From Keratinibaculum paraultunense (GTDB taxonomy: Bacteria > Bacillota > Clostridia > Tissierellales > Tepidimicrobiaceae), in the NCBI RefSeq assembly GCF_016767175.1, contig NZ_CP068564.1, forward strand, positions 1,240,001-1,304,000: 64,000 nt of DNA. Direction: 5' to 3'. The notes under the pieces were generated by a model. It did no database searches, was not told where the DNA came from, and saw only the letters and a program-made list of their open reading frames with translations. Positions 1-64,000 of the stretch are shown in pieces (positions within the stretch are counted from its first letter, which is position 1; each line of letters starts with the position of its first letter). The position numbers and the translations under genes were made by a program.

Positions 1-1194
1 TGAATGTCCCATTTCATGAGCTACAGTAAATACTGAATCTAATGTGTTGTGATAATTAGTTAGTATATATGGATTTGAATCATAAGCTCCTCCTGAATAA
101 GCTCCAGATCTTTTACCTGGATTTTCATATACATCTATCCATCTATTTTCAAATCCTTCTTTTACTACATTTAAATATTCTTCTCCTAAAGGATGTAATC
201 CTTTTAATATTAACTGTTTGCCTTCTTCATAAGGTACATTAAATTCTACATCCTTAACTATTGGCGTATATAAATCATACATGTGCAGCTCATCTACACC
301 TAAAGCTCTCTTTCTTATATCCATATACTTATACATGCTATTTAAATTATTATGAATAGAATTTATTAAGTTTTCATAAACGGATATAGGTATATTATTT
401 CTATCTAGTGAAGCTTCTATACTCGAATTGTAATTTCTCACCTTTGCATTAAATATATTTTTCTTTATATTACCATTTAAAGTTTGAGTATAGGTATTTT
501 TAAAATTTTCATAAGTATGATAAAGACCTTCAAAAGCTGCTTTTCTTACATTTCTATTCTTGCTTTCCATAAGGGGAATAAAATTACTTTGAGTGATTTC
601 TATTTTATTTCCTTCTTCATCTTTTATAGTCGGAAATTTTATGTCTGCATTATTTAACATGGAATATATCTGTTGAGGTGAATTAGCTATCTCACCCATT
701 TGTGCTAACAATTTTTCTTCTTTTGCTGATAATACATGAGATTTTTGTCTTAATATATCATCTAAATGATGTTTATATAGCTTTAATTCTTCTTTCTCTT
801 CATAATAAGCTTCTAATGTTTCTCTATCTATTTGTAATATCTCTGGAACTACAAAAGAAAGCCTTTCCTCTATTTGAACATAAGCTCGCAATGCTTTATC
901 TAATAAAGCCTGACTTTCCCCTACTCTTGTATCTTCATCTAACTTCATACTAGCATAAGAGTATACTTTGGATATAATTCTATATATTTTGTCTCTATCT
1001 CTTAGTGCACTAAATAAAGTTTCACCAGATTCTCCAATTTTACCCCTATAATTTAAAAACTCTTCAGCTTTTTTTACAGCAACTTTTAAATCTTCTTCCC
1101 ACTCTTTTTCGTCTTTATACATAGATTTCAAGTCCCAAGTATACTCTACAGGAATATCCTCTCTTTTTTTAAATATTATTTTCTCATCCTTCAT
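1..1194 (-). CDS. pepF: Oligoendopeptidase F (M3 family), 3' end beyond window
   Basis: The gene runs off the left edge: 398 codons are present and the C-terminal part is missing. The last visible residues read HEMGHS, which is the start of the zinc-binding HExxH site of M3 thimet-type metallopeptidases. The N-terminus (MKDEKIIFKKREDIPVEYTW...) is typical of PepF, a cytoplasmic enzyme that cleaves short peptides. The ATG at 1194 is preceded by GAAAGGAG at good spacing. It lies 21 bases after the stop of the upstream PBP gene, so co-transcription is possible. The family call is firm; the exact subfamily is inferred. Confidence 0.88.
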   Translation of the reverse strand, partial: MKDEKIIFKKREDIPVEYTWDLKSMYKDEKEWEEDLKVAVKKAEEFLNYRGKIGESGETLFSALRDRDKIYRIISKVYSYASMKLDEDTRVGESQALLDKALRAYVQIEERLSFVVPEILQIDRETLEAYYEEKEELKLYKHHLDDILRQKSHVLSAKEEKLLAQMGEIANSPQQIYSMLNNADIKFPTIKDEEGNKIEITQSNFIPLMESKNRNVRKAAFEGLYHTYENFKNTYTQTLNGNIKKNIFNAKVRNYNSSIEASLDRNNIPISVYENLINSIHNNLNSMYKYMDIRKRALGVDELHMYDLYTPIVKDVEFNVPYEEGKQLILKGLHPLGEEYLNVVKEGFENRWIDVYENPGKRSGAYSGGAYDSNPYILTNYHNTLDSVFTVAHEMGHS

Positions 1195-1215
1195 AATTAA
1201 AACTCCTTTCTATTT

Positions 1216-2619
1216 TTATTCAATATTATTCAAGGTCTCTATAATTATGTTTCTTGCTATAGGTGCTGCAGATTTTCCACCAGTTGTTCCATCCTCTTCT
1301 AGCACAATGGCTATAGCAATTTTAGGTTCATCTGCTGGAGCAAATCCTATAAACCAAGCATGAGTTTTCCCTGATGAATTCTCTGCAGTACCTGTTTTCC
1401 CTGCAACTCTTATATTTTTTATACGAGCATTGGTCCCAGTACCTCTTTTAACTACTTCCACCATCATATTCTTTACTTCATTGGCAGTAAACACATCTGT
1501 ACCTTTAGATAAAACTTGAGGATAATTTCTATCTACAACTTTACCTTCCGGTGAAATGACCTCCTGTACTAATATAGGTTTCATAATTTCTCCTTTATTT
1601 GCAATACCCGAAGCTATCATTGCCATATTTAAAGGAGTAACTAGTACTTTCCCTTGTCCAATACTTGCAGCAGCAATATCCGTTTTACCTATATCCCCTT
1701 TATAAGGAAAAGTAGACTTAGCAGTAGGTAAATCAAAGGGTATGGAACTATTTATCATAAATTTATCTGCTACCTCACCCATTTTATCTTTTCCTATCTC
1801 TGTGCCTTTTTCTGCAAAATAAGAATTACAAGATTTTACCAGTGCCTTTTCTAAATTTACATTTCCATGAGCTTTTCCACCATAATCCTTAAGAACATAC
1901 CCATCTATTTTTGTACTACCTTTGCAATTATAATTTAAATCTAAGCCAGGAGTCTCCAGAGCTGCTATAGTTGTTATTACTTTAAATACTGAGCCAGGAG
2001 TGTACAATCCCGATGTTACCCTATTTAAAAAAGGACTATCTTCATCTTCCATTATATCATTCCAATTCTCTTTAAGGGTAGAAGAATTAAAATCTGGCAT
2101 ACTAACCATAGAATAAATTTCCCCCGTAGTTGGATTCATAACCACTATAGCCCCTTTTTTATCCTTTAACATATTTCTAGAATACTCTTGTATGTGATGA
2201 TCTATAGTAAGTTTTAATGTGTTTCCTTCTGTATTAGGAATAACAATATTTTTCAACTCATTTAAGGGGGTACTTTCAGATATATTTAATAATGCATTAT
2301 TATATTCTAATTCCAAACCAACTTTACCATATTCTCTATAACTATAACCGATTATGTGACTATAGAGATTTCCATAGTTATATACTCTTTTATACGCATC
2401 TCCACTCTTTTCACTATAAGCCAATATTTTACCATTCCTATCTATAATAGAACCTCTTAATATCTTTTCTTCATTAATCCATAATCGTTTATTGTAACTA
2501 TTTTTAACTATTTTGTCAGCTTTAAATACTTGAAAATAGCTTAAGTAAACAATCAAGCTTACAAATAATATACAAACTACGACCAATATAGCTATAATTC
2601 TTTTAAGCTCTTTCTCCAT
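1216..2619 (-). CDS. Class B penicillin-binding protein, PbpA-like transpeptidase
   Basis: This is a D,D-transpeptidase that cross-links peptidoglycan outside the membrane. It has an N-terminal membrane anchor (about residues 7-30) and then a PBP dimerisation region. The three transpeptidase motifs are all present: SVFK (Ser nucleophile in TPGSVFK), SCN (KSCNSYF) and KTG (AGKTGTAEN). At about 467 residues it is the short PbpA type rather than a 600-700 residue FtsI/SpoVD, with no PASTA domain. I chose the ATG at 2619 because GGGGGAG sits just upstream; an ATG at 2637 with GAGGA is also possible. Either start overlaps the RodA/FtsW gene, which fits a coupled SEDS-PBP pair. Confidence 0.9.
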   Translation of the reverse strand: MEKELKRIIAILVVVCILFVSLIVYLSYFQVFKADKIVKNSYNKRLWINEEKILRGSIIDRNGKILAYSEKSGDAYKRVYNYGNLYSHIIGYSYREYGKVGLELEYNNALLNISESTPLNELKNIVIPNTEGNTLKLTIDHHIQEYSRNMLKDKKGAIVVMNPTTGEIYSMVSMPDFNSSTLKENWNDIMEDEDSPFLNRVTSGLYTPGSVFKVITTIAALETPGLDLNYNCKGSTKIDGYVLKDYGGKAHGNVNLEKALVKSCNSYFAEKGTEIGKDKMGEVADKFMINSSIPFDLPTAKSTFPYKGDIGKTDIAAASIGQGKVLVTPLNMAMIASGIANKGEIMKPILVQEVISPEGKVVDRNYPQVLSKGTDVFTANEVKNMMVEVVKRGTGTNARIKNIRVAGKTGTAENSSGKTHAWFIGFAPADEPKIAIAIVLEEDGTTGGKSAAPIARNIIIETLNNIE

Positions 2620-3853
2620 ATCTTTTCTCCCCCACATCTAAGTCCTCTGAAGCTACCTGTAAAATTCCCAATGCTATAAAACTAGATATCATAGAACTTC
2701 CCCCGTAGCTAACAAAAGGTATGGTAATTCCTGTAAGAGGAATCATGTTAAGAACTCCTCCAAATATTATAAAAGATTGAATTCCAAATAATATGCTTAT
2801 ACCTAATGCAACTATCCTAAAAAATTTATTTCTTTGACTTATAGCAATTTTAAATCCTCTATACACTAATATTAAGAATAACATTATAATCCCTATACCA
2901 GTGAATATTCCCATCTCCTCGCATATTGCAGAAAATATAAAATCCGTATGTACTTCAGGAATAAAATCTGGATGCCCTAGCCCAATTCCAGTACCAAAAA
3001 AACCTCCAGTAGCAATAGCAAATAATGATTGGGTTATTTGATATCCTTTGTTGTCTATATATTTCCATGGATCCATCCATATTTCAAAACGAATCCTTAC
3101 ATGATCAAATAAAAAAAATCCAGCCACTCCACTTATAATAAAAAATAACATATTATACCATAATAATTTCCTATTTTCCTCGTATATAAATTGAAGAGCC
3201 AAAAATATAGCATAAAAAATTAGTACTGCACCTAAATCTCTTTGTAAAAATAAAAAAACAATAAACACATAAATTATGCTCATTAAATAATAAGGACCAT
3301 ATTTTTTTTCTTTATATTTTTCATAGTTAGTATAATAAGCACTTATAAGAAATATAGTCAAAATTTTTATTATCTCAGTAGGTTGAAAACTAAATCTACC
3401 TAATTGAATCCAATTTATAGAGCCTTTTTTTCTGGTTCCTAATAATAAAGTAATCACAAACAATCCAATAGAAAGTATTGCATAAATTTTAGTCCAATTT
3501 TCCCAACCCTTTATTTTCTTTACCAATAGATAAGTTGTAAAAAAAATTATAATCCCTATACCTGCCCATATTACCTGTTTCATTCCTAAAGTAGAATCTA
3601 TCCTATATATCATTATTACTCCAATGCTTATGAGCATAGTCACTATTAAAAATATATAATTATCACCAGTAGATACACGGAGCAATATAAAATTAGATAT
3701 ATATATAATGAATATAAGACTAACGGCTGATATCATTGTAAATTTATCAATATTCTCCTTGTCATGTACAAATAGCAATAATAAAGCCATCAATTCAAAT
3801 AATACTAATAAATTTCTTGGTCGTTTATAGCTAACTTTTTTATTTAAAATCAT
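2603..3853 (-). CDS. RodA/FtsW/SpoVE (SEDS) peptidoglycan glycosyltransferase
   Basis: This is a polytopic membrane protein of 416 residues with about ten hydrophobic segments, the usual length for SEDS proteins. The sequence around residues 150-300 (WIQLGRFSFQPTEIIK; GLGHPDFIPEVHTDFIFSAICEE) carries the conserved SEDS signatures, including the catalytic-loop Asp region, and the end (PFVSYGGSSMI) is diagnostic. SEDS proteins polymerise lipid II and partner with a class B PBP, here the overlapping downstream gene. GGGAG precedes the ATG. Sequence alone does not tell me whether this is the elongation, division or sporulation paralogue. Confidence 0.92.
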   Translation of the reverse strand: MILNKKVSYKRPRNLLVLFELMALLLLFVHDKENIDKFTMISAVSLIFIIYISNFILLRVSTGDNYIFLIVTMLISIGVIMIYRIDSTLGMKQVIWAGIGIIIFFTTYLLVKKIKGWENWTKIYAILSIGLFVITLLLGTRKKGSINWIQLGRFSFQPTEIIKILTIFLISAYYTNYEKYKEKKYGPYYLMSIIYVFIVFLFLQRDLGAVLIFYAIFLALQFIYEENRKLLWYNMLFFIISGVAGFFLFDHVRIRFEIWMDPWKYIDNKGYQITQSLFAIATGGFFGTGIGLGHPDFIPEVHTDFIFSAICEEMGIFTGIGIIMLFLILVYRGFKIAISQRNKFFRIVALGISILFGIQSFIIFGGVLNMIPLTGITIPFVSYGGSSMISSFIALGILQVASEDLDVGEKRYGERA

Positions 3854-3859
3854 TTCAAT

Positions 3860-4294
3860 CTACTCCCTATTCACATATAAAAATTCCACTTGCCCAACTT
3901 TTATTCTATCTCCATTTTTTAATTTTACTACATCACTTATTTTTTCACCATTTACATAGGTTCCATTAGAACTATTTAAATCTTCTAAATAAAAATCCCC
4001 TTCATCTTCCACTATTTTTAAATGTCTTTTAGAAATATAAGGATCCTTTAATATTATCTGATTATTATTTCCCCTTCCCAAAGTAACTTCACCTTTTAAT
4101 GGATAATATTCTTTAACTTTAAAAGGTAACGAATCCTTTCTATTGATTAATTTTAAATATATGTTATTATCTACATTGTTATCAATATCTATCCCCTTTA
4201 TATCAAGATATATAAGACGTATTATACTTAACATGAACATATATATAATTATAATGAATATATATTTAAATATCATTGATAATATATCATACAT
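3860..4294 (-). CDS. Membrane-anchored FHA-domain protein
   Basis: One N-terminal membrane segment (about residues 5-25) is followed by a cytoplasmic forkhead-associated domain at about 70-140. The phosphothreonine-binding residues are visible: GR (TLGRGNNN), SKRH, and the NSSNGTYVNG loop. FHA domains bind phosphothreonine peptides, so this protein may recruit a phosphorylated partner to the SEDS/PBP pair just downstream. The ATG at 4294 has GGAGGG eight bases upstream; an ATG at 4348 would add an unlikely leader. The order FHA-rodA-pbpA resembles the actinobacterial fha-rodA-pbpA-pkn locus, but no kinase or phosphatase gene lies in this window. Confidence 0.85.
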   Translation of the reverse strand: MYDILSMIFKYIFIIIIYMFMLSIIRLIYLDIKGIDIDNNVDNNIYLKLINRKDSLPFKVKEYYPLKGEVTLGRGNNNQIILKDPYISKRHLKIVEDEGDFYLEDLNSSNGTYVNGEKISDVVKLKNGDRIKVGQVEFLYVNRE

Positions 4295-4449
4295 GTAAAC
4301 AAGCCCTCCAACATTTATTCTATATTCTATCCAAGTAAATGTTATCACAAACCTTTAATAATGTGAACAAAATTTATAATATAGTTTCTATTTAATTTTT
4401 AATAAAAATTTGATAGTATATACATATATAGTTGATAGGAGGAAATTAT

Positions 4450-4848
4450 ATGGAAAAAAAATTAAAACGTTCACGTAATGACAGAATGATAGCTGGAGTA
4501 TGTGGAGGAATAGCAGAATATTTCAACATAGATCCAACAATTGTTCGAATAATATGGGTATTATTATGTTTTGTACCTGGATCACCAGGACTTTTAGCTT
4601 ATTTGATATGTGCATTAATAATTCCTGAAGATGATGGAGTTATATATCAAGATGAAAAAAATAATATAAACCCTAAAAATACTGCTTTATTTATAGGTCT
4701 TGCCTTAATAATTATAGGTGGAGCTATGTTAATGAAAGTAATATGGCCTCAATTTGCATTTAAAATTATGAACATTGGCAAATATTGGCCAGTATTATTA
4801 ATTATTTTTGGTCTTTATATAATAATAAATCAAACCAATAAAAAATAA
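4450..4848 (+). CDS. PspC-domain membrane protein
   Basis: The start KRSRNDRMIAGVCGGIAEYF followed by NIDPTIVRIIWVLL is the PspC domain (about residues 3-62), with one membrane helix inside it. Two more hydrophobic segments follow at about 78-95 and 108-125. PspC proteins are membrane stress sensors or modulators related to the phage-shock response, though single-domain versions in Firmicutes are poorly defined. AGGAGG lies seven bases before this ATG, which settles the start over an upstream ATG at 4432. It is divergent from the FHA gene and has no psp partners nearby. Confidence 0.82.
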   Translation: MEKKLKRSRNDRMIAGVCGGIAEYFNIDPTIVRIIWVLLCFVPGSPGLLAYLICALIIPEDDGVIYQDEKNNINPKNTALFIGLALIIIGGAMLMKVIWPQFAFKIMNIGKYWPVLLIIFGLYIIINQTNKK

Positions 4849-4960
4849 ATAGGGCTACTTCACAGTTATTCTATTAATTTAAGTAATAATTAATTGCTTT
4901 TCCAAACTACTTTTTTATAGTTTGTCTTAGATTAAATTGTATCTTTTGAGATATGCTTTT

Positions 4961-4998
4961 AATAAGATGCCTCCTTATTGTTAAGGAGGCATCTTATT
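4961..4998. terminator. Long hairpin, likely terminator of the PspC gene
   Basis: A perfect 17-base-pair inverted repeat with a 4-base loop (arms 4961-4977 and 4982-4998, core GATGCCTCCTTA / TAAGGAGGCATC). It lies about 110 bases downstream of the PspC gene and 170 bases upstream of sdaAB. The following T-tract is weak, so it could also act as an RNA 3' stabiliser. Confidence 0.6.
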
Positions 4999-5166
4999 AA
5001 ATAGGGGAATTGTAAAAACTAATATATCTAAGATATTTATTTATTTTTTTATGAAGAAATCCATATAATATCATTTTTATTGCTTAATCTTCAATTAAAT
5101 GCTAAAATTAATAACAAATCAATTCCTTATTAACACTAAAAATTATAATTTTGAAAGGATGATTAC

Positions 5167-5838
5167 ATGAAAGATTATGGTATTTTTGATATATTAGGTC
5201 CTATTATGATTGGACCTTCCAGTTCTCATACAGCTGGAGCTGCCCGTTTAGGTAAAATGGCTAAAGAAATAGCAGCTGATGATTCCTTTTATAAAGTTGT
5301 ATTTTATCTTCATGGCTCTTTTGCAAAAACTTATAAAGGTCATGGTACAGATCGAGCCCTTGTAGCTGGAATTTTAGGCATGGGACCTTCTGATGAAAGA
5401 ATAAAAAATTCATTAAATATTGCCAAAGAGAAAGGTATAGAAGTTGAATTTATAGAAAAAGATTTAGGATATGAGCATCCAAATACTGCTAAAATCATCT
5501 TTTCTTATCATGATAAAGATGATTTTTATATAATTGGTTCATCTATAGGAGGAGGAAATATTTTAATTACCAATATAAATGGAAATGAAGTAGAATTCTC
5601 TGGAAATTATCCAACTATTTTTGTAAAATATAAAGATCAAAAAGGAACTATAAGCAGGATCAGTTCCATACTTGCTAAAGAAGATGTAAATATTGCTACT
5701 ATGAAAGTATCTAGAGAAAGAAAAATTGCAACTATGGTAATGGAAATAGACAATCCTATAAAAGATAGTATAATAGATAATATAGCAAATTTAGATGAAG
5801 TTATATATATTACAGGTATTAATCCTATAGGGAGGTAA
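5167..5838 (+). CDS. sdaAB: L-serine dehydratase, beta subunit
   Basis: This is the small subunit of the iron-sulfur L-serine ammonia-lyase, which converts serine to pyruvate and ammonia. The N-terminal domain (DILGPIMIGPSSSHTAGAARLG) carries the SSSHTAG substrate-loop signature of the family. A C-terminal ACT domain spans about residues 148-220 (FVKYKDQKGTISRISSILAKEDVNIATM), probably for serine or structural regulation. The ATG follows GAAAGGATG. The alpha subunit starts four bases after the stop, so the two are a translationally linked operon. The length of 223 residues is usual. Confidence 0.95.
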   Translation: MKDYGIFDILGPIMIGPSSSHTAGAARLGKMAKEIAADDSFYKVVFYLHGSFAKTYKGHGTDRALVAGILGMGPSDERIKNSLNIAKEKGIEVEFIEKDLGYEHPNTAKIIFSYHDKDDFYIIGSSIGGGNILITNINGNEVEFSGNYPTIFVKYKDQKGTISRISSILAKEDVNIATMKVSRERKIATMVMEIDNPIKDSIIDNIANLDEVIYITGINPIGR

Positions 5839-5842
5839 GCAA

Positions 5843-6709
5843 ATGTTTAATAAGGGTTCTGAACTTTTAAATTTATGTAAATCAGAAAATAAAAAAATAT
5901 GGGAAATAATTATTCAAAAAGAAATAGAAGAAACTCAAATTTCTTATGAAGAACTTATGGAAAATATGAATTCAATATTAAATGTAATGATAAATTCTGC
6001 TAATGCTGCATTAGATAAAGAAATTACTTCTGTTAGTGGACTTATTGGTGGAGATGCGAAAAAAATGGAAGATTATAAAAACACAGAAAATACTATTAGT
6101 GGCTCAATTATAATTTCTGCAATAGCCAAAGCATTATCTACTTCAGAAATTAATGCTTCTATGGGAAAAATTGTAGCAGCACCTACTGCTGGTGCTTCAG
6201 GAATACTACCTAGCGCTATTATATGTGTAAAAGAAAAATTTAATTTAACTAATGAGGATATGATTCATGGATTACTTACAGCATCAGGAATAGGAGAAAT
6301 AATTGCTAAAAACGCTACCATATCTGGTGCTGAAGGAGGTTGTCAAGCTGAATGTGGAGTTGCAAGTAGTATGGCAGCAGCTGCTTTAGTAGAAATGGTA
6401 GGTGGCAGTGTAGATGCTTGTTTCAATGCTGCATCTTTTGCTCTATTAAACATAATGGGGTTAATTTGTGATCCTATAGCTGGACTAGTCGAATTCCCAT
6501 GTGCATTACGTAACGCTTCAGGAGTAGTTAATGCCATGATATCAGCAGATTTGGCTTTAGCTGGAATTAAATCTATAGTTCCTTTTGACGAAGTAGTAGA
6601 TGCCATGTATAAGGTAGGTAAAGCTATGCCTGAATCATTAAAGGAAACTGCCTTAGGTGGTGTTGCTGCAACTCCAACAGGTGAAAAAATAAAAAAACAA
6701 ATCTTATAA
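5843..6709 (+). CDS. sdaAA: L-serine dehydratase, alpha subunit
   Basis: This is the large catalytic subunit of the [4Fe-4S] L-serine dehydratase. The motif block AAPTAGASGILPSAI, the cysteines in SGAEGGCQAECGVASSMAA and the later ICDPIAGLVEFPC supply the family's cluster ligands and substrate pocket. The length (288 residues) matches two-subunit clostridial enzymes. GGGAGG precedes the ATG. The enzyme feeds pyruvate from serine, in line with amino-acid fermentation, and is oxygen-labile. The stop codon abuts a large palindrome at 6709-6757. Confidence 0.95.
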   Translation: MFNKGSELLNLCKSENKKIWEIIIQKEIEETQISYEELMENMNSILNVMINSANAALDKEITSVSGLIGGDAKKMEDYKNTENTISGSIIISAIAKALSTSEINASMGKIVAAPTAGASGILPSAIICVKEKFNLTNEDMIHGLLTASGIGEIIAKNATISGAEGGCQAECGVASSMAAAALVEMVGGSVDACFNAASFALLNIMGLICDPIAGLVEFPCALRNASGVVNAMISADLALAGIKSIVPFDEVVDAMYKVGKAMPESLKETALGGVAATPTGEKIKKQIL

Positions 6710-6757
6710 AAATAACTATCTTTTTTGGTGCCAGGCACCAAAAAAGATAGTTATTTT
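6709..6757. repeat. 24-bp mirror palindrome with GGTGCC-A-GGCACC core
   Basis: A perfect inverted repeat, 24 bases on each side of a single central A (6733). It starts on the last base of the sdaAA stop and overlaps the stop of the convergent MATE gene. The centre is GGTGCCAGGCACC, flanked by T6 on the left and A6 on the right. It can serve as a bidirectional terminator. It has the same design as 55785-55819 (GGGAC-A-GTCCC), which suggests an REP-like mobile family. Confidence 0.75.
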
Positions 6758-8123
6758 ATCTAATACTTATATATTTCCATTTATCAGTCTTAAATCTTAA
6801 AGTTATTAATGCCCATCTCACAAACTGATCACAAAACATGGCATACCATGCTCCTAATAATCCTAATCCTAATATATTTATAAAAAGATGTGCTAATGCT
6901 ACTCTAACAACCAAAACGCTGAAAAATATAGCAATTAAAGTCCAAACTGTATCTCCTGCACCTCTTAATCCTCCAGATATTACAAGCTGAGATGATTGAA
7001 AAGGCTGCATTATAGCTATTATTTTTAGTATTTTTGTTGCTTGAGCTATTACCTTTGGATCCTTAGTATATAAACTAGCTACAAAAGAACCAAAAAAGAA
7101 AAATAAAATACCAATTGCTATAGCTATAACAGTCCCTATTCTTCTGCTAGTTTTAATATATTCTTCTGCCCTATCTGGATCATCAGCTCCTAAACTCCTA
7201 CCTACCAGAGAGGAAGCTGCTATTCCAAATGCTTGTCCAGGAGTAAATGTAAGACCAGATATATTTAAGCATATTTGATGAGTAGCATAAGCTACTGTGC
7301 CTAAAGAAGAAACCATTCGTACAAATATTAAAATTCCAACTCTAAAAGCTATTTGTTCCAGGGACGCTGGAACACCAATTTTTACTAAATTATAAATTAT
7401 ATCCTTATTAAATTTAAATTTATTCTTTAAATTTATCTGTATTATAGTATCCTTTTTAAATATATATCTTAATAACATCAATGTTGCCACAAATTGAGAA
7501 AAAGTTGTAGATATTGCTGCACCAGTTACTCCTAGCCTAGGAAATCCAAGTAATCCATATATGAGTAAAGCATTGCCTACTACATTTAATGTATTCACCT
7601 TTAAATTTATACTCATAGGAGTTTTAGTATCTCCTGCTCCCCTTAATACAGCATAAATAGAAAAATTAAAAGCTTGAAATATAATACCTACCACTATAAT
7701 TTTAAAATAATTTCTACCATACATCAATGTATCTTCATGGGCACCTATAAATTTCATTATTTGGTCAGTATATTTTAACCCTAATATAAAAATAGGTAAT
7801 ACCAACAAAATTTGTGTTAATAAAACCACGTGTCTAACTACAGATTCTATCCTATCTTCCTTTTTAGCACCTACATAACGAGCAACCATAGCTGTTGCTC
7901 CTACATTTAAAGATTGAACTAGTGATAAAGCTATAAATACAAGCTGATTAGTAATTCCTACAGCTGCAATAGATGCTGCAGCTTCAGTTGGATCGTCAAT
8001 CCTTCCTAACATCATCATATCTACCATTCCAAATAATGTGCCTAAAAAAACCTCTACTAAAACAGGTCCTGCTGTTTTAAGTACTATATCACGAATTGTT
8101 TTTTTATCACAAGATTCATCCAC
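6756..8123 (-). CDS. MATE family efflux transporter
   Basis: This is a twelve-helix multidrug and toxin extrusion protein of about 455 residues that exports cations or drugs using a Na+ or H+ gradient. Both MATE halves are visible, the first near LVEVFLGTLFGMVDMMMLGRI and the second near GVPASLEQIAFRVG, each followed by the typical repeat pattern (GAGDTKTPM; GAGDTVWTL). The likely start is the GTG at 8123 preceded by AGAGGTGG; an in-frame GTG at 8132 lies inside that ribosome binding site. It is convergent with sdaAA. Its substrate cannot be read from sequence. Confidence 0.92.
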   Translation of the reverse strand: MDESCDKKTIRDIVLKTAGPVLVEVFLGTLFGMVDMMMLGRIDDPTEAAASIAAVGITNQLVFIALSLVQSLNVGATAMVARYVGAKKEDRIESVVRHVVLLTQILLVLPIFILGLKYTDQIMKFIGAHEDTLMYGRNYFKIIVVGIIFQAFNFSIYAVLRGAGDTKTPMSINLKVNTLNVVGNALLIYGLLGFPRLGVTGAAISTTFSQFVATLMLLRYIFKKDTIIQINLKNKFKFNKDIIYNLVKIGVPASLEQIAFRVGILIFVRMVSSLGTVAYATHQICLNISGLTFTPGQAFGIAASSLVGRSLGADDPDRAEEYIKTSRRIGTVIAIAIGILFFFFGSFVASLYTKDPKVIAQATKILKIIAIMQPFQSSQLVISGGLRGAGDTVWTLIAIFFSVLVVRVALAHLFINILGLGLLGAWYAMFCDQFVRWALITLRFKTDKWKYISIR

Positions 8124-8218
8124 AATAACCACCTCTTGTAAATAATTTCGATACCCTAAATATTATAACATAAATCATATATAAATCAAATATATCATAA
8201 ACGCTTTTTTATTTAAAA

Positions 8219-8250
8219 AAGAGACTATAAACCGCAGTTTATAATCTCTT
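8219..8250 (-). terminator. Terminator of the nfn operon
   Basis: A stem of 14 pairs with one mismatch (arms 8219-8232 and 8237-8250, loop CGCA) is followed on the minus strand by T6. It lies 34 bases past the nfnB-like stop. Confidence 0.75.
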
Positions 8251-8283
8251 ATTGATGTACTTTCTTAATTTATAATTTATACT

Positions 8284-10550
<2,267 letters not shown>

Positions 10551-10699
10551 TTACAACTCCTCCCTCATTAGATATTGTCATTTTAAATTATATAGTATTT
10601 CTTTGTAATTAAACATACTAAATGCAAATATCGTCATATATTAACGATACTACCATAATAAATATATCATACTTCTTTCCCATAATTCAATATATATTA

Positions 10700-11269
10700 T
10701 TATATAAATTTAATTTCACCATCTTTGGATTTATCTATAATAGCTAATGATTCTAATCTAATACCCCTTTCCCTTAAATTTTTGCCTCCTTCTTGAAAAC
10801 CTTTTTCAATTACTACACCTATTCCAACTAAATTACAGCCACTTTGCTCTAATATATCTATTAGCCCTTCCATTGCCTTACCTCTAGCCAAAAAATCGTC
10901 TATTAGCAAAATATTTTCTCCTTCTTTTAAAAAACGTTTAGCTACTCTTATTGTGTAAGACTTATTTTTTGTATATGAATATACAGTACTTTCATATACA
11001 TCTTCATCCATTGTTTTTGAATCAGTCTTTCTTGCAAACACCACTGGTACATTAAAATATTGAGCAGCAATAACTGCAATAGCAATACCAGAAGTTTCAA
11101 CAGTTAAAATCTTATCAATTTTTTCTCCTCTAAATCTTCTTTCAAACTCTTTACCAATCTCATTTAACAACTCTACATCTACTTGGTGATTTAAAAAACT
11201 ATCAACTTTTAATATATTACCTTCTTTTAATACTCCATCTTTTAAAATTCTTTGTTTTAATAGCTCCAT
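10700..11269 (-). CDS. xpt: Xanthine phosphoribosyltransferase
   Basis: At 189 residues this is the standard Xpt length. The enzyme salvages xanthine to XMP using PRPP. The PRPP loop is [17 protein letters not shown] (about residues 125-141), and the VETSGIAIA segment near 60 is the pyrophosphate-loop region. A GGAGGAAG precedes the ATG. There is no purine riboswitch in the 110 bases upstream, unlike Bacillus xpt-pbuX, and no partner permease gene. Confidence 0.93.
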
Positions 11270-11334
11270 ATATCTTCCTCCAAATTTATAATCTTAATTA
11301 AAATTTTATAATAATACCTTTAAAAAATCAAATA

Positions 11335-11361
11335 AAAAGAAGCTTTTAAGCTTCCTTTTTT
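11335..11361. terminator. Terminator after the glucan synthase gene
   Basis: A GAAGCTT / AAGCTTC hairpin (11339-11354) is flanked by A5 on one side and T7 on the other, so it can work in both directions. It is 17 bases past the stop of the giant minus-strand gene. Confidence 0.7.
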
Positions 11362-11377
11362 TATCCTTTATAAACTA

Positions 11378-14300
11378 TTAAATGTTTTTATCTATACTTC
11401 CCAATTTAACTACAATAAAATGCTCTATTCCATCATTTTCTAAATTAATATATTCTTTATCTATATTTACTCCATCTACTATTATGCTATTTATTCCTTT
11501 GTTAACTCCATGGGGATTTTTTACTTCTATATTGTAATAAGTATAGCCATATTTGTATCTAATATTATACTTGCTCCAATCTTTAGGTATACATGGATCT
11601 ATAAATAATTTATCATTTTCTATCCTGAGTCCAAGTATATCCTCTAATCCTACTTTATACATCCATCCAGATGAACCTGTATACCAAGTCCAGCCACCTC
11701 TACCTATATGTTGAGGATTAGTATATACATCAGCTGCCACTACATAAGGCTCCACTTTATAGGTAGCACATTCTATGGAAGTTCTAGAGTGATTAATTGG
11801 ATTTATCATGCTAAATAATCTATAAGCCTTATCACCTTCCCCTAACATGGCAAATGCCTTTATAACCCAAGTAGCAGCATGGGTATATTGCCCTCCATTT
11901 TCTCTTACCCCAGGTACATAGGATTTTATATATCCTGGGTCTAACAATGTATTATCAAAAGGAGGCGTAAGCAAAGCTACAATACCTGCTTCTTCATTTA
12001 CTAAGTATTTTTCTACTGATCCTAATGCTATTTCTGCCCTTTTTCTATCACCTAAAGTAGAGATAACAGACCAAGATTGAGGAATAGAATCTATCATACA
12101 TTGGCTATTTTCCTTAGAGCCTAAAGGAGTACCATCGTCAAAAAAGGCTCTTTTATACCATTCTCCGTCCCATGCATTAGTCTCTATTTTATCTTTTAGT
12201 TTTTGTATTATATCATTATATTTTTTAGCTCTACCCAAATCTCCCTTTATTTCACAAATGGGAATAAAATTTTTAAGTACAGTAACTAAAAACCAAGCTA
12301 ACCATACAGATTCCCCTTTTCCTTTATAACCTACCTTATTCATGCCATCATTCCAATCTCCTCCTCTCATAAGAGGCAGACCTCTTTCTCCAAAGTTTAA
12401 AGATTTTTCAATAGCTCTAATACAATGCTCATATACTGTTCCTATTTCTTTAGATAAGCTAGGAACTTCATATCTTTCATATTCATCTTCTTCTAATATT
12501 GGACTTTCTATAAAAGGCACCTTTTCCTCAAGTATACTATTATCTCCTGTTATTAATATATATTCTGCTACTCCTAATGGCAACCAAAGTAAATCATCAG
12601 AATATCTACTTCTGATACCCTTATGAACTTGACTATCTGGTATAGGGTGCCACCAATGTTGTATATCCCCTTCTTTGTATTGATGTTTACAATTTCTAAT
12701 AATTTGTTTTCTTGTGTTTTCTGGTATATGATAAATAGTATTCATTGCATCTTGCATTTGATCCCTAGCTCCAAAAGCTCCTCCCACTTGATAAAAACCT
12801 GCTCTTCCCCATATTCTACATACTATGGTTTGATATATTAACCAACTGTTCATCATGTAATTCATGGTATTGTCTGGGGTTTCTATTTGAATCTTTGACA
12901 ATATACTATCCCAAAAACTTTTAACCTCTTCTAAAGCTTTCTTTGCTTTTTTAACATCCCTGTATTTATCTAGAAGAATAAGTCCCTTATCTATCATATT
13001 TTCTTCTCCTAGTAAAAATATAAGTTCTTTTTCAGACTTAAGAGGAAGATTTATATTTACTCTAATAACTCCACAAGGATTGTAACCTAAACCTACACTA
13101 TTGGATAGTTTCTCCCTTCTAATACCCTCTGGATTATCATAGGAAGGTATATTTCCTAAAAATTCCTTTCTACTGCCAGTATAAGAGTGTATTTTTTCAG
13201 ATGCCCCTATGAATATAGTACTATCTTTAAACTCTCTATTGGTAGAATTTTTTATAAATAATGTTTCCCCATCAATACCTGTTTCCAATAAATTTTCAGT
13301 TTCTTCATCTGTAACTCCTAGTACTGGTCTAATATAATAAATTAAACTTATATTTCTGTCCTTATTACTTTGATTTTTTAATCTTATCAGATTGATTTTT
13401 ATATTATCCTCTATAGGAGTAAACATTGTAAGTTTTTGTTCTATACCATGACTTTCATGATAAAAGCTAGTATACCCTTGCCCATGGGTAATTATATAAT
13501 CATTTTCATCCCTAATAGGATATGGAGTTATAGTAAATATCTCTCCTGTATCTTCATCCATTAAGTATATTATTTCCCCAGATTTTCCTAATAGAGGATC
13601 ATTATACCATGGAGTTAGTTTGTTTTCTCTACTATTTTGACACCAACTAAATCCAGTGCCTAATTCATCTACTATAAATCCAAACTCTTTGTTTCCAATT
13701 ACATTTATCCAAGGCAAAGGAGTATTCAATTCCTTAGTCAATCTAATAATATATTCTCTACCCTCATTATAAAATCCCCCATATCCATTAAAATAATCTA
13801 ATTTTAATATCTTTGAACTTACTTGATAATCTATAGACTTATAATCAAATTCCTTATAAGGCATTGTTTTTATTTCTTTACCCTCTATAATAGCTCCTTC
13901 CTCTGATTTAATAATAACTCTAGCCCATTTATATAACAAAATTTCATCTTCTTTCAAAAGGGTGTTTTTATTTCGAATAAATATTCCTCCTGAAGTATCC
14001 ACTATATTGCCTCTTTTTCTATATACTATCTCCCTAATGTTTTCAAATAGTGGTTGGTAATATATGCTCTCATCTTCATTCAATATTACCAAATCCACTT
14101 TTAATCCTTTGTAAGACCAATATTCGTGAGCATCTACTAATTTTTTTATGGTTTCTATTCCCTTCATAGATTTAATGGTAACTAAAACTATAGGATTATC
14201 ACCAGATATCCCCTGAGCCCATAATCCTTCTTTCCCTTTTTTATTTTGTTTTAATATATGTTCATATTTATGCTTAATATTTTCGTCCACATAAAGTAAA

Positions 14301-17300
14301 TAGGGCAATAATTCTTCATAAAATTCTATATTATCATGATTTAAATTTAAATATCCTATTTCTGTTTGACTTTTAGTTCTAGAAAGATCCAATGCCATTT
14401 TTATATTTTCCCTATTGGAATACTTATTAAGTATATCTATAACTTCCTTTTTATCATTAGTTAATGCAGTAATAAAATATATTTCCTTTTCTTCTTTGGG
14501 TTGCAACTTTATTTTAGTACCTATACTCATTATAGGGTCTAGTACTACTCCTGTAGTATTAGTAAGTCCTTTAACAATTCCTTTTGGCTTTTTTAATGAA
14601 TTTCCTCTCCCTATAAAATTTGATCTACTAGTTTCATATTGTAATTCATATTCCCTTTCATTAAAAAACTTCATACCATGAACTATCCAAAAATCTAGCA
14701 ATTTGTCATCTCTATTCCTTCTATTAGAAAGTATTCCTTGCTGTTCTTCTAGCAGTTCAGTTTTGATAAATAAATTGTTAAAAGCAGGATGAGCTATATC
14801 AGAATCAAAAGTTGAACCTGTAATTTCAAAATAACTGGTAATTTCTAATATAGTTTCTTCATCCCCATTATTCTTTAATTTTACTTTCCTGATTTCTCCT
14901 AATTCCTCTGGAAGTAAAAATATATCCATTTTGGTCTCTATATCTCCATCTTCACGATAAAATTTCACTTTGTAATTAGAAAATTCCACTTCATAAGCAT
15001 CTGGCTCTTTGTATGTAGGAGCATAAGTAGTAGACCAAATATCTTCATTAGATACATCTTTTATATATATAAATTGTCCATAAGGGGTAGAAAGGAAATC
15101 CTTTCTCCAACGATTTATAAATATATCTTCATTTTTAGAATAGCCTTCCCCTCTATTATTTATCATTAAAGAATAGGTGTTTGAAGATAATAGATGACAT
15201 TTAATTTTACATAAATCATCTTTTGAATATACTCTACTCTTCCATGGTAATTCTTTTTTAGGCATTATTCTTATTCCTTCTAAATTTTCCTTTTCCTTAG
15301 ATATAATAGGATTTAAAGGTATTTTTTCTTGAAGCAGCAATTCACCACATTTCATCTGTGGATCCCTATGAAATCTATTTACCATTATATCCTTATTTAT
15401 AAAATTATTTATAGAAACAAATATCATCCCTTGATGATGGCTCATATAGGATTTAACAATTCCTCTATCCATATGATTGGGTAATCTCCAGCTAGTATAA
15501 TCTATGGCTTCATAAAATCCATAAGATCCTTCTAATCCTTCATTCTTTAATTTTTTAATATTTTTCAAAGCTTCATTAGGAGCAAATTTTAAAGCTAAAA
15601 AAGTTGAATAAGGGGAAACTACCAATTCATCTCTCAAACCCCGTTTAAAACCTAAAGCAGGTATTCCAAAAGCCTTATATTGATAATTAAGCTGATTATC
15701 AAATGCAAAAAAACCTGATTCTGAAATCCCCCAAGGTATATTATGATAATTTCCATATTCTATTTGTATATTAATTGAAGTTTTATAGCTTTCATCCAAT
15801 AGGGTATTTTTATAATTTTTTAATACCAAAGTAGGCATTAAATATTCAAACATGGTACCAGCCCAAGAAGCTAATGATATATATCCTTTTTCTACAATCA
15901 AAGATTTTCCCAATCTATTCCAATGTTCTAAAGGAATCTCTCCTCTTGAAATAGCGATATAAGATGAAATTCTAGCCTCAGAAGCCAACAGATCATAATA
16001 GGATTTCAATGGCTTATCCTCTTCTACATTATGACCAATATAAAACAAGTCCTTTGTCTCATCATATAAAGGATAAAATTTAGTATTATCTATTATATTT
16101 TGAATTCTATAAAGTAAATCTTCAGTTTTTGCTATAAGTTCTTCATCCATCTCATCACAGTCTATATATTCCTTAATCCCTTCTTTTAAAGTTATTAAAT
16201 AAGATACAAAATTTCCACTATCTACTGTAGATACAAATATAGGTTTTAAAGGCTCTAGGTTTTCAGTATTATACCAATTATATAGATGCCCTTCCCACTT
16301 ATCCATCTTTTCTATAGTACTTATAGTTAAATCCACTAAATTTACCATCTCCCTAGTATTAATAAAACCTAAATCTCTACTAGATAATATGGCTAAAAGA
16401 TAAAAACCTATATTGGTAGGAGAAGTCCTATTGGCTATTCCATTATAAGGGTATTCTTGAAAATTATCAGGGGGAATATAATTATTCTTTTCATTGGTAA
16501 AAGCTTTATAATATTCCCAAGTTTTTCTCCCAATTTCTTTCAAAAGCTTTATATCTTCTCCATCAATCTCTATAGTTTCTATGTCTTCTTTGCTGATAAT
16601 ATATGCCACTAAAGGTCCCATTAACCATAACAAACTAATTATTATACTAATCCATAATCTATTTGGGTTAAATATATAGCTTACAATAAGTAACAATAAA
16701 GATATTATTATATTTTGATTCATCCTCTTCATATAACTGGAAAAATTATTATCTAATCTTTTCTCCATATCAAATGCAGTAGTCCATTCCAATAAATTCT
16801 TGTTAGAAATAAATACTCTGTATATAGTCCTTCCTATAGCGTCTAACATCATATAAGCCTCATGAGGCAAAAACATTAAAGATAAAATTCCTTGATATAA
16901 ATATACCTTGTATCCTAAAATAAGATTTCCATTTAATTTTATCTTCTTAATTCCATCTCCCATTGAAAATATACCTTCCAATGCCATGTTTATAAGAGGC
17001 AAAAACAATGTCAAAATGGGAATAATTAAATATACAAATATATTTCCAGGAAAAAATACTACCCCTAGTAATATAGTTAACAATAAAGTTATAGACAATA
17101 AACTTCTTCTCATATTATCTAATATTTTCCATTTCGAAAGGGAATTAATATGTTCGCTATAAGGTTTTTTAAGCCATCTAATTAACTGCCAATCCCCTCT
17201 AACCCACCTATGCTGCCTCATAATATATGAACTATATTTCTCTGGATATCCATCTATTAAAGCAATATCTGTGGCTAAACCTGCCCGAATATAACTACCT

Positions 17301-19474
17301 TCCAGTAGATCATGGCTTAATACAGTATTTTCTGGAATGGCATCCTTCAAACACCTTTGAAAAATATTTAAGTCATATATACCTTTTCCTGTAAATATTC
17401 CTTCTCCAAACAAGTCTTGGTATATATCAAAAGATGCAGTACTATAAAAATCCACTCCTCCTGTCCCTGCAAATATTCTAGTAAATAAAGATTTGTTACT
17501 ACTTTCTATATCTACTAAAATATTAGGTTGAATAATACCGTAACCTTCTATTACCCTACCCTTATTCTCATCTAATATAGCTTTATTTAAGGGATGGGCT
17601 ATAGTACCTATCAATTTTTTTACTCCATCTATAGGCAATATGGTATCTGCGTCTAATGTAATTACATATTTAATTTTCCCATGTAATTTAGATATATTTC
17701 CAGATATAGTACTAAAACTAGTACCTTCTTTTCCTAATAACAATTCATTAAATTCTACCAAAGCTCCCCTTTTTCTTTCCCATCCCATCCATCTATCTTG
17801 AGTTTTAGAATATGTCCTTCTTCTATGGAAATAATAAAATATCTCTTCCCCGTTTCCATATTTTTCGTTTAATCTCTGAGTAATTTCAATACCCTTATGT
17901 ACAATCTCCTCATCAAATTTAGTCACTTCACTATCTTCATCTTTAAAATCCCCCACAATACCAAAATAAATATTATCTTCTCTATTAGAAAGATAATATA
18001 CTTCTAAACTATTAAATAATTCTTCAACTCTTTCTACATTAGGCAAAAGAGTGGGAATTACTACAAAAGTGCTATATTCCTCAGGAATACCCTCTTTCAA
18101 ATCTAGTTTTGGAAGTATTTTAGCCCTATACCTTTTTGAATATAAATAATTTACAATATTTATAGAAATAGTTAGTATGGGTATAGATGTAATAATAAAA
18201 ACAAATATACTCCAATAAATATTTCCTTTATTATAACTATATAAACTAATCAATGTAGCTACTAAAATCCATAAAAAAATAATAGGAAAATAATAATAAA
18301 CATAATTTTCTAGATAGAGCTTATTAGACTTAGATTTTATTTCAAAAAAATCAAAAAGTTCTTCCCTACCTTTGCCTAAAATATAATATCCTATATGGGC
18401 TTTTTTATCTCTAAAGCCTTTATTCCATTCCTCTTTAGCTAATTCTAATATCTTTTTAGATACAAATATCTCCTGTACTTTAAATCTCTCAGCTAATATT
18501 TCAACCTCATATCTATAATAAGCTTTAGAAGAAGAATCCATATTTGAATATATACCTAGAGGATCCTCATTAAAAATATTTTCAACTACAGATATAGAGT
18601 TAAATATATCTTCCCAATCCAAAGATGATAAATCCCTTAAGGAGCTTATACCATATCCTAAGGATAATTTATACTTAGATTGTCGTATATACTCTCTTTC
18701 TAATATAGCATTAATATCTGTACCTATATAGTTTAATTTGTTATCTATAATGTCCAATGTGTTTGCAAAGTTCTTACCTTTTTTCCGTATTATTCTAATT
18801 AATCTTTCTATTTCTCTAGAATCCATATTGGGTATATCTTCTATTAAATATTCCAAATTGTTCTCTAGAGAAAGTTCATCTATTTTTTCCCATATCATAT
18901 AAGTATCAATTAAATTTGTTGATATATCTCTTATATACTCTATTAATCCCAATGTTAGAAAAGTGGGTAAATGATATATTTCCTCTAATGTTAATATTTC
19001 TTCCCTTTGAAATCCATTAACAAATCCCTTTATACTATCTTCTGTAATTTTACCTATTGTATGGGATATTAATTCTAAAGCTAAAATATACACAATGGGA
19101 TAACCCTTCAATACTCCTTTTTCTACTATTCTCACTCTTATATTTTTTTCTTTTTTTAAATTAAACTTTAATTCTTTATATATTAATTCAATCATATAAA
19201 AATTATCTAAAAGCCACTCTGTACCTTTTGGCAATTCTTTATAAGAATTTTTATTAAAATATAGATATATATTTTCAATTTCCTTAAAATTATCATCAAG
19301 TCTTTTTAAAAGAAACCTTTTTACATTCACCTTTTTATTTACTCTATATATTTCTCCTATTTCTTCTCCATGCTGTATTAATCTATCCTTATCTAAATCT
19401 ATGTCCTTTACTATTATAGGATTTCTATTGTCTTTAAAATTAAAAGCTGAACCCATTATTGATCTTCCTTTCAT
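11378..19474 (-). CDS. Cyclic beta-1,2-glucan synthase (NdvB/ChvB-like, GT84 + GH94)
   Basis: This giant membrane enzyme of about 2,698 residues should polymerise glucose from a nucleotide sugar into beta-1,2-glucan and cyclise it. In order: an N-terminal region to about 390; two membrane segments near 400-450; a GT2-like/GT84 domain with DADT near 609 and the RQHRWVRGDWQ motif near 754; a cluster of membrane segments near 790-960; a glycoamylase-like central domain near 1000-1400 (SWAGTMFEYLMPTL), where cyclisation is carried out in known enzymes; and a C-terminal GH94 phosphorylase-like part with GGDWNDGMNKVGYKG near 2374. Its start overlaps the nucleotidyltransferase stop: TTG 19477, ATG 19474 (AAAGGA) or ATG 19456 (AAAGGAAG) are all possible. 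Confidence 0.88.
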   Translation of the reverse strand: MKGRSIMGSAFNFKDNRNPIIVKDIDLDKDRLIQHGEEIGEIYRVNKKVNVKRFLLKRLDDNFKEIENIYLYFNKNSYKELPKGTEWLLDNFYMIELIYKELKFNLKKEKNIRVRIVEKGVLKGYPIVYILALELISHTIGKITEDSIKGFVNGFQREEILTLEEIYHLPTFLTLGLIEYIRDISTNLIDTYMIWEKIDELSLENNLEYLIEDIPNMDSREIERLIRIIRKKGKNFANTLDIIDNKLNYIGTDINAILEREYIRQSKYKLSLGYGISSLRDLSSLDWEDIFNSISVVENIFNEDPLGIYSNMDSSSKAYYRYEVEILAERFKVQEIFVSKKILELAKEEWNKGFRDKKAHIGYYILGKGREELFDFFEIKSKSNKLYLENYVYYYFPIIFLWILVATLISLYSYNKGNIYWSIFVFIITSIPILTISINIVNYLYSKRYRAKILPKLDLKEGIPEEYSTFVVIPTLLPNVERVEELFNSLEVYYLSNREDNIYFGIVGDFKDEDSEVTKFDEEIVHKGIEITQRLNEKYGNGEEIFYYFHRRRTYSKTQDRWMGWERKRGALVEFNELLLGKEGTSFSTISGNISKLHGKIKYVITLDADTILPIDGVKKLIGTIAHPLNKAILDENKGRVIEGYGIIQPNILVDIESSNKSLFTRIFAGTGGVDFYSTASFDIYQDLFGEGIFTGKGIYDLNIFQRCLKDAIPENTVLSHDLLEGSYIRAGLATDIALIDGYPEKYSSYIMRQHRWVRGDWQLIRWLKKPYSEHINSLSKWKILDNMRRSLLSITLLLTILLGVVFFPGNIFVYLIIPILTLFLPLINMALEGIFSMGDGIKKIKLNGNLILGYKVYLYQGILSLMFLPHEAYMMLDAIGRTIYRVFISNKNLLEWTTAFDMEKRLDNNFSSYMKRMNQNIIISLLLLIVSYIFNPNRLWISIIISLLWLMGPLVAYIISKEDIETIEIDGEDIKLLKEIGRKTWEYYKAFTNEKNNYIPPDNFQEYPYNGIANRTSPTNIGFYLLAILSSRDLGFINTREMVNLVDLTISTIEKMDKWEGHLYNWYNTENLEPLKPIFVSTVDSGNFVSYLITLKEGIKEYIDCDEMDEELIAKTEDLLYRIQNIIDNTKFYPLYDETKDLFYIGHNVEEDKPLKSYYDLLASEARISSYIAISRGEIPLEHWNRLGKSLIVEKGYISLASWAGTMFEYLMPTLVLKNYKNTLLDESYKTSINIQIEYGNYHNIPWGISESGFFAFDNQLNYQYKAFGIPALGFKRGLRDELVVSPYSTFLALKFAPNEALKNIKKLKNEGLEGSYGFYEAIDYTSWRLPNHMDRGIVKSYMSHHQGMIFVSINNFINKDIMVNRFHRDPQMKCGELLLQEKIPLNPIISKEKENLEGIRIMPKKELPWKSRVYSKDDLCKIKCHLLSSNTYSLMINNRGEGYSKNEDIFINRWRKDFLSTPYGQFIYIKDVSNEDIWSTTYAPTYKEPDAYEVEFSNYKVKFYREDGDIETKMDIFLLPEELGEIRKVKLKNNGDEETILEITSYFEITGSTFDSDIAHPAFNNLFIKTELLEEQQGILSNRRNRDDKLLDFWIVHGMKFFNEREYELQYETSRSNFIGRGNSLKKPKGIVKGLTNTTGVVLDPIMSIGTKIKLQPKEEKEIYFITALTNDKKEVIDILNKYSNRENIKMALDLSRTKSQTEIGYLNLNHDNIEFYEELLPYLLYVDENIKHKYEHILKQNKKGKEGLWAQGISGDNPIVLVTIKSMKGIETIKKLVDAHEYWSYKGLKVDLVILNEDESIYYQPLFENIREIVYRKRGNIVDTSGGIFIRNKNTLLKEDEILLYKWARVIIKSEEGAIIEGKEIKTMPYKEFDYKSIDYQVSSKILKLDYFNGYGGFYNEGREYIIRLTKELNTPLPWINVIGNKEFGFIVDELGTGFSWCQNSRENKLTPWYNDPLLGKSGEIIYLMDEDTGEIFTITPYPIRDENDYIITHGQGYTSFYHESHGIEQKLTMFTPIEDNIKINLIRLKNQSNKDRNISLIYYIRPVLGVTDEETENLLETGIDGETLFIKNSTNREFKDSTIFIGASEKIHSYTGSRKEFLGNIPSYDNPEGIRREKLSNSVGLGYNPCGVIRVNINLPLKSEKELIFLLGEENMIDKGLILLDKYRDVKKAKKALEEVKSFWDSILSKIQIETPDNTMNYMMNSWLIYQTIVCRIWGRAGFYQVGGAFGARDQMQDAMNTIYHIPENTRKQIIRNCKHQYKEGDIQHWWHPIPDSQVHKGIRSRYSDDLLWLPLGVAEYILITGDNSILEEKVPFIESPILEEDEYERYEVPSLSKEIGTVYEHCIRAIEKSLNFGERGLPLMRGGDWNDGMNKVGYKGKGESVWLAWFLVTVLKNFIPICEIKGDLGRAKKYNDIIQKLKDKIETNAWDGEWYKRAFFDDGTPLGSKENSQCMIDSIPQSWSVISTLGDRKRAEIALGSVEKYLVNEEAGIVALLTPPFDNTLLDPGYIKSYVPGVRENGGQYTHAATWVIKAFAMLGEGDKAYRLFSMINPINHSRTSIECATYKVEPYVVAADVYTNPQHIGRGGWTWYTGSSGWMYKVGLEDILGLRIENDKLFIDPCIPKDWSKYNIRYKYGYTYYNIEVKNPHGVNKGINSIIVDGVNIDKEYINLENDGIEHFIVVKLGSIDKNI

Positions 19475-21900
19475 CAAAATCCTTTAATTAGCTTTTTTAT
19501 CTTCTCATCATATAAATTTCCTAGCTCTTCAGCATATTCTTCATCGTATCCTTCAATGTAAAGGTTGAATATAGGTTTCTCTTCATCAGGTATAATCATA
19601 GCCCATCCTTTATCCTCTATAAATCTAACCCCTTCTATTAACTCCTTTCCTTGCTGTCCTTCTTCAGTTAGTCTTCTTAGTATATTTCCTTTATCTTCCC
19701 ACTGGCAAGGAATTTCTTTTTTGAAATAAAAATATTCTGGTATTTCTTGTAATAATTTATTTAAAGTCATATTCTGGCCATATAAATAATCCAATATATT
19801 CCCTATAGCCCAAATTCCATCAAAATTTAATATATATTGAAATTCTATTCCTTTATCTATTATAGTTCCCATAATATCCGTTATATTGGATTTACTATAA
19901 TTAATATTTGCATTATATTTATTAGCTAATTTTTCCACTATTCTAGGGAAATTATAAGGAACAACTGCTTCCTTTAATTCTCCAGTTTTAAAACCTAAGC
20001 TTAAAATCAATAACCAATATCTTTCATTCTCAATACTATTAAATCCATCAGTCAATGCTATCCTTTCCCCATCTATAGAAAATAATACTCCTAAGTCTGC
20101 ATCTTCTTCTAATACCTTTTTTCGAACATCTTCTATAGTATATTCTTCTCTATAATGCATCTTTTTTACATTACAACCTATTCCTATTAAATACTCTTCA
20201 GCCAATTTCATAATATTCTCAGAGGGAGAAGTTATATTTATATTAGGTTTTCTACTCTTAATTTTTTCTATATTTTTTAAACTCAATTTCCCTTCTCTAA
20301 TATAAATTTTGAAAAAATTATTAACACTTACTACATCCTCCATTTCTTCACTAGAACATCTATTGAAATCTCCTGTAATAAGGGAATTCTCTATTTTTCT
20401 TTTTGTATTTTTATCTATATTAACTCCTCTTTTATCCATAAATTCTATATTTATCTCATCAGCTTTATTGGTACTTATATATATACCTCCTTGTGCATTA
20501 AAATATTTTATTCCAAATCTACACATGGGCAAAGCACCATCCTCAATATCTATAACTTGACTCCCTGTTGAAAGCAATCCTGATATAAGTAAATTCTTTA
20601 TGGATTTAGATAAATTATTGCCATCGCTACTAATTATATAACTTCCTTTATTATCTATAACTGTAGCAAAAGCAGTCCCCAAGCTAACAATCATCTCTAA
20701 AGTTACATCTCGATTAAATATTCCCGTTATATTTCTATTTCCAAATAGTCTTTTGTTAATCCCTTCACCCCATATGAGATTATCTTTAACTATAACATTT
20801 TCATCAATAGTCTTATATGGCCATATCTTTACTCCAGGTTTTATAGTGGTATTCTCATATATCTTAGAATGTGCTCCCACTACAGCTTCAAATAACCTAC
20901 TGCGTTTATCCATATACACTTGATTACAAATCACTGATTTTCTTATTTCACAATTTTCTTCAATTATCACATTCTCCCATATGATACTTCTCTTTATAGA
21001 TGTACCTCCTTTTATTACACAGTCACTCCCAATTATTGTATAAGGTTCTATGATTGCTCCTTCACAAATTAAACAGTTTTGCCCTATATATACAGGAGGA
21101 TATAGTTTAGCACCTTTTTCAATAATCGTTCCCTTTTCTATCCAAATTCCATTTTGTACTTTTTCCCCTAATAAATAATGTTTTTTAAAATCTTTCATAA
21201 TATCTTCATGGGTTTTTATGTAAGAACCTATATCTCCCACATCACACCAATACTCTTCTGCTATATATCCATACATGGGAATATTATCCATTAATAGTCG
21301 AGGAAATAAATCTTTACTAAAATCAAAATTATCTCCCTTGTTGTAGTAATCTAACACTTCCGGTTCCAATATATATATTCCTGTATTTATAGTATCGCTA
21401 AATACTTCACCCCAACTAGGTTTTTCTAAAAATCTTATAATCCTTCCATTTTCATCAGTGATCACCACACCATACTCTAAAGGTATTGCTTCTCTTTTTA
21501 AAATCAATGTAGCTTTTGAACCCTTTTCTTTGTGAAATTCATAGGCTTTTGTTAAATCTATATTAGTGAAAGCATCACCACTAATAACTACAAATGTACT
21601 GTCTAAAAAATCTTGAGCATTTTTTACACTACCACCAGTACCTAATGGTTTATCTTCAATATAATATTTAATATTTACATCAAATTTCTCCCCATCCTTA
21701 AAATATTCCTTTATTTTATTGGGAAGATAATGCAAAGTAACAGCTATATCCTCTATCCCATGTTCCTTTAAAAGGTTTATACTATATTCCATAACTGGTC
21801 TATTAAAAATAGGCACCATTGGCTTTGGCAATTGACAAGTAAGTGGTCTAAGCCTAGTACCTATACCTCCTGACATAATTACTCCCTTAATTGTAATCAC
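19474..21900 (-). CDS. Sugar-1-phosphate nucleotidyltransferase fused to a degenerate phosphohexomutase
   Basis: Three parts are visible: a nucleotidyltransferase at about 1-235 (GGIGTRLRPLTCQLPKPMVP, GTGGSVKNA, ISGDAFTNIDL), a left-handed hexapeptide repeat region at about 250-370, and a phosphohexomutase-like domain at about 380-800. The family is usually called mannose-1-phosphate guanylyltransferase/phosphomannomutase. The mutase part looks inactive. Where active enzymes have TASHNP, with its phosphoserine, this protein has STNKAD (about 472-477). The metal-binding DGDxDR loop is replaced by SIDGER (about 610). The GTG at 21900 touches its ribosome binding site, and an ATT nine bases further in is better spaced. 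It overlaps the glucan synthase, so it may provide that enzyme's nucleotide sugar. Confidence 0.85.
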   Translation of the reverse strand: MITIKGVIMSGGIGTRLRPLTCQLPKPMVPIFNRPVMEYSINLLKEHGIEDIAVTLHYLPNKIKEYFKDGEKFDVNIKYYIEDKPLGTGGSVKNAQDFLDSTFVVISGDAFTNIDLTKAYEFHKEKGSKATLILKREAIPLEYGVVITDENGRIIRFLEKPSWGEVFSDTINTGIYILEPEVLDYYNKGDNFDFSKDLFPRLLMDNIPMYGYIAEEYWCDVGDIGSYIKTHEDIMKDFKKHYLLGEKVQNGIWIEKGTIIEKGAKLYPPVYIGQNCLICEGAIIEPYTIIGSDCVIKGGTSIKRSIIWENVIIEENCEIRKSVICNQVYMDKRSRLFEAVVGAHSKIYENTTIKPGVKIWPYKTIDENVIVKDNLIWGEGINKRLFGNRNITGIFNRDVTLEMIVSLGTAFATVIDNKGSYIISSDGNNLSKSIKNLLISGLLSTGSQVIDIEDGALPMCRFGIKYFNAQGGIYISTNKADEINIEFMDKRGVNIDKNTKRKIENSLITGDFNRCSSEEMEDVVSVNNFFKIYIREGKLSLKNIEKIKSRKPNINITSPSENIMKLAEEYLIGIGCNVKKMHYREEYTIEDVRKKVLEEDADLGVLFSIDGERIALTDGFNSIENERYWLLILSLGFKTGELKEAVVPYNFPRIVEKLANKYNANINYSKSNITDIMGTIIDKGIEFQYILNFDGIWAIGNILDYLYGQNMTLNKLLQEIPEYFYFKKEIPCQWEDKGNILRRLTEEGQQGKELIEGVRFIEDKGWAMIIPDEEKPIFNLYIEGYDEEYAEELGNLYDEKIKKLIKGF

Positions 21901-21958
21901 TCCTTCACAAATAGTTACATATACATATTTTGTGAAGTTTTATATAAATTATACATAG

Positions 21959-22002
21959 TAAAAGCCTTCATTTTTGTAAAACTACAAAAATAAAGGCTTT
22001 TA
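21959..22002 (-). terminator. Terminator of the phosphoglucomutase gene
   Basis: A near-perfect hairpin with AAAAGCCTT / AAGGCTTTT outer arms and ATTTTTGTA / TACAAAAAT inner arms around a 4-base loop, 14 bases past the pgm stop. It separates pgm from the downstream nucleotidyltransferase transcript. Confidence 0.78.
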
Positions 22003-22015
22003 TTTATCCATATAT

Positions 22016-23707
22016 TTATTTTATTGACTCGATTCTGTCCATAGTTGCTTTTTCTATAGCTTTTATTTTATTTTTAGAAGCTTGTTTTTCCTTGTCTTTT
22101 GAATATATATACACTTTTACCTTTGGTTCTGTTCCAGAAGGTCTTATTGCATACCAAGAACCATCGTCAAAATAGTATTTTAATACATTGGATTTTGGAT
22201 TACCTGTTTCATCATTTAAGTAATCTATAATTTTCATAAGCTTCATATCCCCTATATTCCTAATAGGATCTTCTCTAAAAGAATCCATTATCCTATTAAT
22301 TCTTTCTTGGCCCTCTACACCTTCTAATACTATTGAAATTAATTTTTCAAAATAATATCCATATTTCTTATAAATTTCGTTTAATTCATCTAATAAAGTT
22401 TTTCCTTGCTTTTTATAATAAGCTGTCATTTCAGCTATAAGCATAGATGATATAACTCCATCCTTATCCCTTACTATAGTACCATATACATATCCGATGC
22501 TTTCTTCATACCCCATTATAAAGGTATATTCTCCAGTTTTATCAAACTCATTAGCCTTTCCACATATATTTTTAAATCCAGTAAGAGTTTCTATAGTAGC
22601 TACATTATATTCTTTAGCAATAGCTTTCCCCAAATCTCCTGTTACTATGGATTTTACTATAGCTCCATTTTTAGGGATGGTACCATCTCTATGCCTAGAT
22701 GATAATATATATTTTACTAACAATGCACCAGTTTGATTCCCATTTAATGCTACATATTCTCCATTAAAATCCTTAACCATACAAGCTACCCTATCACAAT
22801 CTGGATCTGTAGCTATCAATAAATCGGCATTTTTTTCTTTTCCTAGCCTTATAGCATAATCAAAAGCTTTTATATCCTCTGGATTAGGATAACCTACTGT
22901 AGTAAAATCTGGATCTGGGTTTTCCTGTTCAGGTACTACAAATACATTTTCAAATCCTCTTTCTCTTAAAACTCTTCTAACAGGTTTGTTCCCTGTACCA
23001 TTTAATGGAGTATATACTATTTTTATATCCTTATCTATATCTTCATTTAGTGCAAGACTTTTTACATCTTCTATGTATTCATCGTCTATTTCTTTTCCAA
23101 TATAATTTATTAACGCCTTATTTAGCCCTTCTTCTAAATCCATAAATTTTACATTTGAAAAGTCCCCTATAGCATTTATATTATTTAATATTTCTTCTGC
23201 TATATCATCAAGAATTTGAGAACCTTCTTCCCAGTATACCTTATATCCATTATAATCTTTAGGATTATGACTAGCAGTAATCACAACACCAGATATAGTG
23301 CCTAATTTTCTAATAGTATAGGATAAAAGAGGAGTAGGACGTATATCGTCAAATAAATAAACCTTTATACCATTTGCTGCCAATACACTAGCAGTAATTT
23401 CAGCAAACTCTTTAGAAAAATGCCTTACATCATATGCAATAGCAACTCCTCGTTTCATAGCATCTTTTCCCCTTGCCTTAATGGTTTCAGCTAACCCTTG
23501 AGTTGCTAAAGATACAGTGTATTTATTCATTCTATTAGTACCAGCACCAATTTTACCACGCATTCCAGCAGTTCCAAAAGTTAAATTTGTATGAAATCTA
23601 TCCAATATTTCTTCTTCATTATCTCGTATAGACTCTAATTCTTTTTTAGTGTCTTCATCAAAATACTCGCTACTTAACCAATAATTATATTTTTCTAAAT
23701 AATCCAT
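22016..23707 (-). CDS. pgcA: Phosphoglucomutase/phosphomannomutase (PgcA type)
   Basis: This phospho-sugar mutase of 563 residues interconverts glucose-6-phosphate and glucose-1-phosphate. The active phosphoserine loop is intact (GVVITASHNPKDYNGYK), as are the metal loop DPDCDR and the C-terminal phosphate-binding RPSGTEPKVKVY. The ATG at 23707 is chosen because AGGAGG lies seven bases upstream; an ATG at 23734 lacks one. It sits just upstream of the nucleotidyltransferase and glucan synthase genes, separated by a terminator. It could therefore supply glucose-1-phosphate for that pathway as well as for wall and glycogen metabolism. Confidence 0.93.
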   Translation of the reverse strand: MDYLEKYNYWLSSEYFDEDTKKELESIRDNEEEILDRFHTNLTFGTAGMRGKIGAGTNRMNKYTVSLATQGLAETIKARGKDAMKRGVAIAYDVRHFSKEFAEITASVLAANGIKVYLFDDIRPTPLLSYTIRKLGTISGVVITASHNPKDYNGYKVYWEEGSQILDDIAEEILNNINAIGDFSNVKFMDLEEGLNKALINYIGKEIDDEYIEDVKSLALNEDIDKDIKIVYTPLNGTGNKPVRRVLRERGFENVFVVPEQENPDPDFTTVGYPNPEDIKAFDYAIRLGKEKNADLLIATDPDCDRVACMVKDFNGEYVALNGNQTGALLVKYILSSRHRDGTIPKNGAIVKSIVTGDLGKAIAKEYNVATIETLTGFKNICGKANEFDKTGEYTFIMGYEESIGYVYGTIVRDKDGVISSMLIAEMTAYYKKQGKTLLDELNEIYKKYGYYFEKLISIVLEGVEGQERINRIMDSFREDPIRNIGDMKLMKIIDYLNDETGNPKSNVLKYYFDDGSWYAIRPSGTEPKVKVYIYSKDKEKQASKNKIKAIEKATMDRIESIK

Positions 23708-23903
23708 ATTAAAACCTCCTGATCTAAGGTCCACATTTCTACTTACTATTATTGTTACCTATAATACAAAAATAGTATTTATTCCATATTGAATATAAGT
23801 TCCGTAACTATTTTTGCCATATATAATTGTTTTAATCATAGTTTCTACTATTTATTCTAATATATTAAATATTATAGCATAATTTGGGAAAAGAAAGAAC
23901 AGA

Positions 23904-23951
23904 TAAAATAATATACACCTTAAGGATATCCTTAAGGTGTATATTATTTTA
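23904..23951. terminator. Perfect 48-nt loopless palindrome at the HD-gene stop
   Basis: A perfect palindrome centred at 23927/23928 (core CCTTAAGGATATCCTTAAGG). It includes the stop codon of the HD-domain gene and ends in T4 on each strand, so it probably terminates transcription of that gene. Confidence 0.7.
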
Positions 23952-24510
23952 ATCCAATCTCTTTTGATACTTTTTTCATACCTTCTATAGTTTCTGCAAT
24001 TACTTCATTTAAATCCATTCCAAGCATTTCTGCTCCTTTTGCAATTATTTCCCTATTGACACCAGCAGCAAAGGATTTATCTTTCCACTTCTTCTTTACA
24101 GATTTTACTTTCATATCTGATATCCCAGTAGGACGCATTAAAGCAGTGGCATTAATTAACCCTGTTAATTCATCAATGGTATACAATACTTTTTCCATCT
24201 TTTCAATAGGTTCTACATCAGTACAGATTTCCCAACCATGACTCATTATGGCACGTATATAGTCTTCCGGCCAATTTTCTTCTTCCAATATTTCCTTTGT
24301 TTTTTCACAATGTTTATCAGGATACATTTCATAATCTAAATCATGTACTAAACCTATGATTCCCCATTTTTCCACATCTTCTTCAAATAACTCTGCAAAA
24401 TGTCGCATAACTGCTTCTACTGCTAATGCATGATTTATTAAGCTTTCACTTTTATTATACTTTTTTAAAAGCTCAAAAGCTTCTTCTCTTGTAGGAACTT
24501 TTCTTTCCAC
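23944..24510 (-). CDS. HD-domain metal-dependent hydrolase
   Basis: A 188-residue single-domain HD protein. The metal-binding residues are visible: His in INHALAVE, HD in GLVHDLDYE, His in DKHCE, and His in IMSHGWE. HD proteins are phosphohydrolases acting on nucleotides or related phosphoesters; the substrate is unknown here. The start is a GTG with GAGGTG five bases upstream. It lies 33 bases after the nitroreductase stop, so the two may be co-transcribed. Small HD proteins of this kind are common in Clostridia. Confidence 0.85.
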   Translation of the reverse strand: MERKVPTREEAFELLKKYNKSESLINHALAVEAVMRHFAELFEEDVEKWGIIGLVHDLDYEMYPDKHCEKTKEILEEENWPEDYIRAIMSHGWEICTDVEPIEKMEKVLYTIDELTGLINATALMRPTGISDMKVKSVKKKWKDKSFAAGVNREIIAKGAEMLGMDLNEVIAETIEGMKKVSKEIGLK

Positions 24511-24543
24511 TTGGACACCTCTTTCTTATAAGATATAATTTAT

Positions 24544-25053
24544 TTAACAAAATTTATCATAGCATACTATTTCATCAAGTTCTTTTCTTGGTCTAGGAGC
24601 AGGCGATTCAGCTGGATAACCTAAAGGTGTAATTGCAACTACTCTTACATCTTCTGGAATACCTAATACTTTTTTTACTTTATCTTCATCATAACTACCT
24701 AACCAACAAGTGCCAAGCCCTTGTTCATAAGCCTCTAATATCATATATGCAGTAGCAATAGATAAGTCAACTGTATATCTTGGTTGACCTCCTCTCATAA
24801 CACTTTTTGTTTCTGTACCACAACTAACTAAAATTATAGGAGCTTCCCCAACAAAAGATTGGCCAATAGCTTCTGTAAGTTTTTCCTTCGTTTCTGGGTC
24901 CTTTACAACTATAAATTTCCAATTTTGTTCATTCCTCGCTGATGGTGCAAGTCTTGCAGCTTCTAAAACTTTCAAAAGTTTCTCCTCTTCCACAGGTTTA
25001 TCACTATATTTTCTTATACTTCTTCGATCTTTAATTGCAGACAATACATCCAT
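24544..25053 (-). CDS. Nitroreductase family protein
   Basis: A 169-residue FMN-dependent nitroreductase-like protein. The start ([21 protein letters not shown]) holds the Arg cluster that binds FMN phosphate, and [15 protein letters not shown] and [16 protein letters not shown] are standard family blocks. Such enzymes reduce nitro compounds, quinones or flavins with NAD(P)H; the physiological substrate is unknown. AAGGGGG precedes the ATG. The protein is short but complete for the compact subfamily. Confidence 0.88.
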
Positions 25054-25118
25054 TTTTTTAATACCCCCTTAATTTTTAATATAGATTTTAATTACTATAT
25101 ATTATTATATCAAAAACA

Positions 25119-25140
25119 GCAACAATTAAAAAATTGTTGC
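25119..25140 (-). terminator. Terminator of the psuK-psuG operon
   Basis: A 9-base-pair stem (GCAACAATT / AATTGTTGC) with an A4 loop, followed on the minus strand by a T-rich run (GTTTTTGAT), 7 bases beyond the psuG stop. Confidence 0.75.
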
Positions 25141-25146
25141 TACTTT

Positions 25147-26067
25147 TTAGAGTTTATATACTTTTTCCAATTCAATGGCTAAGTTAGCTCCTACACGCGC
25201 ATTATTATAAACCAATTCTACATTGGATTTTAAGCTTTCCCCTTCTGTAATTTCTTTAACCTTTTCTAACAAAAAAGGTGTTACTTCTTTTCCTTTTATT
25301 CCTTTAATTTCTGCTTCCTTCAACGCATCTTCTATTGCTTGATTTATTATAACAGGATTCATTTCGTATTCCTTAGGTATTGGATTAGCTACTACTATGC
25401 CCCCATCTAATCCCAAATCCCATTTTGTCCTTATAGCCTTTGCTAATTCCATTTCATCGTCTACTTTGTAATCTACATTAAATCCACTTGTTCGAGTAAA
25501 AAATGCAGGAAATTCTTGAGTTTTAAACCCTACAACAGGCACTCCAAAGGTTTCCAAATACTCCAATGTAAGACCTAAATCCAATATAGCCTTAGCTCCT
25601 GCACATACCACAGCTACATTAGTTCTTGCTAATTCTTGTAAATCAGCAGATATATCGAAAGTTTTCTCAGCTCCTCTATGAACACCACCTATACCTCCTG
25701 TAACAAATACTTTAATACCAGTTAAATTAGCTATAATCATAGTAGAAGCTACAGTAGTAGCACCATTTAATTCTTTAGATAATATAAAGGGCAAGTCTCT
25801 CCTACTAACCTTATATACATTATTAGCTTTTCCTAAATATTCAATTTCCTCGTCACTTAATCCTACCTTAATTTGCCCATCTAATATGGCAATAGTAGCT
25901 GGGATTGCACCTTTATCTTTAATTATCTTCTCCACATTTAATGCAGTTTTCACATTTTGAGGATAGGGCATACCATGGGAAATAATTGTAGATTCTAAAG
26001 CTACTACTGGTTTTGATTCTTCCAAAGCTTTTTTTACATCTTCTTTTATACTTATATATTTATTCAT
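25147..26067 (-). CDS. psuG: Pseudouridine-5'-phosphate glycosidase
   Basis: A 306-residue enzyme that splits pseudouridine-5'-phosphate into uracil and ribose-5-phosphate (it runs reversibly in vitro). Family blocks are clear: VALESTIISHGMPYPQNVKTA, ATIAILDGQIKVGL, GGIGGVHRGAEKTFDISADL and GLDGGIVVANPIP. Its ATG overlaps the stop of the upstream kinase gene by one base (TAATG), so the pair is translationally coupled. It acts in the cytoplasm on modified nucleosides from RNA turnover. Confidence 0.95.
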   Translation of the reverse strand: MNKYISIKEDVKKALEESKPVVALESTIISHGMPYPQNVKTALNVEKIIKDKGAIPATIAILDGQIKVGLSDEEIEYLGKANNVYKVSRRDLPFILSKELNGATTVASTMIIANLTGIKVFVTGGIGGVHRGAEKTFDISADLQELARTNVAVVCAGAKAILDLGLTLEYLETFGVPVVGFKTQEFPAFFTRTSGFNVDYKVDDEMELAKAIRTKWDLGLDGGIVVANPIPKEYEMNPVIINQAIEDALKEAEIKGIKGKEVTPFLLEKVKEITEGESLKSNVELVYNNARVGANLAIELEKVYKL

Positions 26068-27155
26068 TATAATTTCAACTCCTCTATTCTTTTTTCAATA
26101 TTTTCTACCGATATGTTGGGATTTATGGTATTTTCATTCTCCAAAGTTATAATAGATGCACCTATGGAGATTTTTAAAGTATTTTCTATATCTAATCCAT
26201 TAAAATATGAATAAGCTAATCCCGCCATAAAAGCGTCCCCTGCTCCAGTAGCATTTACAATGGATATTTTAGGCACCTTCATATACACCTCTTCTTGTTC
26301 ACCTAAATAGTATACACCCTCATCTCCTAAAGTTATAAATACCCTTTTAGTTCCCATATCTATAAAATAACTAGCAACTTTTCTTAAATCTCTCTTATTT
26401 ACTATTTTCATCCCCGATAATATTTCAGCCTCCAATTTATTAGGTTTTATCGTATGAAAATGACCTATTATATCCTTAACTTTTTCTGCTTTTGTTGTAG
26501 ATACAGTATCTAAAAAGAAATTAACATTAAAATTAGATACCATATGCTTTAAAACTTCCTTGGGTATATTAGTATCCACTATACAAAGGGTAGAATTCTC
26601 TATAAGTTCCTTTTTTTGCTGAATAAATGATATATTCATCTCTTCAAATATATCCATAGATGAGATAGCCAAATTCATATCTCCAGTTTCATCTAATATG
26701 GCTATATAAGTGGAGGTTTTTTTATCTTGAAGAATTAATGATTCTGACATATCCAATCCTGTTTTCATTCCTTGTTCAATCATAAGTTTCCCATAAATAT
26801 CATTACCTAATACAGTAATAAGTCTAGTGTCTACTTTAAGTCTACTTAAATTCTCTCCAATATTTCTTCCGACACCTCCTAGGGAAATAGTAACCTTTCC
26901 TGGATTGGAATCTTTCATTCTAAGCTTTTCATAAGGCAAACCCATAATATCTACATTAGTTCCTCCAACTATGGTAATATAAGGGGAGTCTTTCACTATA
27001 TAGCCTCTTCCCAAAATATAACCTTTCTTCATCAAATTTGTAATATGAACAGCCACAGCAGATCTAGAAATTTCTAATTCCTCTGCTATTTCTTTTTGAG
27101 ATATCATTGGATTTTTAGAGATTAATTCTAATATTTCTTTTTCCCTATTAGTCAT
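26067..27155 (-). CDS. psuK: Winged-helix/PfkB-family pseudouridine kinase
   Basis: An N-terminal MarR/Lrp-type helix-turn-helix (about 1-55, ISQKEIAEELEISRSAVAVHITNL) is fused to a PfkB ribokinase domain (about 60-362). The kinase signature NATGAGDAFMAGLAYSY, with its catalytic Asp, is intact. The coupled psuG makes pseudouridine kinase the best reading. The HTH may let the protein regulate its own operon, but that is an inference. AAGGAGGG precedes the ATG and a plausible sigma-70 promoter lies upstream (27202-27230). Confidence 0.87.
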   Translation of the reverse strand: MTNREKEILELISKNPMISQKEIAEELEISRSAVAVHITNLMKKGYILGRGYIVKDSPYITIVGGTNVDIMGLPYEKLRMKDSNPGKVTISLGGVGRNIGENLSRLKVDTRLITVLGNDIYGKLMIEQGMKTGLDMSESLILQDKKTSTYIAILDETGDMNLAISSMDIFEEMNISFIQQKKELIENSTLCIVDTNIPKEVLKHMVSNFNVNFFLDTVSTTKAEKVKDIIGHFHTIKPNKLEAEILSGMKIVNKRDLRKVASYFIDMGTKRVFITLGDEGVYYLGEQEEVYMKVPKISIVNATGAGDAFMAGLAYSYFNGLDIENTLKISIGASIITLENENTINPNISVENIEKRIEELKL

Positions 27156-27201
27156 ATGCCCTCCTTAATGTTTGTTTATATATTAAGCTATTATTTAATA
27201 T

Positions 27202-27230
27202 GTTGTAAGGCTATTTTTTCTCTTTGTCAA
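27202..27230 (-). promoter_or_regulatory. Putative sigma-A promoter of psuK-psuG
   Basis: On the minus strand TTGACA (27225-27230) is followed after 17 bases by TACAAC (27202-27207). The -35 is perfect and the -10 is weak. The start codon lies about 47 bases downstream. Confidence 0.5.
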
Positions 27231-27347
27231 TAGTAAATAATATAAACTTATGATTAATTTTATATAAAATAACAAGTAAGAAAAAGCTCATAAACTATAT
27301 TTTCATTAATTTTACATGCTAAAATTATACTTTATATATAGCTTTAA

Positions 27348-28286
27348 CTAATTTAACTTTTCTGTTTTAAAACTTGTGTCTAAAAAAAATGCCTGCCTTT
27401 TATTCTCGTCTGCTATATCTTTAAACTCTAATTGATAAACCGTTGGATTGGTGTTAGATTTTACAGTCAATAGTCTATGTTTAGAATCATAAGCACATAT
27501 ATATCTTGTATACGTGTTATAATTATATTTTTTATTTCTAATAAAACCGTTAGGTAAAGTCATTACACCCATTATATTATAAAAATTTAAAAAAGCTTCT
27601 TTATGATCATTAGATTTAACATTCATTTTGGTTAAATAAAAAGCTTTAATATATCTAGATACAGGATCATAAGCTCCTGGTAAATTCTTAGCTGATTGAA
27701 AATCTTCTAGATTCTCCAAATCTAAATTTTTTTTAAGTCTTCTAATATGGGATTCAAATCCTGGTGAATTAGTCATAACACCATAAGGATTTTCAAAACA
27801 CACTAATTCTCTCTTTTTAGGTTCGATAACGATACACCTTTTAGAAGAATCAGTAAACATAAAATGAAAGCCTGGAGATATTACATCCTCACCTTTGTGA
27901 TCTTTAGCAGACATATGAATATTTGGTAAGTCCTCAACTATCTCCTCTACATTTTTATAATTCGTAAGTGCATAGTTTAGGTAATTCAAACTGGATATAT
28001 TAACCTTTTCTGCTTCTACTTGATTAGCATATAGGTTAAATCCTGAAAAAACATTGGTAATTCCTATCAACCCATGTTCATTTACACCATCTTTTAACGG
28101 ATCTTTATTTTCAAAACAAACTCCCATAACTTTATACTTAGTGTATAAAGGATTGCCCATAAGATCATTGCAATAATTGTAGTTCCTTGGCAAATATAAT
28201 ACATTATAATTCAAAGGGTACTCATAGTCCATTGTTCTTCCCATAACACAGCCATCTTTATAATCTATTTTTATACCTGTACACAT
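27348..28286 (-). CDS. Choloylglycine hydrolase/penicillin V acylase family (C59)
   Basis: A linear amide C-N hydrolase of the Ntn family, about 312 residues. Starting at the ATG at 28286 puts Cys at position 2, the self-processed nucleophile of this family. Arg17 and Asp20 (GRTMDYE), the Asn in GVNEHGLIG and the Asn in VMTNSPGFE match the other conserved catalytic residues. A longer start at 28337 would bury the nucleophile and is rejected. Substrates could be conjugated bile salts, penicillin V or N-acyl signals such as homoserine lactones; sequence alone does not decide. No signal peptide is seen, so it is probably cytoplasmic. Confidence 0.87.
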   Translation of the reverse strand: MCTGIKIDYKDGCVMGRTMDYEYPLNYNVLYLPRNYNYCNDLMGNPLYTKYKVMGVCFENKDPLKDGVNEHGLIGITNVFSGFNLYANQVEAEKVNISSLNYLNYALTNYKNVEEIVEDLPNIHMSAKDHKGEDVISPGFHFMFTDSSKRCIVIEPKKRELVCFENPYGVMTNSPGFESHIRRLKKNLDLENLEDFQSAKNLPGAYDPVSRYIKAFYLTKMNVKSNDHKEAFLNFYNIMGVMTLPNGFIRNKKYNYNTYTRYICAYDSKHRLLTVKSNTNPTVYQLEFKDIADENKRQAFFLDTSFKTEKLN

Positions 28287-28380
28287 ATTATTCTTCTTCA
28301 CTCCTCTTTGCTTGGTGCAGATAAAACTGCAACCCACTCACTATAAATATTTTAACTGTGAAGTACTTAAATATTAAGAT

Positions 28381-29547
28381 TTAATATTGCTGTAAAAATT
28401 GTACTAAATTTTTGTCTATATTGCTTTGATGATAACAAAAAAATATATAATCTAAATCTTTTTTTTCTATTATTTCATTATAACTATAATCTTCTTTATA
28501 AAATCTAGGATCAATAATTATTAATTCACTAAAAATAGTACTCATTGGATCCACCATTGCATTAAAATACGAATCTTTAAAAACTAAAGCATTTTTATCA
28601 GTAATAGCATTTTTATTAATAATCCTAATACAACTAAGATTATAAGTATATATATCATTGTAGTTAACTGCTTTTTTATTAATTTTTGGTGCTATTATTT
28701 CTTTTCTATCCACTTGTTTTGTATCATCTATTGATGTGTAATAAACTAAATCTTTAGCATCAATAACCTCATTTATAATAGGTATATCTTTATTTTTAAT
28801 ATTTCCTGAAAATCTCCTTTCTAAATCTCCTTTAAAATATTTGTTTTTATAATCTATTCTTCTGATTCTATTTTTTGCTTCTTTTAATACTTCATCCCCT
28901 TCTATATGATTAATAACCAATTCAAAAGCTCTAAAAGCACCTTCTCCGTTCCAATGAAAATCTGTCTTATAATAGTACTTCTTTCTTTTTTCTAGAGAAT
29001 CTTCATTTAACATTGTGTCTAATACATTTATTATATTTAGTCCTTCTATATCTTCAAGTCTTTGATTTAGTAATTTATTATTACTTTTACTTATACTCCC
29101 ATCAATGTATTTAGGGTACAAATCAGCCAACATTGCGGTTTTATTTGGAAAAATTATATAATAAAAATTGATATCCTTATCTTTATTTACAGCTTTTTCT
29201 ATAGAATTAGCAAGTTCCTCAATAGAATTCATGTTTATATTATAATCCTTAGTAAATAGCCAATCATCAACAATCAATACATTTCTGGCTTCTATGTTTT
29301 TGCCAATTAATTGTATTTTTGTATATATATTCACCAATCTATCTCTACAAGGAAATTGATCTACAAAATAATTATCTAGTTCTTTTATAAAATCTTCAAT
29401 TTTATTTTTCTTTAATATAGGAAAGCTTTGCAGCTCCCTATTTTCTACCATACTAAATTTATTATCTGGTTTCAATATTCCAATTATTGGAACAGTGAAT
29501 ATTATAACTAAAAAACTAATAATCAATAAATAATTGTTTTTTCTCAT
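28381..29547 (-). CDS. DHHW/AlgX-like acetylation protein
   Basis: A membrane-anchored protein of about 388 residues with one N-terminal helix (YLLIISFLVIIFTVPIIGIL) and an extracytoplasmic SGNH-hydrolase-like domain. YKTDFHWNGEGAFRAF resembles the catalytic Asp-x-His motif of AlgJ/AlgX and DHHW proteins, and LVFKDSYFNAM resembles their Ser-containing block. With the adjacent MBOAT gene it should move acetyl groups onto a surface polymer. The ATG at 29547 has AGGG at better spacing than the ATG at 29553. No polysaccharide synthesis genes adjoin it. Confidence 0.78.
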   Translation of the reverse strand: MRKNNYLLIISFLVIIFTVPIIGILKPDNKFSMVENRELQSFPILKKNKIEDFIKELDNYFVDQFPCRDRLVNIYTKIQLIGKNIEARNVLIVDDWLFTKDYNINMNSIEELANSIEKAVNKDKDINFYYIIFPNKTAMLADLYPKYIDGSISKSNNKLLNQRLEDIEGLNIINVLDTMLNEDSLEKRKKYYYKTDFHWNGEGAFRAFELVINHIEGDEVLKEAKNRIRRIDYKNKYFKGDLERRFSGNIKNKDIPIINEVIDAKDLVYYTSIDDTKQVDRKEIIAPKINKKAVNYNDIYTYNLSCIRIINKNAITDKNALVFKDSYFNAMVDPMSTIFSELIIIDPRFYKEDYSYNEIIEKKDLDYIFFCYHQSNIDKNLVQFLQQY

Positions 29548-29565
29548 ATTCATCCCTACCTATAA

Positions 29566-30954
29566 TTAAAATCTAAAATATATAAATGGATTGTATGTAG
29601 AATTTACTAAATAAATCGTTGACATTAACAATATAAAAATATAAAACATAGTGTCAATTAAATCTATTAAAACTTTGTTTAATTTTTTATATAATCTATT
29701 CACTAAATTCTTAAACAACGGAGTTGCTAATATAAAAGAAAAAATTAAAATAACTATATTGTCATGGAAATTTATTCTACTTTGTGCATCTATTAAATCT
29801 ATATTTCCTATATTAAATAAAACTTTAAAATAAGCCAAATAATAATTTTCAGCCCTAAAAAATACCCAGCCTATCATAACTAAAAAAAATGTAACTATCA
29901 TATTTATATATGATGGTATCTTTTCCCTAAAATCTTTACTTGCCCTTTCGATAAATATCAAGACTCCAAAATAAAGTCCCCATATCACAAAATTCCAAGA
30001 AGCACCATGCCACATTCCTGTTAAAAACCATACAATAAATAAATTCCTTATGTTTTTTACTTTGCCTACTCTACTACCTCCTAGGGGAATATAAACATAA
30101 TCTCTAAACCATGTGCCTAATGAAATATGCCAACGCCTCCAAAATTCTGTTACACTTTTGGAAATATATGGATAATTAAAATTCTCTTCATATTCAAATC
30201 CAAACATTTTACCTAGTCCAATTGCCATATCTGAATAACCGCTAAAATCATAATATATCTGAAAAGTATACGCTATTAATCCTAGCCAAGAAGATAAAAG
30301 AGTTAAATTTCCTATAGCTCCAAAACTAGCATCAGCTACAGCAGCAAGAGGATTTGCTAAAAGTGTTTTCTTTCCTAAACCTAATAAAAATCTTTTAATA
30401 CCCTCTGAAAATTTCTCAGATGTATGACTCCTACACTGTATTTGCTCATTAACAGTATTATATCTAACTATAGGTCCAGCTATTAGCTGTGGAAAAGCTA
30501 CTATATATAAAGCTAAATCTGTAATTTTAGTTTGCACTGGCACTTCTCCTCTATATACATCAATAATATAGCTTAATGCTTGAAAAGTAAAAAAAGAAAT
30601 GCCTAAAGGTAATCTAATATTAGGTATAATTATATTCATATTAAAAACATTATTAATTGTATTTATAAAAAAACTTGCGTATTTAAAAATTCCCAACAAA
30701 CCAATGTTAAATATACATGCAAATATTAGTATATACTTCTTAGTTATTTTTTTATTTTTAAACAAAATCCCAAAAAAATAATTTGCTATAATAGAAATAA
30801 TTATCAATAATATATATTTAAATTCACCCCAAGTATAAAAAAATAAACTTGCTAATAAAAAAAACAAATTTTTATATTTATCTGGAACTAAATAATACAT
30901 TAGTAAAACTACAGGTAAAAAATAATATATAAAAGTTACACTACTAAACACCAT
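29566..30954 (-). CDS. MBOAT family O-acyltransferase (AlgI/DltB-like)
   Basis: A polytopic membrane protein of 462 residues. The motif YYDFSGYSDMAIGLGKMFGF and the catalytic His in LTGMWHGASWNFVIWGLYFG are the hallmarks of the AlgI/PatA branch of MBOAT enzymes. These pass acetyl groups across the membrane to a periplasm-side or outside-facing acceptor protein. The DHHW protein gene follows after 12 to 18 bases, a typical two-gene module. The target polymer (peptidoglycan, teichoic acid or exopolysaccharide) is unknown. Confidence 0.9.
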   Translation of the reverse strand: MVFSSVTFIYYFLPVVLLMYYLVPDKYKNLFFLLASLFFYTWGEFKYILLIIISIIANYFFGILFKNKKITKKYILIFACIFNIGLLGIFKYASFFINTINNVFNMNIIIPNIRLPLGISFFTFQALSYIIDVYRGEVPVQTKITDLALYIVAFPQLIAGPIVRYNTVNEQIQCRSHTSEKFSEGIKRFLLGLGKKTLLANPLAAVADASFGAIGNLTLLSSWLGLIAYTFQIYYDFSGYSDMAIGLGKMFGFEYEENFNYPYISKSVTEFWRRWHISLGTWFRDYVYIPLGGSRVGKVKNIRNLFIVWFLTGMWHGASWNFVIWGLYFGVLIFIERASKDFREKIPSYINMIVTFFLVMIGWVFFRAENYYLAYFKVLFNIGNIDLIDAQSRINFHDNIVILIFSFILATPLFKNLVNRLYKKLNKVLIDLIDTMFYIFILLMSTIYLVNSTYNPFIYFRF

Positions 30955-31079
30955 GATTTCTTCAAGTCCTCCATTTTTATTGTGATAATTTTAAATAATT
31001 ATTTATTTAACATGATCCATATTCTTTTTGTAATACATTATATATTAAATCACACATATTATATCATTAAAGAATTAAT

Positions 31080-31544
31080 TTATTCAACCTCAAAAACATC
31101 CACTCTCCATATTATTGGATAATCTTCAGCCCATTTCCGAATAGCATTAACTTGCTCTTTTGTTTCAACTAAAATATAAGTTTCATCTCCATAATGTGCA
31201 CTAAAAAAAATATTTTTATTACCTTTTTTTAAAATCAAAGTAAACCATTTAATATATCCTTCTTTAGTTAAATAATTAGTTAAAATCTCTTGTTTTAATT
31301 CAGGAACTAAATTACCTTTAAAAACTATTTCCATTGTTTCATTATTAGGCACTTTCTTTCCAAACTTTTCTCCAGACTGAATCCCTTCGAAATCATTTCC
31401 CCAAAGTCTCATTTCAAATTCATTGGCACATTCAAGAGCTTTCATGGCTAAATCTATCCACCACTCATAACTATCAAATATTGGTGCTATATTATTACTA
31501 GCAATAGTATCTTTATCAACCATAAATGTTATATTATATTTCAT
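31080..31544 (-). CDS. Uncharacterised protein, partner of the DUF3885-like gene
   Basis: A 154-residue soluble acidic protein with no signal peptide or membrane segment. I do not recognise the family. The sequence is rich in aromatic residues (WWIDLAMKALECANEFEMRLWGNDF). Its ATG overlaps the stop of the upstream gene by four bases (ATGA), so expression is coupled, and the two proteins probably work together. Such small pairs with DUF3885-like proteins resemble immunity or effector-associated genes in Firmicutes, but that is only a suggestion. Confidence 0.65.
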   Translation of the reverse strand: MKYNITFMVDKDTIASNNIAPIFDSYEWWIDLAMKALECANEFEMRLWGNDFEGIQSGEKFGKKVPNNETMEIVFKGNLVPELKQEILTNYLTKEGYIKWFTLILKKGNKNIFFSAHYGDETYILVETKEQVNAIRKWAEDYPIIWRVDVFEVE

Positions 31545-32680
31545 AAACTCCCTCCATTCCTTCTATGCCATTCATTCCAAAATGCTATATACCCATTTCT
31601 TTCAAATTCATCTTCTGAAATATTTTTAGGTAAAGACTTTTTATAATAGTCTTCTACTATATCAGCAAAACGCAAAATTTCATCTTTATATTGGAGATAA
31701 TAAATAAATACAATATTTCCCTTTTCAGTAATAAGCTTGACCATTCCATCCTCATGTAGAACAGTCCAATCAACTCCATTATCACATCCGATAATATCTA
31801 CCTCATCTAAATTTCCATTAGGAATCATAGAAAAACCACAACAAGGTAACATTTGTTCCCCTTTTGTTGGTAAATGATCTTCAGATAATGTCTTTAACAT
31901 TCTAAGGGCTGCTGCGCTTACTGTACAAGAATAGAGTAATTTTTCTTCTCCTATAGTAACTGTTATATCTCCATGAAGACATAAATCATTAGGATCATCT
32001 TTAGTTTTATCTAGCCAATAAAGACTGTTTACTATTATTTTAAAATTTGAATCAAGTGTAAAAATACTATCATGAAACTTCTTCCATACATCTGTAAGAT
32101 GTTCTTCTTTTGGAGCAAATAAAAAAAGTCCCCTATCATCATATAAATGGAAAATGTAACCACTATTTATATCTATAATAAAAACAGATGAACAAAAATC
32201 CATTTTTCCGCCTATATCTGATAAAATTATCTCTCTAAATAATTTCTGTATATTTATTTCTTTTACATGATACAAATGCCTTATACAGGTATAGACTTCA
32301 TCATCTTGATGTATTGGTAAATCATCTTTATATATAGGATATTTCCATTTTAATTTATATGTATCATACTGAATTACATCAGTCAAGGTACTCTCTAGGA
32401 ATTCCTTCTCTTTTTCATTCTCTTGTCCAAATAAATCTTCATAAACAACTAAAAGATTGTCACTATACTCCATAAACTTAAATATTTCTATTGCTTTTTG
32501 AATACATTCTTCCACATATAATTCATTTAAATTTCCATCTTCTAGATACTGATACTTTTCACTTAACTTATCAATATGAAGCACATATTTATAAGTTAGT
32601 CTATTTAAGACTTTATCTTCTACTCCATATTGGTTTAAAATATTACCTAAAATATCCTTTGGCCTTTTTTTGACTTTCAA
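31541..32680 (-). CDS. DUF3885-like protein
   Basis: A 379-residue cytoplasmic protein. The middle part (about 115-200) resembles DUF3885: a tyrosine- and charge-rich segment, then FIIDINSGYIFHLYDDRGLFLFAP with the typical H-x-YDDRG block. The last third (about 235-379) is a separate domain I do not recognise, with CCGFSMIPNG and IGCDNGVDWTVLHEDG. The start is a TTG with GGTGGG about ten bases upstream. No catalytic motif is evident. It is followed without a gap by the 154-residue gene. Confidence 0.65.
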   Translation of the reverse strand: MKVKKRPKDILGNILNQYGVEDKVLNRLTYKYVLHIDKLSEKYQYLEDGNLNELYVEECIQKAIEIFKFMEYSDNLLVVYEDLFGQENEKEKEFLESTLTDVIQYDTYKLKWKYPIYKDDLPIHQDDEVYTCIRHLYHVKEINIQKLFREIILSDIGGKMDFCSSVFIIDINSGYIFHLYDDRGLFLFAPKEEHLTDVWKKFHDSIFTLDSNFKIIVNSLYWLDKTKDDPNDLCLHGDITVTIGEEKLLYSCTVSAAALRMLKTLSEDHLPTKGEQMLPCCGFSMIPNGNLDEVDIIGCDNGVDWTVLHEDGMVKLITEKGNIVFIYYLQYKDEILRFADIVEDYYKKSLPKNISEDEFERNGYIAFWNEWHRRNGGSL

Positions 32681-33112
32681 AATTTATTCACCCACCTTTT
32701 ATTGTTTATTAATTTCTAATACTTATATTAAATACAAAATTAATAGTTGTCAAATCAATAAATCTTTTCCCAACCATAACTTTTTTATCATTTTTTCAAT
32801 GTCCTCTTTATCATTATTGTTTTTATCTCCATAATAAATTGGCTTTAATTCTCTAGAATTACATGCTATTTTAATGTCTGACTCTTGTATCATCTTGTTT
32901 TAGCAAGATGATACAACTAATCAATTATTTTTATCACATATATTTGATTTCCTTTATTCTATCATAGACATTAACTAATTTCTATTGAATTTCATAAACA
33001 CTAAGACAAACAGGTGTTCTACTATAAAAATCATCTTTTTCAGATATTTAGAGAGAAAACATGGATTAAATTATACAAGAAAACATTTGCACTTTTGTAC
33101 AAAAAATATTGA
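32681..33112. other. Intergenic region with decayed coding traces and a hairpin
   Basis: No intact gene. A short minus-strand open stretch (about 32755-32890) reads like a protein tail (SRELKPIYYGDK) but has no start. A 13-base-pair hairpin with a 6-base loop lies at 32886-32917 (TTGTATCATCTTG arm). A 33-base repeat at 32952-32984 matches the end of the recombinase pseudogene at 36036-36068. Confidence 0.55.
32952..32984. repeat. 33-bp direct repeat, copy A
   Basis: 32 of 33 bases match 36036-36068 in the same orientation (core CTTTATTCTATCATA). In copy B the sequence spans the 3' end of a serine recombinase remnant, so copy A probably marks a second, almost fully lost, recombinase gene. Confidence 0.7.
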
Positions 33113-33307
33113 CGTTTATATAAAAAAACAGGTAAAACAACTTTTGTTTTACCAATGAATCGAAATGATATGGCAGATTTTTTAAATGTATCTCGACCGT
33201 CTATGTGCCGAGAAATGAGCCGTATGAAGGATGAAGGAGTTATCGATTATCACCGCTCAACAATAAAAATAAAGGACGTTGAAGCCCTAGGACGGTATGT
33301 AGAATAA
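33113..33307 (+). pseudogene. C-terminal remnant of a Crp/Fnr-family regulator
   Basis: The reading frame after a TGA at 33110 encodes about 64 residues that match the DNA-binding tail of Crp/Fnr regulators: FVLPMNRNDMADFLNVSRPS, then MCREMSRMKDEGVIDYHRST and a short end. The cyclic-nucleotide or effector-binding half, about 150 residues, is missing, so it is a remnant. An ATG at 33155 exists but has no convincing ribosome binding site. Confidence 0.78.
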
Positions 33308-33465
33308 AGACAAAAGATAGCTAACAATGCAAAACAAATTTGTGCCCACTGTCAATAGTGACTTTTTCTATAATTTTATATATAATAATATTCACAAGAA
33401 TAACTCTTTACTTTTGATACAGGTTATTAGGGTACACATTAATCATAATTTTGGAGGCTTTAATA

Positions 33466-33936
33466 ATGAATTATAAAAAAATTGAGCTTAATAATAGCAA
33501 TATCGACAAAAAATCAGAATTGCTTTTAATGCAGATTGCAAAATGGCATAATCTTACACCAAAACTATGGATACCAGATTATAAAATTTCAACAGCAGAA
33601 ATAGAAGAAACAGTACTAAAAATTAAAAATACAAGAAATGAAGATTTGTTTCTTGCTATTGCGGAAGATGAACAGAGTCATGTACAAGGATTTATATGGG
33701 CGTGCAAACAAAAGAAATATCAAGATAGAGTTATGATTTTATCATTATATGTAACAGAAGATTATAGAGGCCAAGGGGTAGCTACAAACCTAAAAATATT
33801 ATTAGAGAAATGGTGTCGACTTGAAGGAATAAAAGCAATAGAAACAACAGTACATTATAAGAATAATAGTATGATGGCATTAAATCAAAAACTTGGATAT
33901 ATTCCTGGAATGGTATATATGATAAAAAAATTATAA
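33466..33936 (+). CDS. GNAT family N-acetyltransferase
   Basis: A 156-residue acetyltransferase. The acetyl-CoA pyrophosphate loop is VTEDYRGQGVATNLKILLE, and the C-terminal AIETTVHYKNNSMMALNQKLGYI block is typical of the fold. The ATG at 33466 has GGAGG eight bases upstream; an in-frame TTG at 33451 lies before that site and is rejected. The acceptor is unknown. It sits in the accessory stretch beside a second GNAT gene. Confidence 0.85.
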   Translation: MNYKKIELNNSNIDKKSELLLMQIAKWHNLTPKLWIPDYKISTAEIEETVLKIKNTRNEDLFLAIAEDEQSHVQGFIWACKQKKYQDRVMILSLYVTEDYRGQGVATNLKILLEKWCRLEGIKAIETTVHYKNNSMMALNQKLGYIPGMVYMIKKL

Positions 33937-33980
33937 AATATTTAATTATACATTTTTGCTAATTGATATGGAGTGAGACT

Positions 33981-34418
33981 ATGGAACTAACATTTAGAAA
34001 TGCATCATCTACCGATATAGATAAAATATTTGAGTTAAATAAAGATCTTATTGAAAAATATGAAACTAATCTAAATTATGATTTTGAAAAAATTTTTACT
34101 TGGGTTAAAAAAAAGATAGAAAAAAATATAGATAACTATCAATGTATTTATTTTAATGGAATTAAGGTAGGGTATTTCTTCCTACATACTGAAGGAGAAA
34201 TACTTGAACTTGACGATCTGTTTATTTTCGAAAAATTTCAGGGAAAAGGTATAGGCACAAAAGTTTTAAAATATGTTGATTTAATTGCAAAAAAGCAAAA
34301 TAAAGATGTATTTTTATATGTATTTATAAGCAATGAAAAGGCTATTAACTTATATCAAAGGAATGGATATAAGATTGTAAAAAATATAGCTAATAGTAGG
34401 TATCTAATGAGTAAATAA
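33981..34418 (+). CDS. GNAT family N-acetyltransferase
   Basis: A 145-residue protein. The core motif is LDDLFIFEKFQGKGIGTKVLKYVD (acetyl-CoA loop QGKGIGT), followed by DVFLYVFISNEKAINLYQRNGYKIV. The ATG at 33981 follows GGAGTGAG. It shares the direction of the first GNAT gene with a 44-base gap, but the two proteins are not close copies. The acceptor cannot be predicted. Confidence 0.85.
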   Translation: MELTFRNASSTDIDKIFELNKDLIEKYETNLNYDFEKIFTWVKKKIEKNIDNYQCIYFNGIKVGYFFLHTEGEILELDDLFIFEKFQGKGIGTKVLKYVDLIAKKQNKDVFLYVFISNEKAINLYQRNGYKIVKNIANSRYLMSK

Positions 34419-34726
34419 TTTATACATTATGTATTAGTTAAATTATATATAATGGGCATATTTGAAAAAATAGAAATCCTATCTTAAACTTAGCCCCAAA
34501 ATAACAACAAAGTTATCTAGAAATAATGGAATTCTGTATAATTTCAGTTGATACTAGTGATAAGTTATATCCTATGAAATTAAGGAGTTTCTATTGTATC
34601 AAAATTTAGTTTATGTATGTCTAATGACTCCAATATTAATACAATTTAGCAATACTCGATTAACGCTAAATTGTGCACCTAGCTACAAAGGTTATTAAAT
34701 ATATATTTTTTATAGATAACATACGA
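34419..34726. other. Gene-free stretch carrying a direct repeat
   Basis: About 300 bases with no coding signal on either strand. The notable item is 34575-34608, which matches the region downstream of ssrA (36669-36702). Confidence 0.6.
34575..34608. repeat. 34-bp direct repeat matching the ssrA downstream flank, copy A
   Basis: 31 of 34 bases are identical, in the same orientation, to 36669-36702. That second copy forms part of the ssrA terminator and 3' flank. The two copies bracket the methyltransferase and recombinase remnants, as attachment-site scars would. Confidence 0.65.
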
Positions 34727-35532
34727 TCACTTCTCTGCTACAAATAATAAATGATTACTAGTCCCTAAAAACTCAGGTTTCTCACAACAATAGAAATGAT
34801 AAATTAACCATTGTTCATAGCTTTCATCATCCATTTTATTTATCTTATCTTGAAGAAGTTCACTTAAGCCATCTGCAGCTACCTCTGAAATAATATTTAA
34901 TTCTGAATCCTTTAATAACTTTCTACAATCATCTACTGTATGAAAAATAAATGGAAAGTCAACAACCTTAAAAGTTTTATGATTATATGAATCCTCTAGT
35001 AAAAAATTAGGATTGTATAAAAATGTTTCCGTTGTAATAACCATATCATTTGAAATAAAAGCAAAGAACATCTTTCCATTATCTTTACAAACCCGTTTTA
35101 CTTCACTTATACATTTTATCCTGTCTTCCATTTTAGATAAATGATATAAATGCCCAAAACATAATACAATATCATAGCTTTTATCTTCTATTATTGATAA
35201 ATTTAAAGCATTTCCCTGAATTACTTCTATTGACATTTCTTCATTTATCTTTTCCTTTATTTGCTTTACATGTTTTTCTACTAGCTCTACTGCAGTTACA
35301 TCGAATCCTTGTTTTGCAAAAATATGCTATATTCTCCTGCTCCGGCACCTAAATCAAGGATTTTCATCCCAGGTTTAAGATATTTTTCAATCTGTCTTAT
35401 TGTTGTCAGAAACTCCACTTGAGTTGCTTTTGTTGATAGTCTTGTATCTTCTTCAAATATGTCATACAAAGCTGAGACTCTATCAGATTCATTCCCTATT
35501 TTTAATAAATCTTTTATTCCCAAATACTTCAC
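34727..35532 (-). pseudogene. Frameshifted class I SAM-dependent methyltransferase
   Basis: Two frames make one methyltransferase of about 268 residues. The first part (start 35532) carries SAM motif I, KILDLGAGAGEYSIF. The frame is lost at a T5 run (plus-strand A5, 35318-35322), and the other frame then continues with KQGFDVTAVELVEKHVKQIK, DIVLCFGHLYHLSK and the C-terminus. One missing T explains it. Restored, it would be an intact small-molecule or protein methyltransferase. A sequencing error in the homopolymer is possible. The first frame ends after 78 residues; the second has an internal ATG at 35236. Confidence 0.85.
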
Positions 35533-35713
35533 CCCTATTTTTTAAATAATCATTAAAATACCCATTGCATTAACTTAATTAACACCAAATTCCATTAATT
35601 TGAAAACTCTTCTTTCCATAAAGTTATATTTCATCTTTATTTTTATATAAATTCCATATATCCTTATTACATTTTATCTGATTTATTGCTACATATAGTA
35701 AAAATGATGTTCA

Positions 35714-35953
35714 TCATTTAATCTTTTTAATTTCTTCAATAATAGTCATTGTACAATAAAATATTGTAAAAATGGTGCTTATATAAAAACTTATTATAAG
35801 GGAAGCGTCTCCACCATGAAATACTAAATCAATGATAAATTCTACTCCAAACATTGTAAATAAAAATATAAGGAAAGTATATAATGCTGATTTTAGTACC
35901 TTCTTCATGAATTTATCGTTGTATTCTCCTATTTCTTTTTCTTTATCTTTCAT
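35714..35953 (-). CDS. Small membrane protein, two helices
   Basis: A 79-residue protein of unknown function. The charged N-terminus (MKDKEKEIGEYNDKF) is followed by hydrophobic segments at about 24-45 and 52-70, and the C-terminus is lysine-rich. AAAGGAG lies at good distance from the ATG, which supports a real gene. It lies in the accessory island with no obvious partner. Confidence 0.6.
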   Translation of the reverse strand: MKDKEKEIGEYNDKFMKKVLKSALYTFLIFLFTMFGVEFIIDLVFHGGDASLIISFYISTIFTIFYCTMTIIEEIKKIK

Positions 35954-36035
35954 ATAATCTTCTCCTTTATATTACATATAATCCTACATATGTACAATTG
36001 TACAATAATTACTTTAATCACATACCCTGAATTAT

Positions 36036-36068
36036 CTTTATTCTATCATATACATTAACTAATTTCTA
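36036..36068. repeat. 33-bp direct repeat, copy B
   Basis: Partner of 32952-32984 (32 of 33 bases identical). It contains the TAG stop of the recombinase pseudogene and the first bases beyond it. Confidence 0.7.
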
Positions 36069-36558
36069 CCAGATTTTATTTGAAATAAAAAACAACCCAC
36101 TAGTCTAAGGCTTTTAACTTTTAAACCAGTGAGTTCTGATTTTATAATATTTTTTGAATATTCCTTTTGATCCATAGCCTTTCTAGAATTCTCATCAACC
36201 ATCTTTCTAAATAATTCTTCTACTATTTCCATTTCATTTTGAATAATTGTTACCTTCTTCTCTAGCTTCATTGTGTCTAGTAGTTCTTCTAATATAACTT
36301 CATAACCATTTATAATTTCTTCTTTATTTTCTATTAAGTTATTGAAAGCTTTGATAAATGCTTCTTTAATCTGGTCTTCATAAATGTCTGGTTGACTATT
36401 CTCTACATAATATTGTGGAACTTCTCCTTCATTAATCTTTTTCTATGCCCCCATGTCACATTCTCAGAAATTGATCGACTTTCCTCTTTAGCTAGAGAAC
36501 TCATTAAAGTATCTACAGTATTCCTAGTAAATCTAGAAATGGATTTTATCGCTAAAAA
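36059..36558 (-). pseudogene. Decayed large serine recombinase
   Basis: Pieces of one large serine recombinase can be read in order. AIKSISRFTRNTVDTL belongs to the catalytic domain and joins directly to MSSLAKEESRSISENVTWGH, so about 40 residues are deleted between them. After a frameshift near 36410 the frame continues YYVENSQPDIYEDQIKEAF and the coiled C-terminal part (EMEIVEELFRKMVDENSRKA), ending at the TAG at 36059. The N-terminal part with the nucleophile Ser is missing. This enzyme class integrates phages, transposons and SCCmec-like islands. It lies 150 bases from the 3' end of ssrA, a common integration site. Confidence 0.85.
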
Positions 36559-36660
36559 GTGCACCCACCTACCGAAAAATATGCGCCCACTTGCACACAC
36601 CCCTACCTTTTGACAACAAAACCACTAAAATCAAAACCATTTCTTAACCCAAAAACAACA

Positions 36661-36684
36661 AAACCCCTTGAAATCAAGGAGTTT
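36661..36684 (-). terminator. Terminator of ssrA
   Basis: A ten-base-pair stem with one mismatch (AAACTCCTTG / CAAGGGGTTT on the minus strand) and a 4-base loop, followed by a T-rich run (TGTTGTTTTT), about 30 bases past the tmRNA CCA end. Confidence 0.7.
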
Positions 36685-36702
36685 GTATTGTATCAATATT
36701 TA
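36669..36702. repeat. 34-bp direct repeat at the ssrA 3' flank, copy B
   Basis: Partner of 34575-34608. It covers half of the ssrA terminator and the following flank up to 10 bases from the tmRNA CCA end. Confidence 0.65.
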
Positions 36703-36712
36703 AGTTCTTTTA

Positions 36713-37066
36713 TGGTGGAGGCGGTGGGAATCGAACCCACGTCCGAAAATATATCCACAGGAGCTTCTCCGAGTGCAGTCAGTATTTTAACATTCCCTCA
36801 GCTAGACTCCTACTGACAGGATTCTAGCCTCGGTAGCTTCATAAAATTCCGTTCCTTACTCAAAGCTTTGTAAGGCTCGGTTCCCCACTAATGTTGGCGC
36901 CCTATCCCAAGCCGTGGGACTCTTGGGTAGGACGTGCTGCTTTAATTAAGCAGCAAATGCGTAATCTTCGTTTGCGTTTATTCTTAATGCCACTTTTTTA
37001 CGTTGAGTTGGCAACAACGACTCGCTACTCCTGCTTCAATATTCCCGTCGAAACCATTTCGCCCCC
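36713..37066 (-). ncRNA. ssrA: Transfer-messenger RNA (tmRNA)
   Basis: The 5' end (GGGGGCGAAATGGTTTCGAC) and 3' end (GGTTCGATTCCCACCGCCTC then CACCA) are diagnostic and pair as a tRNA-like acceptor stem. The CCA is encoded at 36713-36715. The tag reading frame is at 36946-36990 and reads ALRINANEDYAFAA then TAA, starting with the Ala resume codon after AAAAAAGTG. The length of about 354 nt is normal for a one-piece tmRNA. It rescues stalled ribosomes with SmpB, whose gene lies 175 bases upstream, and RNase R comes before that. Confidence 0.96.
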
Positions 37067-37140
37067 ATATTTAATTATATCTTATTTTAACCCATCATTT
37101 ATTATAACAAAATAATGATATTATGTCAACCAGTAGAACA

Positions 37141-37206
37141 ACTAGAGTTTCCCCATTTTTCATATTTAAAATTAATTTTTATGTCCATAAAAAATGGGGA
37201 AACTTT
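37141..37206 (-). terminator. Large hairpin between smpB and ssrA
   Basis: Inverted arms GAGTTTCCCCATTTTT and its near complement AAAAAATGGGGAAACTTT enclose about 25 bases, downstream of smpB. It may end the rnr-smpB transcript or be an RNA processing site upstream of ssrA. The left arm contains a 16-mer also found at 46188-46203. Confidence 0.55.
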
Positions 37207-37241
37207 GCTTTAAGCGTAATCATAAAATAGGGAATGAGGAA

Positions 37242-37718
37242 TTATGAATTATATTTATATTTTTCTGATAGATGCTGCTGCATTCTTCTTTCTGCATCTC
37301 TTTTTGCTATAGCTTCCCTCTTGTCATATAATTTCTTACCTCTTGCTACAGCTAATTCCACTTTAACTATTCCTTTTTCATTAATATATACACTTAAAGG
37401 TACCAGTGTATATCCTTTTTGCATAACTGCAGATTCTAATTTCCTTATTTCTCTTTTATGAAGTAAAAGTTTTTTCTTTCTAAGAGGATCTGTATTATAA
37501 ATGTTTCCCTGTTCGTAAGGACTTATATGCATATTATAGATAAACACTTCTCCATTTTCTACTACCCCATAGCTTTCCTTTATATTTACTCTACCTTCTC
37601 TTACTGACTTCACTTCTGTTCCCTTTAATACAATTCCTGCTTCTATAGTTTCTTCAATAAAATACTCATGTCTTGCTTTTCTATTTCTAGCTACAATTTT
37701 TACGTTTTCTTCTTTCAT
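37242..37718 (-). CDS. smpB: SsrA-binding protein SmpB
   Basis: At 158 residues this is the standard length. Typical blocks are [39 protein letters not shown] and the basic C-terminal tail [20 protein letters not shown], which mimics the anticodon arm in the ribosome. It binds the tRNA-like domain of tmRNA during trans-translation. It lies 68 bases after rnr and just upstream of ssrA, a common Firmicute arrangement. Confidence 0.97.
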
Positions 37719-37786
37719 AAAATCACCACACTAATTTTTTGTCTAAATATGAGTTTATCAAGGTTTACATTGGATGTCAAGATATG

Positions 37787-39910
37787 TTATTCATCCTCTT
37801 GTACTAACATAAAATCTATGGTCCTCTTCACCAAATCTGTATTTATTACCATTATTTTCACCGTATCTCCTAATCTATATATCTTTTTAGTGTGTTCTCC
37901 TATTATATAATATTTCTCCTCATCGAAATAGTAATAATCATCTATCATATTGCTAAAATGGACTAATCCTTCTATGGTGTTTTCTAATTGAACATACATT
38001 CCAAAATGAGTTAATGAAGATATTATTCCTTCGTATACATTTCCAATTCTTTGAGACATATATTCAGCTTTCTTTAAATCTTCTACTTCTCTTTCTGCTT
38101 CTTCAGCTGTTCTTTCTGTTATGGAAGTGTGTTCTGCTACTTTTGGTAAAAAGGTATATAACCTATCCTTTTCATTAGGACTAAGCTTTCCATTTATATA
38201 ACTTTTAATGATTCTATGAATTTGTAAATCTGGATATCTCCTAATAGGTGCAGTAAAATGGCAATAGTATTTAGATGCTAGCCCAAAATGTATTTCTTTT
38301 TCACTACTATACCTAGCTTTTTTTAGGGATCTTAAAAGTAATGTATTGATTAATGTTTCCTCTTTTTTACCCTTCACTTCTTTAGACAATAATTGCAATT
38401 CTTTAGGATGAATCTCTTGACTTCCTTTAATTGTATATCCAAAATTATGAATAAATTTATTAAATTCTTCTATCCTTTCCATATCTGGTTCCTCATGAAT
38501 TCTATATAAAAATGGAATATCTGCCCAATAAAAATGTTCAGCAATAGTTTCATTACAAACTAGCATAAATTCTTCTATCATCTTATCAGCTATTCTTCTA
38601 TCTTCCTTTACTACGTCTATCGGTATACCATCCTCATCTAATATTATCCTTGCCTCTGGAAAATCAAAATCTATACTACCTCTTCTTTGCCTTTTTTCAT
38701 AAAGTATATGAGATAACTCTTCCATCATCTTTAATTCTTCTGTGAATTCTTTTAACTTTTCTAAAGCTTCTTCATCATTTTTCTCTAATAGATCTGAAAC
38801 ATCATCATATACTAATCTTGCCCTACTTCGTATAGCCCCTTCAACTATTTCATAGTTTACCACATTTCCTTTTTTATCTATTTCCATAAGTACAGATAAT
38901 GTCAACCTATCTTCACCAGGATTTAAACTACATATCCCATTGGATAATTCTTTTGGAAGCATAGGTATAACTCGATCTATAAGATAAACACTATTTCCTC
39001 TCTTATAAGCTTCCTTATCTATAGCACTTTTTTCCTTTACATAATGCGATACATCAGCTATATGAACTCCCAATCTATAATTTCCACTAGGCAATTTTTC
39101 TACAGACACAGCATCATCTAAATCTTTTGCATCTGCTCCATCAATAGTAAAGGTTTTTAAATCTCTAAGATCTACTCTTTTTGCAATTTCTTCTTGAGGT
39201 ACTGTTTGTTCAATGGAACTTGCTTGATCTAATACCTTGGCTGGAAATTCCTCTGACAATTTAAATTGTTTAATTATTGATAATATATCTGTTCCCTTTT
39301 CTCCTACATATCCTAAAATTTCCACTATCTTGCCTTCAGGATTTCTCCTTTTTTCTGGCCATCTAGTTATTTTTACTACTACTTTTTGATTAGTTTTAGC
39401 CCCGTTAATATCTGACTTAGGTATAAATACATCATAAGCTATTCGAGAATCATCAGGTATTACAAATCCAAAATTTCTACTACTTTCAAAAGTACCAACT
39501 ATCGTATCATTAGCTCTTTCTAAAATTCTAATTACTTCTCCTTCTTCTTTTTTGCCAGGTAATCCTTTATTGATTATCCTTACAACAACCTTGTCCCCAT
39601 GAAGAGCTCCATTCATATCTTCAGCTGGTATAAATACATCTTCCTTAGTCTTATCATCAGGAATTAAAAATCCAAATCCCTTTTGGTTTCCATCTATTTT
39701 TCCTACCACTAAATTCATCTTTTCTACTAAACCATATCGTTCGTTTCGTGTTTTTATTATTACTCCTTCTTTTTCCATATCATCTAATACCTTATAAAAA
39801 ACATCTGTTTCTTTTCCTTTTATTCCAAATTCAACCACTAATTCTTCTCTTAACATAGGTTTATATGCTTTGTTTCTCATAAATTCTATTATGTTTTCTC
39901 TTAAACTCAT
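37787..39910 (-). CDS. rnr: Ribonuclease R
   Basis: A 3'-5' exoribonuclease of 707 residues. An N-terminal winged-helix region (about 1-65) is followed by cold-shock domains (about 66-225), the RNB catalytic domain (about 250-580, with the metal-binding aspartates in TIDGADAKDLDDAVSVE) and a C-terminal S1 domain (about 620-705, GNVYEGIISSLTHFGMYVQL). It degrades structured RNA and takes part in trans-translation, in keeping with its place before smpB and ssrA. AAGGAGAG precedes the ATG. Confidence 0.96.
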   Translation of the reverse strand: MSLRENIIEFMRNKAYKPMLREELVVEFGIKGKETDVFYKVLDDMEKEGVIIKTRNERYGLVEKMNLVVGKIDGNQKGFGFLIPDDKTKEDVFIPAEDMNGALHGDKVVVRIINKGLPGKKEEGEVIRILERANDTIVGTFESSRNFGFVIPDDSRIAYDVFIPKSDINGAKTNQKVVVKITRWPEKRRNPEGKIVEILGYVGEKGTDILSIIKQFKLSEEFPAKVLDQASSIEQTVPQEEIAKRVDLRDLKTFTIDGADAKDLDDAVSVEKLPSGNYRLGVHIADVSHYVKEKSAIDKEAYKRGNSVYLIDRVIPMLPKELSNGICSLNPGEDRLTLSVLMEIDKKGNVVNYEIVEGAIRSRARLVYDDVSDLLEKNDEEALEKLKEFTEELKMMEELSHILYEKRQRRGSIDFDFPEARIILDEDGIPIDVVKEDRRIADKMIEEFMLVCNETIAEHFYWADIPFLYRIHEEPDMERIEEFNKFIHNFGYTIKGSQEIHPKELQLLSKEVKGKKEETLINTLLLRSLKKARYSSEKEIHFGLASKYYCHFTAPIRRYPDLQIHRIIKSYINGKLSPNEKDRLYTFLPKVAEHTSITERTAEEAEREVEDLKKAEYMSQRIGNVYEGIISSLTHFGMYVQLENTIEGLVHFSNMIDDYYYFDEEKYYIIGEHTKKIYRLGDTVKIMVINTDLVKRTIDFMLVQEDE

Positions 39911-39977
39911 TTTATTTCTCTCCTTGTAAATTTATATTACTAGTTTACCCAATTATTTTATATATCTTTCATTCTTA

Positions 39978-40015
39978 AAAAAATGTAAGACATAAATTTA
40001 TATCTTACATTTTTT
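39978..40015 (-). terminator. Terminator of ddl
   Basis: Stem AAAAAATGTAAGA / TCTTACATTTTTT around a 12-base loop, with a T-run on the minus strand. It overlaps the last codons and stop of ddl and separates that operon from rnr. Confidence 0.75.
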
Positions 40016-41180
40016 TAGCTTTACTACCACCTAAATGAATTTTATTAAATAAATCTGCATCATAATGATACATATTATCATTTTTATCTTCATGAACTTT
40101 TATTGCTATATCTATCATATTATCTATCAGCTCTTTAAAAGAGTATCCTTTTCCTTCCCATAGATAAAAAGCAATAGAACCAGGCAAAGTATTAATTTCA
40201 TTTACATATATTTTTCCATCCTTAGCTAAAAGGAAATCTATCCTAGCATTTCCCCTTCCATCAATAGATATAAAAGATTTTTTAGCAATGTCTTCTATTT
40301 TCTCCCTTATATTATCATCTATATCTGCTGGAATTATTCTTCTACTTCCTTCTTTTCCTGTTCCTTTAACATTGCTATTTATATATTTATCTTCAAAAGT
40401 TAATATCTCCTCCCAACCTAAGGGTTCTTCACATAATGAAGCTATCACATTATCATCGTAACCCATCACTGCACAATTTATTTCTCTTGGATTTTCTACA
40501 GATTTTTCTACTATTATCTTTCTATCATATCTTGTAGCAATCTCCATTGCTTTAATAAATCCATCTTTATCCTTAGCTTTAGATATACCTATACTTGAAC
40601 CAAGATTAGCTGGTTTTACAAACACTGGATAATCTAAACTTTCTTCAATTATATTTATTATTCTTTCTTGGTTTTCTATCCATTCTTTTCTATAGAACCA
40701 TCTGTAATCTACTATAGGAAGATTATTAGCTTTAAATACATCCTTCATAATTATCTTATCCATTCCCACTGATGAAGCTAATACACCAGAGCCTACATAA
40801 GGGATATTCATAAGCTCAAATAATCCTTGAATAGTACCGTCTTCCCCATTTGTCCCATGTATTGTAGGAAATACTACATCTATTTTATCTATTATTTTTT
40901 TCTTAAACAGCCCAATATTTTCTGGATGATTGTATAAATTATGATCATTTGTTATAGGTGTTAATATCACTTCTTGTATATCATCTAATTTGTTTTCTTT
41001 GAAATTTTTAAATTCCATTAAACTTTCCCCTGTAAACCATTTGCCTTTTTTATTAATATAGATTGGGATTATATGATATTTGTCCCTATCCATATTTTCT
41101 ATCACTTGAAGCCCTGTTATTACTGATACTTCATGTTCCACACTACGCCCACCAAATACAACTGCTACTCGTTTTTTCAA
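40005..41180 (-). CDS. ddl: D-alanine--D-alanine ligase
   Basis: An ATP-grasp enzyme that joins two D-alanines for the peptidoglycan stem peptide. Visible motifs are VAVVFGGRSVEHEVSVITG at the N-terminus, GSGVLASSVGMDK, the glycine-rich LGSSIGISKAKD and the metal site RIDFLLAKDG...VNEINTLPGS. At 391 residues it is slightly longer than E. coli DdlB but usual for Clostridia. It starts 12 bases after the MurF-like gene, whose product uses D-Ala-D-Ala. I see no clear sign of a D-Lac (VanA-type) ligase, though sequence by eye cannot exclude it. Confidence 0.93.
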   Translation of the reverse strand: MKKRVAVVFGGRSVEHEVSVITGLQVIENMDRDKYHIIPIYINKKGKWFTGESLMEFKNFKENKLDDIQEVILTPITNDHNLYNHPENIGLFKKKIIDKIDVVFPTIHGTNGEDGTIQGLFELMNIPYVGSGVLASSVGMDKIIMKDVFKANNLPIVDYRWFYRKEWIENQERIINIIEESLDYPVFVKPANLGSSIGISKAKDKDGFIKAMEIATRYDRKIIVEKSVENPREINCAVMGYDDNVIASLCEEPLGWEEILTFEDKYINSNVKGTGKEGSRRIIPADIDDNIREKIEDIAKKSFISIDGRGNARIDFLLAKDGKIYVNEINTLPGSIAFYLWEGKGYSFKELIDNMIDIAIKVHEDKNDNMYHYDADLFNKIHLGGSKAKKM

Positions 41181-41192
41181 TTGATTACCCTC

Positions 41193-42839
41193 CTATTCTT
41201 CATAATTATCTGGTAAATCATTTTCAAATAATATTACATCTTTAGGTTTTGCTATTTTTTGAATCACTTGTGTAGCTTCATCTAAATCTTTTACAACAAA
41301 TATATTATTTTCATTATAATCTACTTCCATTAATCCTTCATATATAGGAATAGTTCGTTTCTTGCCTACTAAAATAACATAGTCACATACCTTACCTATA
41401 TTTACTCCAAATTCTCTATTTGCTTCAGCTTCTTTTTCTCCCAATTCCACCATACCTGGAGTTACAATAATTTTTCTACCTTCTTTAAATTGACTTAATA
41501 CGTCTAAAGCTGCTTTTGCACCTATGGGATTAGAATTAAATGCATCATCAATTATTATTATTCCAGTTCCTGGATTTATTATATCTAATCTATGAGGAAT
41601 AGGTTCTATTTTTTGTATACCTCGTTTAATCTCTTCAAAATTCATTCCCATAGCCACAGCCACACTAACCCCTGCTAATATATTATAGATATTATGCTTA
41701 CCTAATAGTTTTGTAGTGCATCTTATGCTGTTTCCTTTTTTATCCTTTATAGTAAATGTAGAACCTAGTTCAGATACCTCTACATCTTCAGCATATATAT
41801 CTAATTCTTCAATATTTTCCATACCATATAATATTTTTTCTTTAAAGGTCTTATCAGCTAATTTTTTTACATATTCATTATCATAATTGAATATGGCTAT
41901 CCCATCAATAGACAATTCTTCTATTAATTCATATTTGGTTTTCATTATATTGTCTATATTTTTAAAAGTTTCTAAATGAGCAGGTCCAATAGAAGTAATA
42001 ACTCCTATTTTAGGTTTAGTAAGTTGAACTAACTCTTTAATATCTCCTATATTTCTAGCACCCATTTCAGCTATAAATACTTGATATTCCTCAGTTAATT
42101 CATTATTTATAACCTTGCTTAATCCCATAGGAGTATTATAACTTTCTGGAGTACTAAGCACTTTATACCTTTGTTTTAATATGGTACTAGTTATAAATTT
42201 AGTACTAGTTTTACCAAAACTACCAGTTATACCTATAACATATAAATCCTCCATGGAATCTATCTTTTCTTGCGCTTGCCGAAAATACCATCTATTGATA
42301 CTATCTTCAACAGGTTTAATCAATATATTGGATACATACATAGTTTCCGGTTGAAAATAATATAGTAGAGTTCCAATAAATAATACTATTGGGGAACATA
42401 ATATAGCATCATTTATACTTTTAACGCATATTGTACGTATTATTAACAATAAAACAATATTTAATATTAAATTAGTTATATAAAGCCTTGTAGCACGTTT
42501 AGTAAATACCAAAGGTTTTTTTGCTTCCTCATCCTTAGTTCTTGCCAAAAACATACATAAGGTCCATACAATATAGAAAGCATAAAGTACAAATATATTA
42601 AACTGTGTTCCTTTCCTAAATAATATAATATAAATTAAGTATACTATAGTCATAATAGAAATAATTTTCATAGATTTTTTCAATTTGTCATCATAAGCTT
42701 TGCCACTTTTTGAAAGCCATTTTCTATATTCGTCATTTTTATATCCTTCTAATTGTATCATATGTAAGAAAAATTTTGATCTATCCATTAGAAAGTATAC
42801 CCATAAAAGAATTAGTAAAAAAGCTATTAGCTTATTCAA
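41193..42839 (-). CDS. Membrane-anchored MurF-like Mur ligase
   Basis: This protein of about 548 residues has an N-terminal membrane domain with about five hydrophobic segments (residues 2-165). A Mur ligase core follows: P-loop GITGSFGKTSTKFITSTIL near 205, MGARNIGDIKEL, TSIGPAHLETF and a C-terminal ligase domain (DDAFNSNPIGAKAALDVL). The usual MurF N-terminal UDP-binding domain is not evident. Next to ddl, addition of D-Ala-D-Ala to UDP-MurNAc-tripeptide is the most likely role. GGAGG is eight bases before a TTG at 42839, which I prefer to the GTG at 42854 that overlaps that site. Confidence 0.83.
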   Translation of the reverse strand: MNKLIAFLLILLWVYFLMDRSKFFLHMIQLEGYKNDEYRKWLSKSGKAYDDKLKKSMKIISIMTIVYLIYIILFRKGTQFNIFVLYAFYIVWTLCMFLARTKDEEAKKPLVFTKRATRLYITNLILNIVLLLIIRTICVKSINDAILCSPIVLFIGTLLYYFQPETMYVSNILIKPVEDSINRWYFRQAQEKIDSMEDLYVIGITGSFGKTSTKFITSTILKQRYKVLSTPESYNTPMGLSKVINNELTEEYQVFIAEMGARNIGDIKELVQLTKPKIGVITSIGPAHLETFKNIDNIMKTKYELIEELSIDGIAIFNYDNEYVKKLADKTFKEKILYGMENIEELDIYAEDVEVSELGSTFTIKDKKGNSIRCTTKLLGKHNIYNILAGVSVAVAMGMNFEEIKRGIQKIEPIPHRLDIINPGTGIIIIDDAFNSNPIGAKAALDVLSQFKEGRKIIVTPGMVELGEKEAEANREFGVNIGKVCDYVILVGKKRTIPIYEGLMEVDYNENNIFVVKDLDEATQVIQKIAKPKDVILFENDLPDNYEE

Positions 42840-42886
42840 TAAATTCACCTCCACATAACCCCTTTACAAATATTATACTTACTTAT

Positions 42887-43654
42887 CTACTTATTTGGTA
42901 GTAAAAAAGCATTAAGTATTATAGAAAATTCATTAAATTTATCTAAATATGAATAATGTCCTGCTCCTTTTAGCACTACTAATCCACTATCAGGTATTTC
43001 CTTTTCCATGATCTTACCCATATATAGGGGAGTAGCTGTATCTTCATCTCCCCAAATCAACAATGTAGGTGCTTGTATGGTTTTTAATAAAGGTTTTAAG
43101 TTTTCGTTAACCACCTTTACTAATATTTTCCTCATTATTCCTTGGGCAGCTTTGTAATCATCTGAACCAAATTTTCTATAAAACCTTTCCATCTTACTTT
43201 TTTCGTCTACCCAGAAAAAAACTCCTTTGTATATAGCCTTTAATAGTTTAAAACTATATACCTTAATATAATATTTTAAACCTCTCTTTGGAATTAATCC
43301 TGCACTATCTATAAGTACTATTTTATCAACTATTTCTGGATATAAACTTCCTAACCATATAGAAATTTTTCCTCCAAAAGAATGACCTATTAATATTACC
43401 CTTTTCATTTCCATATAATCAATAAATTTCTTTACAATTTCAGCATATTCTTTAGAACCATATACTTCCTTCGGTTCATCACTACTGCCAAATCCAGGTA
43501 AATCCAATGCATATACCTTAAAATTTGACTTTAAAAGATTGATTATAGGCATGACAGTATCTATATTAGCTCCCCACCCATGAAGAACTAGTACATCTTG
43601 ACCTTCTCCTTCACATATATAGTTTATTTTCATATCTTCGATAGTTATTTTCAT
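42887..43654 (-). CDS. Alpha/beta hydrolase
   Basis: A 255-residue single-domain hydrolase. The nucleophile elbow is GHSFGG (near residue 93), preceded by VLHGWGANIDTV with the oxyanion HGW. The acid lies in LLIWGDEDTATP and the His in GAGHYSYLDK. It lies 47 bases upstream of the MurF-like gene in the same direction, so it is probably the first gene of an operon with murF and ddl. The substrate is unknown; an esterase or lipase-like role is possible. Confidence 0.87.
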   Translation of the reverse strand: MKITIEDMKINYICEGEGQDVLVLHGWGANIDTVMPIINLLKSNFKVYALDLPGFGSSDEPKEVYGSKEYAEIVKKFIDYMEMKRVILIGHSFGGKISIWLGSLYPEIVDKIVLIDSAGLIPKRGLKYYIKVYSFKLLKAIYKGVFFWVDEKSKMERFYRKFGSDDYKAAQGIMRKILVKVVNENLKPLLKTIQAPTLLIWGDEDTATPLYMGKIMEKEIPDSGLVVLKGAGHYSYLDKFNEFSIILNAFLLPNK

Positions 43655-43791
43655 ACCCTATACCTTCCTTTAACTATAAATAAATAGATTTAAACATATC
43701 CTATCACAATATTATTAACAAATTTTATATAATATAACAAATCCAATATTTTTATATAAAATAACAATATTAATTATTAATTATATCATAT

Positions 43792-43820
43792 AAAAATCCC
43801 TTCCTGAGGAAGGGATTTTT
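43792..43820. terminator. Terminator after hppA
   Basis: A perfect 13-base-pair stem (AAAAATCCCTTCC / GGAAGGGATTTTT) with a 3-base loop, just past the pyrophosphatase stop. It is symmetrical and could work on both strands. Confidence 0.82.
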
Positions 43821-43821
43821 A

Positions 43822-45834
43822 TTATTTAAATAAATTTAATAATATTCCACCATAATTTAAGAAAAGCTGTGCAAATACTAGGGATACAATGGTCATCAAC
43901 TTTATAAGTATATTTAATGATGGTCCTGAAGTATCTTTGAATGGATCTCCTACTGTATCTCCAACTACTGCTGCCTTATGAGCTTCGCTACCCTTGCCAC
44001 CATGGTTTCCTTCTTCTATATACTTCTTAGCGTTATCCCAAGCTCCTCCAGCATTTGCCATAAATATAGCCATAAGTACACCTGTAATTAATGCTCCAGC
44101 TATAAGTCCTCCTAAAGCCTCTGGACCTAGTAATAGCCCAATTAATACAGGTACAATTACTGCCAATACTCCTGGTATTACCATTTCCTTTAGTGCTGCT
44201 TTTGTACTTATATCAACACAAGTACTGTAATCTGGCGTTGCTTTACCTTCCATTATCCCTGGAATTTCTTTAAATTGTCTCCTTACTTCTTCTATCATAC
44301 TAAAAGCAGCCTTCCCAACTGCTTCCATAGTCATAGCTGAAAATAGAAATGGTAACATTCCTCCTATAAACAAACCTGCAATTACATCTGGTTCTGTTAA
44401 GTTTATTCCACTTAAATGTACTGCTTGAGTATAAGAAGCAAATAATGCTAAAGCTGTTAAAGCTGCCGAACCTATTGCAAATCCCTTACCTACTGCAGCT
44501 GTTGTATTCCCAACAGAGTCTAATTTATCTGTAATATCCCTTACTTCTTCTGGTAAATCACACATCTCTGCAATTCCGCCAGCATTGTCAGCAATTGGAC
44601 CATATGCATCTACTGCAATAGTCATACCTGCTGTTGAAAGCATTCCTACTGCTGCTAAAGCTATACCATATAATCCTGAAATTGGTTCTGATAAACCTCC
44701 TGATGCATAAAATGCAACCAATATACCAATAGCTATCACTATAATTGGACCTCCAGTGGACATCATACCAACGGACAAACCTGCAATTATATTGGTACCA
44801 GCACCTGTTTCTGATTCACTTGCAATTCTTTTTACTGGTACATAATCTGCTGATGTATAATATTCAGTAATTCTAGCAATTATAAGACCTACTGCTAAAC
44901 CAGCCAAAATAGCTATAAAAGGCTTGGTTGAATCTAAAATACTTCTACTTAAAATAAATGCAAATATAACTGTTATAATAGATGAAACTAGCGTTCCATT
45001 GTTTAATGCCTTTTGAGGATCTTTATCTCCTCTTACAAAATAAACTCCTATAATGGAAGCTAATATTCCTACCGAAGATAAAGCTAAAGCAAACTTAACC
45101 CCTTTTTCACCATAAGCTGCTAATCCTAACGTGATTGCAGATATTATGGCTCCTACATAAGATTCAAATAAATCAGCACCCATACCTGCTACGTCTCCTA
45201 CATTATCTCCAACATTATCAGCTATTACTGCAGGATTTCTTGGGTCGTCTTCAGGAATACCTGCTTCTACTTTACCTACTAAGTCAGCACCTACATCAGC
45301 TGCTTTAGTATATATTCCTCCACCTACTCTAGCAAATAACGCTATAGATGAAGCTCCTAAACCAAAACCTGTGATAATAGATGGATCTGGAAACAACATA
45401 TATAGTACTGATACTCCTATTACACCTAGCCCAACAACACACATACCCATTACTGATCCACCAGAAAAAGCTACATTTAGTGCTTCATTCATGCCTTTTT
45501 CCTTAGCCGCGTTGGTAGTTCTTACATTAGCTCTTGTAGCTACTCTCATACCAAAATATCCAGCAAATACAGAGAACATAGCTCCTAATATGAAAGATAT
45601 TGCTGTTTGCCAATTAATTGCTACTATTAATATGATAAATAGAACAACAACAAATATAGAAAGTGCTCTATACTCTCGTTTTAAAAATGCCATAGCTCCT
45701 TCTTCTATAAAAGATGCTATTTCTTTCATCCTGTCATTGCCAGGACTCATCTTTTCTATATAGTTCGCTTTATAAAGAGCAAATAATAATGCAAGTATAC
45801 CAACTATTGGTGCACCTATCATTACAAAATCCAT
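43822..45834 (-). CDS. hppA: Membrane-bound ion-pumping pyrophosphatase, K+-dependent
   Basis: A polytopic protein of 670 residues, about 16 helices, that couples pyrophosphate hydrolysis to H+ or Na+ export. The catalytic [21 protein letters not shown] motif and [18 protein letters not shown] are present. The residues that set potassium dependence read [10 protein letters not shown], with Ala and Gly where K+-independent enzymes have Lys and Thr, so it should be K+-dependent. I cannot decide between Na+ and H+ pumping by eye. It starts 20 bases after secG, an uncommon partner. Confidence 0.95.
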
Positions 45835-45854
45835 ATTAATATACCTCCTTTTTC

Positions 45855-46082
45855 TTATTGTATTGCTGCAAGTACTATTGCAGATATCATAAACACAATT
45901 GCAGAAATTGTGGTTATTTTTCTAAGAGTTGCTTCCATAGTTCTCGCTCTTGTTTTACCCCAAATCTTTTCAGCACCACCACTGATAGCTCCTAAACCTT
46001 CTGATTTGCTCTCCTGAAATAATACTGTTACAATTAATAGAATACTAGATATAAGAATTAAAACTGAAAAAAAGATAGTCAT
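45855..46082 (-). CDS. secG: Protein-export membrane protein SecG
   Basis: A 75-residue protein with two membrane helices (about 2-22 and 53-73) separated by the loop [20 protein letters not shown], which is the SecG signature. It is the small accessory subunit of the SecYEG translocon. The ATG at 46082 follows GGGGGTG at five bases; an ATG at 46142 has no such site. secG often precedes rnr-smpB in Firmicutes; here five other genes (hppA, the hydrolase, murF, ddl) intervene. Confidence 0.93.
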
Positions 46083-46144
46083 ATTTACACCCCCTATATT
46101 GTGATGGAAAATTATATCATTTATATCATACCATAAACACAATT

Positions 46145-46173
46145 ATTTTATCATAGAAAACATGTAAAATCAA
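46145..46173 (-). promoter_or_regulatory. Putative sigma-A promoter of secG-hppA
   Basis: On the minus strand TTGATT (46168-46173), a 17-base spacer, then TAAAAT (46145-46150) preceded by TGA, an extended -10. It lies about 60 bases before the secG start. Confidence 0.55.
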
Positions 46174-46355
46174 CAAACATATTTCTTCTAGAGTTTCCCC
46201 ATTCTAGAGAAATCAAACATATGTGACACAGACCTCTGAAAAATTATCTATGAATATTGTTGTGGTTTTCTTAAATAATTAAATGATAATACCCCACTTC
46301 TCATAATAACTTTCTACCATTGATATTAGAATATATTGTTTTTCGGGTATATATC

Positions 46356-46862
46356 TCAGTACCTAAACTCGTGTTTATCTACTTTTATCTTTTGATTATT
46401 TATTTCTCCTTTCCATGGTTTACGTATTTCGATTAAGTTTAAAACATTGTATCCTCTTTTATCCAAGAATTTAATTATTCCATCATTATTTGGATGAACC
46501 CAATTATATACCGTATCACCTCCAAGTTTTTCTGCTACCTTTTCTGCTTCATTAAATAGTAATGAAGCTATACCCCTTCTTCTATATTCTGGTAATACAT
46601 AAAGAGACTCTGCCCAAACAATATCTCTTTCCACCTTACAAACCAAATACCCTACTATTATATTTCCTTTGTCTTCTGCAATAAATATAGGATATTTATT
46701 ATCTATGTAATCTCTCAATTCTTCCTTTGCCATATCCATATTTTGCTCTTTTTCAATCCCTTTTAATCCCGCTAGATCTACTCTAAAATTTGCAATTAAT
46801 TCTATAATAGCTTCTTTATCTTTTTCTTGGAAAGTGCGTATATTTGTTTTAATTTTAGACAT
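46356..46862 (-). CDS. GNAT family N-acetyltransferase
   Basis: A 168-residue acetyltransferase with the acetyl-CoA loop VLPEYRRRGIASLLFNEAEKVA and the C-terminal NWVHPNNDGIIKFLDKRGYNVL block. AAAAGGAG lies before the ATG. It stands alone, with gaps of more than 200 bases on both sides. The substrate is unknown; single GNAT proteins of this type may act on protein N-termini, polyamines or antibiotics. Confidence 0.87.
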   Translation of the reverse strand: MSKIKTNIRTFQEKDKEAIIELIANFRVDLAGLKGIEKEQNMDMAKEELRDYIDNKYPIFIAEDKGNIIVGYLVCKVERDIVWAESLYVLPEYRRRGIASLLFNEAEKVAEKLGGDTVYNWVHPNNDGIIKFLDKRGYNVLNLIEIRKPWKGEINNQKIKVDKHEFRY

Positions 46863-47079
46863 TAATATTCACTCCTTTTCGCTTTACAAAAATTATACAA
46901 TTTATGTTATCTTTAATTTTTTATATCCATGTTGGGATTTAAATTTTCTCTTTCATACAATTTGTATAGACCATGTATATCCTAAATAAGACAACCTTTT
47001 TTTATTATTTATAATCCTTTTCCAATATTACCTTCTATTATTTCTAATTTTGCTTTTTGATACATTCCTTCCCATATCA

Positions 47080-47964
47080 TTAAAATCTTCTCAATGTATC
47101 TATCTCAAAAGTCCATTCTGGGGTTTTCAATTTTTCTTTATCTTTTAGTGAATACCAAGGACTCATGTTTTCATCATTAGGATTGATAAGTATTTGGGTT
47201 TGTTGGGCTGGCATATAGGATTGAGCTATGATAAAGATTTTTTCATTGGCATTATTCATTGCCATATCTACAATAATAACAGCATGACCAGGGCTTCCAC
47301 CAATAATAAATACATCGCCAATTTTCATATCTTCAATATCAACCCTATCCATTTCTTTTTCTAAGGACAAAGTTCCAGAATAAGCAAATACCATATCCAT
47401 AAATTTTCTAAAATCCTCATAGGTATTAGATGGTTCGGTTCCTTTATAATAGCTTACATCATTTCCTTCCACTTTAATTCTATATCCTTCCATCCACTTA
47501 CTGTACTCTGCTGTAAAGCCAGATACAAAATTGAATTTAATATCCTCATAATCTCCAATAGAATATAAATATTCTCCACGTAAAAGCATGATAGCATCAG
47601 CACATTGATGAAGATTCCTGTCCCCAATGTCAACATCTATTACACTATCGTACACTCCCTTTGATGGCTTTTCCCTACCATTATAATACAATGCCTTTTC
47701 TCCATAGGGCTTTAACTTTTGATTTCTCAAAAATTCTTCAAAGCTGCCTTTGTTTACCTTAACCCTTGTAAACCCATCTGGAGTTGAATACCTAGTTCCA
47801 ATTGTACTACCTTCAGGAATGACATGACTAGTATTTTTATTTACTTCATTCTTTTCTGTTAAACTATGGCGAGAAGACGGTTCTGAGTTGTTATCAATTG
47901 ATCTACAGCTGGTTAACAAAACTAGAAAAATAATAATAAAAAAAATGCTAAGCTTTCTCATCAT
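47080..47964 (-). CDS. DUF4846 family lipoprotein
   Basis: A 294-residue secreted protein. The signal peptide (MMRKLSIFFIIIFLVLLTSC) ends in a lipobox with Cys at about 20, so it should be lipid-anchored. The mature part fits DUF4846: IPEGSTIGTRYSTPDGFTRV, YYNGREKPSKGVYDSVIDVD, LHQCADAIMLLRGEYL and GDVFIIGGSPGHAVIIVDMA. The last block resembles NlpC/CHAP-type folds, with conserved Cys and His (QCADA; GHAVIIVD). A peptidase-like role is possible but unproven. AAGGTG precedes the ATG. Confidence 0.8.
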   Translation of the reverse strand: MMRKLSIFFIIIFLVLLTSCRSIDNNSEPSSRHSLTEKNEVNKNTSHVIPEGSTIGTRYSTPDGFTRVKVNKGSFEEFLRNQKLKPYGEKALYYNGREKPSKGVYDSVIDVDIGDRNLHQCADAIMLLRGEYLYSIGDYEDIKFNFVSGFTAEYSKWMEGYRIKVEGNDVSYYKGTEPSNTYEDFRKFMDMVFAYSGTLSLEKEMDRVDIEDMKIGDVFIIGGSPGHAVIIVDMAMNNANEKIFIIAQSYMPAQQTQILINPNDENMSPWYSLKDKEKLKTPEWTFEIDTLRRF

Positions 47965-47980
47965 TAACTCACACCTTCTA

Positions 47981-48103
47981 TTATGTATTATTTAAATATT
48001 CCAATTCATATCTCATTACTAATTCGTATCCATCATCATCTTCTGATTTACGCCTAAAACCTAAACTATTATATAATTTCTCAGCAATATAATCATCTTC
48101 TAT
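47981..48103 (-). pseudogene. C-terminal remnant of a GNAT acetyltransferase
   Basis: After a TGA, 40 codons read IAEKLYNSLGFRRKSEDDDG then YELVMRYELEYLNNT, the typical last strand and helix of a GNAT protein. The rest of the gene is absent, so it is a remnant. Confidence 0.65.
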
Positions 48104-48371
48104 TCACTTAATACATTAATTTTCTGTATATTTTATAACATTATAACATAAGTAAAACATTTCTCCTATCTTAATTATTAATACTTAAATAAATTTACTC
48201 ACAAAGATAAGAAAAAACTATGGTTTGCCATAAAAAGATGGAGAATTTATGGAAGGATAATGAATGAATTTCTATTGTAATTAGAAAGCCTAGAATATTT
48301 TAAAAATAAAAAGAAAAAATATTCCAAAGAAATTTTCAGAGACTATAATTAATTTCATGTTTTTTTAAATA
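48104..48371. other. Gene-free stretch
   Basis: About 270 AT-rich bases between the GNAT remnant and the terminator of the repeat protein. I see no coding or structural signal. Confidence 0.5.
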
Positions 48372-48423
48372 AAAGAGCTTATTAAGCCCTTTTATAATAT
48401 TGTTTAGGCTTAATAAGCTTTTT
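48372..48423 (-). terminator. Terminator of the tandem-repeat gene
   Basis: A 13-base-pair stem (AGCTTATTAAGCC / GGCTTAATAAGCT) around an 18-base loop, with T-runs on both sides, 16 bases past the stop. Confidence 0.7.
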
Positions 48424-48438
48424 AACATTGTCCCATCT

Positions 48439-48957
48439 TTAACGTATAGCTTTCAATTTAGCAATATCGTAGGCATTTTTGGTTGTCAACATCTCCATTG
48501 TACTTAAATCATTTCGTAATTCTATTAGTTCATCATATACAGTTTGAATTTCTACATGAAGTTCTTCTGCTAATACATTTAAATCTTCTTTAGTGGCAAG
48601 ATCTTTTATGTCATCCTTAGTTACAAAGTCTTTCAAATCATCTTTAGTTGCAAATGCCTTTATGTCATCCTTAGTTGCAAAATCTTTCAAATCATCCTTA
48701 GTTGCAAATGCCTTTAAGTCATCTTTGGTTGCAAAATCTTTCAAATCATCCTTAGTTGCAAATGCCTTTAAGTCATCTTTGGTTGCAAAATCTTTCAAAT
48801 CATCCTTAGTTGCAAATGCCTTTAAGTCATCTTTGGTTGCAAAGTCTTTCAAATCATCCTTGGTTGCCATAGTTTCTTTTACATCTTTAATTTCCGTCTG
48901 CATACCTTGAACTTCTACATATAACTTTTCTAGTAAATCATACACCTTTTCTTCCAT
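48439..48957 (-). CDS. Coiled-coil protein of nine-residue tandem repeats
   Basis: A protein of about 172 residues built around eleven copies of a nine-residue unit (ATKDDLKDF alternating with ATKDDLKAF). A helical N-terminal region (MEEKVYDLLEKLYVEVQGMQ) and a coiled C-terminal region (LAEELHVEIQTVYDELIEL) flank them. No membrane segment or signal peptide is seen. Similar repeats occur in phage- and plasmid-borne coiled-coil proteins of unknown function. The ATG at 48957 has GGAGGTG about ten bases upstream, and an ATG at 48984 is an alternative. The coding repeats are nearly identical, so copy number may change by slippage. Confidence 0.75.
   Translation of the reverse strand: MEEKVYDLLEKLYVEVQGMQTEIKDVKETMATKDDLKDFATKDDLKAFATKDDLKDFATKDDLKAFATKDDLKDFATKDDLKAFATKDDLKDFATKDDIKAFATKDDLKDFVTKDDIKDLATKEDLNVLAEELHVEIQTVYDELIELRNDLSTMEMLTTKNAYDIAKLKAIR
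48571..48867 (-). repeat. Eleven 27-bp coding tandem repeats
   Basis: The units encode A/V-T-K-D/E-D-L/I-K/N-x-x. Neighbouring units pair into a 54-base higher-order repeat, and the central copies are almost identical at the DNA level. The outer copies are more diverged (VTKDDIKDL, ATKEDLNVL), as expected for central expansion. Confidence 0.85.
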
Positions 48958-49053
48958 CCTCGGACCCACCTCCGATATATTCATATCTAGATTATATCAT
49001 TTATTTACTATAAAACTCAATAAATAAACAAATTTTATAAACTACTAATATTC

Positions 49054-52000
49054 CTATTCTAACACCATCAACAATTCTCCTGTCTCTACATTTTGCCCTT
49101 CTTCAACCACTATAGATTTGACAGTACCTTCAACTGATGTAGTTACATTGGTTTCCATCTTCATGGCTTCTATTACTGCAACTTGCTGATTTTCTTTTAC
49201 TTTATCACCTGGTTCTACTAATATTTTAGCTACTACTCCTGGAATACTTGCACCAATTTGAAATTTATCATCCTTGTCTGCCATTTGAATATAAGATTCC
49301 TTCTTAACTATATTACTTGCTTTGTCAAATATTTTTATAGCTCTTCTACTATCATTAACTTCAAAGTAAAGGGTCCTATATCCCTCATCATCTATTTCCC
49401 CTATTTCAAGAAGCTTTATAACCAAAGTTTTTCCTTCTACAATTTCTACTTCTCCAATTTCACCTTCTTTAAGCCCATAGAAGAATATATCACTACCCAT
49501 TCTACTAAAATCCCCTTGTTCTTCTATATATTTTAAATAATCTTCAAATACCTTAGGATATAGTGCAAAAGATAATATATCCTTTCTCTCTGGATTTATA
49601 TTATAATTTTCTCTTAAATGCTTTTCTATCTTTTGAAAATCCTCTGGTTCAAGTAATTCTCCTGGTCTACAAGTTATGGGTTCTTCTCCTTTTAATACTA
49701 ATTTTTGAAGTCTTTCAGGAAAACCTCCTAGAGGCTGCCCCATCATTCCCTTAAAATAGGATACTACTGAATCTGGAAAAGCCATATCCTTTCCTTTATC
49801 ATAGATATTTTCTGGAGTTAGATCATTTTGAACCATAAATATAGCTAAATCCCCTACTACTTTTGATGTAGGTGTTACCTTTACAATATCTCCAAGCATT
49901 TCGTTTACAGTTTTGTACATTGCTTTTACTTCTTCAAACCTATGTCCTAATCCAAAACTTTCCACTTGAGGTCTAAGATTTGAATATTGGCCTCCTGGTA
50001 TTTCATATTTATATATCTCTGTAGTTCCAGATTTTAGCTCTGATTCAAACTTATTATATATTGGTCTAATATCGCTCCAATAATCTGAAAGTAGCTGTAA
50101 ATCATCCAAATTAAGTCCTGTATTTCTATCTGTATGTTCCAAGGCTGCAACTACTGAATTTAATGCTGGTTGGCTTGTTAAACCTGCCATACTATTGAAA
50201 GCAGTATCTACAATATCTACTCCAGCATGGGCTGCCATCAATACTGTTGCTACACCGTTTCCACTAGTATCATGAGTATGAAGATGAATTGGTATACTAA
50301 TTTCATTCTTCAATGCTTTAATAAGTTTATATGCTGCATGAGGTTTTAAAAGAGAAGACATATCTTTAATTCCCAATATATGAGCTCCCGTTTTTTCTAT
50401 TTCTTTTGCAGTCCTTATATAATAATCTAATGAATATTTATCCTTACTATCATCTAAAATATCTCCAGTATAACATATACAAGCTTCTGCTATTTTCCCT
50501 ACATTTAATACTTCATCTATTGCCACTTTCATTCCTTCTATCCAATTTAGTGAATCAAATATTCTAAAAACATCTATTCCTTTATCTGCTGACTCTCTTA
50601 CAAATTCCCTTATAACATTATCCGGATAATTTCTATATCCCACTGCATTAGAACCTCTCAATAACATTTGAAATAATATATTAGGTATTTTTTCCCTTAA
50701 AAGTTCCAATCTAGTCCAAGGAGATTCCTTTAAGAACCTATAGGATACATCAAATGTAGCTCCTCCCCACATCTCCAATGAAAATAAATCCTTACCTAAT
50801 ATAGAAGTTGCTTCTGCAATCCTTAACATATCAATAGTTCTCACTCTAGTAGCCATCAAGGATTGGTGAGCATCCCTCATAGTCGTATCTGTTAATAACA
50901 AACCTTCTTTATTTTTTATCCATTCAATCAATCCATCAGGTCCATATTGGTCTAATATTTGTTTTGTACCATAAATCTCCCTATCTATTTCCACTATTGG
51001 AACTCTAGGAATATTAAAATCTGGTTTGTATCCTCTTGTTTCATTTACAACCTTTTCCCCTATATAATTTAGTACTTTAAGCTCCACATCGGTTTTTGTA
51101 CTTATTTCAAATAGCTCTGGATTATAGGTAATAAATCCAGTGTCACATTTACCACTTAAAAAATCTTCATGATTTAATACATTTATCAAAAATGGAACAT
51201 TGGTTTTTACTCCTCTTATCTTTATCTCCCTCAATGCTCTATTAGCCTTTCTGACTGCATCTTCAAAGGTTCTAGACCATGCAGTTACTTTTACCAATAA
51301 ACTATCATAATAGGGACTTATAGTTGCACCAGCAAATCCAGTACCTCCGTCAAGCCTTATGCCAAACCCAGAGCCAGTTCTGTATATATCAATAGTACCT
51401 GTGTCTGGAGAAAAGTTATTTAGTGGATCCTCTGTTGTTACCCTACACTGAATAGCATATCCTCTTGGCTCCACAGATTCCTGTCCTTTAATTCCTATTT
51501 CTTTAGAATCAAGGGAATAACCTTCTGCTATTAAAATCTGGGATTGAACTATGTCTATTCCTGTAACCATTTCTGAAACAGTGTGTTCCACCTGTATCCT
51601 TGGGTTAACTTCTATAAAGTAGTGGTTGCCATACTTATCCAATAGGAATTCCACAGTTCCTGCTCCTCTGTAATTAACAGCTTTTGCAATTTTCACTGCA
51701 TCATTACATATTCTTTGCCTTAATTCTTCTGTAATAGAAAAGGCTGGAGTATATTCAATAACTTTTTGATGTCTTCTTTGTATAGAACAATCCCTTTCAT
51801 ATAGATGAACTATATTTCCATATTTATCTCCTAATATTTGTACTTCTATATGCTTCGGCTTTTCAAGATATTTTTCAATAAATATATCGTCTACACCAAA
51901 GGCCTTTTTGGCTTCATTTTTGGCACTATAATATTCTCTTATTAAATCCTTTTCATCCCTTACTGCCCTCATGCCTCTTCCACCGCCACCAGCAGCAGCT

Positions 52001-52485
52001 TTTAGCATAACAGGATAGCCACAATAATTTGCAAATTTTATGGCATCCTCTTCTGAGTGCACCTTTTCTTCTATCCCTGGAATAGTTGGTACTCCTACAC
52101 TACTAGCTACTTTTTTAGATTTTATCTTATCTCCTAAATTTTGCATCATATCATAGGTGGGACCTATAAATTCAATACCTACTTCTTCGCACTTTCTTGC
52201 AAACTCTGGACTTTCAGCTAAAAATCCATAACCTGGATGAATAGCATCTACCCCTTTTTTCAACGCAAGATTTATAATTTCATCTATACTTAAATAGGCC
52301 TCTATTGGCCCTTTATCTTTTCCCACTAAATAGGATTCATCTGCTTTTGTTCTAAATAAGGAATTTTTATCTTCATTAGAGTATATTCCTACTGTTCTTA
52401 TCCCTAATTCACTACAAGCTCTAAATATCCTAATGGCAATCTCACCTCTATTGGCAACCAAAACCTTTTTAAACTTTTTCTGCAT
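49054..52485 (-). CDS. pyc: Pyruvate carboxylase
   Basis: A full-length 1,143-residue enzyme that carboxylates pyruvate to oxaloacetate. An N-terminal biotin carboxylase (about 1-450; ATP loop KAAAGGGGRGMR) is followed by a carboxyltransferase domain (about 530-800; TTMRDAHQSLMATRVRT and the metal-site LHTHDTSGN), the PYC/OADA conserved region, and a C-terminal biotinyl domain with biotinylated Lys in IEAMKMETNV. GGAGG precedes the ATG, and a good promoter is at 52522-52550. It is monocistronic as far as I see. It replenishes the TCA branch in anaerobes. Confidence 0.97.
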   Translation of the reverse strand: MQKKFKKVLVANRGEIAIRIFRACSELGIRTVGIYSNEDKNSLFRTKADESYLVGKDKGPIEAYLSIDEIINLALKKGVDAIHPGYGFLAESPEFARKCEEVGIEFIGPTYDMMQNLGDKIKSKKVASSVGVPTIPGIEEKVHSEEDAIKFANYCGYPVMLKAAAGGGGRGMRAVRDEKDLIREYYSAKNEAKKAFGVDDIFIEKYLEKPKHIEVQILGDKYGNIVHLYERDCSIQRRHQKVIEYTPAFSITEELRQRICNDAVKIAKAVNYRGAGTVEFLLDKYGNHYFIEVNPRIQVEHTVSEMVTGIDIVQSQILIAEGYSLDSKEIGIKGQESVEPRGYAIQCRVTTEDPLNNFSPDTGTIDIYRTGSGFGIRLDGGTGFAGATISPYYDSLLVKVTAWSRTFEDAVRKANRALREIKIRGVKTNVPFLINVLNHEDFLSGKCDTGFITYNPELFEISTKTDVELKVLNYIGEKVVNETRGYKPDFNIPRVPIVEIDREIYGTKQILDQYGPDGLIEWIKNKEGLLLTDTTMRDAHQSLMATRVRTIDMLRIAEATSILGKDLFSLEMWGGATFDVSYRFLKESPWTRLELLREKIPNILFQMLLRGSNAVGYRNYPDNVIREFVRESADKGIDVFRIFDSLNWIEGMKVAIDEVLNVGKIAEACICYTGDILDDSKDKYSLDYYIRTAKEIEKTGAHILGIKDMSSLLKPHAAYKLIKALKNEISIPIHLHTHDTSGNGVATVLMAAHAGVDIVDTAFNSMAGLTSQPALNSVVAALEHTDRNTGLNLDDLQLLSDYWSDIRPIYNKFESELKSGTTEIYKYEIPGGQYSNLRPQVESFGLGHRFEEVKAMYKTVNEMLGDIVKVTPTSKVVGDLAIFMVQNDLTPENIYDKGKDMAFPDSVVSYFKGMMGQPLGGFPERLQKLVLKGEEPITCRPGELLEPEDFQKIEKHLRENYNINPERKDILSFALYPKVFEDYLKYIEEQGDFSRMGSDIFFYGLKEGEIGEVEIVEGKTLVIKLLEIGEIDDEGYRTLYFEVNDSRRAIKIFDKASNIVKKESYIQMADKDDKFQIGASIPGVVAKILVEPGDKVKENQQVAVIEAMKMETNVTTSVEGTVKSIVVEEGQNVETGELLMVLE

Positions 52486-52521
52486 TTTTACACCTCCAAA
52501 TAAAAAATAATATTGTAGACG

Positions 52522-52550
52522 ATTCTAACACAAAATTTTTATAATAGCAA
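52522..52550 (-). promoter_or_regulatory. Putative sigma-A promoter of pyc
   Basis: On the minus strand TTGCTA (52545-52550), a 17-base spacer, and TAGAAT (52522-52527) with an extended TG motif just before it. It lies about 37 bases before the ATG. Confidence 0.6.
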
Positions 52551-52628
52551 GGATTTTTGCAAGTTTATTTTTTATTCTTGCATATTTTAAATAAATATCA
52601 ATTTAAATATTGCCTTTATATAATAAAT

Positions 52629-52672
52629 AATAAGAGGAGATTTTTATAATATTATAAAAATCTCCTCTTATT
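52629..52672. terminator. Perfect 44-nt loopless palindrome
   Basis: Arms of 22 bases meet at 52650/52651 (GAGGAGATTTTTATAAT outward from the centre). It lies between the pyc promoter and a small gene remnant. It may terminate transcription arriving from the aldo/keto reductase side. Confidence 0.6.
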
Positions 52673-52693
52673 TATTGGAAATTACTAATATTT

Positions 52694-52788
52694 TTATTTA
52701 TCATAAACAATATCCCCATCTATAACTATCATATTAGGTGATATATTTGCCACATTGATAGTTACAACATATGATATGAGACAGTTTT
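52694..52788 (-). pseudogene. Possible C-terminal remnant of an amidohydrolase
   Basis: The frame reads VVTINVANISPNMIVIDGDI then VYDK and stop. This resembles the last strands of amidohydrolase-family enzymes (xxVIVDGKIVYE). The rest is missing or broken by stops. Weak, but worth noting. Confidence 0.35.
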
Positions 52789-52922
52789 TCTATATAGTCC
52801 TTTTTGTCCATCATTATAATCTGTATCATGGATTCTTTCCATTCATAGCTTCCCTTAACCATCCTTAGCATTAATTACCTCTGCATTGGGAAATCTTAAT
52901 ATCTATTTTTCCCTAATATCCA

Positions 52923-53936
52923 CTATCTTTCTAGCAACATATCCACTCTTTTTAGCATCTCTCTAATAGGTAAATTATAAGGACATTTTTTCTCACAACT
53001 TCCACATTCTATACAATCCTTTGCCCTAAATTCCATAGCATGGTACCTATCTAATGCCCATTCCTTTAGATTATATCTTTTATAATATCCTTCCATTAAA
53101 AATTGTGAAGGTATGTCTATCCCTTGAGGGCAAGGCATACAATAACCACATCTCCTGCAAAATTCTGTCCCTAATTCTTTTGCCTCTTGGAATAATATTG
53201 CCCTTTCTTCCTCATTTAAAGGTATAATTTTTTCACCAATTTTAGCATTTTCCATTACTTGCTTTACGCTGTCCATACCAGGTATAGCTACTGTAACATT
53301 AGGATTATTTGTAATAAATCTTAAAGATAAATCTGTATTTTGAATTGCCCCTCCTGCTAATGGCTTCATAACTATTACTCCAATATCTAATTTATTAGCT
53401 TTTCTAAACACTTCTTCTGCCTGCCTCTCTACTGGATTATATGGACATTGAATTGTAGCAAACTCTCCTGTATCCATAGCCTTATCCAGTACTTCTGGCA
53501 TATGACTAGTTATTCCTATTTCTTTTATTATCCCTTTTGCCTTCACTTCTTTTAAAGCTTTCAAACCGCCCTCATCACCCATTACAAAATCTAATTCTTC
53601 TAAAGACTTGATATTATGAAATTGAAAAAGATCAATATAATCTGTATTTAAATTTTTTAAACTAATGTTTAATTCTTCTAATATTCCATTATAATCTCTT
53701 TTACCGGATTTAGTAGCTAAAATAAAATTTTCTCTACCATGCTTCTCCAATCCACAACCTATTAAAGATTCGCTAACAGTATAACCTCTAGCCGTATCAA
53801 TAAAATTAATGCCAGCTTCTTTAACTGCACTAATTATTTCTATGGCTTCTTCTCTACTTACTCTTTGAATAGGAATACCTCCAAATCCTATTACTGATAC
53901 TAAAAAATTAGTTTTCCCTAATCTTCTCTTTTCCAT
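52923..53936 (-). CDS. Aldo/keto reductase with C-terminal ferredoxin domain
   Basis: A 337-residue protein. The AKR barrel (about 1-255) has the Asp-Tyr catalytic region in FIDTARGYTVSES, a Lys in TKSGKRD and a His in FQFHNI. A C-terminal extension has cysteines in FCRRCGYCMPCPQGIDIPS and CIECGSCEKKCPYNLPIREM, two likely [4Fe-4S] clusters. This arrangement is common in anaerobes and suggests ferredoxin-linked carbonyl or alcohol reduction; the substrate is unknown. No gene partner is adjacent. Confidence 0.9.
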   Translation of the reverse strand: MEKRRLGKTNFLVSVIGFGGIPIQRVSREEAIEIISAVKEAGINFIDTARGYTVSESLIGCGLEKHGRENFILATKSGKRDYNGILEELNISLKNLNTDYIDLFQFHNIKSLEELDFVMGDEGGLKALKEVKAKGIIKEIGITSHMPEVLDKAMDTGEFATIQCPYNPVERQAEEVFRKANKLDIGVIVMKPLAGGAIQNTDLSLRFITNNPNVTVAIPGMDSVKQVMENAKIGEKIIPLNEEERAILFQEAKELGTEFCRRCGYCMPCPQGIDIPSQFLMEGYYKRYNLKEWALDRYHAMEFRAKDCIECGSCEKKCPYNLPIREMLKRVDMLLER

Positions 53937-54152
53937 AATTAGCCTCCTTATATTATAATTTCTTTTGCAAAATCATTATAAAAACCTTAGCTCTTAAAAA
54001 ACCCCTCCTCATTTTAATATTCCAAGTTAGCTTTAAATTTCAAGATAACTATCAAACTCTTTCCATAAAATTATCATAAAAGTAACAGCATTAATGTTAA
54101 TAGTTATAAAACCAACTTCTGCTATAACCCCCTCTAATAAAATCGATGACTT

Positions 54153-54521
54153 CTAATTGAAAAAGTTTGGTACTTTAAATTTATTAAAAATTTCCTTTAA
54201 ACCCTCTTCAATTTCCTCCCTAGAAAAATTATTTTCTTCTAAAAAGTCGTCCTCAAAATTATTTAATCTTTCATAAAAATCTAAGGCTAATTCCATATAC
54301 CTTTTATTATCAGTATCTAAATTTTCAAATAGCAGATTTTCAGCCTTGTTTATTTTCCCTTGTTCCAATAGAATAATCAACTCCTTATGAATATAATCAG
54401 TTTTTGTATACTCTTCTAGGATTGGCAATTCATAAGTCACCTCATCCTTGTTTAAAAAAGTCCTGGCTAAAAATCTTACTAAATTTCTTATCTTACGCAT
54501 TATATAATCTTGTTCAAACAT
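54153..54521 (-). CDS. DUF6483-like small protein
   Basis: A 122-residue soluble helical protein starting MFEQDYIMRKIRNLVRFLAR, which resembles DUF6483 proteins of Clostridia. The C-terminal half is acidic (NNFEDDFLEENNFSREEIEE). It has no motif that reveals function, and no signal peptide. Its ATG is preceded by AGGAGG. Neighbours give no hint about its job. Confidence 0.6.
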   Translation of the reverse strand: MFEQDYIMRKIRNLVRFLARTFLNKDEVTYELPILEEYTKTDYIHKELIILLEQGKINKAENLLFENLDTDNKRYMELALDFYERLNNFEDDFLEENNFSREEIEEGLKEIFNKFKVPNFFN

Positions 54522-54842
54522 AATATATGCCTCCTCCTAAAAACACTTAACAAATTTGTATTATAAACATTTACTAAAACTATATCGCTCCAAGTAGATT
54601 GTTCCACTAATTGAACCAAAAGACCTTTTGTTTCTATATATATCTAGATATAGTTTAGTGCTTTCCGATGAAATATATGGTAAAATATCACTAATATTAT
54701 ACCATAATAAAGTAATCTCCTGATAACCTATTCAAAAAAATCCGTCCCTGTAAAATATTTTATACTAAAAAATATTTATAAAACTGTAACTAAAAGTATA
54801 TAAAAAAATTTCATGCCGATAACATATATAGGAGGGATAGAA
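54522..54842. other. Divergent intergenic region
   Basis: About 320 bases between the DUF6483-like gene and the DUF4885-like gene. It probably holds both promoters, but I do not see a convincing -35/-10 pair or a riboswitch. Confidence 0.5.
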
Positions 54843-55784
54843 ATGAAAATTGATGGTATTGGAATAAGTAGTGCATACAATAATTACGGTAAAAGCAATA
54901 TAAATGAAGATACTTCAAAAACGGAGATAAAAAGTAGGAATAAATATTATGGGAAAGAAGCTTGGATGGTTGAAAAAACAAAGGAAAAGTATGATAGGTT
55001 ATATAATGAAACTAAACATATGGGAGTAGAGGAAAGACGAAAGTATATTTATAAAAGATATTTTGACCCTTCTGCACCTCATTATGTTCAGGGAATGACT
55101 GATAAAGAGAGGCAGAATTGTTGGCATTTTGAAAGAGATTATGAACAACATCGTTTAATATCTAACTTTTGTTTATACGATCCAATGTTTAGAGGGATTA
55201 CAGTTAATGGACTTGTTGAAAGTGAAAAACAAAAACTTCACAACAGAAATATGATAAACCAACAAATTCAAAATATACTAGATAAAAACAATATTACAAT
55301 TCCTCAAGGACAAAGATTAAGTTTTTCTATAGATCCATTTAATTATATAATAACTGTGGAAGGGCTTGAGGATGAAAAAACAAAGAATTTAATTGAAGCA
55401 GCATTGAATGAAGGAAATAATGGAAGGGAATTATTTTACCATATTTCACAGACATTAAAAGCTGATTCGCCACAGAAAACAGAAGAAATATATGAAAAGT
55501 ACTTATTAATGAGAGAAATAAAGAAATACACAGGGTTAAATATAAATGAACTTGAGGTTAAAAATGGGAAATTTATAACAGAAGATGGACGAGACCTTAT
55601 GGATATATATAGAAATGGTGTCAAAAATGCAAAGTATGTAGATGACTATCATAAAGGCTCTGTAATATCCTTCTATGGTTCTTTATTAAATAAATATGCT
55701 CAAAAAGGTATAGACTCTGTTCCAGACATGATTTTAAAAATAGACTGGCAAGATGGACGCTTAATAGATAAAGATGTATATTAG
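54843..55784 (+). CDS. DUF4885/DUF3879-like protein
   Basis: A 313-residue protein of unknown function. It begins MKIDGIGISSAYNNYGKSNI and contains a tyrosine-rich region (KEAWMVEKTKEKYDRLYNET) and ITVEGLEDEKTKNLIEAALN. This resembles DUF4885/DUF3879 proteins of Bacillus and Clostridia. No signal peptide or membrane segment is apparent. AGGAGGG lies six bases before the ATG at 54843, and an upstream ATG at 54813 is rejected. The stop abuts the palindrome at 55785-55819. Confidence 0.55.
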   Translation: MKIDGIGISSAYNNYGKSNINEDTSKTEIKSRNKYYGKEAWMVEKTKEKYDRLYNETKHMGVEERRKYIYKRYFDPSAPHYVQGMTDKERQNCWHFERDYEQHRLISNFCLYDPMFRGITVNGLVESEKQKLHNRNMINQQIQNILDKNNITIPQGQRLSFSIDPFNYIITVEGLEDEKTKNLIEAALNEGNNGRELFYHISQTLKADSPQKTEEIYEKYLLMREIKKYTGLNINELEVKNGKFITEDGRDLMDIYRNGVKNAKYVDDYHKGSVISFYGSLLNKYAQKGIDSVPDMILKIDWQDGRLIDKDVY

Positions 55785-55819
55785 AAACAAATAAAAGGGA
55801 CAGTCCCTTTTATTTGTTT
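55785..55819. repeat. 17-bp mirror palindrome with GGGAC-A-GTCCC core
   Basis: Perfect 17-base arms around a single central A (55802), starting at the base after the stop codon. Downstream T-rich sequence lets it act as a terminator. It has the same plan as 6709-6757. Confidence 0.75.
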
Positions 55820-56095
55820 TCTGACAGCCTCCCTGTGTTTTAAATGTTAAAAATTAATAAGTGTCAGTAATATCGTATTCATAATTTATGTGCATCTTAA
55901 CATTATTGAAGAATTGAAAAAACTGATGTTTTAGATTCATATTCAGTTAAAATAAAATTTAAAAATATAAAGAGTAAAAATGATGACAAAGAAATATATA
56001 TCTTTTTAGATACAGTAGACACTAAATTAGTAAATATCCCTGACTATGAAGTAATACTCCATAGTCAGGGATATTATTCCCATCCCCACTATCCA
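55820..56095. other. Gene-free stretch with a reading-frame trace and a terminator
   Basis: A plus-strand frame (55910-56125) has no start codon and reads KEIYIFLDTVDTKLVNIPDY in the middle, perhaps a remnant. A 16-base-pair hairpin (56033-56048 with 56060-56075, core ATATCCCTGACTATG) probably ends the ABC exporter operon on the minus strand. Confidence 0.5.
56033..56075 (-). terminator. Terminator of the ABC exporter operon
   Basis: A perfect 16-base-pair stem with an 11-base loop, 21 bases beyond the stop of the second ABC gene. The T-tract is modest. Confidence 0.65.
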
Positions 56096-57892
56096 TTAAG
56101 ATACACTTTCAAATTGACTATTGTATAGGGTGTAATAAAATCCACCTTTTGCTAAAAGTTCCTCGTGGGTTCCTTTTTCAACAATATCTCCATCCTTCAT
56201 CACCAATATTAAATCTGCATTTCTAATGGTTGAAAGTCTATGGGCTATTACAAATGAGGTTCTTCCTTTCATCAAATTATTCATAGCCTTCTGTATTAAT
56301 AACTCTGTTCTAGTATCTACAGAAGATGTGGCTTCGTCCAATATAAGCACTTTTGGATTGGACAGTATTGCTCTTGCTATGGTAAGTAGCTGCTTCTGTC
56401 CTTGAGATATATTACTTGCTTCTTCGTTTATAACCATATTGTATCCATCAGGCAATGTCATTATGAATCTATGAGCATGGGCCATTTTAGCTGCTTCTAT
56501 GACTTCTTCATCTGTAGCATCAAGCCTACCATATCTTATATTATCCATTATAGTGCCATTAAATAACCAAGTATCTTGAAGCACCATACCAAAATTTTTC
56601 CTCAAATCCTCTCTTGAAAAATCCCTTATATCTATGCCATCTAACAGTATTCTACCACCATTTAAATCATAAAATCTCATTAGAAGTTTTACTATGGTAG
56701 TCTTTCCTGCTCCTGTAGGTCCTACAATGGCTACCATCTGTCCTGGTTCTATGTCTTGAGTAAAATTTTTAATTATCAATTTATCTTCATCGTATCCAAA
56801 TTTTACATTTTCAAAGGTTACTCTTCCCTTTATATCTTCTAATTTTACAGGGGTTTTAGTATCTTCTACTTCTTCCTCTTCTTCTAAAAACTCAAATACC
56901 CTTTCCGCTGCAGCTATAGTAGATTGTAACACATTACTTATCTGTGCTACTTGAGTTATAGGTTGAGTAAAACTTCTTATATATTGAATAAATGAAAGTA
57001 TGTCTCCAACTTCTATAACATTTCTAATGGTGAGCCATCCACCTAAAATAGAAACTCCAACATAGCCTAAATTCCCCACAAAGCTCATTATAGGCATCAT
57101 CATTCCTGAAATAAATTGGGATTTCCAAGCTGATCCATATAGCTTTTGGTTAATATCTTCAAATTCTGAAATTACCTGATCTTCAGCATTAAATGCCTTT
57201 ACTATATTTTGTCCTGCATATACCTCTTCTATATGTCCATTTACCTGTCCTAGAAATTTCTGTTGCTCTCTAAAATATTTTTGAGATCTTTTTACCACAG
57301 TCATAATCAAAAAAGCTGAAATAGGTAAAATCAATAAAGCTACAATGGTCATCTGCCAAGATATGGATAGCATCATTATAAGCACCCCTATAAAAGTAGT
57401 GGCAGATGTTATTATTTGACTCATGCTTTGATTTAAAGATTGACTTACCGTATCTACATCATTGGTAATCCTTGATAATACTTCCCCATAGGGAACTGAG
57501 TCAAAATACTTTAAAGGCAATCTATTTATCTTTTGTGAAATTTCCTTCCTTAAGTTATAAGAAACTTTTTGTGCTACACCACTAACTATAAATCCTTGTA
57601 TATAGGAAAACAAGGAGGATAGACCATATAATCCTAATAAAATCAACAATATTCTTTTTATATAGCTAAAATCAATTCCTGGTCCTCCAGATATTTTGGA
57701 TATCAATCCTTCAAATATCTTTGTTGTTGCTTTCCCAAGTACTTTAGGGCCTACTATTGAAAATATAGTGCTTCCAATAGCAAATACTATAACTATAATA
57801 AGTTTAACTTTATATGGACTTAGATAGTCAAGCAACTTAGAGAAAGTTCCTTTAAAATCCTTTGGTTTTTCAAATCTTCTACCTTTACTCAT
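56096..57892 (-). CDS. ABC exporter subunit with canonical ATPase site
   Basis: A half-transporter of 598 residues: six-helix ABC membrane domain (about 25-330), then the ATPase. Walker A is GPTGAGKTT, the signature NISQGQKQLLT, and Walker B with catalytic Glu is LILDEATSSVD. The ATG at 57892 follows GAGGAGG and overlaps the upstream partner's stop by four bases. Together they form a heterodimer like BmrCD or TM287/288, exporting drugs or lipids. Confidence 0.92.
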   Translation of the reverse strand: MSKGRRFEKPKDFKGTFSKLLDYLSPYKVKLIIVIVFAIGSTIFSIVGPKVLGKATTKIFEGLISKISGGPGIDFSYIKRILLILLGLYGLSSLFSYIQGFIVSGVAQKVSYNLRKEISQKINRLPLKYFDSVPYGEVLSRITNDVDTVSQSLNQSMSQIITSATTFIGVLIMMLSISWQMTIVALLILPISAFLIMTVVKRSQKYFREQQKFLGQVNGHIEEVYAGQNIVKAFNAEDQVISEFEDINQKLYGSAWKSQFISGMMMPIMSFVGNLGYVGVSILGGWLTIRNVIEVGDILSFIQYIRSFTQPITQVAQISNVLQSTIAAAERVFEFLEEEEEVEDTKTPVKLEDIKGRVTFENVKFGYDEDKLIIKNFTQDIEPGQMVAIVGPTGAGKTTIVKLLMRFYDLNGGRILLDGIDIRDFSREDLRKNFGMVLQDTWLFNGTIMDNIRYGRLDATDEEVIEAAKMAHAHRFIMTLPDGYNMVINEEASNISQGQKQLLTIARAILSNPKVLILDEATSSVDTRTELLIQKAMNNLMKGRTSFVIAHRLSTIRNADLILVMKDGDIVEKGTHEELLAKGGFYYTLYNSQFESVS

Positions 57893-60138
57893 TGAAGTTC
57901 CTCCTCTGATAACTGAGACATAGCAATTTGCCTGTAAATATCGCATTTTTTCAATAGTTCTTTGTGAGTTCCTATACCTACTATTTCCCCTTGATCTAAA
58001 ACTACTATTTTATCGGCATTCATTATTGTACTAATCCTTTGAGCTACTATTAAAATTGTTCTATCTTTAATTTCCCTTTCTATTGCACTTCTAAGGGCTG
58101 CATCAGTTTTAAAATCAAGTGCTGAAAAGCTATCATCAAATATAAATATCTCTGGTTTTTTAACTAAGGTCCTTGCTATAGACAATCTTTGTTTTTGACC
58201 ACCTGATACATTGGTTCCCCCTTGAGCTATTTCATGTAGTATACCCTTTTCTTTTTCATCCACAATTTCCTTTGCTTGAGCTATTTCTATAGCTTTTAAA
58301 ACATCTTCTCTAGTAGCATCAAAATTTTTCCCATATTTTAAATTGCTTTCTATAGTTCCTGTAAACAAAACACCTTTTTGAGGAACATAGCCAATTCTTT
58401 CCCTTAAATCCTTAAGTTCCATATCCCTTATATCAATCCCATCGAGTAAAATTTGTCCTTCTGTAGGATCATAAAACCTTGGAATTAAATTTATAAGGGT
58501 AGATTTCCCACTACCTGTACTTCCTATAAATGCAGTGGTCTCTCCAGCATTTGCAATAAAGGATATATCTTTAAGCACATATTCCTCTGCTCCTGGATAT
58601 TTAAAACTAACATTTTTAAATTCTATTGTTCCCTTCACATCTCCTGTAATCTTTTTAGGATTTTCAGGATTTTTAATAGTCACTTCTTCATCTAATACTT
58701 CTACTATTCTTTGAGCTGATACTGATGCCCTTGGTAATATTATTGAAATAGCAGATATCATTAAAAAGGACATAATTATCTGCATAGTATATTGCATAAA
58801 GGCCATCATATCTCCAACTTGTATAGCTCCACTATTTATTTCATGAGCTCCTATCCACACTATGAGTAATATTATACAATTCATTATGAGCATCATGGTA
58901 GGCATCATTATAGCCATCAATCTAGATACAAATAAATGGGTTTTAGTTAAATCCTTGTTTACTTCATCAAATCTATCCTCTTCATATTTTTGGGTATTAA
59001 AAGCCCTTATGACCATAATTCCATTTAAAGCTTCCCTTATTACAAGATTAACTTTATCTACTAATTTTTGAATTACTTTAAACTTTGGTACAGCCATAGA
59101 GAACAAAACTATGACAAGAGCTAAAATAGCCACAACTCCCACTGCTATTATCCATGCCATAGAAGTATTGGTTTCTAAAACCTTCACAATTCCCCCAATT
59201 CCCAGTATAGGGGCATAAAACACTATCCTTAGTAGTAGAATTATAAACATCTGTACTTGTTGTATATCGTTAGTACTTCTAGTTATTAAAGAAGCGGTTG
59301 AATATTTGTCGGATTCTGCATTTGAAAAATATATAACTTTTTTAAATATATTATCCCTTAAATTTCTTCCAAGGGAAGCTGAAACCCTAGCAGCTAAAAA
59401 TCCAACAAATATTGACGCTACCATACCTCCTAAAGCAATAAGTAGCATCTTTCCACCTGTAGACAATATATATCTAGATTGGAGTTTGCTAATATCTCTT
59501 CCTATTTCTTCATACTCTGATTTTATGAACTTTATTGCCGATTGGATTATCATGCTATCTGGTATGTTTTCAAATTGCTTATTCATTTTTTCTTTCATTG
59601 CATCAAATTGTTCTTTAGGTAAATTTTCCAACACCATAAATGGATCTGTTCCTTCTGGAAGATCTTTGAAGGGACTTTCTATTTCCCCTTCTTGGGCACC
59701 AATTCCTTGAGGTACCCCTTCCTCTATACCATATAAAATCAATATAGATTTACTTAAAAAAGAATTCATCTTTTCCATATCCTCTTCAGAAACAATATCC
59801 GATAATATATATAGGCTTTCATTTTCTAAAGCCTTATATTTTTTAGAATAATCCTTAAATTCCTGTTCAGTTAAATTACTTTTATCTATTAACTTATAAT
59901 TTTTATCTACTATATTCTTTTCTTCTTCATCTAATAGTATCTTCAACTTTTCCATCTTTTCAGCTCTAATAACCTGAGGTACAGCATTTTCTATCCCATT
60001 TTGCTGTATTCCCACATTAACTATATTGGACATATAATCAGGAAGAGCAAGATCTGCCATAGCTTGAGCAAAAAGCAATCCTACTATTATTAGCACCAAT
60101 ACAGTAAAAGGTTTAAGCTCTTTTATTATCTTGACCAT
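57889..60138 (-). CDS. ABC exporter subunit with degenerate Walker B
   Basis: A half-transporter of 749 residues, about 150 longer than its partner. The extra length is an extracytoplasmic insertion between the first two helices (about 45-225, acidic and helical). The ATPase has Walker A GSTGSGKST and signature NVSGGQKQRLS, but Walker B reads FIFDDSFSALD with Asp in place of the catalytic Glu. This asymmetry is usual in heterodimeric exporters. GGAGG is 11 bases before the ATG at 60138; an ATG at 60147 is too close to it. It is the first exporter gene after marR. Confidence 0.9.
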   Translation of the reverse strand: MVKIIKELKPFTVLVLIIVGLLFAQAMADLALPDYMSNIVNVGIQQNGIENAVPQVIRAEKMEKLKILLDEEEKNIVDKNYKLIDKSNLTEQEFKDYSKKYKALENESLYILSDIVSEEDMEKMNSFLSKSILILYGIEEGVPQGIGAQEGEIESPFKDLPEGTDPFMVLENLPKEQFDAMKEKMNKQFENIPDSMIIQSAIKFIKSEYEEIGRDISKLQSRYILSTGGKMLLIALGGMVASIFVGFLAARVSASLGRNLRDNIFKKVIYFSNAESDKYSTASLITRSTNDIQQVQMFIILLLRIVFYAPILGIGGIVKVLETNTSMAWIIAVGVVAILALVIVLFSMAVPKFKVIQKLVDKVNLVIREALNGIMVIRAFNTQKYEEDRFDEVNKDLTKTHLFVSRLMAIMMPTMMLIMNCIILLIVWIGAHEINSGAIQVGDMMAFMQYTMQIIMSFLMISAISIILPRASVSAQRIVEVLDEEVTIKNPENPKKITGDVKGTIEFKNVSFKYPGAEEYVLKDISFIANAGETTAFIGSTGSGKSTLINLIPRFYDPTEGQILLDGIDIRDMELKDLRERIGYVPQKGVLFTGTIESNLKYGKNFDATREDVLKAIEIAQAKEIVDEKEKGILHEIAQGGTNVSGGQKQRLSIARTLVKKPEIFIFDDSFSALDFKTDAALRSAIEREIKDRTILIVAQRISTIMNADKIVVLDQGEIVGIGTHKELLKKCDIYRQIAMSQLSEEELQ

Positions 60139-60163
60139 ATATTTCATTTCCTCCTAGCATAGT

Positions 60164-60631
60164 TTAAAATTTATCATCTATAAATTTTCCTTCCTCTTCA
60201 AATGCATCTATAATATTGTTTTTCATCTTTAAAAATAAACTTTTTAAAGTTTCTTTTTCTTCTTCTGTAAAATCTTTAAAACACTCCCTTTCTATTTGTT
60301 TTACCACTTTAATGGTATCTTCACATACCTTTTTCCCTTTTTCAGTGAGATAAACTCTAGATACTCTTTGATCCTTATCGTCTTTTTTACGAACTATTAA
60401 ATTTGCCTTCTCCATTCTTTTAAGCATTACCGTTATAGTTGAAGGCTTAATTTTTAGTTTATTCGCCAGTTCTTTTTGGCTTAAACCATCTTCTTGATTT
60501 AAAATAAAAAGCATAGGTGGTTGACCTGGATAAACCCCTATTTCTTCAAGAAGTACATGAGTCCTATAATAATGAAATCTAATCACTTCTAAAAAATTAT
60601 AATATAATGAATCCTTACTTAAAATCTCCAT
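60164..60631 (-). CDS. MarR family transcriptional regulator
   Basis: A 155-residue winged-helix regulator. The recognition region LSQKELANKLKIKPSTITVM is followed by the wing (VRKKDDKDQRVSRVYLTEKG). It lies 17 to 26 bases upstream of two ABC exporter genes in the same direction, so it probably represses this operon and responds to an exported compound. A 28-base palindrome overlaps its own promoter region, in line with autoregulation. GGAGG lies upstream of the ATG. Confidence 0.92.
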   Translation of the reverse strand: MEILSKDSLYYNFLEVIRFHYYRTHVLLEEIGVYPGQPPMLFILNQEDGLSQKELANKLKIKPSTITVMLKRMEKANLIVRKKDDKDQRVSRVYLTEKGKKVCEDTIKVVKQIERECFKDFTEEEKETLKSLFLKMKNNIIDAFEEEGKFIDDKF

Positions 60632-60652
60632 ATTAACCTCCTATCTAAATAA

Positions 60653-60680
60653 ATATATATTTAGCCGGCTAAATATATAT
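60653..60680 (-). promoter_or_regulatory. Predicted MarR operator
   Basis: A perfect 28-base palindrome (half-site ATATATATTTAGCC). It sits 4 bases downstream of the -10 box and just before the marR start, where a bound dimer would block initiation. Confidence 0.75.
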
Positions 60681-60684
60681 GATT

Positions 60685-60713
60685 ATATTAACACTTATAT
60701 ATATATTAGTCAA
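60685..60713 (-). promoter_or_regulatory. Promoter of marR-ABC operon
   Basis: On the minus strand TTGACT (60708-60713), a 17-base spacer, and TAATAT (60685-60690). Both boxes are near consensus. Confidence 0.75.
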
Positions 60714-60782
60714 TAAATATTTTTTAAACCTTTATTTAATTATTCAACCTGGCACTAACATACTAACTTATTTATTTATCAA

Positions 60783-60998
60783 TTAACTATTTATTTTTTT
60801 CATTTGGATCAATCTGTTTCCATGTAATTCTCTTAATACACCTAATACATAAATTTCGCTCGTAAACACATTATAATCTTTAATTGATATAAATCCTATT
60901 GGTATATCTCCTATATAAGCTACAAAAAACACTTTATCTCTAACGCCAAGAATGTATTCCTTTTCTAAATTATCTTCGTCCCAATAAACCTTAACTCC
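60783..60998 (-). pseudogene. GNAT acetyltransferase remnant
   Basis: A frame with no start codon reads VYWDEDNLEKEYILGVRDKV, then FFVAYIGDIPIGFISIKDYN and EIYVLGVLRELHGNRL. This is the first half of a GNAT domain up to the acetyl-CoA loop, where it breaks off. It is joined directly to the hydrolase remnant upstream. Confidence 0.7.
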
Positions 60999-61181
60999 CT
61001 TTATAAAGAATATCGTCTTCTACTTTTGAATAGGGAAGTTTGCCACCACTCCAGAAATAATAAGCATTTACTGTACCTAAATTTGGAGTGCCTATCATAA
61101 TTAATTTATCTATAGAAGCAGGATTAAAATAAATCATATGGAACCAAAAAGTCCTGGTATAAAGACAATAGTATAATCCAT
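60991..61181 (-). pseudogene. Alpha/beta hydrolase (lipase-like) remnant
   Basis: The start is intact: GGAGGAATACA then ATG at 61181 and MDYTIVFIPGLFGSI before a stop. A second frame continues with IDKLIMIGTPNLGTVNAYYF and a little more. The middle, with the nucleophile Ser, is deleted. Confidence 0.7.
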
Positions 61182-61229
61182 TGTATTCCTCCTCTATACC
61201 GGGATATTTTGAAGTTGATAAAAATGTTA

Positions 61230-61798
61230 TTAATCCCTCATTATTTTTATATCTATTGCTATATCCTTCTCGTCAAACCATATAACTAGCCATTCACTAT
61301 CTATTCTTACTAAACCCCTTTCAGCCCCTAAATAGTATACTATATTATCTACTTCCTTAAAATACTGAGTATCTGAAGGCTTACCTAATAATTTTATAAT
61401 ATCATCCTTAGACATATTTAAAATTTTATGTTTTTCTAATAAATCATCCACCATCCAAACTCTCTTATCCTGTTTTCCTATCCATTTTTCATAATTAAAT
61501 TTGCTTTCAGCTTCATTGTATACTACCAAGCCAAAAGAAATTAACACAGGAAGTATAATTAGTATGAGATTAATAGTGATATGCTTTTTACTTATAAGAC
61601 CTGAAGTCTTAAATAGTCCATATGTAATAAGAAGAAATAAAATAAATGGTACAAATATTCCTACTACGCTATATATATATTAATTTCAGAATGCATAAAC
61701 TTTATCCAAGATATAATTAGACTATAATAAATTAAATATAGGAACAATAATATTATGGATATGATTTTGGTTTTTTTACATATATTGTTATCTAACAT
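61230..61798 (-). pseudogene. Membrane protein split at a TA-dinucleotide tract
   Basis: Two frames join into one protein of about 190 residues. The first part starts at the ATG at 61798 (GGGAG upstream) with MLDNNICKKTKIISIILLFL and a membrane helix. It loses frame in a (TA)5 tract (61670-61681). The second part continues with two more helices and a soluble end (MSKDDIIKLLGKPSDTQYFK, resembling SmpA/OmlA-like small domains). Removing one TA unit restores the frame exactly. It may be phase-variable, decayed or a sequence error. A GTG at 61547 could express the soluble part alone. Confidence 0.72.
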
Positions 61799-61819
61799 GA
61801 CGATCTCCCGTTATTAAAT

Positions 61820-62326
61820 TTATCTTTTTGAATAATATAATATACCTATTACCCCCACTAAAAAACTAACAATATTAGCCACTATGGCAAATGTCTTTCG
61901 TCTAGATTCTGAATGCTCTACTAAATATTTTTTAAATAATTTCGTTTCAATAATTAAAATTATTATTTCAAAAGGTATATAGAAGAATATAGCAGCCATA
62001 GAACCTTGTTTATACATAGCTCCAAATATAATAAAAGTTAGCAGTACCTGAGTTAATAAATTAATTAATACAAATGATTTCCAATTTTTCTTTAGACTAA
62101 AACCAAATAAAAGTAATATTAGCCCTTCAATTAATAAAGTCGTAGGGTAAGTAGTAAGAAATTGCTTAATATATGCAAGAACAATTGAGTTTTCCCACAA
62201 TTTTTTAGTATTATAATCAAAATATACTCTACTATTAAATGCCTTTCTCTTTACAATATTTTCTGACACTATGGTTTCTCCATCTGCAAATTTATCTTTC
62301 CAAGCTTGAATGTTTTCGTGAGACAA
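61820..62326 (-). pseudogene. N-terminally truncated clostridial membrane protein
   Basis: About 168 residues with four membrane segments (YPTTLLIEGLILLLFGF; FVLINLLTQVLLTFIIFGAM; AAIFFYIPFEIIILIIETKL; VANIVSFLVGVIGILYY). I recognise this as the C-terminal half of a clostridial membrane protein family of unknown function that normally has a longer extracytoplasmic N-terminal part. Here the open frame starts after a TAG near 62385 with no ATG; the first possible start is a TTG at 62326. It is probably a broken gene, but could be expressed. Confidence 0.6.
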
Positions 62327-62399
62327 GTAGAACCGTAAGATTCCGTAGAAAATCCAACAAAATATTGATAAATTATACTATAATTCACCTATTTTTATC

Positions 62400-63527
62400 T
62401 TATGCTTTCTGTTTTGCTTTAGAAAAATATAATCCCATCAATATAAATGCCACAGCAAATGACAATTGCATAAATATATTAAAGCTTATATCTGAAAAAG
62501 AATTAACTGTAGTACCATTTACTTTAACAAAATAATAGGTTGGGAAAAATTTCGCCAATAATAAAGTCTTCTCTCCTAAAAATTCTTGAGGCACCATTAC
62601 TCCTGATATAAAGGAAGTAGCAAGGGATAATACTGTAGCTAATCCACTAATAACAAATTTATTTTTAGTAAAATTATTAATAAAAAAAGTAAAACATAAT
62701 ATGGTAAAAGAAAAAACTATAATATTTATTACATATTTAATAAAATCCACTTCTCCAATATATTTTCCCTTTAATACAATACTTCCCAAAATAAAAATCG
62801 ATGTGATTATAGCAGCTATGGTCAGTTGTCCTAAATACAACTCCATATTAAAATTTAAAAATTTTTTTGAAGATATTTTCATTCTGCTATCTATATTTTC
62901 ATCTGTAAAATCAGTCATTACCATCCCTATTATGGCTATATACATAGCTATAATTACATAACTTGTAAAATTATAATAATTCCTAAACCATTCATTATTG
63001 ATACTGTTATTTTTTTCTCTATTATTATTTGCCAACTTCACCTTTGCCTTTTCTCTTAATGCTAAATTTACATTAGCTAGATTAAACTTTCCATCTTCAT
63101 AAGTAGCATTTGCAAACATAAGGAATTTATTTATTTGATTTTGTATTTGCATAGATTCTATTTTTCTATCATCATTGTAAATTTTAATAGATTTTTCTTT
63201 GTTTATAACTTTTTCTTGAAAATCCTCTGGAATTATTATTATAGCATCTGCTCTTTCTAAAAATATCTGCTCCTTTATATAATCCTCATCATCTATGGTA
63301 TCTACCATATTGTGTTTCCCTTCTAAATAATCTTTTAAGCCAGTGGATAATTCACTATTAGAATTATCTATGATGCCAATATTTAATCTAGTTTCCATAA
63401 ATTTGGGCTCTCTTTCAGTAGCACCTGATCCAGATATTAAAGACATGGAAAAAAATATTATAGTATAGCCAAGAATAGTCCATTTGTTTTTTAATGCTAT
63501 TTTTATAAAATATTTATAAACTGTCAT
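62400..63527 (-). CDS. ABC-2 type transporter permease
   Basis: A 375-residue membrane protein. One N-terminal helix (IIFFSMSLISG) precedes a large extracytoplasmic domain (about 45-185, with YIKEQIFLERADAIIIIPED, the ABC-2 permease motif) and then five helices to the end. This is the DrrB/YhgE-like ABC2_membrane_3 architecture. AGGAGG precedes the ATG. It overlaps its upstream partner by 14 bases; the ATPase gene is presumably beyond the window. Confidence 0.88.
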   Translation of the reverse strand: MTVYKYFIKIALKNKWTILGYTIIFFSMSLISGSGATEREPKFMETRLNIGIIDNSNSELSTGLKDYLEGKHNMVDTIDDEDYIKEQIFLERADAIIIIPEDFQEKVINKEKSIKIYNDDRKIESMQIQNQINKFLMFANATYEDGKFNLANVNLALREKAKVKLANNNREKNNSINNEWFRNYYNFTSYVIIAMYIAIIGMVMTDFTDENIDSRMKISSKKFLNFNMELYLGQLTIAAIITSIFILGSIVLKGKYIGEVDFIKYVINIIVFSFTILCFTFFINNFTKNKFVISGLATVLSLATSFISGVMVPQEFLGEKTLLLAKFFPTYYFVKVNGTTVNSFSDISFNIFMQLSFAVAFILMGLYFSKAKQKA

Positions 63528-64000
63528 AGCTTTTCCTCCTTAAAAACATATAGGACAACAAAATTAAGACCCCACAATAACTGAATAAAATCATAATTCC
63601 TTCCCCTACAGTTTTAGTGCTTTCTAAAATATTTATCCTATACAAATTATTGCTAATTATGGATATGGGATTTATCCTAGCTAAAATAGGTACATGTTCA
63701 TCTATTACATCTTTCATCCAAGGCCCCATCATTCCAGATAAAAAGGATAAAAACAAAGTACTAGCAACACCAATTAAAATCTTTGTATTCATACTCTTTT
63801 TATTGGAAACTCCAATAAACATCCCAAGGGATACCCCAAACAAATTTCCAATTATAATAAGAATAATGCTGTATTTTATATTTTTAAGTAAATCAATTTT
63901 TAAAACATATTTTACAAATAAAAGCAGTACTCCATTTGCCAATAGATTCAAAAATAAAGCAACTATCACTCCTGCTAGTAAAAAATTTTTCTTTTTAAGA
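63514..64000 (-). CDS. ABC-2 type permease, 5' end beyond window
   Basis: The open frame reaches the right edge without a start, so only the C-terminal 161 residues are seen. Five membrane segments are visible, with GMMGPWMKDVIDEHVPILARINPIS typical of an ABC-2 permease. It overlaps the next permease gene by 14 bases. The two likely form a heterodimeric channel. A GTG at 63969 is internal, because the frame continues upstream as hydrophobic coding sequence. Confidence 0.82.
   Translation of the reverse strand, partial: LKKKNFLLAGVIVALFLNLLANGVLLLFVKYVLKIDLLKNIKYSIILIIIGNLFGVSLGMFIGVSNKKSMNTKILIGVASTLFLSFLSGMMGPWMKDVIDEHVPILARINPISIISNNLYRINILESTKTVGEGIMILFSYCGVLILLSYMFLRRKSYDSL

Follow-up and report, generated by a model that had tools for sequence, protein, structure and literature searches.

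The window, by which we mean the whole 64,000-nt stretch that was analysed, comes from a probably spore-forming bacterium. On its minus strand it carries three ORFs whose family assignments hold: a phosphoglucomutase, a nucleotidyltransferase and an NdvB-like cyclic beta-1,2-glucan synthase (CGS), all in one direction as a preliminary description had stated. The genes and features are:

11334..11359, minus strand: terminator-like hairpin with T tail, 3' of CGS
11378..19456, minus strand: CGS gene, likely ATG start at 19456 (longest ORF extends to 19477)
11630..12916, minus strand: GH94 phosphorylase domain, catalytic D2377 aligned to R. radiobacter D2528
15272..16561, minus strand: GH189 cyclization domain with E1167, E1211, E1253 and H1347-H1348 (alignment to 8wy1)
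17000..17668, minus strand: GT2/GT84 core with D609/D611, D723, Q755-x-x-R-W and Y678
19474..21900, minus strand: gene for a nucleotidyltransferase, left-handed helix and mutase-like fusion
19477..20751, minus strand: phosphohexomutase-fold domain, catalytic motifs lost (alignment to own GlmM, predicted structure)
21889..21905, minus strand: AAGGAGTGATTACA-ATT, an extended Shine-Dalgarno sequence and ATT (21891-21889) at the Met1 position
21926..21954, minus strand: sigma-G (SASP)-like promoter element GTATA-15-CACAAAATA (SASP-trained matrix)
21959..22002, minus strand: 20-bp terminator-like hairpin in the gap between phosphoglucomutase and nucleotidyltransferase (-23.4 kcal/mol, z -7.5)
22016..23707, minus strand: phosphoglucomutase gene (ORF 22016-23734), ATG at 23707 behind AGGAGG

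A search for riboswitches in positions 18000-26000 of the window gave no Rfam match at the gathering threshold.

The CGS matches the solved enzyme 8rf9 over residues 59-2652 (two stretches; E 0, 1731 bits). D609/D611, D723 and Q755-x-x-R-W in the transferase core are what we take to be its DxD, D and QxxRW motifs, and Y678 (numbered from TTG 19477) is the priming-site tyrosine, aligning with Y694 of the Rhizobium radiobacter enzyme. In the excerpted description of that enzyme, Y694 is the priming tyrosine and D2528 the catalytic GH94 aspartate (PMC11842490). E1167, E1211 and E1253 of the cyclization domain align with E1356, E1400 and E1442 of the T. italicus GH189 domain, for which the excerpted report gives E1356 as acid/base and E1442 as nucleophile (PMC10834661). 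The residues for priming, transfer, GH189 and GH94 all align with solved enzymes, so that the NdvB-like identity was borne out by each residue examined, and the CGS, judging from these alignments, is intact as a synthase of cyclic glucose polymers. On its sequence the synthase might make a linear or differently linked glucan, but we regard this as highly improbable: the catalytic glutamate pair of GH189 and both histidines are kept, and the solved T. italicus domain makes rings by itself according to the same excerpts (PMC10834661).

The reported overlap of the nucleotidyltransferase and synthase genes at stop and start requires the earliest CGS start (TTG 19477 or ATG 19474), which is doubtful. 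In the close relative L010, the CGS ORF starts at the residue aligned to codon 8 of the window gene, ATG 19456, preceded by AAAGGAAG; a start at this ATG leaves a 17-nt gap to the nucleotidyltransferase gene. Of the 18 relatives L010-L027, 17 have a gap of 10-96 nt even with the longest possible ORF, and an overlap occurs in none of these 17. The CGS frame is broken in L023.

The notion that Firmicute examples of such synthases are few is out of date: among the genomes searched, 35 of 150 from the order and 57 of 398 from the phylum carry CGS, and the T. italicus domain has been solved (8wy1; PMC10834661, as excerpted). A literature search on glucan synthase or ndvB in Firmicutes named no Firmicute CGS in titles or abstract openings. 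[Clostridium] ultunense and Anaerosalibacter bizertensis are cultured species among those found.

Pairing of the fused nucleotidyltransferase with CGS is nearly exclusive in the order. Counted at >=45% identity, with pieces at contig ends included, the fused enzyme occurs in 33 of the 35 CGS genomes and in none of the 115 without CGS; we discarded seven short hits (35-40%) to nucleotidyltransferases of other kinds, of which four came from genomes that carry the fused gene as well. The two genes are adjacent on one contig in 32 of the 33 and lie on different contigs in G118, so the two are neighbours in 32 of the 35 CGS genomes of the order, and the refuting case named in the preliminary description, no neighbourhood in related genomes, does not apply in this order. 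The co-occurrence did not extend throughout the wider phylum, where the fused gene is adjacent in at least 11 of the 57 CGS genomes, window genome included, among the matches listed. A MATE gene also recurs near the pair (neighbours were clustered and some of them named).

In a FastTree phylogeny of 131 fused enzymes, whose long branches drew warnings, a single 52-row clade (local support 100) contains every one of the 49 rows that carry the label CGS-adjacent. Adjacency is shown for 48 of these, the exception being L038 of G118, where a contig break hides it. The other three rows are L103 and L106, which lie at contig ends, and L053 of G477, a genome with the fused gene and no CGS match.

The fused enzyme has 808 aa when counted from GTG and 805 aa if the start is ATT at 21891. 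Among solved structures, its N-terminal half comes closest to 8x7s (tlr0611, named UTP-glucose-1-phosphate uridylyltransferase; 227 bits), which we take to be of the CugP type, followed by GDP-mannose pyrophosphorylases. In NCBIfam the fused enzyme scores highest against a mannose-1-phosphate guanylyltransferase (NF052502; 237.9 bits, below the cut-off of 440), which makes GTP possible as a substrate; against the GalU profile TIGR01099 it scores 59.6 bits, below the cut-off of 326.8. Besides the fused enzyme and GlmU, a PF00483 search of the own genome (E up to 0.01) yielded three more remote relatives that we took to be a TarI/IspD-type enzyme, MobA and IspD. A search there for enzymes of the GalU type at E 1e-20 gave no match.

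Since this genome has no GalU match and GalU lies directly behind CGS in two genomes without an adjacent fused gene (74 nt away in G127, 14 nt in G259), UDP-glucose appears to be the most likely product of the fused enzyme. GalU also went unmatched in G364, where a same-strand nucleotidyltransferase of 370 aa that has no mutase tail is found one gene upstream of CGS (L087). It is unlikely that the fused enzyme instead produces a different nucleotide sugar, such as GDP-glucose or GDP-mannose, perhaps as a co-substrate that decorates the glucan, while CGS obtains UDP-glucose elsewhere. The guanylyltransferase as top NCBIfam score, the structural kinship to GDP-mannose pyrophosphorylases and the presence of GalU alongside in 17 of the 33 pair genomes would fit such a role, against which stand the 16 pair genomes, window genome included, without GalU over the cut-off, the place of GalU beside CGS in G127 and G259, and a best solved relative that is a uridylyltransferase by name. 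GalU is as frequent in pair genomes (17/33) as in others (60/117; no association), which argues against the fused enzyme being a simple stand-in for GalU, and its reading as a genome-wide GalU replacement was rejected. That the nucleotidyltransferase makes the donor for the synthase, as had been suggested, is the best reading of so regular a neighbourhood; between the UDP and GDP forms the sequence does not decide.

The tail of the fused enzyme has the alpha-D-phosphohexomutase fold in the predicted structure, mostly with pLDDT >90 (whole fused model 79.9, pTM 0.56), and its top Foldseek matches are mutases (TMt 0.83). The mutase catalytic motifs are lost in the alignment to the own GlmM: the serine is a threonine, variable in relatives, DGDGDR reads SIDGER, RPSGTEP reads IPDEEKP, and GEQSG has no like residues opposite. 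These are presumably the catalytic serine, the DGDGD loop with its aspartates, the RPSGTEP loop for phosphate and the GEQSG loop for the sugar. A PGM_PMM_I search of the own genome returned only the phosphoglucomutase, GlmM and this tail.

The phosphoglucomutase had been counted as part of a dedicated three-step pathway, which is not supported. Its gene is present in 143 of 150 genomes, whether or not they have CGS; it lies upstream of the pair, adjacent, on the same strand and about 90-220 nt away in 19 of the 33 pair genomes, is not adjacent or not found in 11, and three are undecidable (G082, G114, G118). As the hairpin (22002-21959, not listed by a strict terminator scan) and the promoter-like element lie between the genes, the phosphoglucomutase seems to lie outside the transcription unit of the pair. 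Despite the adjacency in 19 genomes, we therefore consider a three-gene pathway operon very improbable and rejected it on the hairpin, the promoter-like element and the distribution. The transcription unit looks like two genes, not three, and the phosphoglucomutase is a housekeeping enzyme, the expected source of glucose-1-phosphate and not a dedicated part.

Probably, then, a two-gene operon makes cyclic beta-1,2-glucan, with the fused enzyme supplying UDP-glucose to CGS. The neighbouring housekeeping phosphoglucomutase, probably expressed separately, would provide glucose-1-phosphate, which the fused nucleotidyltransferase would convert to UDP-glucose; the phosphohexomutase-like tail is probably no catalyst and may bind sugar phosphate or hold an oligomer. 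CGS would prime its tyrosine and then extend the beta-1,2 chain from UDP-glucose, GH94 phosphorolysis would trim the chain, and GH189 would close the ring. One clade of a large nucleotidyltransferase-pseudomutase fusion family would thus gain a probable function. Taken together, the observations of the preliminary description were confirmed in part, and its interpretation is partly supported.

Less certain is when this operon would be read. The element at 21926-21954 has the top score of the SASP matrix in the 64-kb window (12.8 bits), two further sites reaching 11.8 and 11.1 bits. The matrix was built from other sequences, the regular expression being written after the fused-gene boxes had been seen, and 7 of 20 SASP upstreams failed this expression and were dropped from the matrix; with it, 8 of 19 fused-gene upstreams reach >=10 bits, as against none of the 119 other genes taken from those loci. 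Likeness to the SASP promoters of the same genomes at 10 bits is therefore present for the window and 8 of the 19 loci, not for all. The two-box pattern, derived from the same sequences in which it was counted, occurs in 31 of 49 paired-clade loci versus 0.36 expected; the [Clostridium] ultunense locus (L092/L033) has it. As to whether forespore control might apply to CGS more generally across the phylum, 22 upstreams of unpaired CGS genes were scored: four did better than 95% of their shuffles, where about one would be expected, and a single one of these was strong (L074, 16.5 bits). Furthermore, spoIVA is present in 32 of 33 pair genomes versus 59 of 117 others; at the family level, with genus and family codes counted by hand from tables, the figures are 9/9 versus 6/10 (p 0.09).

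Two other promoter types were tried. A matrix from 20 spoIVA upstreams, standing for sigma-E, stayed at chance level (4/49 in the paired clade, 10/80 outside). A possible sigma-A promoter TTCACA-17-TATTTG overlapping the start, which would give a leaderless GTG mRNA, was set aside because the GTATA/CACAAAATA pair is more widely conserved and fits the SASP promoters.

We tentatively propose, as a possibility rather than a probability, that sigma-G drives the pair as a forespore operon in Tissierellales-like spore formers. Cyclic beta-1,2-glucan would then be produced within the developing spore, where it would protect the core or store carbon, and GH94 may return stored glucan as glucose-1-phosphate. 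It is likewise quite possible, though we would not call it probable, that the genes are expressed vegetatively from an ordinary promoter and that the forespore-like element and the spore-gene link reflect shared ancestry and AT-rich DNA. The weak family-level spoIVA association, the 18 of 49 paired-clade loci without the two-box pattern, the 11 of 19 upstreams under 10 bits and the two other window sites are in line with vegetative expression; the 8/19 versus 0/119 contrast and the chance-level spoIVA matrix argue against it. Searching the literature for cyclic glucan (or 2-glucan) together with sporulation, forespore or endospore turned up no relevant entry among those listed.

The forespore proposal includes that the fused gene may start at AUU, AUC or AUA. 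One of these codons occupies the start position in 41 of 49 paired-clade loci, a set that includes L103 and L106, where the contig breaks off after the fused gene, versus 0 of 80 other fused genes, which include GC-richer cyanobacteria and L053 (inside the paired clade by the tree, no CGS, reads ATG). Near-duplicates (L090, L091, L092, L094, L095, L096, L108) were removed before counting; L034, L038 and L052, without a readable 5' end, and the partial match L087 are outside the start counts. In 39 of these 41 loci a GTG in the same frame precedes this codon by 9 nt and falls inside the Shine-Dalgarno sequence or at its end (inside it in the window, at 21900-21898), which makes the start ambiguous; L051 is the only locus with a stop between the two codons. 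The paired clade is a conserved candidate for non-AUG initiation, and if such a start is true, donor synthesis would come under IF3-type control.

Cyclic beta-1,2-glucans have been studied as osmoregulatory or host-interaction factors, for example in Rhizobiales and Brucella. Compared with the Rhizobium radiobacter/Agrobacterium enzyme (8rf0, 8rf9, 8rfe), the window CGS shares the domain order, the priming tyrosine and the GH94 aspartate, but is about 100 residues shorter and is paired with a nucleotidyltransferase fusion. With the T. italicus cyclization domain (GH189, 8wy1) it shares both catalytic glutamates and three supporting residues; that work concerns the isolated domain and, in its excerpts, describes no partner gene or expression timing (PMC10834661).

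The cyanobacterial 8x7s/tlr0611 has the N-terminal nucleotidyltransferase and helix domain of the fused enzyme, whereas its 401-aa solved chain is without the phosphohexomutase-like tail. The broad fusion family of Firmicutes and cyanobacteria has the same architecture, and its 131-row profile consensus is also without the mutase motifs; the tie to CGS, the start-position codon and the upstream element set the paired clade apart. S. aureus infC, ccpN and cvfC1 have non-AUG starts behind an extended Shine-Dalgarno sequence in the excerpted report (PMC13009471); the fused gene resembles them in the AUU/AUA codon at its start position behind such a sequence, but the additional in-frame GTG upstream leaves its start ambiguous. 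The forespore sigma-G promoters of the SASP genes in these genomes have a G-first -35 pentamer ending in TA, 15-nt spacing and a CACAnAATA -10 box, and the candidate element of the window resembles them, departing by one base in each of the two boxes. If true, a forespore operon would give cyclic glucans a new compartment and a new role, in spore dryness, heat resistance or as a reserve.

Judged by its sequence, the synthase of the window is a complete cyclic beta-1,2-glucan synthase (CGS). Residues 59-2652 match the Agrobacterium/R. radiobacter CGS structures at 1731 bits (phmmer), the middle part matches the T. italicus cyclization domain (phmmer), and the DxD, D and QxxRW motifs are intact. 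Published residue numbering was carried over via alignments: T. italicus E1356, E1400 and E1442 correspond to E1167, E1211 and E1253, and H1536/H1537 to H1347/H1348 (roles as given in PMC10834661), and R. radiobacter Y694 and D2528, named in the review PMC11842490, correspond to Y678 and D2377. The window (G000:C1:1240001-1304000) lies in a one-contig genome of 2.31 Mb. On the minus strand, the phosphoglucomutase is followed by the nucleotidyltransferase fusion and then by the synthase.

Features of the locus
22016-23734, minus strand, phosphoglucomutase P0003 (ORF; likely ATG at 23707)
22002-21959, minus strand, 20-bp hairpin 3' of the phosphoglucomutase (z -7.5)
21889-21905, minus strand, Shine-Dalgarno and start position of the fused gene
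19474-21900, minus strand, nucleotidyltransferase fusion P0002 (ORF)
11378-19477, minus strand, CGS of 2,699 aa (ORF)
11359-11334, minus strand, terminator-like hairpin 3' of CGS

The preliminary description had proposed a three-gene pathway in which nucleotidyltransferase and synthase overlap at stop and start. This is borne out in part: the CGS is complete and has a dedicated partner, but the unit probably comprises two genes, and the overlap is doubtful. The mutase gene was found in 143 of the 150 order genomes; it lies directly upstream of the fused gene-CGS pair (about 90-220 nt) in 19/33 cases and is not adjacent or not found in 11/33, the neighbourhood in G082, G114 and G118 (3/33) being impossible to score. 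Because of this distribution and the hairpins behind both mutase and CGS, the operon most likely consists of the fused gene and CGS. A 20-bp inverted repeat lies at 23904-23951 between an HD-domain gene and the phosphoglucomutase, and a choloylglycine-hydrolase-like protein is encoded at 27348-28337 (151 bits, under the NCBIfam cut-off of 350). A MATE-family transporter (6756-8132), a possible exporter candidate, recurs in seven of the compared CGS loci and is found directly upstream of CGS in one of them (L029:2342-3751).

In P0002, an NTP_transferase domain (residues 5-235) is joined to a left-handed helix domain and to a C-terminal tail, for which Pfam reports PGM_PMM_I alone. This tail aligns nearly end to end with GlmM of the same genome (hhalign, probability 99.9), and phosphohexomutases are the best Foldseek matches of the AlphaFold model. 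All four mutase motifs are altered or absent in the tail and lack conservation across 17 aligned relatives. The protein scores under the curated cut-offs of both GalU and mannose-1-phosphate guanylyltransferase; among solved structures, the uridylyltransferase 8x7s is the closest to it in sequence. Its best named matches are from Clostridium sp. Cult3, two Tissierellia MAGs, [Clostridium] ultunense, a Clostridiales MAG and Anaerosalibacter bizertensis, which probably places the organism in Tissierellales.

Within its own genome, a PF00483 search returns P0002 itself, GlmU and three more distant proteins, interpreted as a TarI/IspD-type enzyme, MobA and IspD; PGM_PMM_I is represented by P0003, GlmM and the P0002 tail, and no GalU match was found. 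P0002 would thus be the only visible glucose-nucleotide source among these families. A simple donor-by-elimination reading is, however, disfavoured by the finding that GalU is no rarer in pair genomes (17/33) than elsewhere (60/117). In two genomes without the fused gene there, GalU directly follows CGS, at 74 nt in G127 (L028:13750-14631) and at 14 nt in G259 of the wider sample (L088:2969-3886). A third kind of donor gene near CGS may be present in G364 (L087), which gave no GalU match and in which a 370-aa nucleotidyltransferase lacking the mutase tail is encoded one gene upstream of CGS.

Of the 150 evenly drawn order genomes, 35 carry CGS (query: transferase-to-GH189 part, E <= 1e-30), and 33 of these 35 also carry the fused enzyme, which no other genome of the sample has; only G046 and G127 carry CGS without it. 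In 32 genomes the pair is on one contig in the same direction with the fused gene first, and in G118 on separate contigs. In the phylum sample, 57/398 genomes have CGS (E <= 1e-60), and the fused gene adjoins it in at least 11 of the 57 by match coordinates, own genome counted; none was seen beside CGS in 20 other fetched CGS loci. The fused or related family is far wider, with at least 222/398 phylum genomes matching P0002 at 1e-60. In a FastTree of 131 fused enzymes, all 49 rows labelled CGS-adjacent fall into one 52-row clade (local support 100), together with two loci ending behind the gene (L103, L106) and L053 from G477, a genome without CGS match. In the pair L108 and L117, a contig filed as Melioribacter, possibly misbinned, and a Clostridiales contig have identical 30 bases upstream of the gene.

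The added interest of the locus lies in a forespore-like promoter and an odd start, both kept across most of the paired clade; neither was part of the preliminary description. spoIVA occurs in 32/33 pair genomes versus 59/117 others (the counterpart in G110 is only a fragment under the cut-off), and in 22/22 versus 19/46 by genus. The sole pair genome missing it, G114, is 80% complete, and no match was found in G046 or G127. Shared ancestry accounts for part of this association, as the contrast by family is 9/9 versus 6/10 (p 0.09).

The pattern G[ACT]AT[AG]-(14 to 17)-CA[ACT]AnnnTA occurs 62-86 nt upstream of the start position in 31/49 paired-clade fused genes (0.36 expected in shuffles) versus 2/80 other fused genes, counted on the same sequences from which it was derived. 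For a test with different sequences, 20 SASP upstreams were fetched from the same group and a matrix was built from 13 SASP promoters; in C. difficile, SASP genes are under sigma-G and spoIVA is named as a sigma-E target (PMC3789822). With the SASP matrix, 28/49 upstream regions of the clade score above 95% of shuffled versions of themselves, versus 6/80 for other fused genes; with a spoIVA matrix the counts are 4/49 versus 10/80. Gene-by-gene scoring (window 1-40000 and L010-L027) gave at least 10 bits for 8/19 fused-gene upstreams versus 0/119 other genes; at 5 bits, the counts were 13/19, 6/119 and, for phosphoglucomutase genes, 2/10. The maximum over both strands of the 64-kb window, 12.8 bits, is at 21954-21926, followed by two further sites (11.8 bits at 43246, plus strand; 11.1 bits at 9983, minus strand). 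Forespore expression of CGS may extend beyond the paired clade, given a strong SASP-like element (16.5 bits) before the unpaired CGS of L074 (G260).

The Met1 position, defined as the codon before K/R-A/G/S-V/I-I/V-M, is ATT, ATC or ATA (AUH) in 41 of 49 readable paired-clade loci, spread over the window, L010-L051 and L093-L106, and ATG in 8; among 80 other fused genes, 79 have ATG, GTG or TTG and one AGG. In the window this codon lies 9 nt behind the AAGGA of AAGGAGTGAT. Alternatively, translation could begin at an in-frame GTG 9 nt upstream, present in 39/41 AUH loci beside or within the Shine-Dalgarno. By spacing this GTG is a poor start, because AAGGA is 0-2 nt away, whereas ATG genes usually have 5-11 nt (63/73; 0-2 nt in 6/73). 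Even where the preceding bases changed (L017, L023, L027), however, the GTG stays in exact frame, an argument in its favour; in ATG genes that share this Shine-Dalgarno, the distance ranges over 7-10 nt and is 9 nt in only 3/14. Either start would fit the predicted P0002 structure, whose first strand starts at residue 5. In L047 an ATG precedes the start position by two codons, and L051, with an in-frame TGA between the two positions, could not start upstream unless its sequence is wrong. We lean, tentatively, towards the AUH start. S. aureus has genes that start with AUU or AUA after extended Shine-Dalgarno motifs (PMC13009471), and PMC5472188 reports a GTC start repressed by IF3 for Streptomyces sigR.
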